DNA of 64,000 bases from contig OX344751.2 of assembly GCA_947034885.2 (NCBI GenBank), positions 14,012,001-14,076,000 of the forward strand, read 5' to 3'. The translations under genes were made by a program, and so were the position numbers. Origin of the DNA: Thuidium tamariscinum. Its lineage: Eukaryota; Streptophyta; Bryopsida; Hypnales; Thuidiaceae. The notes under the pieces are model-generated. The model saw only the letters and a list, made by a program, of their open reading frames with translations, made no database searches and was not told the DNA's origin. This document shows positions 1 to 64,000 of the stretch, piece by piece; position 1 is the stretch's first letter; every line of letters begins with the position of its first letter.

Positions 1-3000
1 TATGAGACAAAAAACTAAAAATGGGGGAAAACGGGGGAAAAAATCCACAGGAACTTGGAATTTTTTAAAAATGTTTTTTCCTTTTAGAGTATATGTTTTT
101 TCTAGATGGGGAGCTTTGATTCATTCCATTTAGATGAATAATGTGAAAGTTATGAAGCTTCTTATTTTGCAGGCAATGAGAGCAACTTCTTTGAAAAAAC
201 ATTTTCTTTAACTTTGAAAGCCAACATATTTCAATTTTTACGATGAGAAATCATGAAATTTGTACCTCATGATCTAAGACAAGTTTAAAACAAGATCCTA
301 CAGTTAGATTTTTAGAAAAAGTATTTTTCTTATGTTGTAGGTAAATGTAGCAGAAGTGGCAATTTTGAGTGGTTTTGGACAGAAAGATGGTCTTGGGACA
401 TAAGGTATTAATGTGTAACATTGTTGCTTATCAATAAGTATTAAAATGTGTCATATACATAGGTATTGCACATAGAGGAAAAAAAATATAAGCCCACAGA
501 GTTCCACTCTATGTTTATATCTAAGAGGCACAAATTTGATTTCTAGAGTTGATTTTGAATTAGATTTTAGTGCAAATTTTTGGACTAGATAGGGGAAGTT
601 AAAAATATATCCATTGAAGTAAGAACTTGAAATGGAAATGTTCTAGTTCAAATGCTAATATCTTGTAATATACATTGTCAAAATTGAAAGATCACTTGTA
701 TACATTTTTGTACCATTGTTTTACAATAGCCTACACTTACATATATTGAGAACAATAAATTGTAAAGATTGTTGCACTTAACATTGGAAATAAAGAATTT
801 GAAAAAAATGACCAAGGATTTCAAAGACTCTCGCACTTCTATTACATATTTAACCATTGAATTTTACAATAACGTACTTTAAAAAAGTTTGAAAAGTAAA
901 GTAACCCTAAGATCACCTCCATATGGCATAATGTACCATTTTCCATAACAAAAATTTATTAATAATCCTTTGAATAATAGAAATTCAAATTGTAGAGGAA
1001 AGAAAAGGAAAACATCACCTCATAGTGGGAATAAATGTTGTACTCTTGAATGTGACGTTCAACAATTGAAGGGAACGTCACTGATGGTAGGCACATTTCT
1101 TGGAAGGGCATATGTTATAAGAGTGTACATCCTTTTCAAAATCTGAAGATTGTCCTTCATAGGGGTCTCTTTTGAGTCTATGACTTCGGCGATGTGGCAT
1201 AGGAGCCCCCTCATTGCTTATTTCTTGTACTATATTGGATTTCCTCTAATGTAGAGTAATCTGCCTTTTAACCCGACATTCTGCAATCACTAAAAATTGA
1301 ATGAAGTCATTTTAACCTACAAAGGAGCAGAGGTCCAACTTTGAGGAACAAATGAATACAAATACAATCGAAGCATATTGAAATGTAATTTTGAATCCTT
1401 CAATGTTTTAGAAGAATTGTTTGTATGTTCTAAAATTTCTAATGTTGAAGTTTGAAGGCATTCTTTCCATTAGAAACCACTTGAAATTGCCAAAAAATTT
1501 AAAGTTTTCAAAAACCAAAGCTTTTTCGTGTTTGGATATGAAACTATAAGATTTTGTCAAAACTAATGTATGAATATATCGAATGAATTTTAGAAAGTTT
1601 CAATATGGACATTGCTAAATATTTAAATAGAAAGTTAAGAAGAATGTAGTTTTTTCCAAACAACTTTCCTACATTTTGTGCACCTTGTTTGACAACCATT
1701 TCTCATGAATTGTCCAAGTAGTATTTGAACTTCGTAGACCATATTCTTTTCCTATGCCTTCTTTGAAATTAAATGATATTTTCAATCATTTTTTACAATT
1801 TTCTACCTCTTTGAATATCTTAGGAAAATGCAACAACCATTAAATGCATTGAAGCTTGCCTACATTCCATTTTATTCCTTCAAGGGTGCAAAGGAATTGA
1901 AGGATTAAGATTTAAATGCTATAGATCTTCAAAACTTTGACTTACAAATGTTCTACAATGTTACAAATATTTATAGGTGTGCTATTCCAAAAGGACCATT
2001 TAAATTTTAAAAAAGAGCCTTACAAAACAACTTCAATAAACAAAAAAATTTCAAACATCACTAAAATTAGAATTCATATTGTTGAAATTCATCCTTTACA
2101 TCCTAAAAATTCATGATTTGAAGTAGTGGACTTTGATTGTTTTGTAAAAAGCAAAAGTTAAGTAAAAAATTGATTATATCATTAGCTAAGCGAGTGAACA
2201 ACATTGTATGTATTGGTTTAAATGATTAATTAGTACAATACATAAAAGCTCCCATATGAAAACTCCAGAGATCCTAAAACAAACTTGAACCCAATTTGGG
2301 CTTCTTAGTCATAAAAGCATTAAAAGAAAAAAATTCTTCTCAAAATTAGAATCATTCAGTCAACAATCAATTTAATACTTTAAATTTCATTTCAATATAT
2401 ACTTATGAATACAATCTCATCTAAGAACATGGATATAATCTAATAATAAGAGAGTAAATAATTACCTTCAATCTCTTTAACACATATTTTAAAACTATTA
2501 ATTGAAGTTGAATTTTTAAAACATCATCACAATGTGTACTATATCCCTAGTGATGTAGGGGTTCAATTAAACTTTCTAGCTTCTCTTGACTTCCTAATTT
2601 ACTAGCAATTTTTTAAATAAAAAATTATGTAATTTAAAAGATAGAGTCTAATTTTTTTGTAGGAAATTGTATAGAGTTTATGAAATTTCAATTACATGTA
2701 AAGTACGTGAATGTAAAAGTTTGCCTTAACAACTAGGAATCAAACAAGTTTAGCTTAGTACATTGAGTACATAAATGTAGATAAGTGATTTGATGTAAAT
2801 GATAAGATGAACACGAGGAAAATATACAAGGACTTCACATAGAATATTCACTTAGCTAAAACTTGAGTGACTTGCTTTGATAAACTTTTGTGAACTCCTT
2901 CCCTAAAATGAAATGGCATTAAAATACAAACTAAATCATTAGGTATTGAAACTACATTTTACTTTTAATTGTTTCACTTTTAATTTAGTTTAAATTAGCT

Positions 3001-3220
3001 GTTGGTGCTTGCTTTGCTAAGCAAACATTTATTTAGATACTTGCTTTATTATTATATTAGTGTATTGACATTCTTAAATTTAAAATCTTAACAAATATGT
3101 TACTTCATGGTATGTTTAGACATAATATGTGAATTGTTGTAGCAAATTTTGAATTTTTTTTAATCATTTGGTAATAGCAATAGAACATTGACATCATAAA
3201 AATTCAAAGTTTGCAAAATC
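1..3220. other. AT-rich intergenic DNA, nothing recognised
   Basis: This stretch has no open reading frame of useful length on either strand, no recognisable protein similarity and no clear terminal inverted repeats that I could pair. It consists of A/T-rich DNA with many short A and T runs. Very old transposon debris is possible but cannot be shown by eye. Confidence 0.5.
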
Positions 3221-3320
3221 TTTGAAATGCAATGAAGTTTGGAGCCAAAATAAGCACCCCAAATGCCACCTCTCTAATATCACCATATCAATTCACTCTA
3301 ATATCAATTCTTTTGAGCAA

Positions 3321-3478
3321 CCATTGTATATTTGTAACATCATAGAGTTTGAAGAATTTGAAGATGTCATATTACACAAGCCATTGTATTATTGTAATAA
3401 TATAGAATTTAAAATTTTAATATTACACACACCATTTTATTATTGTAATTATATAGAATTTAAAAATGTGATATTATA
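3321..3478 (+). repeat. Imperfect ~51-60 bp tandem repeat, three units
   Basis: Three units start at about 3321, 3381 and 3432, each beginning with a CCATTGTATTATTGTAAT-like string followed by ATAGAATTTAAAA and ATATTACA. The unit spacing is 60 and then 51 bp. A short open frame across it (3222-3479) translates to a repeated 17-20 residue phrase (LYYCN.IEFK..IL). I read that frame as a by-product of the repeat and not as a gene. Confidence 0.6.
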
Positions 3479-3479
3479 G

Positions 3480-4851
3480 AGGTCCTTGTGATTTTAGTAT
3501 TCTAATTAAAAGTCCATTTGATTTATTTTATACAAATAATAAACACACTTTTACTTTTATTTTGAGTAGGAAGTTAGTATAAAAAGAACATACTTCCAAT
3601 GGTCTTATACATTTTCTATTCTTCTTTATATATCTATAAAGGTTGTTATATATTATTTAGATGTTTAGGCTTCTTCTTTTTTGTCAATTGGTATATAAGA
3701 TATTTGAGTAAGATGTATAGCTTCTAAACATTATTCTTCAAAATAATGTTTTATCTTAATATACATCTCTTATAATATTTATAGAACAATTTGATTCATA
3801 AAGAATTGAATGAATATTTAATAATATTATAATGACTTCATAGTATTTATTGAGAAGAAGAAGTTGGGACTTAAGGCAAATTTCAGAATTTCATGTACAC
3901 TCTTTACCATGAAGTACAATTATCAAATTCCCTAACTTGAATTTTTTTTTGTGATGTTGAATCTAGATGTCTTACTAAAATAAAGTAAGTGATAATTCAA
4001 GGAAATTGGCTATTCATATGATGAGGGAATGAGTAGATTGTACAATTATGGCTTTCATATCGAGAATTCTATTGTAAATAAATTTATTTTAAATGGATAT
4101 TCTTGGCGTTCAACTTGTCAATTTAGGACTTAGATTGAAGTTGAGAATGATCTTCACGGAAGAGGGAGAGGAGCATTGCATTAGCGTACGTAGCGGTGTT
4201 TTCACTCATCTGGGTTCTTCTAGGGTTCAAAAAGTTTTTTTTCCCTAATTTTACCAAGTAGTTGCGTTTCTGTACTGAGATAATTGTATTTGTGAACCAG
4301 TTGTGCAAGCACATGAAGTTGAACTTCAATCCGCCTCTCTGTGGAAAATGTGAGGTATCAATTTGAACTCCTTTGCAAGAATTAGCAAAATTTGCCAGTC
4401 AGTCGTCATTGTTTTTCAATCTTAGTTTTTTGTCGGTACAAAAATTTCTATTCAATTTTAAATTCCAGTTTCTCTCTTTCGTTGGAAGAAATTCTAGACC
4501 CTAGAATTCTTTGTTCCCCTATTGCTGAACTCTTGGAGAACATTGGTTTTGCACGATGATGGAAATTCTATTTTCTAGAGTTCGAAGTCTTTTTCAAGGG
4601 TTTAGGATGCGGGATTTTCTGATTTGTCTTGTTGCTCTCCTAATTATAAGTGGATGTCTCGCTTTGTTTTCCTCCAATCAAATAACAAAGGTTTTTTCTT
4701 CACCTTATTGAGCATTGATAGGGCTTCTATTGAGCACCGGTAGTTAATGAGTTTGGGGATGACTAATCATCTCTCTATTCTAAGGAATGGATGACTAACA
4801 TGTTTGCATCAACATGAGTGCAGTGACAAATCACAAGCTTCCTCTAGTATC
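3480..4851. other. Non-coding stretch before the transposase relic
   Basis: No gene is recognised here. From about 4100 the composition becomes more balanced (pyrimidine-rich runs such as those at 4460-4510), as expected for the leader and promoter part of the relic that follows. I could not identify the left terminus of that element, so the boundary of the transposon is unknown. Confidence 0.35.
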
Positions 4852-7800
4852 ATGTCTAGACGAAGGCGAAGAAAGATTCAGTGCCCTTGTTGAACATGTG
4901 TGAGCGCAAGAGGAAGATTAGTGAAGGTGTCAACTGCAACAGAGCACTTGCGAATGCAAAATGCCGTTGATCGTGTCCTTCATCAATTTGATGGGAGGGA
5001 AGTGGACGGGAATGAAGCACAAGAAGATTTAACCCAAGAAGAAAATAATGAGGTCAATGACCAAACTAGTGAAGAACACTTTGAGGTGACTAATTCTTTT
5101 ACTTAAGTTTCTCATTTCTAATAGGATAAATGTCGATCAAAACATCTAGGGTAGTTGAATTTGTGTTTTTATTTGTCGCTCATTGAATGAATGATTTTTG
5201 GATTTGTGCTACAATATGGTTGGGAGGCACAAGACTTTGAGCCTCAACCTCAGTGTAGTCGGGAGATTAATAGTGAGAGAGGAAACGTTACTTTGGAGGA
5301 AGCCATATTGAATCAGATAATATATGTTCAATCGCAGTGTGACAAATATGGAGCAAGCATTGGTTTGCAAGATTTTCTTGTCAATGAGTTTGTAGGAGGG
5401 TTTAGTTCACAAAATCTGGCTGCAAGAGAATTGGATTTTAACCAGCAACCCTTGGGATTACTGATGTCTCAACTACCAGAAGGATGGGATAGAACCCTAA
5501 ATGGTTGCGCACTTCCAGATTCATGGATGAAATTGATGCACTTGTACTTACAACTTGGAATGGTGTTGCCAAAAAGACGGAGAATATGTGTTGGGACAAT
5601 GGAACATGAACATGAAGGATTGATTTTGAAACCAAGTGAAGAAGATTGTTACAAATCTGGCAGAATCCTACAATGTCACGTCCACGGAGTGAATCTACGA
5701 GATTGTGTAGAGTGCTGCGAGAAGTGTCCAACGTGCAAACAAGTGAGTAAACATACCAAAGCATTTGATTATCTACCGATTGGGCTTCAGTTAGCCTTGA
5801 TTATGCAGTCATCTGTATTTTGCTATGAGATTTTAGAGATGTGGAAAAATAATCAAATTTGGTTGGGGAAGACTGTAGATGACGTTGTCAATCCCATAAA
5901 AAAACTTTTGGGATGGTTCAAAAGGTCTGAATAAATCAAGACTTTTGGAACCCAGCTACAAAGTGGGAGCTACCAATGGTTTGCTCAGAGTGCAAAACAT
6001 GCCATAAAGCATTTCCAAGGAAGTGTGAAGAATTATTGGATCCAAGAAACTGGGATGAAAGCTTACAAACTTACAAGTTTGTTTGCAGAAAATGTCGACA
6101 TTCTATTGTTGCACCCAAACAGATGCTTCAGGTAGTACTGAATTACTTGAATCTCTCATATTCTTCTGTTTAGTTATGTAGTTAGTTTTGCAATGGATCT
6201 ATTTTGTTGTCCTTCTGGATCTCAATTGTTTTAGGCATCTAGGGGATTAAGACTAAGAGTTAATTGATTTGTTTTTAGGGCGATCCACGGAATATTGCTC
6301 TTGTAGCCCATTGGGACGGCTTTCAAGCGACTCGCCATACAACAAGGAGTTGTTGGGTAGTAGAAGTTTAAATTCTGAACAGTGGGAAATACAGTAGCCT
6401 TAAAATTCTTCTAGTCTTATTCATTCCCTTATATTCACTGGAAGAGGCTATTCTTACAAGAATTAAAAAAGCTAAAACTCTATTTCTCCAACCTTTGGTA
6501 GATGAGTTAGAAAATTTATTTTTGACAGGTTTCCATGCAAACTTTGCACACCTTCTTCAATTAATTAGTAGACATCTTTGTCCAAATATGGAGACCGTTA
6601 TTTTGAGGGTGATGCTAATGATGTTCACGGGCGACCATCCAATACAAACCAAAATTGGGATGTTAAAGTCAACCAGGATGAATCCATGTCGAAGGTGCAT
6701 ATGCTACTCTTCCCTTCAAAATAGCCACTATGTGTATGGGAATAATAGGAAACAAATATTGAATCCTCCGCATCAGCGTTCTTCTAACGAGATCTTCGCT
6801 ACCATGAGGAGATGGAAACGAGCACCAAGTGCACTAGAAAAAGAAGAAACATTGCAGGAAGGAGGTATCTCAGGTGAATCAATTTTATGGAGGCTGTTCC
6901 ATTTGTATGATTTTGACATTAGTTTGGACCTAGTTTTTGATGTCATGCACATCACTAGTTTGAACCTCTTCAAAAATTATATTGCAAAATTATTTTCTGA
7001 AATGAAGGAGGTTGGAGCGAATGTGGAAGAGGTGAAACAGACATGTCTGGCCGTTTCCAGGGAACGGCTTTACGAGATGAAACAAGGAAGATGGCCAAAT
7101 AGTCCTACTGAATTTTATACAATGTATATGGTAGAAGAAGGTCAGTTGTTTGTCCAATGGATTCTTCCGCATCTTTTAAATGTGGTTCATGGCTTGATCT
7201 CATATTGAAGACAACAATTGGGGCTTCTCTTGGTAGACATTAGCCATTACTTCTTCAATCATACTAGAGTTCACGGTTGGTCACCACAAGACATTGAGGT
7301 GGTGAAAGGATTGTTTCATTCTTGGAGGGTGCTATCTGAAGAACTGGATGGGCCTAATGGAGCCCCTTTGGAGCATATAGCTGGTGAGTCTTGCACTTTT
7401 GTTTTTACAGCTTCAAACTTTTGAATTCTATCTAAATGCTTTGAACCTACTAATTATTAAGTGTCTTTTCATATGCAGGGGCATGTCTTATTCTTGAAGA
7501 TATTTTGCGATTTGGACCTAGTGATATTTATTGGTGCTATTCATATGAAAGGCTAGTTTCTAAATTCCATAGAATTCCAACCAACAGCAAGGAGATGGAA
7601 ATATCATACATTCAGTATTTTTCACGAGAGATTTTTGCAACCGTGAGGAGGCAGCTTGCTGTTGAAGGGGACGGTCTTTCAAGTCAGCAAAGGAACTTAA
7701 TTCTAATCCACAATTTCCTTATTCTTCCTGAGGGGATGCACAGTGATGTGGAAGATCAAGGTACTTGCAGGAATTGGCATTCGAGGTGTGTAATCCAAGT

Positions 7801-8431
7801 CCCCAGCATTGAGAAGGCCATTGAACTTTGGGATTGCATTAAAAAGATTTCTTCAAATGCTTGCCATTTGACATCTTCTTCAAAGGTCATTCTTATAGGT
7901 CGAAAAGATATTAATCGTGAAACTATGCCTTCTGAGTACGAGAAATACGTGCGGTGGTATTTGAGTGGGAAGGGTATCCTCGGACATTGGAACAACCATG
8001 AGTGGAATTCCCGAATGAAAGAAGTGAAGCTGGTGCTCCTCTCTGGAAAGCTCTATAAGAGTGGATGTATGGTAGTTGTAGACAAAGACTTGGACTGCGC
8101 TACACCTTACAAGGCCAAAATTAGGAAGTTGTTCACTCATGACTTTTGTGGTGAGATTTGAGTTTTTTTCTCTGCAGATTATTACTTGCATTTGCAAGAT
8201 GAAGAAGATACTATACAAATGGATCTTGTGGATGAAATTACGAGCATGAATGTTGTATTAAATAATCAGATGTTTCTTTTTGACAACACTTGCATTCGAC
8301 CAATGGAATCAATCATTTGCAAGTTTATGAAAGTTCCATGTCCAAGACAAATAGGAGAACACTATAGCATTGCTTATGCAACAGAGGATTTGGAGGCACG
8401 GAACAAAGTACATTTTCATATTGAAGAATAG
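4852..8431 (+). pseudogene. Degenerate Tnp2-like (CACTA/EnSpm) transposase with introns
   Basis: A run of plus-strand coding blocks reads as one broken protein. 4852-5106 starts with an Arg-rich segment and a CPC..TC cluster, interrupted by a TGA at 4891. 5208-5934 is a long block with a CxxC-rich end (CVECCEKCPTC). 5976-6130 is a second Cys-rich block (CSECKTC ... CRKC). 6495-7208 carries GDHP...K.G......PCRRC and, at about 6939, a D-V-M-H motif; both match the order of conserved blocks in Tnp2-type transposases (GDxP...PCRxC, then DxMH). 7218-7383 and 7479-8161 continue after a frameshift near 7208 and a canonical intron (GTGAGT at 7384, ATATGCAG ending at 7478). 8180-8431 looks like a last exon after CTCTGCAG. 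Stops and frameshifts make it non-functional. Family assignment is by motif order, so moderately sure. A related DDE family is the main alternative. Confidence 0.6.
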
Positions 8432-9262
8432 CATCAATGGGGCTGGTGTATATTTCCCCTTCGTCATACTACATTCCATATAGGGCAAGGTGGGCATGAT
8501 TAAGGACCATGGCCGGTATCTTGTATGTCTATTGGAAATGCTTTCCGCCAGAGTTTTTGAAATTCTCCGACATTGTGTTGGTCTGTTGTGGAGTCGTTTT
8601 CTTTTTTTACGAAGAAATGCAGCTACAGTTTCAATATTTGTTGTGAGTGGCTCTCCTACTGAGTCCATTGAAATAATGTTTTTTTTTTGTGCTTTCAAAT
8701 TTGAATAGCCAATAGAACACCTATTCACTTTGTGAGTTCTTGTAACCGCATGATTGCTTGTAAGAATCACCATGCTTGGTCAAATTGAGAATATTTTGTG
8801 TGTCTGTCCAACAAATTGGGTTGACCAAGTTGTAGCATAATCTTCTTTATCTGACAATGAGTGTGTGTATTCATGTAGAGTGTGTGTCCAACAACATCCA
8901 ATTCACGGTTGCTTCGAGTCTGGAGTTGGGAGATTAGACTGTGAAGTACTCTCAAGATGTATGGAAGAAATGCAGGAAGAAGGTGAATCAATAGGGCTAT
9001 TGCTAGCCTTGCTTTATTGGATAAATCTGATGAAGTACATGATTGAAGTCGCAGTAATTGTTTCTGCTCATGTACAGACTTTGCATGGTGTAGGAAACTT
9101 TCAGATTATGTTCCTTCTCTTCTTGTAAACTCTTCATGCAAATCTCTTTTCATGCTTTCAATACTTGTATTTGAAGTAACTAGGGTCAATGAAGGTTGGT
9201 ACGAGGTTGGCAATCTGCTTTGCTAATTAGACTATGAAATGACTAGCAAAACCCTAGTCCAT
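8432..9262. other. Region between transposase relic and sulfite reductase fragment
   Basis: Short frames occur at 8490-8708 and 8865-9128 but none resembles a known protein. This may be the 3' part of the transposon or a captured intron. I see no convincing terminal repeat here. Confidence 0.35.
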
Positions 9263-9616
9263 TGAGATTTGAAGGAGCTTCCTCCCTTTAAGTTTCAAAG
9301 CTACTTGGATTGGCATGAGCAGGTGAATGATGTTGCATACATGCTCTTTTATTGTGATGTAATTCTTTATTATACTAGGAGATTTGATTGGGAACGATGA
9401 TTATTGTACAGAGATGGCAATTTGTTTTTTGGCTTGCACGTTGAAAATGGTTGGATCAAAGATGAAGCAAAGAAGGCTCTAAGAGAGATGATTGAAAAGT
9501 ATAGACTCAATGTTCGCATTACTCCCAACCAACACATGATCTTGTGCAATATTCATACTTCATGGACGTCTTGCATCACCAAGGCGCTTCCTAATGTCAG
9601 ACTTCTAGTTCGATGA
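9263..9616 (+). pseudogene. SIR: Ferredoxin-sulfite reductase fragment (two exons and an intron)
   Basis: Two blocks match consecutive parts of plant plastid sulfite reductase (ferredoxin), the haem/iron-sulfur enzyme that reduces sulfite to sulfide. Exon-like block 9272-9322 reads KELPPFKFQSYLDWHEQ and is followed by GTGAAT. Block 9412-9610 reads DGNLFFGLHVENGWIKDEAKK and continues with the family's ITPNQ..ILCNI..SW segment. The family has HEQGDGxLFxGLHVxNGRIK at this junction, so the order and the intron position are consistent with a genomic and not a retrocopied origin. The two ends do not join in frame as written, a few family residues are changed (NGW for NGR), and no other part of the ~600-residue enzyme is visible nearby. 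I infer a gene fragment captured or stranded next to the transposase relic. Confidence 0.82.
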
Positions 9617-10952
9617 TAGAGCAACTCAATTGTGAGGATTATCGACTTTCAGGATGAGCACACTCTTCTTGTTGAGGTTTCCCTAAGGACCCACTTTTAC
9701 AAATAGAAATAGAAAAGTGTATATGAATTCCCCGAAGGTAAAATTTCATCCATGGGAAAGCATTCACGTATTCCCTGTTAGACCTAATTTACCACATGGC
9801 AAAATCATTTTCCCACTTATACTGAGGTGACAGGAGGGAAAGATCTTGAGGTTTTCCACTTGCTCAAGTGGGAAAGCCTCCTATCTCCCCTGTGCTTGTG
9901 CCTCGCAGTGATCTCAGAACAAATTCAAGGTTTTTAGCCAAATGTTCATTTTTGGAAGATTTTTGAAAATTTATACAAAGGGCATGAAAAAAAACAGAGT
10001 AGAAAATGAGCGAAATTTATCCAGTTTTGGAATCACTGGTGCCTCGTCGTGTAAAGGAATCTCATGCTAGCTATTAATTGTTGTACACTAGTGGCAATTG
10101 CAACAAGTTCAGTCCCACATTGCCTGCATGAGACTTGTGGGCGATCCAACATTTTCAATTGGAAGGTCAGCGTTTGTGCAAACGGGTATTCTTGTGCTCC
10201 TAGAACTACATGACCATTGGAAATAGTGCAAATAGTGCATTTTCATTCTGTCTCAATAGATATTCATAACTTAAAATAATGTGCATGTGCCTTTGCCACA
10301 GCCAAAACAAAAGTAAAATTAATTTTGTGATTTCTTAGAACCAAAAATAACTCAAAAATTCATAACTTTCTTAGTGAGAGTTGGCATGCCATGAAATAAA
10401 GCCTGCACACCCCTCCTCACTGAGGCTTTCCGAATTCCGATAGTACCAAAAATACAACTAGAGGATGCATGGTCCAAGAGATCTCAACAAAACAAACAAA
10501 ACAAAACAAACAACCTTCCTTAAGGTATAGATTTTCTCTCTCCTTATTGCCTACTACCTATAGAGAAGAATTTTCTCAAGAATGAAAACTAAATTTTCTG
10601 GAATGGTTTTTTTCCACTACTTTGTCAAAGCAATTTCCCACTATAAAACTCTGTTAAGAATGTAACCTCAAAACACAATACTAAAACAAATTTAAATTAA
10701 GAAGGTTCAAAGCCAAATGATCTAGTCTTGCCACGTGGCAAAAACTTCTTTTATTTAGTGTAGATGTGGATATCTTTCAAACTTTTTAGCTAGAATTATT
10801 GAAATTTATTCTACACATCTTCATGCTAGGTAGGTATAACATTATATTGGTTTAGATGCTTACAAATAATAATTTCTATACATGTTTAATCTTTGCAATA
10901 CAACTCTAGAGCAAATTTTAGTATTTCTTTGCAATAAAAATGCATGGGTCTT
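9617..10952. other. Non-coding DNA, nothing recognised
   Basis: No coding sequence or paired terminal repeat was seen. An A/C run (AACAAAACAAACAAAACAAA-like, near 10486-10512) is simple sequence. The right end of the transposase element may lie here but I could not place it. Confidence 0.35.
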
Positions 10953-11607
10953 AGGTGATTTCAAAAAACACCTGTTAGTTTTGTTGCATTTTTACAATAC
11001 TCTTGCCACTTCAGCACTTCTAGAGTACTTTAAAATTAAAAAAATAATTTTTAAATTAAAAAATATAGACAATGTATACACCTATAAAATGAAGGTCACT
11101 ACCAAAGGAAAATTATAGAAAAATTCTCTAAGTACGAGAACTAGTTAAGTGCCAAATCTCAAGACAATAGATTTTTTGATGTTTTAATTAATGAAAATAG
11201 GAAAATAAAAATTGAATAAAAAATAAAAATTTCACATTTGAAATAACTTTATTGAGATGGTCATCCACCAAAATAACCACCAAAATTATTTCTTACATGT
11301 TTCAAAATGCAAGTAGGAAGAGGCTCATTTCTTCTAAATTTTAGCTTAAAATTTATTAAGCTAGGTGATCAATAGTACTTAAAAAAAATCCTAAGTTGGC
11401 AAGTGTGACATATAATTGGGGACTATTTTTGGATAATAAAATACTTTGAAAAAATTCCAAGAAATTAGTTAAGGTATACATTATTTACAAGTACCTTATC
11501 TATAAGTTTCAAGTCATTTGGAGACAAAATGAAAATTTTATAGCCAAGAATCTAATCAACTAGAAGCATGTGATAGAAAATAGTGCAAGTGTTTCATGCA
11601 ATCACCC
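10953..11607. mobile_element. Diverged MITE, GGGTNATTGCAAGAAA family
   Basis: The right end at 11583-11607 (AAGTGTTTCATGCAATCACCC) is a close match to the right ends of the three better copies at 42118, 48053 and 62513. The left end at 10953 (AGGTGATTTCAAAAAACACC) is a diverged version of their left end. The 4-bp flanks are TCTT and TCCT, three of four identical. The length of 655 bp is near that of the 731- and 745-bp copies. No coding capacity. Confidence 0.5.
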
Positions 11608-11692
11608 TCCTTCACCATTAGGAAAATTTTAAATCCTCAAAAAGATCCTCAAGAATTGACATGCAAAGCTATTTATTGAAGTTAGAGGGGTA

Positions 11693-12018
11693 GGGTGATT
11701 GCAAGAAACACTTGTCCTATTTTGTATCACATCTTGTATGCTAATTTGTTTTTAGCCATAACTTCTCTGTTTTGGATCCAAATGACTCAAGATTTATAAG
11801 GAAGGTACTCATGACTATCATACACCTTCCCCAATGTTTTGATAATTTTTAGAAATAGTTTACTATCCCAAAATAGACCAATTTGGAGGTTTTAAGTGTT
11901 GTTTAGAATTTGCAAAAACAAATTTTGAGCTGAAATTTGGTTGGGATGGTCTTTCTAGTGGACTTTTAACTTCAAAGTTTTTTTGACACCACATTTGGGT
12001 GCCTTGGGCATTTAGGGG
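11693..12018. mobile_element. Unpaired MITE left end running into a TTAA-element right end
   Basis: At 11693 a good left terminus of the GGGTNATTGCAAGAAA family appears (GGGTGATTGCAAGAAACACT) with no matching right terminus downstream. At about 11968-12018 the sequence instead matches the right end of the elements at 14207 and 61957 (GGTGCCTTGGGCATTTAGGG, followed by TTAA at 12019-12022). Both elements are therefore partial, probably through deletion between them. Confidence 0.45.
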
Positions 12019-12278
12019 TTAACCAAGTGCATTCTGGCCCCAATGCTTTTAGTGATTTTTTATATTTGATCTCATAGTGCATTTTTCATATGATGGTCTT
12101 TCTATAGGTGACAACAATGCAATGTGACAAAAAGTGGCGTACCACCCAGGACAATTAATTAGCCCCCCCTCTTCTCTCAAAAAATTTACAAGCCATTGAT
12201 TTTAAAAAACAAAACAACTTACCTTTGTAATCATCGTTGATTTCTTGAAAATTTCCAAGCCATTGATCATGTAAGATA

Positions 12279-12507
12279 CACTAGAAGAAAACCATGTTGA
12301 AATCCGTGAAATCACGTCATGTAGTTTGTATTGGGTTCCTGTTTCAAAACGTAGTCAAAATGCAGTGAAAACACAAAAAACCGCAGAAAAAGCATTTTTC
12401 TGCGTTTTTTTGTGTTTTCACTGCATTTTGACTACGTTTTGAAACAGGAACCCAACACAAACTACATGACGTGATTTCACTGATTTCAACATGGTTTTCT
12501 TCTAGTG
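12279..12507. mobile_element. CACTA-type palindromic MITE with 3-bp TSD
   Basis: The element begins CACTAGAAGAAAACCATGTT and ends with its reverse complement AACATGGTTTTCTTCTAGTG. Almost the whole 229 bp is one inverted repeat around a centre near 12393. The target duplication is ATA (12276-12278 and 12508-12510). CACTA termini with a 3-bp duplication define the EnSpm/CACTA class. It has no coding sequence, so it would depend on a transposase elsewhere. Transcribed, it would fold into an almost perfect long hairpin. Confidence 0.9.
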
Positions 12508-12526
12508 ATATAATCTGAACCGTTCA

Positions 12527-12650
12527 GATTTGAATACGGATACGGATACCCTACATGTATTATACGGATTATATTGATACGGTCCAAATACGAATACATG
12601 TATAGGTACAGATATGAATACAGATACGAATACAGATATAGGAACACATG
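12527..12650. repeat. Degenerate ATACGG/ATACAGAT microsatellite
   Basis: Repeated GAATACGGATACGGATACC-like and GAATACAGATAC strings alternate irregularly, immediately after the CACTA MITE. The short minus-strand frame across it (Tyr/Ser/Leu repeats) is a repeat artefact. Confidence 0.6.
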
Positions 12651-12857
12651 TCCCATAATGTTTGTCAATCAAGTTGGTTTCAAGAAATTATAAGAGGAGA
12701 GAGGGGGGGAGGGAAATGAAGATTTAAAAGTTTAAAAGTTTAAAATTTTTTGGAGTGTATAGTGATTGTAGACCCCAAAAAAATTAAAATTTTTAAATTT
12801 TAAATTCTTTGGCCTATAAGAACATGCCAAGTGTACTAAATCCAAATTAAAATTTTA

Positions 12858-12949
12858 AATTTTTTAGAATTGGTAGTTATTGCCACTTTTGGGTAGATTG
12901 TTCACACAATGTACCCAAAAGTGGCAGTAACTACCAATTCTAAAAAATT
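12858..12949. repeat. Near-perfect 38-bp-arm hairpin
   Basis: Arms 12858-12895 and 12912-12949 are reverse complements with one mismatch, starting AATTTTTTAGAATTGGTAGT, with a ~16-bp loop. No target duplication was identified. It could be a tiny foldback element or the core of a larger decayed MITE. Confidence 0.7.
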
Positions 12950-13217
12950 GACTATAGGTGACTATTTTGTTTTGAAAAGCATAAAAAATTTACTCTAAAT
13001 ATTAAAAAACCTTGTTCTTTAAGATTGTGAACAATTTTTTTGAAAAACAAAATATTTAGTAGTAATTTATGGATATTGTTTATTATAGAAAGAACATGGG
13101 AATCTATGTATACACTTGAATACTAGAAAAAATGGATTTTGTTGTATTTGTACATTAAGCTTATGTCATATTTCATACACCTGCAACAATTCACTTTGCA
13201 ATAAATTTGGAATAATT

Positions 13218-13895
13218 TACTAGTAGAAAAGGGGTGGAGAAATTTAGTCCTCAATCTTGTGTGTAAAATAACATTGGATGTAGGGGGGAGGGATCTAGAT
13301 AGACAACTACCAAATTGCTACAATGACAATGAGGAGAGACAAGACGACAATGGAAGGGAATTGAGGGCAAGATAAGCCCATTTTAGGGTTGTTCCCCAGC
13401 CCATGTGCTGTACTGTTAGAAAACTTCAAACCAACCCTATTAGCTGAATTTTTGAAGAAAAGGTTAAAAAAATTTCTCCAAAAAATTCTAAAAAGTGCTG
13501 AAAATCCTAAAATTGATTTAAAAAATTTAAAAATTTAAAATTTAAAAATTTTAAAAATTTAAAATTCTAATGTGACAGTCTTCTTGCCCACATTGTAGTG
13601 CTGATGTAGCACGTTCCCATGGTTTGGGAACTCAAAAAAACTCTTGATCCCCCATTGCCCTCAAATTCCTTCTAATGACAATTTCTGACAATTTTAAAAG
13701 TACTTGATGCAAAAACAATGTTTTAAGCTCTCATTAGATGAAAACCAAAACCTACATTGAACTGTTTGACTGTATGAAATATGCAATTATTGAATTTTTC
13801 AAAATAAAAAATCAATACATTTTTTTTAAATCATGTTCATTATATGTTTCAGCACCCATGATTGGGGACTAAATTTCCTTTAATTTTGATGGATA
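13218..13895. mobile_element. Possible decayed CACTA-type element
   Basis: The left part reads ACTAGTAGAAAAGGGGTGGA followed by AAATTTAGTCCTCAATC. Near 13861-13880 the reverse complement of the inner part appears (GATTGGGGACTAAATTTCC). The left terminus resembles CACTAGTAGAAAAGG ends of CACTA MITEs, but the outer right terminus is not recognisable and no target duplication can be shown. Confidence 0.3.
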
Positions 13896-14206
13896 GCTTT
13901 ATTGGCACAAGTGGCACTTGTCCTTCATTCTTTCTTTGAAGATTCTTTGTCTGCAAGAATTGAACTGAGTTGTTTTTCCGCTCCTCCTTTTTAATTCACA
14001 CCGCTTTTTGGAAAAAGAAAGACAACAACCATATGGCATACTCTACTTTTGACCAGTAAAGAATGAAGTATCCATTCAATATATGCAAGAAATCTTGGGT
14101 TCATTCTTACAAAGTCATTTTGGGTTGGATGTTCATAAAATTTGAACACAATGTATAATGTGTAGCCCTTCATTGAACTATTTTATCAATTGGATGCATA
14201 GATTAA

Positions 14207-15086
14207 CTCCTAAAGCCTTGAGGTGCGTTTTTTGGCATTAGAATTTTTTGGACAGCTCACTACAAATGGAGTTTGTTTGTTTTCTTTGAAAATTTTACAC
14301 AAGATGTGCCCGAGGAGTAGCTTTAAGGCCCAACAATTTTCGTAACTTTTGACTTTGTGGTTAAAAAGTTATGGCATGATATGTCATTTTCTTTACTCGG
14401 AGGGCAGCCTGGGCAACTGAAATGTTAGAGATTGCATAGAAAAAGAAAACACAACAATAGCACTTATAAAGTGAAAGATTATAATGTTTGACCATGAGTC
14501 ATGGGGGTGTCAAAACTACAAAAGTGATGTAAAGTGTTTCTATCCTCTTTTCACAAGTTAAAGCCAAGAAGTTGGTGACCAAAAAAATATGAGGTGAAAG
14601 GGCCTAACATGCATAACTCCAATCAATTTATATCACTTGAAAATCAACTCTACAATTTTGGTAAATGGATTTTCAATGCCATTTTTTCTCCAACATCTAT
14701 TATACTCTATATTTGAGGCTCATTTTTAAGAGTTCCCAACACTACAGAAAGTCAAGATTGAAAGGGGTATCTTTGCATAGAATCTTGCATAGAAAATCAT
14801 TGTCATTCATTTTCCAGATCAAATTTGTGACACTAAATGTAGACTTCTAGAAAAACTTTCCCAAAAATGCAAACTACTAAAAATAGCTATTTGGTTAGAA
14901 TTAATTTAGCTTCAAAGTTTTGTTTTGTTTTTTTAAACACATGGACAATTTCTATTGATAGAGGAAATGGTACACAGAACTAGAAGAACTAGTCTTTGGC
15001 AAAGCATATTTTCTTTTCTTTTCTTTTCTTTTTAAAACTAGAAAGTTATATAAACACTATATTCTAGTGCCTTGGGCAGTTAGGGG
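14207..15086. mobile_element. TTAA-bounded non-autonomous element, family A
   Basis: Starts CTCCTAAAGCCTTGAGGTG and ends GTGCCTTGGGCAGTTAGGGG, imperfect inverted termini of the form CCCCTAA.TGCC.AAGGCAC. TTAA flanks both sides (14203-14206, 15087-15090). The stretch from about 14482 onward is clearly related to 62119-62378 plus 63434-63651, the second copy of this family. No transposase is encoded; the 61-codon frame at 14665 is not shared. TTAA target duplications are typical of piggyBac and Kolobok transposons. Contains a (CTTTT)n run at 15009-15033. Confidence 0.72.
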
Positions 15087-15090
15087 TTAA

Positions 15091-16650
15091 TCTTTTATTT
15101 ATTTATATTTCTAATGTTAGTAGAGATAACGGAATCAATTATAATGTTGTATGAAATAGGCACATAATATTAAGTATGGGCAAGTATTATTGATTATCAC
15201 GTGTGAAGCTTTTCAATTTCAATTTTTGGACATTATAAACCATAGGATGTTTTGAATTATTACTTAGTACTTTAGTAGTACACCAATGTAGCAAAGTGTA
15301 TTTCAGAATTTTTTAAATGGCATTTTTAGGATTTAAGATAGTTCGTAATTTGAATTGAAAATGAAAAAAACAAATAGCCAAATATTTAGTGTGCCCCTTT
15401 AGTAACTACAAGAATCCATCAAGTGACTTTGGAGTTTTTTTTCTGCAAGACATTGGCAATAGGCCAATATGGACTTAGAGAGTCACAAATTAAAATTTTT
15501 GAAATGGTACTAATCACAATGATTTGAATGCATGATATTGTTCTATCAAGAGAATATAACCCTATATAGCATAGTTTTAGTTTTTGAAACAACATTCAAA
15601 AATGATTATTAATCCAACAAGAATGAATGAGAGTTTCTCAATCCACATGTGAAAAAAATTATAATCTTTGTTCTGTAATATAAATAGAAAATTATTTAGA
15701 CTTTGTTTGATTTTTTAGATGATGCCATCAAAATTTCAAAATCCAAAGTGTTAAGTCCACTATAGTTTCTTGTGGCCAAAATTTTTCTACAAGGCATCAA
15801 TAGAAATAAAAATTATTTATCCTCTAAGTTCTTGCCCAAATATACAATCTCATTACATTTCAAAAATATCATTAAGAATTAAGACATAAGAAATGTATGT
15901 GGCTATGTGCACCATGTTTGTCTCCAAAGGTTCATGCAAGTTTATGGGGTCACTTGTAAATTTTATTTATTTATTTTAGGCAATGAAATGTCTAATGTCC
16001 CCCCCCCCCCCCAATGAGTAGCTTCAAGCCTATAGAACAAATTAAGGTAATTGCCAAAATTTGTAGAAAACATGCCAATCTATAATCATGGCCCCCTACA
16101 TTTAGTACATTGTTGCAAAAATGCTTCCAAAACCTCATTTCATTCATCACCCAATGTCAATTCATTCAAATATTGCATACAAGAAAGACGTAGTGAATGT
16201 AGTTTATTCCAAAATGGCCTCCTTTGATAAAGCCACCATGTTCTCATAATTGACCCATTAACCCCATTTGTATGAATGTATGCATGTATTTGAATTTCTA
16301 TGATCGTTTTAAGAGTTAGTTCACAAATTTTGTAGAATGACTTGTTGTGAACTTAAATTTTTCATTGAAAAAAGTGCCTATTTGATTATTGAAAGGATTG
16401 AAAAGCACATATATATATATTCCAAGAGAGTATAAAGCTTGCAAAATGTCAATTTGACTTCAATTCCCATCTTTACACAGAGCTTGGTAATTTCACTTCA
16501 TTTGAAATCTCAAACATTGTTCTTATCCGTTTGCTTAGAAAACGTCTCAATGAAAACATTTTATTGTTTTTAAAATTCCCACCATTACAAATTATAGTAG
16601 AGAAGTGTTGATTTTAAAGTATTTGGAATTTTTACTTATTTTTCAGATTG
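15091..16650. other. AT-rich non-coding DNA with a C14 tract
   Basis: No gene recognised. An uninterrupted run of 14 C at 15999-16012 stands out in very AT-rich surroundings and is a likely site of length variation or assembly error. Confidence 0.45.
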
Positions 16651-17260
16651 GATAGACATGAGTCTGTCCGCTTGACAACGCGTCCACATGGTCGGACGGT
16701 CTAGATTAGGCAGACACGTGGCCGTCCGCTCGGTCCTGACCGTCACATCAGGCAGATGCTGGCATGTCCGTTCATTTGGCTGGATTGGCCCCCTTGGTTG
16801 GCCTTGCCATGTTTTATTGTAGGTTCAATCAAAACAAAAAGCCTCCTAGTTTGGGCCGTGATAATCCTAAGTATACTTTCTCCATTCCATAGGCTGATCA
16901 CAAATATGAATTCAAAATTTGTAAAAAAGATTTGTGTGAGAAAAAAAATTACACCATTTTACCTAAGTGGCCGAATGAGGGATCAATTCTCCCTATTGTG
17001 TCCACTCGACAAGGCATCCACCTGGTCAAACAATCCAAATCCGGCGAATGCTTGGCTGTCCGCTTTATCTTGACCGTCAGATCGGATAGACACGAGCCCG
17101 TCCACTCGACAATGCGTTCGCTTGGTCGGATGGTCTAGATTGGGCGAACGTGTGGTCGTTCGCCTTATCCAAGCCGTCAAATTGGGCGGACACGAGCCCG
17201 TGCGCTCAATGAGATGTCTACCTGATCAAACGGTACAGATTGATTAGACAATTTGGTGTC
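16650..17260. repeat. GC-rich ~100-bp imperfect tandem repeat
   Basis: Units share GATAGACACGAGCCCGTCC, CTCGACAANGCGTNC, GGTCGGANGGTCTAGATT and CCGTC..AT, recurring at about 16655, 17087 and 17187. The array is interrupted by unique DNA (16800-16980) that contains a copy of the CAAATATGAATTCAAAATTT dispersed repeat. It resumes past the CACTA MITE at 17607-17690. Overlapping short frames on both strands (16756-17180) come from the repeat. Confidence 0.6.
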
Positions 17261-17264
17261 CATT

Positions 17265-17603
17265 CACTAGAAGAAAACTACACTATTCATTCCCAAAATT
17301 GCATTGAACTTGTGAAATCTACGTTTTATTTAACAAAGACTGCGTTGGAACTACGTGGGATTCAACATAACGTGTGGGGTGGATTGTGTTGAGTTCTCCC
17401 TCCATAACGCAAAATTTTGCGTTTCCACATTTCAACATAAAATTGAACAAGTAAAATGCAGAATGCAACAAGTAAAATGTAGAATTTCATGTTAGAATAA
17501 AAAATTCTGCATAACAAAGCGAGACTTCAACACAATCCACTCCACGCGTTTCTATTGACTACAACGCAGTTTTTGTCAAATACAACGCAATTTTCTTCTA
17601 GTA
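17265..17603. mobile_element. CACTA-type MITE, 339 bp, ATT target duplication
   Basis: Left terminus CACTAGAAGAAAACTACACT and right terminus ACGCAATTTTCTTCTAGTA. The final G of the right end has changed to A. ATT is duplicated at 17262-17264 and 17604-17606. It interrupts the GC-rich ~100-bp repeat, which continues on the other side, so the insertion is younger than that array. Non-coding. Shares its outermost 14 bases with the 229-bp MITE at 12279, but the interiors differ. Confidence 0.85.
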
Positions 17604-17939
17604 ATTTGATCTGACGGTCTTACGGTCAACACTGAGCGGATTGTCGCGCGTTCGCTCATTGGCCCGTGCGAATATGGTACAACCGTCTGCCCCGCATAAG
17701 AGTAGAGGCTGGACTGTCTGCCTCTTATTTTTGCCTTCCCTTTGCTTTGCGCGAGTGGAACGAAGAGCTTGGTGGTTTACCCTCTATTGACTCCTTTCTT
17801 TGGAAGGCAAGAGTCAAATTATTGAGGCCCCTTTATTGCCAAATTTTTTAGCAATGGTAAACTTTTATTCAAAATTAGATTGCGCCACACCTTATTATAG
17901 AAAAGTTGAAGTGTTTGTAAATACCTCAAATTATTTAAG

Positions 17940-18332
17940 ATGCCAAAATCAAAGAAAAATGGGAAGGAAAAACAAATGATGCAAAACACTCCGTCACCAA
18001 AGGACATGCCTTTGGAAGAGTGTAAAAATTTCGTGATTGAATGTATTGTCAAGTTTTATGAGTCTGAAATCACCACATCTTTGGACAGGAAATATGTTAG
18101 ATACCAAGAGGATTGCATAGAGAAATTCTAGTTAGATATGAAGCAAAGATTGTTGGATGCCCTCCGTGTTCCAGAGTGATTTCATGAAACAAAAAAGAAT
18201 GGCTTCTCCCATTTCTTGGGGAATAAGGTACATGATGCCTTGTTGAATGTCAAATCGCTTCTACAAAAATATGGCAAGAACCATTGTACAATGGACAAAG
18301 GCTTTGAAGAAGTCATCATAATTATTACATAG
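17940..18332 (+). pseudogene. Unrecognised coding relic with two in-frame stops
   Basis: From the ATG at 17940 one frame runs 130 codons to TAG at 18330, broken by TAG at 18129 and TGA at 18177. The translation on both sides is protein-like: basic N-terminus (MPKSKKNGKEKQ), then IECIVKFYESEI, then a segment ending in HFLGNKVHDALLNVKSLLQKY. The TGA sits in VPE*FHETKK, where Trp would be plausible. I do not recognise the family. It may be part of a transposon accessory protein or a captured host gene. Confidence 0.45.
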
Positions 18333-20893
18333 AAAGTATCATATTAGCACATAATACATATCTATCATTCTATTATCATCTATTATTTGGCGATTTCACT
18401 TGTAGCCTTCTAAAACCTTTTCAATCAATAGTCTAAAACTCATTCATTGTTTCTCTAAGATTTAAACAATCAATTTTGTTTAATTTGTTTAATTAGCATC
18501 AACCAATGTGCTAAAATTATCCTTTGTTTTCCATTATATATTAGTAGTAGCACCAATTTTATTGAGATGATTATAAATGTACCTACCATGGCCTTGAAGA
18601 AGGTAGGAAGTCATCATTGATTGGTCATTTGAACAAGCTACATGATGCTATAAGATACAAACACCCAAATCCATTCTTATATCCATTCATGTGCCTTGGA
18701 CTTCAACTAAATGTGCCCCTAGATTTCTACCAATTTGTCTTTAAGAAGTATAATAAAACTATCTCCTTCCAATACTGTCAATTAGTTCATTGCTAATTTT
18801 GTTAGTCACCATTTGTTTCATTCACTTTTAGGTCTACCTATAATCCTATATGATACTATAAGTGGTCTAGTAAGCTATTACTTTCAAAATCCTTAGAAAA
18901 TTCATGCAATGTCCGAAAAATCTATTTTTTTTTAAATTCATGATTTTCGAATGCTAATATTGCAAAAATACTTCTTTTACGAAAAGTACCTCCCACTATA
19001 CTAAATTGCTTATATTGATAGTTTTGGATGTTTCTACCACATAAGAAAGAATGTAAAATCCAAGTTTGGGCTACTTTATCATAACCACTCTAGAAAATAT
19101 CTTTTTAAATAGTTTCACTCAAGGCATTCATAACCATTAGTGTACCCATTCTTTGACATTAGGGCTACCTTAAAATGTCTCCAAAAGTACCTTGAAACCA
19201 TTTCCATTCTTCATTATGGTTGGTGGGCTTTGATTTTCTTAGATTTTGGTGTGAGAATCAAGGTAACTTTACTGAAGTAAGGTTTTAGAGCGCCCCAGGG
19301 AATTCTACTTTGAAAATTCATAAAAATTTGATGCCTATCCTATATTAATTTTTAATTTTTAATTTTTTTTAATTCATGATTTTTGATTGCTAATATATCA
19401 AAAATATTTTTTTTTCTAGAAAAAGGTGCCTCCAACCAAGCCAAATTGTTTATTTTGATGGTCATGGGTGTTGCTACCTTGGGAACAATTTAACCCCTCA
19501 GCACCCCATTGCCTCAAACATGGCCTCCCAATTTTGAAAAATGTCCTTGTTTGACTATTCTAATCTTTTCAATCGTACAATCAAAGGTTGCATCCCTTTC
19601 CATATTATATTTAGGCATGTCTTACTACCAGGTGCTCAGGGATTAATCCTGCAATGACTCCAAAACCATCTGTCAAAGAGAATTTGGAATCATCTTTTTG
19701 ACTTCTCTCAACCTCTCCGTTCCATTCGCCAGTCAGTACTAGTGTTTTTTTTATTGGCTAAAAATTGCCAAAATTCACCCACCATCCATGTACTTCGATT
19801 TTACTATAGGAATTTAAGGAGTATAAATTGTGTTTTTTTGCCTAATTTCACTCTCTACTAATTGTAGCCATCTAGCTTCTTGCCAAAAGATAACACCGCC
19901 ACTAAATTCGATATGCATAAGTTTATAATCGCCTATACTTCTCTCATTATAGCCATACATTCCAAACAAAGTGGCAAGATCTTAGTCATTAGATCACATT
20001 TTCAATTCTCACTAGTTTACATCTACTGCAAAGATGGATATCTTGCCACTTTTGCTTTATCATCATAATCTATGCACAACCAAAATTCACCAATGTGCAT
20101 TTGTTTAGTGAAATTAGTTTCTTCCTACAATGAACATAAGTAAGGGCAAAACACCCTTTTCCGCACTTGTTCCTTGCAGTGAACTGTAGATTCACCCAAA
20201 TGTGTCAGTAGACTTCCCTTAATGTGTTTGCCACATGTATGATTGTAATTTGCTGACACAACTGAAGGACACATAGGGAAATTTGGTTAGCTGAGTGCTG
20301 ATTTTTGCAAGGTTCAGTTCTGGGGGCACCTACAAGACGGTTCCACAGGTCTAGGGAGCCAACACCTTGAAAATTTGTAGAAATTACATACTGTATTCGA
20401 AAAATCTAATTTTTTTTTAATATTCATGATTTTCACTCACTAATACTATAAAAATATCATTTTTGGAAAACGTTGCCTCCAACTATGCTGAATTCCTTAT
20501 TTGGACGGTTTTGGGTGTTTCCACTGTAGCCACTTCAGTGAAAGTTCATCAAAGATTATTGCCAGTACTTCGGAAAAGCTAAATCACTGGCCCAAACAAG
20601 CCGCATTTCAGCCCCACTTGTTTCAGTTTTCCTTAGAATTCACGCAAGACCTTCATGTTGTACTTCGTACCTTGACTTTACTGTTGTCATTTAAAAAAAA
20701 ATTTCCCTTGAAACACACTGTTCTCATTTCCTCTCAGTGAATGTGAGGTTGGAGCTGTTTTCATTTCGGTAACCCATCATTTCTAAGTTATCTCTTGTAC
20801 TATCAACTCATTTTTTCTACGAGATCTCCACAAATTCTGCAGCTCAAGAAAAAACGACAGATTCTGTGGAGACCTGAGTGGATGGTGCATTTG
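18333..20893. other. Non-coding DNA with three copies of a dispersed repeat
   Basis: Copies of the same ~110-bp module lie at about 18925-19040, 19350-19480 and 20405-20530: a T-rich start, ATTCATGATTTTC, CTAATAT, AAAAATA, then GCCTCCAACTATGC-like text and GTTTTGGGTGTTTCC. Further copies are at 54470-54600 and 54955-55070. No gene was recognised. The frames at 19880 and 20501 look non-coding. Confidence 0.5.
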
Positions 20894-20897
20894 ATTA

Positions 20898-21622
20898 ACC
20901 CTTAAAGGACGGGCCTATGACCACTGGTTGGAAGCCCCTTGCTGGTCACTCAATTTGATACAGTTCAGGAACCAATCAAGTATGAAATTTTTTATTTTTT
21001 ATTTTTCAGAGATGTAAGTACATGTCTTCCGCACTTCACAGAAATTTCAGATTTTTTTGAGGAAAATTGATTTTTATGAGATTTTTTGAAGAAAAAATGA
21101 AGAAAAAATCATAGAAAATAGAAATTATCTCAAAAAATATGAAAATTTCACGATGTGTGTAAATTGTAGTGACAAACATCATGGTCTAAACTCAACTTCC
21201 GTTTACACCTATTTATAGGTTGTAGTGGACATTAAAAATGCAGCCAAAATTCAAATTGCAATAAAATATTCAATTTTATAAATTTTTCCAAAATTCCAAT
21301 TGGAGTAGAAGCTAAAAGAAAAGACCTTCATTTCATTAGTTGGGCTCAAACTCAAAAAATGTCATTTTCAAGAAGAAATTTCAGATTCAGTCAATTTCTC
21401 AAAATACAGTAAAATGGCAAATTTTGCCATCCGTTTCCTCTAATTACTTCTCAATTACATGAAAAAAAATAGTAGTTGGACTAAAAACTCAATTGGAGAC
21501 TCTTTACAGCTGAATGTGAAAGGTCATTAAAAAAAATGGATGAATAAACTATTGTTCAAGTGCTCTGCTACTCCTACGAAGTCATCCAAATGCTAAAAAA
21601 TGGCGCCGGCATCGCTTAGGGG
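20898..21622. mobile_element. TTAA-bounded element, family B (copy 1)
   Basis: Starts CCCTTAAAGGACGGGCC and ends GGCGCCGGCATCGCTTAGGG + G, with TTAA at 20894-20897 and 21623-21626. Its 725 bp is present again, in reverse orientation, at 58674-59404 (731 bp) over its whole length, which fixes both boundaries independently. Termini match only at the outer CCCYTAA. No coding capacity. Confidence 0.82.
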
Positions 21623-21626
21623 TTAA

Positions 21627-23154
21627 AATGGTCTGTGCCTTTCCACAACTTTGGCACTTTTTACAGTATAATTGATTACATGGTCTAAAATGTATAAAAG
21701 TGTCAAATGGTTTACAAATGTTTGGTCTACAATCTATACTTGCCATAATACATGGGTTTGAAATCTACACCTATCTTAGATGTCATTTTTTTAGTTTAGA
21801 TTGCATGGTATGAAAATGGCATATAGAATATCACCATTTTCACAAAATTTACCATTCAAGTTGAAGGGAGAATATTATGGCCTGTGAAATGGCTTGTAAA
21901 GCTACTTCCATAATATTAAAAAAATGATTGGAAGTGAGTTTCGTTACTACGACTAGCTATATAGAATAGGGGGATGAAAGTGAGGACCAAAAAAAATTAA
22001 AGAAGCTTATTGTGAAAAACTATAGATGTTTAAAATGCCCAAACACTTCAATAACAATTGAACGATGTCCAACAAAGGTGGATATTTTCTATAGTGTGAA
22101 ATATCAATTTTGGAGGCTCCTATCGTTGTATTGAATCTCATTTCATAATGTAAAAGTTGAATGATATTATATTCTTTTTCTCAACCTTTAAAAAATAGGA
22201 CACTAAATCTGGGCCACAAAGTAAGCCCCATCAGGGTAATTTCTAGGTTCTCTGTAGAGAAAAGTAGAGAAAAGCCCCCTATTTTGAGTTGTGTCTCGGG
22301 TATGTTCTAGACCACTCCTAGCTACCACTCCTAGCTCCTTTGGGGTCCTTGGTTGCAAATATGAATTCAAAATTTACAAATTTTATTGTGTGTGGAAAAT
22401 TTTTAAAACCAACTTTTTTTTACCCTGGGGTAAATCCAGCCTGGGCTGCGTTTAACATCCTGACTTTAAACATCAGAGCATAGAAAGTTTGCACACGAAA
22501 AGTTGCCTCTTGTGGAGCCGATTTCAAAGATTGAAGGAGAAGAACTTCTCCTGTCCCTTTTGAAGCAACCGAGGAACCACTGAAAGAGTTCAATCCTGGA
22601 TTGAAGCCCCCTTCAGGTGGCATAAGCTTACCCTCAAACCGCCACTGACTTTGGGCTGCAGGGCCGAGTCTCTATTGTTAGATTGGTCAAATTTTCATAT
22701 TCCTCTTCTTAGCAAATGGAAGGAGGTTGCACCGCACCAAAGAACATGACATTTGGATATTGTATGCAAAAGTTACGAAAGGTCAAAGATTTGTATGGTA
22801 GAATGTTTTAAAATTGTTTCTTCAGCATACTTGCACATTGCTTTTAGAGATGTACGAAAAGTGATGATGGTGGTTTGAGGTAGGGTGTGATCAATGCTTT
22901 CTTTTTTCTAGCAAGATTTTGCGAGATCAGAAGTTGACTATTGTAGCTTTGTCCCTCTAAGAATTGGTTTGTGTAGTGAAGCTAGTAGGGGGGATGCTAG
23001 TCCTAAAAAAGGGCTAGGTGTGATTTTGGATGTATATACCTTACAAACTTACTTTCTTGTATTTGACATTTCTCATGTTGGATGGACCTAATGAGGCTCT
23101 GCATTAGAGAAAAAATTAGGCCTCCAAAGGATTGCCAAACAATGACATCCTTAG
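21627..23154. other. Non-coding DNA with dispersed repeat pieces
   Basis: 21660-21860 is related to 28720-28995 (phrases such as TGAAATCTACA and TTTAGATTGCATGGT near ATGGCAT). 22280-22380 is a copy of the module containing CAAATATGAATTCAAAATTT. A minus-strand frame at 22420-22623 has balanced composition but no recognisable family, so I do not call it. Confidence 0.4.
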
Positions 23155-24390
23155 AGATTTCCATGTCACACCTAGCTCTAAAGAATCATAAAGGGTTTTA
23201 TCTTACCTAAATTTCATGAAGGTAGTTTAAACTTGTCAATTCCCTCAAAGTATAAAGTGAAATAGCTATTTAACAAATATGAAGTCTTCAACAGAGACAA
23301 CTTATTTAATCATTGATGTTCTCCATTTGCCAAAAAGCGGAATAGGCAAAGATTAGTGGGTTGGTGGAATAGCAAGGAAGGAATTGTTCAAATAACTCAA
23401 AACAAGCGACATCTCATAGTGCTTCTTAAGACGACATTCGTCATTCCTCTCGATGAAAAAATTATAAGGGGAGGGTATGCAACAATTCAGAAAGTTCGAA
23501 TTCGAGGTTGCTTCGAGATATCAGAATCATGAGTGTTTGCAACCAAGAAATCCCTCCAACAAAGTATACGACCTAAACTCACACAGATGGACCACCAAAA
23601 CAAGTCGATGGCTATAAGGATTGAACATCCCGGAGTGATACAATTCATCGTAGTCCATGGAAAGGTGAATGAAGGATATTCATATTAGTGGAATGGCGGA
23701 ATACTTCGGCAGATGTTGGCTATGGATGATGATTCTCTAAACAACATTCATATTCAATTAATGTGGGCCCTTGTATCAGAGGAGGAGCACATTCAAGCGT
23801 ATTGACTCGGTCAATGAAAGAAAAAACGCACTGAGCTTGCATGGGCATTGCTACACATCATGAATGCAGTGCATCTTGTTGGACATCTACACAATGATAT
23901 TTCTTTAGACAACATCATGTTTCATTTTCCCCAGGACAAATCACGCATTTATATTGGACTTTACGATTGGGGCATGATTACTATAGCTACTGAAGCAATG
24001 CAATCCTTGTACACGTTTACATCTTTAAAAAAAAAGGACAAGGCGTTCACAAAGAGGTGGTGGGTGGATCCAAGCATTGCATATGTGCACAAAAGAAATG
24101 TAGATGTGGAAATTATTCTAAATTTATCACGTGCATCAGAGGAATATGCAATTGGAAAAATTGCTCAAAGGATCAATCAAGGATGCATGTCAGTGGAGTA
24201 CCACAAGCTGCAACGAGAAAATGCAAAAACAACCATATTCAGTCATAAAAAGCTTGCATTGGTGTTTTATGTGTATTGTAAGCGGCTTGTGAAAAAGGAG
24301 CTCAGTGGATTGCCTCATGTCATCAATCGATTTTGCAGTATCCACAATTGGCCTATACCAAATGAACACTTCCGACATTCCTATAACTAG
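23155..24390 (+). pseudogene. Kinase-like protein pseudogene
   Basis: One frame stays readable from about 23155 to the stop at 24388, although the longest uninterrupted part is only 23818-24390. It shows IIRGGYATIQKVRIRG (a glycine-rich-loop-like segment, 23461), HPGVIQFIVVHG (23620s), HNDISLDN at 23890-23913 (the HxDxxxxN catalytic loop) and DWG at 23965-23973 (in place of DFG), then a kinase C-lobe-like Trp-rich stretch (RWWVDP). That order is the protein kinase fold. At least five in-frame stops precede the C-terminal block, including TAG at 23686, TGA at 23800 and TGA at 23815. The two late TGAs fit former Trp codons (AY*LGQ*KKKRTELAW). The HxD/DWG form resembles divergent kinase-like families more than ordinary receptor kinases. 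Family membership is inferred from motifs only. Confidence 0.65.
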
Positions 24391-24800
24391 GTTAGTATAG
24401 TACCATAGTATATAGATAAACATTTACAATGTATCGCAATATATGTGAATTGAATACATGTTTTGAATCATTGGGTGTTTTTTTAATACTACAAATTACA
24501 AGTCTTGGTCATGCTCATGATATATTTTATTTGGATGAAAAGAGCATGATGTTGTGACTTGTAAATGGATGTTAAATTGGCAAAATTGTCTCACAAATTG
24601 TATGCTCTATCATGTATGAATGTAATAGGACATTGTAAATTGACTATATTTTATGAAGCTTCTCATTGAAATTGAATTAAGAAAGATGTTCGAATTTTGT
24701 TGTAAGTAGTAACAAATATGGTTCCATTAGCAAATGATTTGTTTAAACCCATGAAGCCTTTAATTACATTTTTGGCAATAGAGCAATTTCAAGCAAGTCA
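24391..24800. other. AT-rich non-coding DNA after the kinase relic
   Basis: Nothing recognised. No terminal repeat that would bracket the kinase-like pseudogene was found. Confidence 0.4.
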
Positions 24801-25688
24801 TGACAAATGGATTTTTTTTTCTTGGAAATTTTCACAAAACATTTCCCTAAGAAGTAGCTCTAAGGCCCAACAATTTTCATTACATTTGACTACATAATGA
24901 AGAATTTATGACATAGTATGTTGTTTTCTTTACTCAGCAGGCAGTCCAAGCAACTAAAAAAGTTTATTTTAAAATATTTTTTTATTTGAAAAAATATGAA
25001 ATTGGTTTATTAAATTTATATCTATGTGTTAGGCTTTGAATCAGTGTATTTTTATGAATGAGAATAAAGTTATGAAGAATTTAATTTGGGGTAGTTTGTA
25101 GGTAGTCATACAATCTTTATTGTAGTAAAATGTTTGAAATTTTGCTCATTATTTGGTTTTTAATATTTTTGAAACTAAAATTAAAATTTTGGTTGAAGAT
25201 TGTTTAATACAATAATAAAACCATTGGAATTGCCTTTTTCCATTTCCATAAAAGAATTCTACACAATTCATTCTTTTCAAGTAGTTTTTAGTTTTTACTT
25301 CTTTCTACATACTATTTTTTTCCTATATGTTGTACAATTCCAAATAATTTGAATTTTTTTGAACATGTAGCCAATTTGCATTGAAGAATGAATTCGGAGT
25401 ACCACCATTTTGAACTTTCTTTAATACAAATGTGACCTCGTGAAGTGCAGCTACCCGAGTTTTTGCTAGGATAAAAAAAGGATTTTTGCCAATTCGAATG
25501 TTAATTTTTTGCTATCTACATGGTGGAAATGTCTGAAATTTTTTTGGCATCTTCTTAAAACACCTTATTACAAGATCCTATGGTTGTATGTGTCAAAATT
25601 TATTTATTTATCCTAAAAATTGAACTTGTGTTAGAAATTGCAATTCAAGAGCATTTTTGGTGAAAACATAGTCCTAAACTTGTAGGGG
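24800..25688. mobile_element. TTAA-family element C, left end unclear
   Basis: Body related to 55690-56569: TAGCTCTAAGGCCCAACAAT near 24861, TTTACTCAGCAGGCAGTCCA near 24931, GGTAGTTTGTAGGTAGT near 25092. The right end is at 25688 (AACTTGTAGGGG) followed by TTAA (25689-25692). The left terminus is not recognisable, so this copy is probably truncated. Confidence 0.55.
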
Positions 25689-25692
25689 TTAA

Positions 25693-27203
25693 AGCTTTCT
25701 ATGAATTCGCTTCAAGATTAATAAATTCAATCATTATACCAATTTCTCTTGTAGTACACTTGATGAAATCCTTCTTTATTTATACATCTATCCATCTTTT
25801 GAACTAAAAACATGTTTCAATCATATCCACACAACTTTTCATTTCAATCTGGTGCAATCATCTATATTTGGAAGAAAAATGAAAATTTTATCACATAACA
25901 AGGTTCTTTTGATATGGTGAGTAGTAGCCTATTTTTTAGAAATTGTGAACTTTGGCACCATCATTCCCAAAGAAAAGGTCGGGGTGAACTAGGTCCCTCA
26001 CTCTGCTACTTAAAGTCCCCAACTCTCCAAATAATTCTAGGGGTGTAAGTAAAACAAAGAGCCCCTTCTTTCGTGCTTATCAAATTTAGTGCACTACACC
26101 ACCTATCTAATTTGGGGCCTCTCATTGCAAATATGAATTCAAAATTTCCAATTTAAATTATTTCCAACAATAAAAAATTATGACGTTTTTTTGAATGGCC
26201 AAGTAAGGGGTCAGTTCACCCTGACCAAATAAAAAGGACTTGTAATATAATCCTAAGATCCAATGGACATTTGGACAGCACATCGTCCGCCCGTTCACCC
26301 GACCATTGGACGTACAATTTTGCAAATGTTAAATGACGTCTGAGGGGCCATGGATGTTGCCATGGGACGTCCGAACGTCCTATCAACCTTGGTCATGAGG
26401 TGAAAGAGGTGCCTAGAATGTATGATTTGTTCACAAGAAGAATTTTAATTTTTATTAAGATTCTAGGTGAGCTGCAATTAATGGAGTGCTACGAAATCTT
26501 TTTGACAATTCATAGTGAATTGAATGAGGTTGTCTTTTGTACAATTTTGTAAGACCATTTAATTAAGAGATTGATATGCATCACTACCATTTCTAATTGT
26601 CCAGCACTCATATGTAGCTCAATTAGGATAATTAAATACTAAAGACCAAATAATAATAATAAAAACATAAAATTGAGGTTGTTAATGAGTTGTTAGCTTT
26701 CTAGAAGGTATTATGCAGATGCTTATAGTGGCCTAATTTTGGACATCAAGTGGATGCTTATAGGACTTAGAAGAGCATTCTAAGCTACGTTACTGAACAA
26801 TTTCAGCAGTTTCTTGCTCTATTCAAAGCAAATTTTTTTTTATTACAAATCAGTCTAGGAACTTAATTAGCAACCTATAGTCCGCCTAAAGTGCCTATAC
26901 TTTAAAAAATTCTTAGTAATTCATGCTAACTCCTAATAATATTTTGTGTTTTAAATGCCTACTTTATTGCTTCCGTCATTCCTCTTCCTACCAAAAATTT
27001 CTCATACCAATTTACCTCTAAAGATTTCTCCAAATAGGCCTATTTTTCATTATATGGGTGTTTTTTGAGCCTTCTACCTTAGACACTAATAATTGTATCA
27101 TCATCATCATCCAAGGCACCACTAACCAACTTGATGTGGTCCTAATTTCATTTATTAAAAAAAGTCTATCATGGATTGATGTGAGACTCTCCTAAAGCAT
27201 TCC
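25693..27203. other. Non-coding DNA with repeat fragments
   Basis: 26060-26150 is another copy of the module ending GCAAATATGAATTCAAAATTT-like text. 26270-26390 is a GC-richer patch (CGTCCGCCCGTTCACCCGAC) resembling the repeat at 16.65-17.26 kb. No gene recognised. Confidence 0.45.
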
Positions 27204-27216
27204 CTAGATGCTATCA

Positions 27217-28661
27217 CAGGGTTGCTATTTTGTGAGCTTGTGAGCCTACACAATTTTTTGAAGATTCCATCTAAAACTTTTGGCCAAATTTGATTCACTT
27301 TGGTAAATTTTAGTGCCTATTACCGTGGAACTATTATCGTGGATCTATTATCGTGGTCCCTTAAATAACTTTGTTTTACCATTTATTGTACTTTGCTAGA
27401 TTTTATGAAGAAAAAAAATTAATGACTAATTATAATTTTTTTGAAATCAAATGAGGTTATTTCACAAATTTAGATTTTTGTGAACACTCTCCTTAGTCTT
27501 GCTTCTTAGTACCCCTTGGCACTGAGGGGAGTCCCACAGCTCCAATTTAAAAAAAAATCCTTTTTCCCCGCAGTTGTCGGACTCCCCTCGATGCCGAGGG
27601 GAGTCCCACGGCCAAAAAAAAAAAGATTTTTTTTTTTTTTTTGCAATAATAATTTTATTGAAGCCGTGGGACTCCTCTCGGCGCCGAGGAATACTAAGAA
27701 GCAAGACCAAGGAGAGTGTTTACAAAAATCTAAAAATGCTTGACAAGTATTGTTTTAAGATGATAAATAAACAACCATTGGATCAAGAAAGAAGAAATGA
27801 ATCCCTTCATTGGATGAACAAGAGGATAATGAGTTAACTCATCAATAATCTTGTGTAAGGAAGTTCATTCTTTACAAAAGTAATCCCTATCAATCAAATT
27901 TTAAGAAAAACAATTTTAACAAGTTCCATTATTGATACATTAAGACAAAACTGTAGGTGCCTACATTGGCTTTTGAGAAGACCTACGCTACTATAAGATA
28001 CTCATGAACAAAATGAAATTTGGTGCAACTAAGTTCTTTCCATATATAATGAAATCATACAAACAAATTTTTTTCTAAAATTTAAACAAGTCCATTGACT
28101 TAAAAATGAAGAGGGAATAATTGATGCCTTCCTATTGACCTTGAGAAGACTTATAATGCTACAAGACATGATCAACCAAAATAAAATTTAGTGTAGAAAA
28201 GATTTTTATCAATAAATTTTCTTTCTAGAATCTAAACAACTGTAATAATAATACATCAATAAAAGTCATTAGTACCTTTCCCTAGGCCTCAAAAAGATCT
28301 ACATTACTATAGGATAATGATCAACCAATACTCTATATTAACTTAATTTCATCTTTATTCATCTTTCATATCAATTGAGTTCTTCATTTTTGTAATGTAT
28401 ACTTTTAAGTAAGATTGAAAATTAGAATCTCCATCCAATTTCAACATAGCCACGGTAATAGGTCCATGGTAATAGGTCTACAAAAATAGGTACTAAAATT
28501 TATTAGAAATAAAAAATTTTGATCCAAATTTTAAGATGGAATCAATTTTAATGAATAAAATTAAGTTTTATAATGCTTCTTCAAATTTTTAAGCTCTGTG
28601 CTCACAGAATCCCTGCTCTACACTCACAGGCTCATGCTCACAAGCTCACAGAATAGCACCG
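27217..28661. mobile_element. Long-TIR Mutator-like (MULE-type) non-autonomous element
   Basis: Left arm from 27217 (GGGTTGCTATTTTGTGAGCT) and right arm to 28661 (AGCTCACAGAATAGCACCG) pair over roughly 150-200 bp with gaps, including a CTATTACCGTGGAACTATTA-like inner stretch near 27313 and its complement near 28450. A 13-bp direct repeat CTAGATGCTATCA flanks it (27204-27216, 28662-28674), longer than the usual 9 bp, perhaps because part was pre-existing. A second element with the same GTGCTATT.TGTGA end at 62387 has a clean 9-bp duplication. The interior holds three imperfect ~150-bp units (near 27957, 28123, 28271) and a nested foldback. No transposase is encoded. Confidence 0.65.
27469..27734. 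mobile_element. Foldback element with GC-rich stem inside the long-TIR element
   Basis: Arms of about 70 bp, TTTAGATTTTTGTGAACACT on the left and its complement on the right ending at 27734, enclose a second palindrome at 27583-27615 (GACTCCCCTCG.TGC.CGAGGGGAGTCC) and two A/T homopolymer tracts. The motif GAGGGGAGTCCCAC(A/G)GC occurs in three places in this 266 bp, in both orientations. Short frames on both strands (27462-27743) are shadows of the palindromes. Confidence 0.75.
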
Positions 28662-28674
28662 CTAGATGCTATCA

Positions 28675-29425
28675 TAGATGGTTTGCCTATATAAAAAATT
28701 TCGTTAAAATGGCAATATTCCATTAGTTTGACACTATTGATAGTTCAGACTATACAGTTTGAAATCTACATCTGTCATAGATTTAAAATCTATATATGTT
28801 GTAGATGTCTGAAATCTATATCTATCCAAGATGTTTCAGATTGTGCAGTCTAAAGTCTAAATCTATTGTAGATATTGGAAATCTATATGTGTCTCAGATG
28901 TCTGAAAATCTATACCAATCATAGATACCAATTTTTGGTTTAGACCGTGTGGTCTAAAAAATGGCATTTGGAGTACTACCATTTTAAAAAAATTTGCCAT
29001 TTGTAAGCAAATTTACCTTTGCTTTGGTTCTAAGGTAGGAGGCTCAAACTCTGATAGGGCACTAAAAGCAAACATGATTCAGAGGTACATTTTACTTTCA
29101 TCAGTGTACCAAATCTCCATATTTCAGGAAGTGGTTGCTTTTTGATAATCACTAATGACCATTTTTTTCAACTTCAAAAATTTGTAATTAGTTTCATAAA
29201 ACTCCAAAAAATATGAAAACACTTGAGTCAAATGCCTATTCCACTTATCTTTCTAAGATAATTTACTTAAAAATATTTCAAGATGTTTCACCGCCTCCAA
29301 ATTCAGTTCCAATCCTTTGATGGTCAATTTATGGACCTCCTACCTTATATACAAGATTTCAACTACAGTGAAATGTTTCCTCCCCCTGTGTCCCCGTGTG
29401 GTTGACGTTTTGTCTTTTTTCTCTT
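28675..29425. repeat. Dispersed repeat DNA with short tandem units
   Basis: 28740-28960 contains six or so ~30-bp units of the form AAATCTATAT.T.TC.TAGATGT.TG, related to 21680-21830. 29150-29330 is a reverse-orientation copy of the module at 52480-52760 and 59862-60120 (ATATGAAA.C.ACTTG.GT, then AAATATTTCA.GATGTTTCACC). No gene recognised. Confidence 0.5.
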
Positions 29426-29427
29426 TG

Positions 29428-29915
29428 CAATGGAATTCCGTTTCATTTGTGTCAAAATTTATAAAAAAGAATACAATAAAATCTTGCCTTCGTACATTAT
29501 ATTCAATAGCAGACTGTCACACTGCCTCCTAGCGGATGAAATGGTGCCATTCCATCCAGCAGATGAAATGGTGTGAGATATTCCACACCATTCCATCCAG
29601 CACCAATGGTATTCCACTCCAATCAGTAACTAAAGTTGCAACTCCAAGAAATGTCAGATGAAATTAGATGATGGGGACTTCACCAAGGGGAAGGCAGTCC
29701 TTCCATGGGCTACTGAATGTTATGTACTACCTAAATTTCATTTGTAATTTTGATTAATTTTTCCATCCACTTCAGCATTTTTCACCTAATATTATTTTCA
29801 GCTACAGCACAGCAGCATTGACCGACCGCCACTCACTTACGAGCTAGGTCCTCTCTACCCTAACTTCTTCTTTTTTTCATTTTTTTTGGAAACATACAAA
29901 TGAAACGGAATTTTG
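29428..29915. repeat. Possible short-TIR element upstream of the carboxypeptidase
   Basis: GGAATTCCGTTTCATTTGT at 29429 and ACAAATGAAACGGAATTTTG at 29898 are inverted copies. 29534-29604 between them contains overlapping palindromes built from GATGAAATGGTG and CACCATTCCATCCAGC. No target duplication was recognised, so this may be two unrelated pieces. Confidence 0.3.
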
Positions 29916-31649
29916 TTGCAGAATTCTACCCTAACTTCCACAGTGGATCCAACCGTCCAAACGAGGCTCGCGGATTGGAGCGGTCCAACCGTCCAAGCCC
30001 GTCCCACGAATCGGAGTCGCCTGCGTTCCAGCCCTGGGCAGTGCAATTCCCATTCATTGCTCCTCGGTAGGTCCTCTCTCCGTCCTTCCTGCTTGTCCTG
30101 AACCCAAGTTCTTAATTGTTCCGGGATGGTACACCCCGCTCTCCTCTCCTAGTCTCCTCCGTTCGTGGCTAGCCCTCAGCTCTCACTTAGCTGTCCCAGT
30201 GCCAGGAGTCCAGGACGGAGGCTCTTGAAATTAAAGAAGCTCCGGCCAGCTGGAAGTTGCTGCTGCAGGCCGATTGGAAGTTCTGCAAACCCACAGTCTG
30301 GAAGTTAGCTGAGCTGAGCGGAGCGGAGCTAGGCTCACGCCCACCAAGGCAACTTGGCCTCGGTGTTCGGTTCGAACTTCGAAGCTAGGGCGACGACCAC
30401 TGTAGCTAGTTGCCGTCCATCGGGACTCAAACCCACCGTCGCCATCTTCTCCGCCGCTTCCCTCGCAAGCTAGAGTACTGATCTCGCTAGCTCCTCGTCT
30501 GACTTCTCTGCACGTGAGCTCACTTGCAAGCTAGCTACTCAGGCGCTCTAATCGATCTCCACCTAGATAGAGAGATAGCTCAATCATTCGGTGCTAGCTA
30601 GCTTCCAAGCCAGGAGCATGTTGGACTTGTCATATTTTTTTAATCGATCAGTTGTTGACCAAGTGTGGGGTAATCTCTGCTTTGCGCTGCGTTGCTTTGC
30701 TGCTTCGTTTCCTCTTTTGATCGAGCTTCACCTTGGGGAACACGATGGTGCACGCAGCTAGCTTTCCGATTGGCTTTCTTGCTGGGGAACAAGGTGCCAG
30801 CCAGCCAGTGATAGATATTAACAAAATCTGACAAGAGCTTATTAAGTTAAGTTAGCTGCAGAATGTTTCGTGAGCAGCGGAATCAGGGAAATCGATAAGC
30901 TTCCTCCCCGACAAAGTCGATTGGGTATTAAATTTGGAACTCTGCTGGCTAGTTGATTTCAGAGCTAGCCTGCTTTCATTTCAAACAGTGAAGTGATTTA
31001 ATTTGTCACATACGTAGCTCTTAATATGAAGAATGAGTGATCCAGGAGGACTGATAAATAATAATCGAAATGGGAGTTACGGAAGCCAGCCAGCACCAAG
31101 TGAGTAATGGACCTACTGTAGCTACTTTATCGATCATGAAAAGCGTTACTTTTTTTTTCCCCCTTCTCTGGGAATGTGCATGTTCTGTCCGCTAGTGCAT
31201 GTTGTCAATTCCGACGCGGGATCTACACATATGCCAAATGTTAGTTAAATGGAGCAGAGCTTGGACCTGTAGCTAGAACCCGACAATATTGGCTGTTGAA
31301 AGCCCACCTTGAAGTTGTTGCACCCTACCAGACATTGATTGAAGTCGACCTTCTCGAATCTGGCGTCCAAGGCCACAGCGTAGATCCGCAATGAATAAGC
31401 CCCTGGCGTCCTCAGTACAAGATCAGACCTGCCAAGGTCTTCTGTCATTACGAGTTCAACCTTCTCCGACCCGGCCAATTCTAGCCAGCACCGCTAATTA
31501 GTGGCGGAGACCAACACTGGACTGAGCCCTGTACGTAGCTAGGCCCACGAACAGCGGCTGAGGCGGAGTGGCCGAGTGATCGAGTGTGCTTGCACTAGCA
31601 CCAGCCATCCGCAGTCGGATCGCCAGTCCTCGCAGACCTCGTCACAGAC
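29820..31649 (+). promoter_or_regulatory. GC-rich upstream region of the carboxypeptidase gene
   Basis: Base composition shifts abruptly from AT-rich to balanced or GC-rich and pyrimidine-rich, continuing up to the start codon. This is the expected promoter and leader of the downstream gene. No TATA box is evident in the ~150 bases before the ATG. One or more untranslated leader exons could lie here (for instance in the CT-rich 30060-30200), but I cannot place a transcription start. GAGCGGAGCGGAGCTAGG near 30320 and GCTAGCTAGC-type palindromes near 30595 are notable only as local sequence. Confidence 0.5.
31245..31487 (-). CDS. Coding-like minus-strand segment, function unknown
   Basis: On the minus strand an open stretch reads WLELAGSEKVELVMTEDLGR and continues with a balanced, protein-like composition (residues such as GAYSLRIYAVALDARFEKVD) to a stop at 31245. 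There is no good ATG at its start. AG dinucleotides just upstream could be a splice acceptor, so it might be a terminal exon. It lies head-to-head with the carboxypeptidase, about 160 bp from its start codon. I do not recognise the family. It may be a gene fragment or a chance open frame in GC-richer DNA. Confidence 0.3.
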   Translation of the reverse strand, partial: WLELAGSEKVELVMTEDLGRSDLVLRTPGAYSLRIYAVALDARFEKVDFNQCLVGCNNFKVGFQQPILSGSSYRSKLCSI

Positions 31650-34600
31650 ATGGAAATAGTTATAGCGCGGTCCATCGGGATCTTGCTGCTGGCGCTGGTG
31701 GGGACGTGCTTCCTGCAGAGGGCTGGAGGGGTCGTCCCAGAGCATCTCGTGAAGGATTTGCCTGGCCAGCCTGCAGTCAAGTTCCGCCAGTATGCAGGCT
31801 ACATCGACGTGGGGGAAGACAACAGCAAGCACTTGTTTTACTGGTTTGTGGAAGCCGACCACAAGAGCCCGGCGTCTCTCCCACTAGCTTTCTGGTTTAA
31901 TGGAGGTGAGCGAGCGAGCGAGCGAGCAAGCTGCAGCATCGTTTATCTCCTTCCTTTTCACTGAATTTTGTCACGTTCGATCAAATTAAGTCGACCTCAA
32001 CGTAACAGTTTGAGGATTTTGTTGTGGACAGTCTACTGAAGTTAGTTTTCCCATGATATTTATTAATGGTGTGTTAGTACTGGAGTTTGAATTTTAATTT
32101 GTCACACACGGACCGAGGTTTTGCATTGTGGGAATTGAAAGTGAGACTCGAATGTCGTGCATGCGCGTTCCTGGGGACACTTCCTCCCTTCGAGGTCCCA
32201 AAAAATTGCTGCAAATTCCTTTCGGATACTGATTTACAGACGCTTGTTGAGAACGATTATTGTTGTGGTGTACTTTGTAGGACCTGGGTGCTCCTCAGTT
32301 GGCGACGGTTTGTTAACAGAGTTAGGTCCATTCCGAATCTCCAGCTCGGGAAATCTCACAATCAACAAACACAGCTGGAACAGAGGTAAGAGCTCTGATT
32401 TGGAACCAGTCGTTTTCTTTTTTTTGGAAACAAATGGAAGCTGATTTCGAGGTTCAAAATGGATTCTGGGCTTCTGGGCGTTCCGTCTGTCGTCTCACCT
32501 TTGAACTGGAGATTTAATATCTAATTATGAGCTGTAAGTTCAACGTAACAGTTGGTACTAGCTTCCGTTCTGCAATCAATCAATCGTTACGTAAGCTGAA
32601 ATAAATACTCTTGTGTAGGGGTCGTATTTAGTACTACAATCTCACTGCTACAAATTTATGTTTGCACTAGAGATGAGACCTGTTAACATTTCTTACCAGT
32701 GGTGAGAATTGAACTCTCCTTGATTTTCTTACATTTGTGAACTGGAGTGAATTTGTGATCGAGTGGTCAGTGAATGCCTTCTTTCGGAGTGACTGTACTG
32801 TAAGCTTACTGGAGGATTTTGAACCTCCGACATGACATGAGCTCTAGCCTAGATGTTGCACAATAAATAAAGATCGAAATTCCTTTTTCTGACTTAAGAG
32901 TGTTGAGCTTGCGGCTCCTCAAGAGTGGGACAGTGGCCGGGCTTTCAACCACCAATTAGTATATTAATTGTCGGGTTTAACAGTTGACTGAAAATGAATT
33001 AATCTTGTACATGCAGCGGCTAACGTAGTATTTGTGGAATCTCCTGTGGCTGTGGGATTCTCGTATTCGAGCAACAGTTCTGACTATGCATCTTTCGGTG
33101 ACGGACAAACAGGTACGGTGAGCGTTTCATATGGATTTTTTAACGCTTAACATCATCTACAGTAGTTTATATTAATTCGTTGAAAATTATTGGCGAATTT
33201 CAGTGAGATTGGCGCAGGTTTCGTTGAAACCTCTGAATTAAATATGTCGAGTCTTAGTTGCTACAGCTCTTGCCATTAGAATATCAAAACTTTGAGACCG
33301 ACTCTGAAAGTTTGAACACGCGGTTTAATCAAAAAATTATGGCCAACGCAGTATATAAATTGATATGTAATTTTGGGGTGGGAAGAAATATTTCTTTCGA
33401 AGTGCATATAGCCAGAAACTATGAAAGATTTAGGGTTTAGGCTTTCAGAGTATACGTAGCCAGAAATCAACTAACCAATCCTTGTTGTCATGTGAAACAT
33501 ACAGCCAGCGACGCTTACTCGTTCTTGGTCAACTGGTTCAAAAGCTATCCCGAATACACCAAGAATGATATGTATATTGTTGGAGAGAGCTATGGCGGTT
33601 AGTTCTCCACCCCAAAAATCTTTGTTTACCACAAACTTTCTTTTGTAATCACTAGTAGGATTGTAGTAGGGTTTAGCAACGGTTGAAATTTGTAGCAACA
33701 TTTTGGAAGATGCTTTAACAACCTACGTCGTTTCAAGCAAAAATGAAAATTTTGGAACTTACTTAACTTTCTAAACATGCACCATTTTTCAGCAAAGATG
33801 TTCATAAACGTTGTTCACGTACGTACCAAAATTGAATTAATGTCAATTATGGAATCACATAATTTTTATGTTTCAACGTTCAACGTTGCTGCAAACGTTG
33901 TCGTATGGGGTGAATTCTAGTCGGGAATTAAAACAGGACATAAGCGCATTCACATGTGACTAACCGAATATTAATTGAAACTCTGGTGGAATTTCAAGAT
34001 ATTAGCTGGCATAGTAACGGCTGAGAATACTTTTTAGGAACTGAGCAGTTTCAAATCGCCCAAATAAAAAAACTGCAGTCCGTCCAACTTCATATCTATG
34101 CCTACCTATGATCAATATTAGAATTAAACCTCTGAAAATCCTAGTTTTCAAGGCTCTGGGCACTTGAAAATATTTCTTCAGTACTTTCAAACTTTGAGTA
34201 CTTCATTTCATGTGTTTAAAAAAAAAATCTTAAGAACTTCTTCGAGCGCTTGATGTGGCATCTTAATGAATCCACCCTTTCAATGACTACTCGGACCGTC
34301 CATTCTTGAGTTCGTATCGAAATCACACTAGCAGAAAAAGTGCCCAGGAAATCAGCTTGTTTTGTTATTGTTTCGGACGGGTGGCCGGATTCGAACATGA
34401 ATTAGCAGACCAAGTTGTGTTTCTTCGGACATGTTAATTTTGCGTTGATTCAGACATGATTTAATTTGTATTCTTGAACTACCTTGAGTTCATGTGGACA
34501 CTCACTGTTTTCTACTTCAATTTCTACTAGCGCTGATCACTTCAGAATTTGTAATTTCTTATCGATTGGCACACGTGCAGGACACTATGTTCCGCAATTG

Positions 34601-37600
34601 GTTCAGCAAGTGATCCAACATCAACATCCCAATAGCACCGAAGGCAATTCCATGAATCTCAAAGGCTTTGCGGTAATTAAATCCAATCCACATATGCCAC
34701 CACCCATACTGATCCTCCACACCCAACTCAGTTCATGAATTCTTTCTTCTATTTTAGATTTAGATCGATCGAGAGCTCTAACTTTTGCTAATTATGTACA
34801 TATTATGTTTCTTGTTTTTCTGATTAAGCAAGGTTACGGTCACTAACCGTGGATTGATTTCGGATTGTTAATTAATTCTCCATTTCCGGCTTTCCTTTGA
34901 TTGAATGTCCAGGTGGGGAATGCGTGGAGCGACGCCTACTACGACAACAAAGGCTCCATCGACTACTATCACTCGCATTCGCTGATCTCGGATGAGACTT
35001 ACCGAGCTTTGATCGAGAATTGCGACTTCGCACATGAGTTCCCCATCGATGAACCCAACACGAGCGCGGCGTGCCACAATGCCACTCTGGTGTTGTACTT
35101 GGTGGACCTGTCGGGACTGAACGTCTACAACATCTACGGACCTTCCTGCAACCTGCCGTTCAACAATGTCTCCAGCTCGGCTGTGCAGGGACAGATGAAT
35201 CAAGTAAGCTAATGAACAGTTAGAATTAGCGAGCTCCCAATTGATCATTAAACGTACGCACAGAGGGAAAACAAGGAAGGGAGGGCTTTAATGAAGTCGA
35301 TCAGTCCGTCTTCGGGATGATCGAAGAACAGTCGTTTTCAGCCAAAGTAATGCAATAATGCACGCCTGAGTCGTATATTAAATTTCAGAAAAAAAATTTA
35401 AAGTATGATCAATAAGATGAAATTGAGGTATAAAATATGTATAAGGAGTATGATAGAACCGAAAATATTAAATAAAAAGAAACAAAGGAGGATTGTGGCG
35501 TTCAAGGGTTAAAAATAGCATTGCTCGGAGAGCTAGAATTGTTTTTTGAGCGGCAGATGATTTGCGGGAAAATATGTGAGTCCATCTGCCTTTCAAAGAA
35601 TAATTCCAAAACAGATGCTAGATATTTGTGGGATATTATTATTATCATCTTTACTATTATTGTCATTGTTTTTGTTATTGTTGGTAGTAGTAAATGTAGT
35701 AGTTGTATGAGAAAAGATTAATCTCTCCATCAACTTTCATTAATTGTTCGGTAGAGAATACCCAACCGCGTATAGTATTCACCACAATGGCAGAATTTCA
35801 CAAACTTGGAGGGCATAGTAATGGCTAATAGATGTGAGGAACCAGTGAGAGCAGCTTCGAGTTCCTAGACTGAAAACTTGAGCCCTTTAATTTAGAGCTG
35901 CCAGCCGAACCTCATATCGATTACCCTACCTTAGATTACAGAGCTCAATGTTTCACATTATAACGAAATTCCTCATAAACCCAGATGAGCATTAGAAAAT
36001 CCTACTTCTTACAGAATTATCCAAGTATTTGAAAGTATCATTTTTTTCCAGGTTTCACTGAGTTACTCTGGCGCCCAGAAATCCATCGTGTTAATGTTCA
36101 AATATGTCCATGATTACAAGTTGCAATTTCTGATGTTCGAAGCATGTGCACGCAGAAAATTCCGAGTTTTCCAGCATCAGCGGCCATCGACCCATGTCTG
36201 GACTACGTCACTCCCTATATGAACAACGTGGCTGTCAAACGAGCCCTTCATGTTCCGACCACCATTGAATGGACAGAATGCAGGTAACTCTTCCGACCTC
36301 AAGCAAGCACGCATCAGTGTGGATTATTTTCTTGAAAGCAAGCTTTTTACTTACATTCCATGGCCTCAACTTGTATTGATAGAATTATTATTTCAGACAA
36401 GTTCTACCTTCATGATACTTGAATTAATTCTTCCAACTTGTAGGGAGTCGATTGCCTTCTTGTAAGACGCTCCGATCGACCGAGACAATTACTAGTTCTA
36501 ACTCACTAACGGTTCAGGAGGTTTTGACTGATGTTGATCTCAGCAATACTGTGTTCAACAAATACAAGGTATCGGATATACTTGCCTCCATGATTCCAGT
36601 GTATCAACAACTTCTCCAAACTGGACTGCGAATCCTGGTTTACAGGTACCCAGCCGTGATCTCACTTCACCATGATCCCGTTTTCTTCTAGAAAATGACA
36701 AGTTTACGGATCAAGAAAGCAAGAGTATTAATTGAAAATCAGAACTCATTACCGAACTTGCTGAAAATTAATTCAATTAAGCCCTCAGTGAGCTGGGCGC
36801 TCTGATTATGTACGCAAGTGCTTCACATTCTAGAGTCTTTGAAGAGGGTTGCCATGTCCGAATCTCGTCTAATACATGAAGTCATAATGATGCTGCAGAT
36901 TTCTTCAAATACAACCTTCCGTTGCAACCTTCTCTTGAGAAATTGAGATATTTTTAAAACCTATCACATGAAGCGCAGTGTCACGACCGACTATCACACC
37001 GTCTTGATATATATCATCAACCTGGATAATTATATGTTCACGCATTCATTCTTGCACATTTTCATTCAGCATTTGCGAAAGCACTCGCTCTTGAGTTTTA
37101 GGGTTTAGGTCTGGCAAACTCAAGACTGAAATTAATTACTGTGTTTCTTATGCAACTGAGTGCGTGTTAATTGCGACGATTGTATATACCCACTCAGGCT
37201 GGTAATGTGTGTCAACGTACCGAGATTTCAGTCAAAATTTGCAGAAATTCTGCAAAAGATTCAGGGTTTCAATTAAAGTTGCTGGCTTAATTGGTGGCAT
37301 TGCATTGCAGTGGGGATTTCGATGGAAGAGTCCCCACAACAGGCACCCGGGCATGGATCAGTGAGCTGGGACTTCCGGTGACGAAGCCCTGGTACCCTTG
37401 GGTGGAAGGAGGTCCCGGAGAATTCACCACCGGAGGTGGACAGGTACTGACGGCAAATGGAAGTGAACTCATGCAATCAAAATTCATTGGAATCTTCCGA
37501 TTTCAATAATCCCCACAAATTCAATACATCAAATTGATTAGCTTTGAGAATGACATAGAAATTTCTATCTGCTATATATTAACTTGGACTTCGTTCCATT

Positions 37601-37780
37601 GGTGTTGAATTGTAGGTTTCTGGCTATGCGCAAATCTACGAGAAGAATTTCACATTTGCAACTGTTCGAGCTGCGGGTCACCTGGTCCCTGCTGACCAGC
37701 CCAAGCGAGCTTTGGCCCTTTTCCGGAGCTTCGTGAAAGGAGAACCCCTGCAGCCCTTTCTGTACCCAGCCAGACCTTAA
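31650..37780 (+). CDS. Serine carboxypeptidase-like protein, 502 aa, ten exons
   Basis: Exons: 31650-31905, 32281-32385, 33017-33112, 33505-33597, 34581-34672, 34913-35203, 36156-36283, 36496-36645, 37311-37443, 37616-37780. All introns are GT-AG and the joined frame is open to TAA: 502 residues, usual for peptidase family S10. A signal peptide is seen (hydrophobic residues 9-21), then WFNGGPGCSS (82-91, oxyanion hole), [11 protein letters not shown] (128-138), GESYGG with nucleophile Ser181, GDFDGRVP with the catalytic Asp probably Asp408, and [11 protein letters not shown] with His470. N-glycosylation sequons occur, for example NLT at 110. The protein should therefore enter the secretory pathway, to vacuole or wall. 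The family includes carboxypeptidases and, in plants, acyltransferases that share the triad; sequence alone does not decide which. All key residues are intact, so it is probably functional. The exon 7 and 8 acceptors (36155, 36495) were chosen because they alone keep the frame. Confidence 0.93.
31906..31927. repeat. (GAGC)n run at the exon 1 donor site
   Basis: The splice donor GTGAGC is itself the start of a GAGCGAGCGAGCGAGCGAGC tetranucleotide repeat. Length change here would alter bases just downstream of the donor. Confidence 0.7.
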
Positions 37781-39385
37781 TTAATCACTTCAATAACTCA
37801 TTCATTAGCCTATTATTCCATTCTTTTTTCCGTTCTGTGCTGGTCATTGTCTTGGCCTAACTTGTTGTCACCGAATGTTGTTTAACTTAGATTTAAAAGG
37901 CCACTGGTTTGGAATTGGTACAGTGCAATAATATATGTATATCTTGAAGTTCGACAACCTCCAGGAGCATGCCAAAATGACATGCATTCAAAAAGGGAGG
38001 CAAAAACCAAAATTGAGAAAGGGCAATGTGTACATTTCTCACACTCCTGAATTCATAGGACTCACTGAAATTGGCAGGTTTCAGAATGTCAAACTAGGTA
38101 GGGTAGTGACATTCAAGTGAATAAATTAAGCTCTAAAACTATCTAGGACTGGTGTAGATTTGAGGTTCCAGATATGAGCCCTTGAAAATGTGCCACCTTG
38201 AAATTATTTTCCCATTTTTACTAATATGGCAAATTAATCAAATCACCTTTGTTGATCATTCCCCCAAAAGTCGGTTGGAATGCACAGTTCCCATGTGTTG
38301 ATTTCTTTCTGGCAGGCAGTCACAGGATGTAAGTTATGTCAATTCTCAATTCCATCATCTGGTACTATTAGGAAGAATTCAAAGTGCCTAAGCTTAGGTA
38401 AAAGCAAGTTCCGTCAAGAAGAGGAACCTATTCCTGTATTTCCAACCAAGACTAGAACATATTTCCACAGTTTAAATTGTGTTTTTTTCTCCTTTTCAAG
38501 GTGGGGCACTAGAAGATCAGGAAACATGTCCCAAAGTAGTGAGCAAGAAAGTAGGAAGTAGTGAGTGGGAAAATACCTAGTTTATGATCGGAATTGGAAG
38601 AATCTACTGTAGATGTTGGCCAGCCATTAGTTCAGACAACTTTTTGGCTCCCAAAAATCAAAATATCATTTGGGAAATTAAATTCTGAAAAATTTGCAGT
38701 CCCCATATTTCCTATCTTCCAACATGGCAAAAAATTTACTTGCTTCATATCACTCATGATTTGTTTGAGATCACTTAAGTGATTGACTATGAGTACCTCT
38801 ACCTTATCTCTTATCATGTCCATGAATTTGACTGACTCAAATTAGGATTCATAATAACTGAAAAACATTCCCTGGCTGGTCTACCTAATCAGTATTTATT
38901 TAAATGTCCTGCCTGTGTTTTCAGGATAATTGAAACTCAAAGATAAGACCATATGATGAAGCTGCCTTGAATTGCATTATTATCTGAAAACAAGTGAAGG
39001 CCACCCAGTACTCATGACCCATTTAGTCAGTCCTTAGATATCCGAAACTTGCGCACAAGTTGAATTGTATCCGAGTCAGCTTTCAAAGCAGCAGCAATCT
39101 AAGGAGTCAGTGAATCATTGATAAGAATGCTCATTCAAGCCAGAAAGCACATGCAATACCTGGAGAAAGGGCTGAATGAATTATATCCAACAAAATCCAG
39201 TTTCATTTTTTTCCAAATAAAAAACCCTAAACGGAAAGATTATCATCTCACAATCAGTATTCTCATTGCCTGGGATATTTCAAGAGACATGGATAGGTAG
39301 TTCCATAGCTCATTTGGGACTGATGAGTTGCATTCTTACACATGTTTTTTGGGTAGTTATCATTACCTATGTATGTTGCACAACA
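37781..39385. other. 3' flank of the carboxypeptidase gene and intergenic DNA
   Basis: AATAA-type strings just after the stop (37792) and at 37927 are candidate polyadenylation signals; I cannot choose. Beyond about 38000 no gene is recognised. The frames at 37935, 38280 and 38594 have no family resemblance. Confidence 0.4.
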
Positions 39386-39574
39386 CAGGAGAACCTCTTG
39401 AACTCAATTGGTCCCGGTCCAGTATGACATGTTGAGTTATAGTGGTTTATTTACTTAGAGAGGGTCAGATTTACTCACATCTTTTGTAATTTGGCTCCGT
39501 CCGGGACCAGTCTCACACATTGAGTTACAAAGGTTTATCAGCCTAGAGAAGGTTTAATAAGAGAGGTTCTAGTG
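39386..39574. mobile_element. Emigrant/pogo-like MITE, 189 bp
   Basis: Begins CAGGAGAACCTCTTGAACT and ends AATAAGAGAGGTTCTAGTG followed by TA. The inner GGTCCCGG near 39410 pairs with CCGGGACC near 39508. CAGTARAACCTCT-type ends, a GGTCCC subterminal block and TA targets are the signature of Emigrant-like MITEs mobilised by pogo/mariner transposases. The left TA has become CA, if TA was the target. Confidence 0.6.
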
Positions 39575-39820
39575 TATTATTTCTAAGCCAACGACATCAG
39601 TTTTCCTCTTAAAAACCAAAATTAGACTTTGTTGTGCAGTACAGTACATGTGCCCACTGAAGGGAGAAAACTTGCAGGACAGGAGAAAAGTACCGACTTT
39701 ACTACAGACAGACAGACTGCATCTGTAAAAATCTCAATAAGTACATGCAGATTTTACAGTAACTTATGCAGACAAGCTCAAAGCATAACATTGAGGAGCA
39801 AGGTTGGCATTGCCTTGGTT

Positions 39821-39908
39821 CTACAGTGATGGTGTGGAATATGCCACACCCAAGAGTGTTCATTAGTAACTAATTGGTTGGGTAGAATATGCCTCACCAT
39901 CACTGTAG
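39821..39908. mobile_element. 88-bp hairpin MITE-like element
   Basis: CTACAGTGATGGTGTGGAAT at the left pairs with the right end ATGCCTCACCATCACTGTAG, with a gap. If TA is the target, the element proper is CAGTGATGG...CCATCACTG flanked by TA. No coding. Confidence 0.6.
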
Positions 39909-40501
39909 AGGCAGAGCATGCTACTGAATGGTATGAGGTTTGAGACTTCCAGAGCCCAAGAAAAACAAGAAAAAAAACTGAAAGAGTTCAGCAGGAGAGA
40001 AAACTTTGAACTGATTTGGGCAAGCTCAACAGAAGAACCACTTGGAGCTGTTTTGATCGCTGCTTTGGGGAGACAAACATCAGTCCAAAGATTCTCATGT
40101 TGAGCTTGTGTTCTCGCTTGTGTTTTTGCTTGTTTTCTTGCATGTTTTCTAGCTCTTGAACTCTGTTCCTAGGCATTGGCAAACAATCCACAGCAATAAT
40201 AACACTCAAAGAAAACTAGAAAACTGCAGCCCTTCGATCTTTATTCCATATAAATTGCTCCTCCCCACCAGCTCTCCAAAAAGTGGGTTGACATGAGAAC
40301 ATGAGACACAACAAGGTCAACCCTCGGCTCACATGATTCACCGATTACTGGTAGTATCAGTTGTGTTGGGCGGTTGTTCCAAAGCCTGAAATCTTTGACA
40401 CAAGGCAAAAGGGAGGCAATCAAACTGAAGAAAATAATAATCATACAACTTGGAATCCCATTGCGGGACCTCACCTCTGTCGCTGGCTTTCATATACCAT
40501 A

Positions 40502-40594
40502 GACTCCCTCTGTTTCTGAAAAAAAAAAGACCCATGTTTCCTTTGCAAATACGAAGAAAACATGGTGTGTGTCTTTTCAGAAACAGAGGGCGAC
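40502..40594. mobile_element. Stowaway-like (Tc1/mariner) MITE, 93 bp
   Basis: The left end GACTCCCTCTGTTTCTGAAA and the right end CAGAAACAGAGGGCGAC are flanked by TA (40500-40501, 40595-40596). The inner GACCCATGTTTCC and AAACATGGTGTGTGTC also pair, so the whole element folds. CTCCCTCYGT termini with TA duplication are the Stowaway hallmark. Confidence 0.85.
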
Positions 40595-40879
40595 TAAGTT
40601 TTATATGTCTTCATTTGGTATTGTTTAATTAATTGTGGTACTGAGCACTGTGAAACTTACATCCTTCAACAACTTCACCTGGCAGGCAACAAGACAAGTA
40701 CCACTTCCCCAGGGCAGCTGTGTTTCTTCTTGTTGTTGTTGTTTCCTTATTTTTTAAATCTTCTTCACTTCCTCCAGGTGAGAGAAAATCCCCGACCAGC
40801 AGTGGCAGTGCGTGGGGGGTCATGTGGGTTAATATAAATAATGTGTGCCTTCACATGGGGGAACTCCAGAGATCAATTT

Positions 40880-40900
40880 GGCCAGCCAGCCAGCCAGCCA
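40880..40900. repeat. (CAGC)n microsatellite
   Basis: Five GCCA/CAGC units in a row within non-coding DNA. Confidence 0.7.
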
Positions 40901-41003
40901 TTAAATTTATTTTACAATAACTTAGCCTTGGATGTTGGAGAAAGAAGGACGGAGAATATTTTTGCTTTCAGTTCAGTTACACTTACACTTGACAGGTGCA
41001 TAA

Positions 41004-41190
41004 CAGACCAGATACTACCTTATGTTAAAAACAATTGTTTGTTGGTTTGTTTTTGACAGCAAAAAAACAGACCAGATACTAGTATGTTAAAAATAATTGT
41101 TTGTTGGTTTGTTTTTGACAGCAAAAAAACAGACCAGATACTAGTATGTTAAAAATAATTGTTTGTTGGTTTGCTTTTGACAGCAATGAA
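41004..41190. repeat. 62-bp tandem repeat, three copies
   Basis: Units begin at 41005, 41069 and 41131 with AGACCAGATACTA and run through TTGTTTGTTGGTTTGTTTTT and GACAGCAA. Copies 2 and 3 are almost identical, and copy 1 differs slightly in length (64 bp). Confidence 0.85.
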
Positions 41191-42088
41191 GCGGAATTTT
41201 AGTAAACAATTGTTTCAGTTGCAATGCTAGTCTGACATGTCTTGAGCCTGGTAATAAAAACACGGACGCCATTCTTTTGTAACTTACTGTTTCCTCTATC
41301 AATGGAAATCGTCCATGTGTTTGTTTTGTTTTGTTTTTGTTTGAAACAAATGAAGGGGATTCATTGCCAAGAAAAAGAATACAAACCGCCCAGCCACAAC
41401 TGGAATCGTCCATGTGTTTCATGGAAAAAAAAAGGGGGGAAAAAACACTGACAGCAGGCTGGTATGATACAATGAATACATGGGCTCATATTACTTATAA
41501 ATTCCAATTCTTAATACAGATTTTGAACATACAGTATTTCAGAGACCAAGTGAGAGGCTTGGAACTGATGGATTGGTCTCAGAACCTTGAAAATAAGTTT
41601 AGTTACATGACTGCCAGTTTTCAAAGGGAAGGAATGTATGTAGCACTGATGCAAAAAGCGACCGACTGCAATTTGCCACTGTTTTGCTAATAAAATTAGT
41701 GTACGATCAATACATGATTGTGGATTTTATAGATTATAAGGCCGACAACTCATGGAACCAAAAAAAAATGCCATCATCGCACGGGGGACTTCTCCAAAAT
41801 CAATGCGTATCTCATTATGTGGAAGAAATGATTTTAGAACCTTTGTCGACCTCCAAAAGTTGACCCTTTGTAACCTTTGTGTATGGTATCCAAATGTCAT
41901 GTTTTTGGTGCATTGGAATCTTCCTTTGTATGCCAATAAGACCAATCAAATAATGGTTTCAAGGCACAGGAGCCAAAAGTGGTAGTTAGGGGGGCCTACC
42001 TTGTAGTAGTATAAAAATAGCAACTAGATCTACTAATGCTCAAATTTCACCCCAAGGAGACTTGGATTTAGCCATGTTCTTACAAGAT
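41191..42088. other. Non-coding DNA
   Basis: No gene recognised. The overlapping frames at 41242-41690 and 41727-41985 lack any family resemblance and sit between repeats. Confidence 0.4.
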
Positions 42089-42590
42089 TTAACCTTTGAA
42101 GGACCAAGGCAATTTAGGGGTGATTGCAAGAAACACTTGTCCTATTTTTCTGTCACTCAGTCATTGCAAAAGTTGTTTTGTGCCACAAGTATTGCAAAAT
42201 TGATTGAATGGACTTGAAATTCAGAGGTATGCATTAGAGGAGATTTGGCTCTATAGAAGATTGTGAATTTCTGCATAGTAGGGAATTCTAGGAACTAGGC
42301 CACTACTAAAATCTGATGTGGTTAAGAAACGGCTACACATCAGATTTTTAATTTCTTTCTTTTTTAAATCAACTTTTTTTTCTCAATTTCAGGAACAATT
42401 TTCTTTTCTTTTTTATATTTATGAGGGTTGACAGCAATCAATTGTTTCCTCACTACTACAAAAACAACATGGGGCACTAGCTTGAAACAACCCTCTATTC
42501 CCCCAAATCTCTTCTAATGCTTCTTATAGCAATGGAAAATGTAAATTATTTCAATGTTTTAATAATTAATTCAATAGGTGAATTTGAATA

Positions 42591-42634
42591 CATGTATATG
42601 TATATGTATATGTATGTATGTATGTATGTATATG
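42591..42634. repeat. (TATG)n/(TATATG)n microsatellite
   Basis: Perfect TATATG units followed by TATG units inside the MITE. Confidence 0.85.
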
Positions 42635-42815
42635 GTTTGTGTGGCTTTTAGTATTATTGAGTACCTTTTTTGAAAAATTATATAGTCAAATTTGGTATTT
42701 TCAATCTTAATAGAAGTATACTACTCTATATTTTTCAAGAAGAAATTGTCAAAAACATGTTCCAAGTGTCTTTTGCATTGGCCTAAAGGGTGCTACATTT
42801 AGGTTTAATTAATGT

Positions 42816-42954
42816 CACTACTAGAAAATGTAGGTATAAATGACTTGTCAACAATGACTACACACCAATAACAATGACTACAAAACAATCATTTTGTAGT
42901 CATTTTGCAATCATTGTGGACAAGTCATATATATATCCCTATTTTCTAGTAGTC
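42816..42954. mobile_element. CACTA-type hairpin nested in the MITE
   Basis: Left CACTACTAGAAAATGTAGG, right CCCTATTTTCTAGTAGTC. The arms continue inward (AATGACTTGTC / GACAAGTCAT). The terminal G is changed to C, and the 3-bp flanks (TGT, AAT) do not match, so the insertion is old or altered. Confidence 0.65.
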
Positions 42955-43420
42955 AATTGAATTAAAAATGGTTTTCTAATTCTAGCATTGAGCTTCTTTG
43001 TTTGTTTGTAGTTGGTAACATTGGCTACTTTTAAAATCAATTTTTCAAGTACATTTTCTAATTTTTAAGAATAAAATGTAGAAGTCTTATTTTCTAACAT
43101 AAATTGTAGCCTATGACTCAAAGTAGAAATTCAAGGCATACAAAAAGATTCAATAGTATCAGTTAACGACCCATAGAGCTTCCAATCTATCAATGTAGAC
43201 TTTTTTTTATAGAAAATTAAGTTATGCCATCTATCCTAGCTTTCCAATGATGAACATTATAAGTTGTCAAAATAGTAGATTTTTAATCCAATCAACCATC
43301 TATATTTCATATTTGATGTCTCAAATAGTATAGAAGGTGACTCATAGTACAAAAAGTACTAAAATGCTAAAAATCAAAAATTCGATAAATTGTATAAGTG
43401 TTTCTTGCAATCACCCTTAG

Positions 43421-46400
43421 TTTTTGTCTAATAAACACTTAAAACTACCAATTCTACTTTGTTCATCCAAAAAATAAGAAATTTAGAATCTAATTGTAGG
43501 ATCTTATACTTTACTTGCATGAGATCATATTATAAATATTTAATGAAGCTAAAACATACAAATTGGAAGATCTATTAGCATTTGAAGTTGGAAAAAAAAT
43601 TGGAGCACTTTGCTTGCAATTTTAAATGACTTTGACAATCATTTGTGTAATTTTTTGCACTCTGAAATTTGAATTAAAAAAAATTTATCTTGAAGAATTG
43701 AGTTGAAAGTCTAGGGGGGGAAATAAATAAATAAATAAAATAGGCTTGATTTTCATTCTTTAAAAATTTATTGAATAGAATTAGGTTTAAGATTGAAAAA
43801 TTAAATCACTAATTTATCTAAGATTGGATTAAAACTCAATAATTCCAATAATGAGATTGTTCTAGCAAACAAATTTAACCTTTTCAAGCAAACTTTTTTG
43901 AAAAATTGTAAAAATTGCATTCAGAAAAATGAATCCCATATCTTATATTTTCAAGAAAATGCTCAAATTGACCCCAAAACAAGATTTTTCATAACTTTCA
44001 CATCATTGATCCAAAATGTAATGAATAAAGATTCTACATATAAGGTAAACTTGCCTACAATAAATAAAATGAGTGATTTAACTTGTTGCAATTCACAAAA
44101 AAAATAAGTTTTTTCGAATACAAAGCATTAGAGGAGACTTGAGGGCACTAGATTACTACAAGTTATCTTGAGTTTCTGGATTGTTGAGAGATTGCCAAGC
44201 TAGAAAATAGTATTTTTTTTGATTAAAAATTTTGAATTTCAAGAAAAAAATGAGTTTTAGGTTTCTTAACTCTTTTTTGAATTTTTGAAAAAAAAAACTC
44301 AAAAAAATTCAAAACTTCTGCCATTATAGGCTAATTTGTTGTTTCAAGAGAACATAAGGAACAAGCAAAAGAATGGCCCTAAAATAGCCCTCCTTTGCCT
44401 TCAAATCTCTCTAATGTCAAATGTGAAGAATCATGAGAGCAATTGAAATTTTATTTTTCTAAAAAAGTATGAATTTTTTATGAATTTTTGAAGTGTGTTG
44501 CCCAATTGGTCCAAAGGAGTCTTTAGACTACTCCAAATCAGCAAAAAAGTGTTTCCATAATGGTCATCTTATCACCCAAAGTAGTCACAACATTTTCAAA
44601 TAGAACTACATAATTACCCTACATAGCCATGACATGAAAGTATAGATGGAAATAACTATTTATGACAATTTATACTAGAAAAGTGTAAAAGTCTTATGAT
44701 AGTCACTCATAACTCAATGACCATCTATCAAGGCAATGAATATGGTCACAAATAAACCTAACATAGTCCTAATCTTGACTTATGGGTAGATAGAAAACTC
44801 CAATGAGTAGTTAACTACTATTATGGGCAAGTTTACATTATACAAAAATATTATCTATAAGGAAAAAAATAAATTTAAATTCAAACTTTTGTGGATTTAT
44901 TTTTCTATCCACCTAGTTGAAATTTGAGCTTATTGCGATATAAGTTTTTCTTTTAATCATTAATTGAGATAAAAATATATTCCTATAGAGCTAAAGAGTT
45001 GTTATATCTTATGAAAAAGTTCCAAAAAGTTTCACTAAAAGTTGAGGTCATAGGAACTTATTCAGAATCCATTGTGTCCCTTGAGGAGACAATGGTCCTT
45101 TAGAAGTTATTCCAAATTCAATATCTTGGATGATGAGTAGAGTGTTTTAGGGTAGTATTTTTTCTAAATAATTTCTCATATACACATAGTAATATTTGAA
45201 CCTTTTCTTAGACTTCTTGTATAACCAATTTCATTGATGAAAATGAAGTGAGTTATGTATTGTACAAAGATGTAAGCCAAAATGTAAAAAATGCTTAATG
45301 GATTCAAGCATTAAATGTTTAAGGTGGATATGCCTTTGTCCTTTATAGATTACCTTGTCCAAATTAATAATTTTTCTATTACAAAAATACAAATTTGAGT
45401 GGTGAAGATTGAAGTGAAATCATCTTCTATGAGTTAATAATTTTTTTCATTTCAAAGTAGTTTATAATGAAAATACAAACCCAATGACAATGATTGTAGT
45501 ATTCTATAATCAATTCATACTAGTAATCACAACATTCAATCTATGGCCATTGGAGCAATATGATTGAACCACCTTAAGCATATTTTAAAATGAGTTTCTC
45601 TAAAGTATTCTCTAATGAGCAAGAAATTTTACCTAAATTTATCTTAACTTCTAAAACAACATTAATACATATACATTTTAAGTGTCAAAGGTATGAATGG
45701 GGGCATAAAATTGTATTTGAATGAAGGAGGAAGTTTGAATTGGGAGCAAAAAATTTGTGAATTTAATGCTTTATTATTATGTAGAATTCAAGAACTTTAA
45801 TTTTCTATTAGTAGGAGACATTATTAAAGAATATTGTACACTTAGAGTAGGGAAGAAAAATATTTAGTACAAGGTAGAAAATAGTATCTGCAACCTCAAT
45901 GATGGTGCCCTTTAAAAATGCTGAGCACCCTTGTAAATCACCTAAACCCTATGTAGTGAAATGAATTAGGTTAGGCTTGTAGTAGAGCACCATTAGGCAT
46001 AGAGCTACAATAAATAAGTGGAGAATGCATAGTAAAGTAATCATCAAAGGATAATCCTATTTTTAATCAAGAGTTTTTGGTTTTATTAAAAATTACAAAG
46101 CGTAAACTAGCCATTCTCCCAGTGATGGCACATGAGGTCACCAATACTATATGTGTCCCTTTAGTACATCTTTTGTATAAAATCACTTTAATAGGGTGCC
46201 TTAGAAAGTAGAGGGAAGCTCCAAGTCCAATGTCAATATTTTGTATATATTGACATATTCCTTCTATTCAAAAATAAGTTTAGGTTTTCAAATATACTTG
46301 TCACAAATTAAATTCGATATGGTGCAAGAAATTGGCTCTTTACAACTTGATTGACAACAAGTGAAACTAGTTCAATTGACATTGAGAAGCAAAAAAATCT

Positions 46401-47403
46401 ACATATACCACTACATAACAATTCAATCCCTACAAAGGGAATTGAAATGAAACCTCTAACCAATTGAAGGTGATAAATTCAACCTAAAATTGTACAACAA
46501 CTACTATTAACAAACTTCTTGTTGAGAATTTCATGGGGTTGAATTGCAAGTGTTAGGCGAAAATTGAACCCATTAAGAGACTTGAGTACCCTAAACTAAA
46601 TTTAATATTAATTGAATTGTGTGCAAGGGTATCCACATCATCATTAACACTACCACATAGTAACTTTAAGGCCATAATTTAGCATGTAGAGATTTGTAGG
46701 AGGCAAGTACAAGCCATCTCTTAAAATTGATTTATGAGATCTTGGAGATGGATTGGGTAATTTGATGACAAATTTTTTAGCCCATCATGCAATTCTTGAC
46801 CCAATTAGAGAGTTGGAGAGGTTTTTTCCAACCAAATTTTTGCATTACAAAGTAGACCCTTATTGGATTCAATTTCCCCCTAATGATATTGTGAGGATTG
46901 AATAGCAAGGACATCATTGGGCTTTATGGCACTAGCACTAGTTGGAAAATTATCAAAATTAATAGCACTAGAGCACTTCCAAAAAGGAAGAAAATTTGCC
47001 AATTTTGACACTTGTTCAACTTGCACCACTTTATTATTGACTTCCATTCATTCACACCTAGGATGGGTTCCTAGAAACTACAATAACTAAGCAATATTCT
47101 AAAAATAGGAATAATTTACAAGTTAATTTAGCCATTTCTACAAAAACTTGGATTTATTTTGGGACAAAGGGAGTATAAGTTAAGAATATTGTTATTGTAA
47201 CAATTTTGTATAGTCTATTCTATGGAATTCCTAATATATATATATATATATAAGTGTAAAAAAGGTTGTACTTACATGCATATGGTAATTGTGTATAAAT
47301 AGCAATCTTATTACATGTATAGTACCTCATATTCCTAAAGTGTTCCATTCATTCTCTCAATACAAACAAAAACTAGCCTTTAGATATGGGTACAACAAGT
47401 TGA
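43421..47403. other. Four kilobases of AT-rich DNA, no gene
   Basis: No open frame above background, no paired termini recognised. Includes an (AAAT)n run near 43719-43740 and (TA)n at 47233-47252. Probably decayed transposons. Confidence 0.45.
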
Positions 47404-47407
47404 TTAA

Positions 47408-49762
47408 CCCCTAAAGGACCTCAAGACATGTTCAAATTTCAAACAAGAGGTGTATGCAAACATGTCCCAATTATGGAGTAAAAAATTCATTCATCTAAAT
47501 ACATATAGATTCTTGTATTGGTTCCCTTATATTTAAATAATAGGTCTAAATATCTTTCATTTACAAAGAAAAAAGTATGTCTAACCTCAAAAAATTCAAC
47601 GGACACAAGTATGTCTAATGTCAAAAAATAACATTTTGTAGTTCAAAAAATGACCTTTCAACAACAATATGAATAAATAAATAAAGTAATAAAGTAATAA
47701 TACAAAATAATTAGAATCTAACATTTCAAATTCATAATAAAAAAATCTTTTAAAGATTACAAAAAATCAATCTATTATCACTTTTTTAATTTATGGTTTT
47801 TGATTTTATTGGAGAACATTAATTGTTTTAGTCATTGGTTTAATAATATGAATATGATTTATAGATTATATTTTACAAATTTTGTTTTGAAGTCATCATT
47901 TTAATTATTCTTCAAAGTTTCATTTTACAATTCATCTCTTTATTTTTAGAAATCTTGATTATTCCCTTATCCCTAAGTAAAATATTGTTATTGGTTTATA
48001 TTGTAGTCATCCTATAATATCAATTATATTGTTTTTTTAGCACTATACTCTAGGGTCATTGCAAGAAACACCTGTCCTATTTCATGTCACAATTTGAACC
48101 ACTTTTTTGTTGTCTACAATAACTTTTGGAGATTAAGTCCAATGAAAATGAAATTTTTATTGAACATACCTAACTTGAAGTTTATTAGATCCCTTATTTT
48201 TCAGAAATTAAAAAAAATCATTTTATATTTAAAAAACATTTTCGTTGAGCGTCACAAAATTACGTTTATGGTTATCATTACGTTCGCAGTGTCTAAATTT
48301 AATGATTTCAAGACGAAACTTTCATGGTCTATTTGTATAGGTGTAAAACCTATGAATTCCAAAAAAAAATCTAAAAATATGTTTTTTTATGTCCTCCACA
48401 TGAGTACCAATTTTTTTTCGTGGCACGCAATTTTTGAACATTGATGATGGTTCTAAGATCGTTCCTTTGGTCAAATCTCATCGAAATCAACTTTCCTCAA
48501 ATGGCCAATTTTTATTTTTTCTTAAAATTGATTTTCCTATTTTTTACAAATTAAAATGTTGAAGTACTAATTTTCATGAGATTTTGCACTTTTTTGGATT
48601 TCCTACTTAGAGATTTTTCCTATGCTTTTCCTTTCTAGGGTATATTCTTCTTAAAGGTTTATACATGAAACATATTTTTCACTTTTTTTAAAACTTTTTT
48701 TTCTAATTTTAAAGTACTCCCGAAAAAAAAAGACTACATTGTAAAACGCTACGCTTTTTGGTAGGTGTTTCTTGCAACGACCCTCTAGTTTTCTTGAAAT
48801 GCCTATTAGCTACTACAAAATGGGTTCTAGAATGCACATATATTATCTTCTTTTTTTCAAAAATTCACAAAATTTACATCATAATATTCATCCACTATCA
48901 ATGAATATATCATAAAATTCACAAATATTCATGGATTGTGTATGACTATTTTCAATGTGGTCATTTCACTTGTGCTTTTGCATTTCTAAGCTCAATTTTT
49001 GACAATTTTTTGGGGTGCCCAATACCTTAACCCATAAACAATCAATGCCTTTTTTGCCAAAAAATATTCAAAATTTCCATTTCTATCACGAAAAATTGAA
49101 AAATTGAAAAATAGTATTTTCAGACAGTTAACCATAGGATCTTACACTTGAATAGTAAGAAAATATGTGGAATAAATTTCAAGAATTTTGACCACACATT
49201 GCAAGATGTATGCATTTAAAGTGAAAAAACAAATTTCTTAGCATGTCACTAGACTAGATTTTTGAATTTGAACCTTCTTCACTTATTAAAATGTACTCAT
49301 TCCAATGGTGATATAATTGTAGCAAGCAAACTAAACCATGTGGAACATTTTTTTATAGAATTGTTAAAGTTGCATTTAGAAATGAATCCTTTAAGTTATA
49401 TTTTGAAAAAAGATGCTTAGATTGCCCAAAATACAAGATGGTCTATAACTTTCACATAACTTGTTCAAATGAAATGAAACAAAGCTTTTGATGTAGACCA
49501 AAATATAATTTGTGAGAAAAAATTATTTTGAAGAAAATTCAAGATTTTGAAATATTTTTTGCTACCCAACTTATCTTGTTTTGACTTATTTGGGCATTAT
49601 TTTTTTCCTAAGCACCAAATAGGAAACAAAAAATATTCCAATGAAGATATTTAGTTTTTATATCCTTAAGAAAAGTTTTAAGAAATCATGACATAAATTG
49701 ACACCATAAGTACTTGCCCAAAATCCAATTTGCCCTCCAAATATATAATGGTTCTTCAAGGG
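47408..49762. mobile_element. Possible TTAA-bounded element with a nested MITE
   Basis: The left edge TTAA then CCCCTAAAGGACCTCAAG and the right edge ATGGTTCTTCAAGGG then TTAA (49763-49766) have termini of the form CCCYTRAAGRACC. The 2355 bp contain the MITE at 48053-48783 and no coding sequence. No second copy confirms the limits, so the pairing may be accidental. Confidence 0.4.
48053..48783. mobile_element. MITE, GGGTNATTGCAAGAAA family, TCTA target duplication
   Basis: Left end GGGTCATTGCAAGAAACACC, right end GGTGTTTCTTGCAACGACCC, TCTA on both sides (48049-48052, 48784-48787), 731 bp. The interior is related to the 745-bp copy at 62513: shared ATTTTCACTTTTTTTAAAA near the right end, a CTACGCTTT/CTACGTTTT subterminal block and CCTACTTAGAGA. 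The frame at 48094-48444 is not conserved between copies. Confidence 0.9.
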
Positions 49763-49766
49763 TTAA

Positions 49767-51249
49767 GAGGTTATTTTTAATTACTTGCCAAATTTCAATA
49801 ATAAGAGGAATTCAACACATGTTATATGGAATAATAAATTTTGATTTGGATGCATGGTCAAATATCATCATATTGCTCCTTGGGAATTGATGTTACCCCG
49901 GAAAGGTTTGACCATTGTTTCTTGGCAATATAACAATTTTGTGTGGTTTACCATGAATGGATCTTTTTTGCAAATTTTCACACAGTATGTGCCTTAGGAA
50001 TATTCTAAAATCTTCAAGGCCTAATGATTTTTTGACAATGAAAATTTTCAATGAATTGTGTCACTTTGATATTTTTTGCACATAAGTGTCTTTGAAAATT
50101 TTAATTTCAACTTTATAAAAGTAAAGACTACTTTGTCTAATATATATGGAATTAATTGTAGAAAATTTTGATAGTTGAATTTTTAGATTATAAAAATTTT
50201 GGATGATGAACTTTATAGGAAAAAATGGAGATTTTAAAATTTTATTTTTATAAAAGATGAATAATTCTTTTTTACCCCACCTCCACCCCCCATCCCACCC
50301 CCAAACTATCTTAGAATCCAAGGCAAATGTAGTGTTTTTTTATTTTGAAATTTTGAAAAAAAAAAATTGTCTAAAATTTATACACATGTTCAAACAGAAG
50401 GAGTAGAGAGCTAAAATTAACCAAATTGGATCCTACAAAAAATTTAAAGATTTAGATATGTATGAATTTCTTAAATTTAATAATTGTCATCATTGTCATA
50501 CTATTTAGAACATCTTTAGAACATTTGGAATCATTCAAATTATTTTGTATTCTTAATCACACTAGGTTGAACCATTTATTCTTAAAATTGTTAAAAATAT
50601 GAATTTGAAAAAATTCTCAAATGTTGATTATTTGTGTAGAACAAAGACTAGAAATGTCCAATTTTTTTTTTTTTCATCTCTACTAATCCTTTCATTGGAA
50701 AAACATTATAATTTCTCCCTTTTACTATTAGTCCACATTTTCTAAATAAATTTTAAAATACTTCTTACAATTAAATTTCAGAAATTAGAAAATACAACAA
50801 ATATGTAAACTTGTTATTCTACAATTGAAGATCCTAGTCTACAAAGTATCAAAATTTATTTCAACCTACCAAGAATTTGCCATTGAAAATTTGAAGAGGA
50901 CACATCATGTCCCCTTTGGTCCTTGAGGGGTTAAGGCACAATCATTTTCATAACTTTTGACTACATGTAATTTTGATTGCTAACTTGCTAAGCAAGCAAG
51001 CTAAAGAGTTCAAATTTTTTTTGAATCACTTTAAAAAAAAATAAAAAATAAAAAATATTTTTCTCAATTTATATGTATATGAAAAGCTTTAAATCATTCC
51101 ATTTTGATTGATGAGATGAAATTCATGAGAAGTTTTAATTTGGAGGTAGTTTATAAGTTTATCTTTACTCTAAAATAAGTTTTGAAGTCCGCCTAATTTC
51201 ACTATTCTCTGTGCACTTCCCTCCATGATCCCCATTGAGAAGGGCAGCC
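49767..51249. other. Non-coding DNA with element C fragments
   Basis: 49960-50040 and 50935-51180 resemble parts of element C (TTTGCAAATTTTCACACAGT, then CATAACTTTTGACTACATG and a segment like its middle). A TTAA preceded by GGTCCTTGAGGGG at 50931 is another probable element end. Confidence 0.45.
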
Positions 51250-51281
51250 CCGCCCACCCACCCACCCACCCACCCACCCCT
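51250..51281. repeat. (CCCA)n microsatellite
   Basis: About seven CCCA units. The Gly/Trp-rich minus-strand frame over it is an artefact. Confidence 0.85.
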
Positions 51282-51594
51282 GGAAACATTCCCCAAACTG
51301 GCTAAATTTTGCTCGGTTTCTACAAAAATTATCCTTGTGCTACTAATACACAGTAAAAAATGGAGACATTTCAACCAAAATTGCAATAAATGATAGAATT
51401 TAGTAGCCAATTTTCAACCTCCTCCATAAAGGAATAAGCATCTATTTACTCATTTTTTTGTCATAGTATTCCCAATAATCCTTCACAACTTGCAAAATCC
51501 TTATTTTTCTATTTTATTTTGATACTACTCACTCTCAAGGTAGCCAAAGTTGATACATATTTGTTTGAAAGGGTAGCAATTGTACTAAATTCTA

Positions 51595-51949
51595 CTCCCT
51601 CTGTCGTACTAAAAGCTTCCAAAATTATTCTCCTTAAGAAATTAACTATATTTTTGATGAAAGTGCCAAAAGTACATGCATTCAAGAATGAATAATCCAT
51701 CCCTTAGATCTAAGTATGCAAAATTTGGAGTTTTGGCACTATTGTTTAGGCACCATTGTTTAGGCACTCCAAATACAAGTCAAAAGTATGAAATTTGACA
51801 TATTTTATAATTGTTGTTAGCTTTGTCATTTTAGATGATTTAAAGGGTGGTGGATATAACAGGATTGAAATAATTCATTCTCCAATCTAAGTATCCAAAA
51901 ATTATTTAGACGGTTTTGGGTGTTTCCACTTTATAGTGGGACAGAGGAA
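51595..51949. mobile_element. Possible Stowaway-like element, 355 bp
   Basis: Left CTCCCTCTGTCGTACTAAAAG preceded by TA; right TATAGTGGGACAGAGGAAG followed by CA. The ends pair imperfectly in the way Stowaway ends do. Confidence 0.45.
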
Positions 51950-52345
51950 GCATGAACTAGTTCAGGGATCACCCCGGGAGTCCGTAGGAAGAATGGTCCA
52001 GGGGCCGGGCGAGGCTCCATGTGTTCATTGAAGCTGCTGTCAGTTGGTTGAGGTGGAATTCAAGGCCGTTGGTGGTTATTTTATTCGCTCCTTCAAATGG
52101 CCAAGCAGGCTGGGTGGGGCAGAGTGGCGGGGTTGGGGGTGGGTTGAGGGATGTTGCTCGTGTTGTCGGCTGTGTGGCAACCACGACTTCAAATCCATGT
52201 GCATGCCCTCACATGGTCAGGCCAGGCTTCGCAGCTGCAAAACCAACCAACCAACCCAAGGCAACAAACAGGCTCCTTCAGCAGAGAGCAGCAGCAGCTC
52301 CTTTCCAAAACACATGGATAGATAGATGGATAGATGGATAGATAT
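51950..52345. other. GC-rich patch ending in a GATA microsatellite
   Basis: Balanced-to-GC-rich DNA with several overlapping frames on both strands, none recognisable. (GATA/GATG)n at 52315-52344. It could be the remnant of a gene exon or a GC-rich transposon; I cannot tell. Confidence 0.35.
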
Positions 52346-52459
52346 TACGCTTGCCTACTATGGGAGTACTGTACCTCCTTCATATTATATTTTGTCATTA
52401 ACTAGGTGTAACATGGAATGCAAGATGTATGTTAACCCTGACTAAGGTAACACATTCAC

Positions 52460-52790
52460 AAATGGACCATCCAAAGGTTGGAATTGAATTTGAGGGAGGT
52501 GAAACATCCTGAAATATTCTTTAGTAAATTTTTCTAGAAAGATGAGTGCAACTGACATCTAATCCAAGTCGTTTCATATTTTGTGGAGCTTTGTGAAGTA
52601 AGTTATAAAATTTTGAAGTTAAAATGGGATAATGGGGCTCTAAAATGGCCCACCTCCTAAAATGTACATTGCTTCCACATGGCTAAAGGCTATGAAAAAG
52701 CAACGTATACAAATAGTGTACAATTAAAGAGGTGAGCCATTTTAGAGATTGAACATTTTTTGAACTTGTTACCTTATAACACCATTGGCC
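52460..52790 (+). repeat. Dispersed repeat module, copy
   Basis: Closely related to 59862-60120 in the same orientation and to 60560-60830 and 29150-29330 in reverse. Shared text includes TCCAAGTCGTTTCATATTTT, AATTTTGAAGTT and GGCTATGAAAAAGCAAC. No termini or coding sequence were defined. Confidence 0.65.
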
Positions 52791-52933
52791 CACTATGGAT
52801 ACTAAGGGCCTCCTTCCACGTGAGTGGGGTGGACATAGTTAGAAGGACAAGCTACAAGTACAAGTGAACAATTATACTTCCATGTGAATCCAAAGGGTAG
52901 GAAGAGATGGAATAAGAAGCATGGCACTAAATC

Positions 52934-53171
52934 CTCCATTCAAAGTGGGCCCAACAAGGTAAATTTTGGATTTTATAGGATTAAAGTAAAAAAAATCCCC
53001 TTGTTTTGTGTTGTGTTTAGGGTATGTTCTAAACCTCTCCTAGCTAGTTTGAGATCTCTAATTGCAAATATGAATTCAAAATTTGAGAAAAGAGATATTT
53101 ACAAAAAATAAATAAATATTTGCATTTTCCTCAAAGGTAAATTTATTCATTTGGGCCCACTTTGAATGGAG
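52934..53171. mobile_element. 238-bp element with perfect 20-bp inverted termini
   Basis: CTCCATTCAAAGTGGGCCCA at 52934-52953 is exactly reversed at 53152-53171, followed inward on both sides by GGTAAATTT-like text. The interior includes the CAAATATGAATTCAAAATTT repeat. A related, degraded edge occurs near 59740-59790 (GTGGGCCCAGCAGGGTGGAT). The target duplication is not clear. Confidence 0.7.
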
Positions 53172-55647
53172 AATTTTGTATTATTAGAAGAGATTTGAGG
53201 CCTTTAGCCAACTGCGAGTTTCCAAACTATGGGAACGTAAAAATTGCTACAGGAATGCAGAAACAAGGGAATATAACGTGGCTGAGACTGTGCCATGTCA
53301 TTAGATGGGTTTTTTTAATTTTTTTGCTTTCTAGGACTCCATTTAAAAAAATAATTATTGGCCTAATAGTAACCAACAATTTTGGGAACAATTTTGGAGA
53401 CAAACCTGAAATGGCCCTCTAAAGGTTCCAAATCTCTCCTAATGCCTCCAAGTAAGAATGCCGCACATATTCATTCCCTTCAAGTTTGACCACTCTCCAC
53501 CAATGGGCTTGTCCACCAATTTTGGTGAACCTTGAAATCCTTCTTATCCACTCATCGTAGCCGACAAGACAATTTGTATTCATTTCTTGTCTTCTAGTGC
53601 TTTTTTTGCCCACCTGGCTCACAAGGAAGGAGGCTCTAAGTGTCCAATGGCTAACGGAGAATTCTTGCGTATAAGACAAAAGTACAATTGTTCATCCTTG
53701 AAATTTTGTACAAAAAGGGAAAGATCTTGCATAATAATTTGATTTCCAATTAATATTTTTAAATATTTAAAAGTAGATGATTTGCACTACTTCAAAAAGG
53801 ATGATTTCTATAGAAACCAATCCATCATTATAGGATTAAAGTAACCCATCATTTGAAGTCTACATTTTTTAATTTTTAGGAAAAACATTGAAATTTTTTA
53901 TTTGCCACCCTTAATAAAAATTTGAAAATTTGGAATTCAAATTTGAAATCAAAGGATCCAAATTAGTTTAAGGAAGTGAAGAACAAAGTAGGAGAGGTAA
54001 AGAATAGAAGACACTAAACAACCTCAAAGTAGACGTGATTTTTTAAATATTTATCCTTAATTGGTGTGAAGGATGATGGATACCAAATGTACACTTTGGA
54101 TTGGACCACTCTAAAGTCTAACACATAGAAGCAAGGAAGATTTTCTACAACATGGATGGTGCATTTCTTCAATTAGCCAACAACTTCAACCAAAAGCTAA
54201 CTAACTAAGGTAGAAACACCCATTAGCACACATGTTACCATTCTTGTACTCTAGCTTGCACCTAATTGTATTCATGGACTTTGGTTAATGTGTCCTCTTA
54301 ATGCTTAATTCTCATTTGTTGATCTGTTTGAAGCAAACATACATAATTCTAACCCACTGACCATTGATTTTTGCAAATTTCAGATTTAGGTCCACTTACG
54401 TGACAATTTCAATGGTTTAGGGAGCTAGCACTTTGAAAATCATGGGAATTATATAGGACATTGGAAAAATCTATTTTTTTTAATATTCATGATTTTCACT
54501 CATTAATATTTGAAAAATATTATTTTTTGAAAAATGTGCCTCCAACTATGTTGAATTGTTTATATTGACAAATTTTGGTACTTCCACCTTAAAGCTTGTA
54601 TAAAAAAAATCTGAGTCAGTCTACATAGTTTTTCAAACTAGGGTGAAAATACTCATAACATCCTTGTACCATGCCTATTCATGTACCCTACACTTCCACT
54701 GAATGTATTCCTTGATTTCCATTAAATTGTCCTTCACAAGCATCATTAAATTGTACCCTTCTTTAATTGCTATTGATTCAATGTTGATTTTAGGTGTAGC
54801 TATATGATGGTTCCATCAGTCTAAGAGAATTTAGCATTAAAAGGACACATTAGCCAAAGTCTAGGAATACAAGACTTTGGTTGGGTTGCTTTGAGAGAAG
54901 GTGGTGTTGCTTTGAAAATTTATAAAAAATATGTGCCATATACTAGAATTCTAATTTTTTTAAATTTGTGATTTTCAATTGCCAATACTACAAGAATATT
55001 TTCTCTAGAAAAAGGTACCTCCGACTATGCCAAATTGTTTATTTTGATGTTTTTAGATGTTTCTACCATAGATTCTATGGATCAATCTCAATTGCAAGTG
55101 CTATCCTTGTTGATTTGTTGTCTCTTTCAAAAAGTAAGGTAAACCCCCTTGTTGTGATCTTCATTGTTAATTTATTTATTTGAAACAAAGAAAGGAGACT
55201 ATTACTACAATGAAGGGAAGTACATGAGCCAAGTTGCAAGTAGCCTTGGATTGAATCACAGGTAGTGCTATCAAAGAGTGGTGGTAGCCACCCATCTACA
55301 CCTCATTGCTTCTACAATGGCTAGAAAATAATACCATACCAAGGACCAAAGAGAGTCCATTGGGTTTTTACTCAATCATCTCTATAAACAAACCATAGCA
55401 ACACCACCTCCTCTCAAAGCAGCCCAACATCTAATTCTTTATTTTATTTTTTAAAGAAATATAAAATGTCAATTTTATGGGTATTATTTCAGTCACATAG
55501 AGATACTATATGCAAAGTACCAAGAAGTGAAGTCAAAGGTCTATAACAAAGTTCATTTTTACTATACATACATACACATATGTATAGAGAGGAAGAAAGA
55601 GTAACTTCTCTTAACTAAGTCATCTCCAAAATCAATAGAATGCACCG
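53172..55647. other. Non-coding DNA with two dispersed repeat copies
   Basis: 54470-54600 and 54955-55070 are copies of the ATTCATGATTTTCAC...GCCTCCAACTATG module of 18.9-20.5 kb. The minus-strand frame at 53419-53679 is not recognisable. Confidence 0.45.
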
Positions 55648-55651
55648 TTAA

Positions 55652-56569
55652 TCCCTAAAGCTATAAAATTGCGATTTCGAGCAGCTGATTACGAATGAAG
55701 TTTTTATTTTTATTTTTTGAAATTTAAATAAGAAAATTTCTCCTAAAGTATCTTTAAGGCCCAACAATTTTTATAATTTTTGATTACATGGTTAAAATGT
55801 TATGATATGTCATTTCTTTTACTTAGCAAGCAGCCTAGATAGCTAAAAAAAACTTCTTTAAAAATTATATTCTTAAAATGAAAAAATTTGAAATTGATTT
55901 ATTAAATTTATATCTAAGTGGAAAGCTTTTAATCATTCAATTTTGATCAATGAATCAAAAGTTATGAGGAGTTTTAGTTTGAGGTAGTTTGCAAGTAGTT
56001 TTAGAATCTCTACTCTACAAAAAGAAGTTTGAAATTTTTTATTTAATTCAATTTTAATATTTTTGAAAAAAATTAAAACTTTGGATAAAGATTTTTTATT
56101 ACAATATTACAACTATTGGGATTGGCATTTTTCATTTCTATAAGTAAATTCTTCACAATTTAGTATTTTGAAGCATTTTCTACTTCTTTCTATTTACTAT
56201 TTTTTTCTATATGTTGTACAATTCGAAATGATTAAAAAAAAAATTTGAGCACATAGACAAATTGCATTAAAGGATGAATTCAAGGAATAACCACCATTTT
56301 GAGCACTTTTTCATACAAATGTGACTTTGTGAAGTGCAATCACCTGGACTTTTGCATGGATAAAAAAAAGATTTTTGTCGATCCAAATGTTAATATCTTG
56401 CAATTTATATAGTGAAAATTTCTGAAATTTTTTCCACATCTTTTGGAACCACCTTACTACAAGATCCTATGATTACATCTATAAAAAAAATTCAAAAAAT
56501 TTGCACTTATATTAGAAATCGTTGTTTTGGAGTGTTTTAAGTGAAAATATAGCCAAAGACCTTTAGGGG
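55652..56569. mobile_element. TTAA-bounded element C, full copy, 918 bp
   Basis: Starts TCCCTAAAGCTATAAAATTG and ends ATAGCCAAAGACCTTTAGGGG, with TTAA at 55648-55651 and 56570-56573. Related over most of its length to 24800-25688 and in its middle to 63660-63990 and 50935-51180. No coding sequence. Confidence 0.7.
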
Positions 56570-56573
56570 TTAA

Positions 56574-56967
56574 TGATTGGACCCCACTCCTTACATCTTT
56601 ATTTAATATTTCTATTTTCTTTTAAGTATAGACATCAAATTGTTTGATCATTTGATCGTACTATCTTATAGTTGACATTACTACAAATATGGGTCTCATT
56701 AACTCAAAAATCATGACTCTCGTGAGAAGACACTTAAGCTTGCATGAGGAATTTTTTTTAATCAAATGGAAATTGATTGCACAATAAAGAACATGATGAA
56801 TTTGAATATGCATTTGGAGCCTTCTTGTAAGTCTTCAATTTTCCAATCTCCAAGACCTTGTCATTAGATTTTTTTTTCAAGAGCACTGGAGGGCCATTTC
56901 ATGCCTATTCTCCATGCTATAAACCATTTACTATCACCCAAAATAAAATAATAATTAAATAGTCCAA
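56574..56967. other. AT-rich spacer before the minisatellite
   Basis: Nothing recognised. Confidence 0.4.
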
Positions 56968-57793
56968 TAAAATTATTTAAATTTTATTCATAAACTTATT
57001 TAAATTTTATTCATAAACTTATTTAAATTTTATTCATAAACTTATTTAAATTTTATTCTTAAACTTATTTAAATTTTATTCATAAACTTATTTAAATTTT
57101 ATTCTTAAACTTATTTAAATTTTATTCATAAACTTATTTAAATTTTATTCTTAAACTTATTTAAATTTTATTCATAAACTTATTTAAATTTTATTCATAA
57201 ACTTATTTAAATTTTATTCATAAACTTATTTAAATTTTATTCATAAACTTATTTAAATTTTATTCATAAACTTATTTAAATTTTATTCTTAAACTTATTT
57301 AAATTTTATTCTTAAACTTATTTAAATTTTATTCATAAACTTATTTAAATTTTATTCATAAACTTATTTAAATTTTATTCATAAACTTATTTAAATTTTA
57401 TTCATAAACTTATTTAAATTTTATTCATAAACTTATTTAAATTTTATTCATAAACTTATTTAAATTTTATTCATAAACTTATTTAAATTTTATTCATAAA
57501 CTTATTTAAATTTTATTCATAAACTTATTTAAATTTTATTCATAAACTTATTTAAATTTTATTCATAAACTTATTTAAATTTTATTCATAAACTTATTTA
57601 AATTTTATTCATAAACTTATTTAAATTTTATTCATAAAATTATTTAAATTTTATTCATAAAATTATTTAAATTTTATTCATAAAATTATTTAAATTTTAT
57701 TCATAAAATTATTTAAATTTTATTCATAAAATTATTTAAATTTTATTCATAAAATTATTTAAATTTTATTCATAAAATTATTTAAATTTTATT
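56968..57793 (+). repeat. 23-bp minisatellite, about 36 copies
   Basis: The consensus is TAAACTTATTTAAATTTTAT followed by TCA. About 36 head-to-tail copies fill 826 bp with almost no other change. Variants are ordered: early units mix ATTCATAAAC and ATTCTTAAAC, the middle is uniform ATTCATAAAC, and the last seven or so (from ~57628) read ATTCATAAAA. The first unit also has the AAAA form. The core ATTTAAAT is self-complementary. Confidence 0.97.
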
Positions 57794-58303
57794 GTCTGAA
57801 GTGGCCACATCAAGACTCTTGATTTGGCACAATTCCTATACTCCCTACACTTTGAGAACTCACAACCCTTTACAACTCTAAAATCTCATTTAATGTTTTT
57901 TCACTTAGCAATGTGAATCCAAAGTAAGTTAGTTCTAGATTCATTATTTTGAACATTGGAATTTTGATTTTGGCATAGAATGAATTCCCTAAGCTAGAAA
58001 GGGTTCTTTCTCTCCTTCCCTATTAGTTGTAAAACATAACCATGAAATAACCATTTGGTCCGAGAGGACCCTAAACTATGGGATGATGGTGGGAAGGCAC
58101 CCAAACCAAATGACATGGTTGTTGGTCTCATACTTGTTAGTCACAAGATGTTAATGCGGTGCAAATTAAACCTCTCTATGTAATGGAAAACCCTCATAGT
58201 AAGTTGTTGAACATGCTTGTGTCCAAAAAAAGACAAAAAATATATATTCATGGAAGGGGTCTAGGTACAAGTGATTTCAAGGATGGTCCTTGCTTAAACT
58301 TAA
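57794..58303. other. Non-coding DNA after the minisatellite
   Basis: Nothing recognised. The frame at 58159-58347 ends across a TTAA-type terminus and is not called. Confidence 0.4.
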
Positions 58304-58669
58304 CCCTTGAAGGACGAATTGGTGGCTATGGAAATCATGCATTTTGATACCGTGTAACATCATCTACTTTGAATAAGCCAAATACACTCATTAGAAGTCA
58401 AAGTCATGTAGAAGATCTCCCCTTTCCACCCCTACTACCAAAGATAAATAGTTGCACTTTTGTCCAACAAGGGAAGATTCTTTGTCATTTATCAAACACG
58501 AAACGTCCGTTGCGGTGTGTAAGAGTTAATTTTGTAAAGACATTGTAAACGAGAATGGGCCAATGGATGACTTCACTATTGATTGCAAATAAAGCGAGTG
58601 GACCCATTGGTCCAATAATTAGAGAATTTTGGAGACTAACTTGGTCATGGGAGCCCCATCCATGTAGGG
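58304..58669. mobile_element. Possible small TTAA element abutting family B
   Basis: TTAA (58300-58303) then CCCTTGAAGGACGAATTGG; the right edge GGATGTAGGG-like text meets TTAA at 58670-58673, which is also the left TTAA of the next element. Short CCCTT/CCCTA termini only, so weak. Confidence 0.3.
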
Positions 58670-58673
58670 TTAA

Positions 58674-59404
58674 CCCCTAAGTGATGCCGGCACCATTTTT
58701 TGGCATTCGGATGACTTCATAGGGGTAGAAGAAGACCTAAACAATAGTTTTTTCATTCCTTTTTTTTAATGACCTTTCATGTTGAGTCATAAAGAGTCTC
58801 CAATTGAGTTTCTAGTCGAACTAATGTTTGTTTTCATGTAGTTGAGAAGTAATTAGAGAAAACGGATGGCAAAATTGCCATTTTAGTGTATTTTGAGAAA
58901 TTGACTAAATCTGAAATTTCTCCTTGAAAATGACATTTTTTGAGTTTGAGCCCAACTAATGAAATGAAGGTCCTCCACTCTAGTTTCTACTCCAATTGAA
59001 AATTTGAATTTAAAAAAAAAAATTGAATATTTTATTGCATTTTGAACTTCAGTTGCAATTTTAATGTCCATAGCATCCTATGCATAGAAGTACACGAAAG
59101 TTGAGTTTCCACCTTGATGTTTGTCACTACAATGTACAAACATGGTGAAATTTTCAGATTTTTGAGATAATTTTCTACTTGATATGGTTTTTTCTTCACT
59201 TTTCCTTCTAAAAAATTCCTAGAAATCAATTTTCCTCAAAAAATAAAAAAATGTAAATTTTTTGTGGAGTATAGAAGACACGTACTTTCATCTCTGAAAA
59301 ATAAAATAAAAAAGTTTCGGACATATCTGCTTCCAAAATGGTAACAAGCTGAGTGACGGGCAAGGAGGCTTCCAAGCAGTGGTGATAGGTCCGTCCTTCC
59401 AGGG
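58674..59404. mobile_element. TTAA-bounded element, family B (copy 2, inverted)
   Basis: Begins CCCCTAAGTGATGCCGGCAC after TTAA and ends GGTCCGTCCTTCCAGGG, where the right TTAA has decayed (TCAGTAA). The entire 731 bp is the reverse complement of 20898-21622 with scattered changes, so both boundaries are supported by comparison. Confidence 0.8.
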
Positions 59405-59860
59405 TCAGTAAGTTGGTTCCCATGGAGCCCCATTCTCCGAGCCTGCACTGCCCTGGCCTGCACTGCCAGTTCCAAAGGCTGCATCCCAAGGCTGATCCAT
59501 TTGGTGCAAGGGCCATGCCAGGAAAAGGAGCCCCCTTTCTAATGAGGAGATCAATGAGGAGGCACGGCAGGCCAGGCCAGGCCGAGGAGGAATCCTGGAA
59601 AAAGGCCAACTGACGGAGGAAAGCTCTTCAATTGAGGAGACGGAGGAGCAGGCCGGGGGGCTCAGTTAAGAACTTATTGAAGCTGCCACCTACTGTGAGG
59701 CGTGGCAGAGATCAGAGGGAGACGGGGGGAGGACGGTAATTCCTAACTTACCATCCAAGGTGGGCCCAGCAGGGTGGATTTACCTCAGGGAAAAATACAA
59801 GAAATTTTTTTGTAAGTAAGGTAAGAGGTCCTATAGTGGACCATCTAAGGGCTGAAACAG
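59405..59860. other. GC-rich patch, no recognisable gene
   Basis: Frames on both strands (59226-59613) overlap each other and have no family resemblance. Similar in composition to 51950-52345, and both are followed by the same dispersed module, which suggests they belong to one larger repeat. Confidence 0.4.
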
Positions 59861-59861
59861 A

Positions 59862-60830
59862 ATATCAGGGAGGTAAAACCTCGAGAAATATTTTACAGTA
59901 AATTCTCCTTGAAAAACAAGTAGAATTGACATCTAACCCAAGTCGTTTCATATTTTTCTGAGCTTTTTTGAATTAGTTATCAAATTTTGAAGTTGAAAGG
60001 GCATAGGGCTGTAAAATGGTGCCCTAGCTACAATGTACACTGTCAGTACATTGCTGAAGGCTATGAAAAAGCAACATGTACAACTATTGTACATTTAAGA
60101 TAGGGCACCATTTTGGAACCCGCTCCATTTAAGAGCCTTCTACCTTAATGTTTTCTTGCTATCAGAGACCCCAAATTAGCCAAGAAAAGTCTAGCACACA
60201 CCTTAGACATAGCACAAAATAGGAGGCTTTTCTTTTTTTATCCCAGTAGGTCTTAGTAGGTCTTTGGTGGACCTACTGGGGTACATTATCCATAGACTGA
60301 AGTCATAAATGTTTCATAAACAATTTAATATTGCCTTTTTGTGTATTTAGTTGTACTTAAGTACTCACTAATCACTCATTGACATACTATCCCTTGTTGA
60401 CAAAAATGCATTGTTTTTGTCACAAAAATGAATGAATTATAATGTTTTTTTGAATGAAATATAGGTTGAAAGTAGAAGACAAAATTAGGCAATGAACAAA
60501 ATTGGGTTGGTCTATCTTAGCTAAGGTAGGGGGGTTGTGAAGCACTCAAGTTTTGAAATCATCCAACTAAAATGTACATTGTTTGTATATGTAGTTTTAT
60601 CATTGTACTAGCAATGTACAAATAGCATACATTTGAGGAGGTAGGTAATTTTTGAGCCCTATGCTATATCAACATCAAAAATTCATAACAAATTCCACAA
60701 AGCTTCAAAAAATATGAGACGACTTGGATGAGATGCCATTTCCATTTGCCTTTCAAGGAAAACTTGTTGAAAAAACATTTCAAGAAGTTTCACCTTCCCA
60801 AATTTAATTTTAGCCCTTAAATAGGTGCTT
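59862..60830. repeat. Two opposed copies of a dispersed repeat module
   Basis: 59862-60120 (forward) and about 60560-60830 (reverse) are copies of the 52460-52790 module, facing each other around 60140-60240, a reverse copy of the CAAATATGAATTC-associated repeat (GACCCCAAATTAGCCAAG). Confidence 0.6.
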
Positions 60831-60950
60831 TACATACCTTCTACTTTAAGATTCATGAGAAAAAAACAAAGCACCTACACTTGGAAAGAAAATTCAGTAG
60901 GGAAGCACTGGCTTACTTTGGAAATAATGTCCTTGCACAAATCTCTTCAC

Positions 60951-61323
60951 CACTATATTAAAATTGGTAAATAGTGTTGGCAACACTAATTTGTTGAGAT
61001 AACACTCATTGTGATTAGCAAGGTTAGTGTTAGAAGATTATTTATCCATTCTAACACTATTTTAGCTCTATAGTAAATTATAGTTTTCTAGGAAAGGGAC
61101 AGATTTTCAAGGCGGGAGGAAAAAATTACAATTTTGCAGGGAAGGGACAGATTTTTATGGCGGGGGGTAAAAATTATAGTTTTGCAAGGAAGGGATAGAT
61201 TTTTATGGCAGCAATTAAGTGCCCCAACACTATTTACATATAAGTTGAAAAATAGTGTTGGTGGTAAAAACAAGGAACAACACTAATTATCATCCAACAC
61301 TATTTACCAATTTTAGTGCAGTC
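60951..61323. mobile_element. CACTA-like element with an internal 48-bp tandem repeat
   Basis: Left CACTATATTAAAATTGGTAA continuing ATAGTGTTGG; right CCAACACTATTTACCAATTT then TAGTGCAGTC. Inner ATAGTGTTGG motifs recur in both orientations. Three 48-bp units (61095, 61143, 61191; AGGGACAGATTTTTATGGCG) lie in the middle. The 3-bp flanks do not match. The minus-strand frame at 61088-61273 is made by the tandem repeat. Confidence 0.6.
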
Positions 61324-61349
61324 TATTCTAAGAACAATCCCACATCTAC

Positions 61350-61443
61350 ACTATGAAGCAACATTGTAAATGACTTGTACTATTGATCTCCCTTTGACAA
61401 GGGAAATCAATGGTACAAGTCATTTACAATGTTGCTTCATAGT
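61350..61443. repeat. Long near-perfect hairpin, ~45-bp arms
   Basis: ACTATGAAGCAACATTGTAA at the left pairs with TTACAATGTTGCTTCATAGT at the right; the arms differ by one or two bases, loop of a few bases. It adjoins the CACTA-like element. A MITE or a small-RNA precursor-like fold are both possible. Confidence 0.75.
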
Positions 61444-62512
61444 TCAAGTGTGCCCATGCTCTAAAGCAACTATTGAATGGTTGGTCCCTCTTTTCTTGGG
61501 TTTCAGTGTACAAAAAATTTATTTCACCTCATTTTTCAAATGAAGGAAAACAAATGCAAAGTTTAAGATTAGTGGTTTTATATTTTTCAAAGCATTATTG
61601 AATTATTTATGAATTTCCAAAGATTTTTATTATAGGCACTAATTCATGCCAAAAATAGATCTTACAAAACTCATTCAGTTGCATCTTGTAAAGAGATGTA
61701 GGAAAACCAAAGAGAATCATTGACTCTTGCAATAAAAAAATATTTTAGCCTCAACCCATTCATTCTCTCTTATATATCAATTTTAGGACCACTTTATGTC
61801 CATTTAAGAGCTAATTATAGGCTATCATATAAGAGTTGATCATTTTTCAAGTAGACCATCTCAATAATAACTACATGTTATATGCCCCTATAGACTAAGT
61901 TGCATTTTTTTGGCAACATAGAAGTTTTCAGTAGCTCACTTTGAATGGAGTTTTAACCCCTAAATGTCCAAGGCCCTTTTTGAGCTTTAAGGAATTTGCT
62001 CTAAAGTGAACAAAAAGTCAACTTTATGATGAGCTTTATCAATTTTTTTCAAATGTAACTATACAAATTCAAACTAGACATCTTAGAGATTACTTAAGGA
62101 AAGAAAGCATGACAATATCACTTATGGATTGAAAGATTATAATGTTTGATCATAAGGGTGTTAAAATTGCAAAAGTGATGCGAAGTCTTTCAAACCTTTT
62201 TTTACAAGTCAAATCTAAAAAGTTGGTGACCAAAAAAATATGAGGTGAAAGGGCCTTACATGCATAACCCCAACTAATTTATAGGCTTTTCAAAATCTAC
62301 TCTACAATTTTTTTTAAATGAATTTCTAATGTGATTTTTTCTCCAAGATCTAGTGTATTTGAGGCTCATTTCCAAGAGCCCTCAACGCAAGGGGTGCTAT
62401 TATGTGAACTTAAAAGTTTGAGCATGTAAGCCTAGAAGACTACATACCTATGATATAAGTGTCTATATAATAGTAACCTTCTATAATAATAGTGTATATA
62501 TGCTATAGATAT

Positions 62513-63257
62513 GGGTGAATGCAAGAAAGACTTGTACTATTTGGCGTCACACTTTGAGTGACGGAGTTGTCACGAGCTATAACTTTTGAAGCATTAACTC
62601 TTTGAACTTGAAATTTTTATTGAAGATGACTGACTTGATAGTTATCAAAAACCTTATTTTTCAGAAATTTTCAAAAATCATTTTATATTTAAATTCTAAT
62701 TTCTCTAATTTGTCACACTTTGCGGTTTAGGGGTTTTTAGTACTGGGGAGTACTTTAAATTAATAATTTAGAGCTGATATTTCTAGGGTCTATTCCTACA
62801 CTAAATAGGCATGTTTCCACCGAAGGAAATTAAAAAAATCATTATTCTCTTTCCTCTACATGTGTGCTAACAAGCCTCCCTTGCGCGCACATTTTTGAAC
62901 AATCAAGATAGTTTTCGGATCATTATTTTGGTGAAATACCTTTACCATAAAGTCTTCCCAAATGGAAAATTTTTAGTTTTAATAAAAATTACTTTCCCTA
63001 TTTTTTACAAATTAAAATGTGAAAATATAGTGAAAGTTACAATTTTCACGAAATTCACCACTTTTCTAGTTCTCCTACTTAGAGAATTTTTCTATGCTTT
63101 TCCTTCCTAAGGTATCTTCTTCTTAAAGGTATATACATCAAATATATTTTTCACTTTTTTTAAAAATTGATTTACTATTTATACAGTACTCCCAAAGAAA
63201 AAAGTGAGTATTGTGCAAAACGCTACGTTTTGCCGCAGGTCTTTCTTGCAATGACCC
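62513..63257. mobile_element. MITE, GGGTNATTGCAAGAAA family, ATAT target duplication
   Basis: Left GGGTGAATGCAAGAAAGACT, right AGGTCTTTCTTGCAATGACCC, ATAT on both sides (62509-62512, 63258-63261), 745 bp. The interior is related to the copy at 48053. It is the innermost of three nested elements. No coding sequence conserved. Confidence 0.88.
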
Positions 63258-63315
63258 ATATCTATATTATAGGTATTTACATTATAAACACCCTCACTGG
63301 TTGCATGATATTCAC

Positions 63316-63318
<3 letters not shown>

Positions 63319-63375
<57 letters not shown>
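63319..63375. repeat. (TA)n microsatellite
   Basis: About 28 TA units. The Tyr-Ile repeat in an overlapping frame (63167-63481) is an artefact. Confidence 0.95.
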
Positions 63376-63377
<2 letters not shown>

Positions 63378-63655
63378 TTAAGGCTCACATGCTCACACTT
63401 TCATGCTCACATAATAGCACTGTTGCCCTCAACATTAGAGAAAGTCAAGATTGCAATGGATATCCTTGTACAAAATCTTGAATAGAAAAATTATAGCCAA
63501 TCGTTTTCAAGATTGAATTTCTGATTCTTAAATTAGACTTCAAAAAGAATTCTCCAAAAATACAAACTACCCAAAATAGCAACTTGATTAAATTTCATTT
63601 AACTTCAAAGTTTTGCAAACACCAAATTTTGGTGCCTTCAGCATTTAGGGATTAA

Positions 63656-64000
63656 TATTTTTTCTTTGAAATTTTCACACAACATGGGGCTAAGATTTTA
63701 TTTAAGGCCCAACATTTTTCATATCTTTTGACTCCATGGTTCAAAAGTTATTGTATGATATGAAGTTTATTTTCTAAGCTTGAGCAATCCAAGGGTAGAT
63801 TAAAAAATCACATTTTTTAGAAACCAAATTTTCAAATTGGTTTTCTAAGAATTATACATAGAAAGCTTTGAATCATTCCCTTTTGATTAATGAAATGAAA
63901 GTTATGAGAGTCTTAGTTTGTAGGCAATTATATTGATTCTTTACACTAAAATAAACTTTGAAGTTCCTTACTAAACTCAATCTTCAATATTTTTTGGAAA
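63656..64000. mobile_element. Part of element C, cut by the window edge
   Basis: TTTAAGGCCCAACATTTTTC near 63699, a middle block near 63830-63930 and CTAAAATAAACTTTGAAGT near 63945 follow the order of element C at 55690 and 24850. It starts directly after the TTAA that ends the family A element. Confidence 0.5.

Follow-up and report, generated by a model that had tools for sequence, protein, structure and literature searches.

Elements of the window

The window, i.e. the whole 64-kb stretch of Thuidium tamariscinum DNA analysed here (G+C content 34%), harbors several elements delimited by a common 20-bp inverted terminus and referred to below as GGGT-type (Table 1). Allowing up to three mismatches, this terminus was found at nine positions of the window, versus none in 100 shuffled sequences. 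The three copies initially proposed were confirmed, together with their inverted ends and their exact TTAG, TCTA and ATAT flanks. The preliminary description also mentioned partial copies at 10953 and 11693. This proved right for the latter, a single truncated end for which no mate was seen, but not for the former, which is a complete 655-bp element with its mate at 11588-11607.

The element at 42118 is the longest of the three copies. Its relatives (best 40 of 1314 candidates, itself aside) aligned only to about positions 1-115, 402-698 and 839-1299. Since the scored relatives match three separate blocks, this copy is an ~845-bp type having gained two stretches, the second of which is bounded by CACTACTAGAAAAT...TTTTCTAGTAGT. 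A separate 1.3-kb type was rejected, as the scored relatives are devoid of both stretches.

Table 1. GGGT-type elements, their target duplications and their parts in the 64-kb window
Feature	Coordinates	Strand	Basis
GGGT-type MITE of the ~845-bp type, with two stretches gained	42118..43416		1 mismatch per end; alignment of relatives
Target duplication TTAG, left	42114..42117		flank comparison
Target duplication TTAG, right	43417..43420		flank comparison
Stretch missing from scored relatives of 42118 element	42233..42518		gap 116-401 in relatives' alignments
Small inverted-repeat piece, CACTACTAGAAAAT ends, within 42118 element	42816..42953		gap 699-838 in relatives' alignments; ends located
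GGGT-type MITE, main ~733-bp subfamily	48053..48783		39 other full or nearly full-length copies, 97-99% identity (best 40 of 5362 candidates)
Target duplication TCTA, left	48049..48052		flank comparison
Target duplication TCTA, right	48784..48787		flank comparison
GGGT-type MITE, AAAGAC(C/T) subfamily	62513..63257		terminus match; clusters with L019_1234 and L021_4507
Target duplication ATAT, left	62509..62512		flank comparison
Target duplication ATAT, right	63258..63261		flank comparison
Older 655-bp GGGT-type MITE	10953..11607		flanks TCTT/TCCT, one mismatch
Single end, truncated copy of ~722-bp type	11693..11880	+	first ~187 bp 85-86% identical to ~722-bp subfamily

Other features were recorded in the window. 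An open frame at 6372-7205 displayed a tnp2-like (CACTA-group) match below the cut-off (PF02992, E 2.3e-4), and the frames at 5191-5931 and 7454-8158 on the same strand had no transposase match in Pfam. A near-perfect palindrome occupies 12279-12507 (arms of 113 nt, 97% complementary, separated by 3 nt); by eye, a similar sequence occurs upstream of the DUF7869 gene of locus L033 (see below). The open frame at 23818-24387 yielded weak, below-cut-off matches only, two of them to kinases and one of these to a fungal type.

Family size, subfamilies and coding capacity

The genome searched comprises 363,211,507 bases in 19 contigs, about eleven of them large. This layout, the 34% G+C of the window, plant-like gene fragments and the many DUF7869 matches on the small contig C11 would fit a plant, probably a moss. 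Exact ends numbered 1148 forward and 1169 reverse, compared with none for the reversed pattern. With up to three mismatches, 11,969 + 11,961 = 23,930 ends were found genome-wide (control: 16 + 26 = 42). Counting two ends and about 730 bp per element, and leaving out more degenerate copies, this corresponds to an estimated ~12,000 elements and 8.7 Mb, or ~2.4% of the 363-Mb genome.

Of 41 end pairs, 33 spanned 655-764 bp and 37 spanned 655-1299 bp, the others measuring 1800, 1818, 3137 and 4430 bp. Length types of about 722, 733, 802, 845 and 1075 bp were distinguished. At a distance cut of 22%, 37 copies fell into 12 groups. The largest comprised 11 copies (79-95% identical), eight of which were 721-724 bp long, and the second largest 10 copies (81-97% identical), nine of which were 730-734 bp long. 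Smaller groups consisted of elements of 734-736 bp, 729-745 bp (bearing AAAGAC ends) or 1075-1079 bp; seven further copies, those of 802 and 845 bp included, were each isolated. Pairwise full-length identity ranged from 65.5 to 96.7% (204 pairs). The AAAGAC(C/T) subfamily alone accounted for 468 + 480 exact GGGTNATTGCAAGAAAGACY ends genome-wide (control 0); two facing exact ends of this type lie 2426 bp apart at C1:674868-677293.

The elements are bordered by GGG..CCC ends with TIRs of ~20 bp. Positions 8-16 and 18 of the terminus were identical in 67 or 68 of 68 ends, a conservation which is partly built in, the ends having been picked by pattern similarity. Because element bodies diverge down to 65.5% identity while the terminus stays conserved, these data suggest that one transposase, or close relatives, would recognise all subfamilies. 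The subfamily of the 48053 element moved recently, as 39 other copies (best 40 of 5362 candidates) were 97-99% identical to that element.

The two largest subfamilies displayed no sign of coding. In 19 of their copies, stop-free stretches attained 46-129 aa at the longest, none of the alignment gaps was divisible by three (0/31 and 0/51, respectively), and a Pfam scan of two MITE ORFs gave no match. Inverted termini, a target duplication of fixed length (see below), small size, lack of a coding signal and high copy number are the hallmarks of MITEs, and all were observed here. The assignment to a MITE family made in the preliminary description was supported by the shared inverted termini, the 23,930 ends and the short non-coding copies. 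We consider, with a probability of roughly 0.9, that these sequences form an extensive family of DNA transposons which are non-autonomous and move by cut-and-paste, at least part of the family having been recently active.

Target site duplications and insertion events

For 41 facing end pairs, chosen without regard to duplications in loci long enough for pairing, the flanking sequences were compared. An exact 4-bp direct repeat was found in 31 pairs, while shuffled flanks gave a mean of 0.97 and a maximum of 7 in 2000 rounds. Repeats of 5 to 10 bp were absent from all 41 pairs, and 3-bp matches occurred in two (shuffled mean 1.18). The 4-bp duplication first noticed in the window is therefore the rule among these pairs, 31 of 41 being exact and none fitting 5 bp. 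The 31 exact duplications represented 30 distinct sequences, with an abundance of A and T; TTAA was not among them. Independent flanks and exact 4-bp repeats of 30 sequences ruled out an assembly artefact or segmental duplication as the origin of the copies.

Ten pairs lacked an exact 4-bp repeat. Four of these differed by one mismatch, and the L004 pair would fit given one extra base. The L033 pair is false, an end having been joined to a motif inside another element, and the L101 pair is a composite of two distinct elements, with a local repeat between them. Pairs L011, L013:1546 and L023:4391 had no exact 4-bp repeat, without explanation.

Insertions into identifiable sequences were also examined. 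On contig C5, a copy inserted into another member of the family: the two halves of the host copy aligned to positions 1-513 and 510-731 of the query, and thus overlapped by exactly four bases. At locus L014, a MITE (9075-9805, duplication TGCA) lies beside a piggyBac match (PF13843, E 1.4e-21). When the flanks were joined with one TGCA kept, a single frame read through the insertion site. This piggyBac relic (L014:8519-10000) has stops further upstream, where its assignment to piggyBac is a by-eye reading. Comparison of the nested cases L019 and L024 with intact relatives gave no clear count of duplicated bases.

Copied sequence in a 3.1-kb element

The 3137-bp element (L024:243-3379, duplication TATT) is nested in another copy (L024:9-3855, flanks GGCA/GGCA). 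Over 1037 bp, its interior was 97% identical to DNA lying ~3.8 kb downstream; additional blocks matched at 94-97%. A 206-bp piece of it was present at five places, its own locus included. A weak RRM match lay below the cut-off (E 0.023) and presumably derives from a PTB-like gene. The element looks like a Pack-type capture. The direction of the capture is deduced from the fact that no GGGT-type ends (up to five mismatches) occurred around the downstream copy.

Search for a transposase-bearing copy

No transposase-bearing copy with these ends was found in the part of the genome that was read. Reading of 20 regions surrounding exact ends (10 kb for 19 of them, 2.4 kb for the other) revealed MITEs and the single 3.1-kb element described above, and no transposase copy. 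A Pfam scan of the ORFs near MITEs detected copia-type and piggyBac pieces as well as genes, and no transposase inside a GGGT-type element. Exact ends were absent from viral_contigs. The KDZ profile (PF18758) matched nothing here, nor did it match the controls.

Several ends were devoid of a mate within five mismatches (e.g. L008, L013:5589, L022:9806, L016 and L017). For those of L008, L013 and L022, similarity to known MITE types ended after about 370-490 bp, as expected of truncated copies. Loci L016 and L017 share a ~5.7-kb repeat, with 92-93% identity over several kb from the GGGT end. By eye, the similarity runs on about 110 bp outside that end, which suggests a different sort of repeat, with a GGGT end lying ~110 bp inside one of its borders.

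In addition, 40 ends without an exact mate were probed 640-800 bp inward. A mate with up to six mismatches was present for 25 of them and absent for 15. When read over 300 bp, each of the latter showed at least some similarity to known subfamilies, which in L090 was confined to short stretches. Four of these 15 ends had a new subterminal sequence in common, and extension of one end carrying it revealed an element of 802 bp flanked by TTGT at either end. Symmetric extended ends occurred at 589 places, and the one facing pair among the first 100 consisted of two separate MITEs. Finally, the ends of the 4430-bp L101 pair are exact and lack a target duplication. Other copies of its interior are found mainly near C1:21.28-21.44 Mb, and six ORFs gave no transposase match.

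DUF7869 elements

Elements encoding a DUF7869 domain (PF25273), which we suspected to be Sola-like, were considered as possible carriers of the MITEs. They are abundant (854 candidates, best 150 scored) and intact, the open frames with matches attaining 1076 aa among these best 150, and one GGGT end (L033:153-172) adjoins such an element. Yet, homology among the 11 elements read stopped at four other kinds of end. Seven of them ended with AACAC..AATTAGACATTCTTGCACTT or AATTCGTTATTTTTGCACTTGGCC, two with AAGGCCTTATTCGTTAAAATGAGAC and two, assigned by an 8-residue motif only, with AACCTATATTTAACTAATTATGG; one end was seen of each, except for L036. With such different termini in these 11 elements, DUF7869 elements were rejected as the source of the GGGT-type MITEs, and that they carry them is very improbable. 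We read the L033 case as a DUF7869 element that landed 23 bp inside a GGGT copy, the other side of the insertion lying beyond the sequence read.

Some characteristics of these elements were recorded for their own sake. Many of their open frames span 950-1076 aa (L033, L034, L035, L036, L037 and L038), L036 has 24-bp exact inverted ends (817-840 with 6015-6038), and near-palindromic repeats adjoin the DUF7869 gene. Contig C11 (17.5 Mb, 4.8% of the genome) holds 47 of the 150 matches listed (best 150 of 854). PF25273 looks like a transposase domain in this genome; no mention of DUF7869 was found in the literature search.

Relationship to described superfamilies

The duplication length, which had led the preliminary description to discard the usual plant classes, still does so (31/41 pairs with exactly 4 bp, 0/41 with 5 bp). 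hAT and CACTA elements duplicate 8 and 2-3 bp, respectively, and were not matched by the 4-bp pairs. PiggyBac and the other TTAA classes duplicate TTAA, which is missing from the 31 exact duplications. Neither the 7-12 bp of Mutator nor the TA dinucleotide (2 bp) of Tc1/mariner (PMC10741241, excerpt) was matched either. Furthermore, piggyBac ends are CC..GG (PMC10045372, excerpt), not GGG..CCC. According to the same source, IS481EU duplicates about 4, 15 or 25 bp and occurs in parabasalids; its TNT..AYA ends differ from GGG..CCC and exclude this class (PMC10045372). PIF/Harbinger proper was set aside for its 3-bp TNA duplication (in part after PMC12477816, excerpt). The excerpts of PMC12730594, PMC12477816 and PMC12550479 do not settle the class of the MITEs.

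A DDE-type transposase encoded elsewhere would bind the conserved terminal core of the MITEs, move the element and join it to target DNA with a 4-base stagger, which the host would then fill in to give the 4-bp duplication. Such a transposase might come from a divergent relative of PIF/Harbinger in the PHIS group, whose ends the G-rich ends of the MITEs resemble. Harbinger-type domains are abundant (PF13359, best 150 of 331 candidates scored), a large number of those scored lying in long open frames, and PHIS members produce no duplication or one of 1 to 4 bp (PMC10045372, excerpt). However, Harbinger proper duplicates 3 bp and, on C1 below 14.25 Mb, the nearest of 11 listed matches was ~14 kb away from any of 100 listed exact termini. 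A PHIS relative with a 4-bp stagger is thus an improbable source.

Two candidates stand out for the class of this transposase, Sola and an undescribed class. Sola elements combine 4-bp duplications with very variable ends, and occur in the moss P. patens while being rare in flowering plants (PMC10741241, excerpt). The 4-bp duplication by which this source recognises them was found at the MITE pairs. In Repbase, non-autonomous elements are classified according to two criteria, an identical duplication length and their first 11 bp (PMC4455052, excerpt). Sola had been suggested early on from the 4-bp length: the duplication length and the variable ends do fit (PMC10741241, excerpt), yet the part of the genome read yielded no copy with these ends that encodes a transposase of the Sola type. 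Moreover, the 11 DUF7869 elements read, which were candidates for Sola-like elements, terminate differently, as seen for most of them on a single side. Accordingly, that a Sola transposase encoded in this genome moves the MITEs, which would then be non-autonomous Sola elements, is a tentative proposal.

The other option is a superfamily not yet described in plants, which we find rather unlikely. The free-sequence 4-bp repeats are unlike those of hAT, Mutator, CACTA, Harbinger and mariner, and the string ATTGCAAGAAACAC had no match in the literature search, which does not show that the family is unpublished. This option nevertheless draws on absence of evidence, namely the lack of a transposase in our searches and a comparison that did not extend to Repbase and Dfam. 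In its complete form, this option would be an undescribed plant superfamily that has GGG..CCC ends with a core of ATTGCAAGAAA, captures genes, and inserts with a 4-bp stagger at any sequence by means of a transposase belonging to none of the known classes; in that form it is doubtful.

Whichever superfamily moves them, the MITEs represent ~2.4% of the genome by end count, moved in part recently and are flanked by duplications of a length not generated by the common plant classes. Identification of their transposase would broaden the range of Sola in land plants or else bring a superfamily to light, and would help to classify MITEs left over by duplication-length rules.

Comparison with known systems

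Like Tourist, Stowaway and other plant MITEs, the GGGT-type elements are small, non-coding, bordered by inverted termini, nested and present in thousands of copies. In contrast to them, they exceed the usual few hundred bp and display 4-bp duplications instead of 2, 3, 8 or 9 bp. Pack-MULE and similar elements capture sequences, and the L024 element likewise carries ~1 kb of copied sequence at 97% identity, although it is the only such GGGT-type element read.

Ginger, the other candidate class of the preliminary description, shares duplications of 4-6 bp with these MITEs. It was nonetheless excluded by its published TG..CA ends and TIRs of 40-270 bp (PMC10741241), as opposed to the GGG..CCC ends and ~20-bp TIRs observed here. 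Most reported Sola elements measure 2-9 kb (PMC10741241, excerpt), whereas these MITEs are mostly under 1.1 kb; Sola also has a DDD transposase, and none was found with the MITEs in the part of the genome read. Both nevertheless share the 4-bp duplication and variable ends, and a moss is a plausible host, given that P. patens has Sola (PMC10741241, excerpt).
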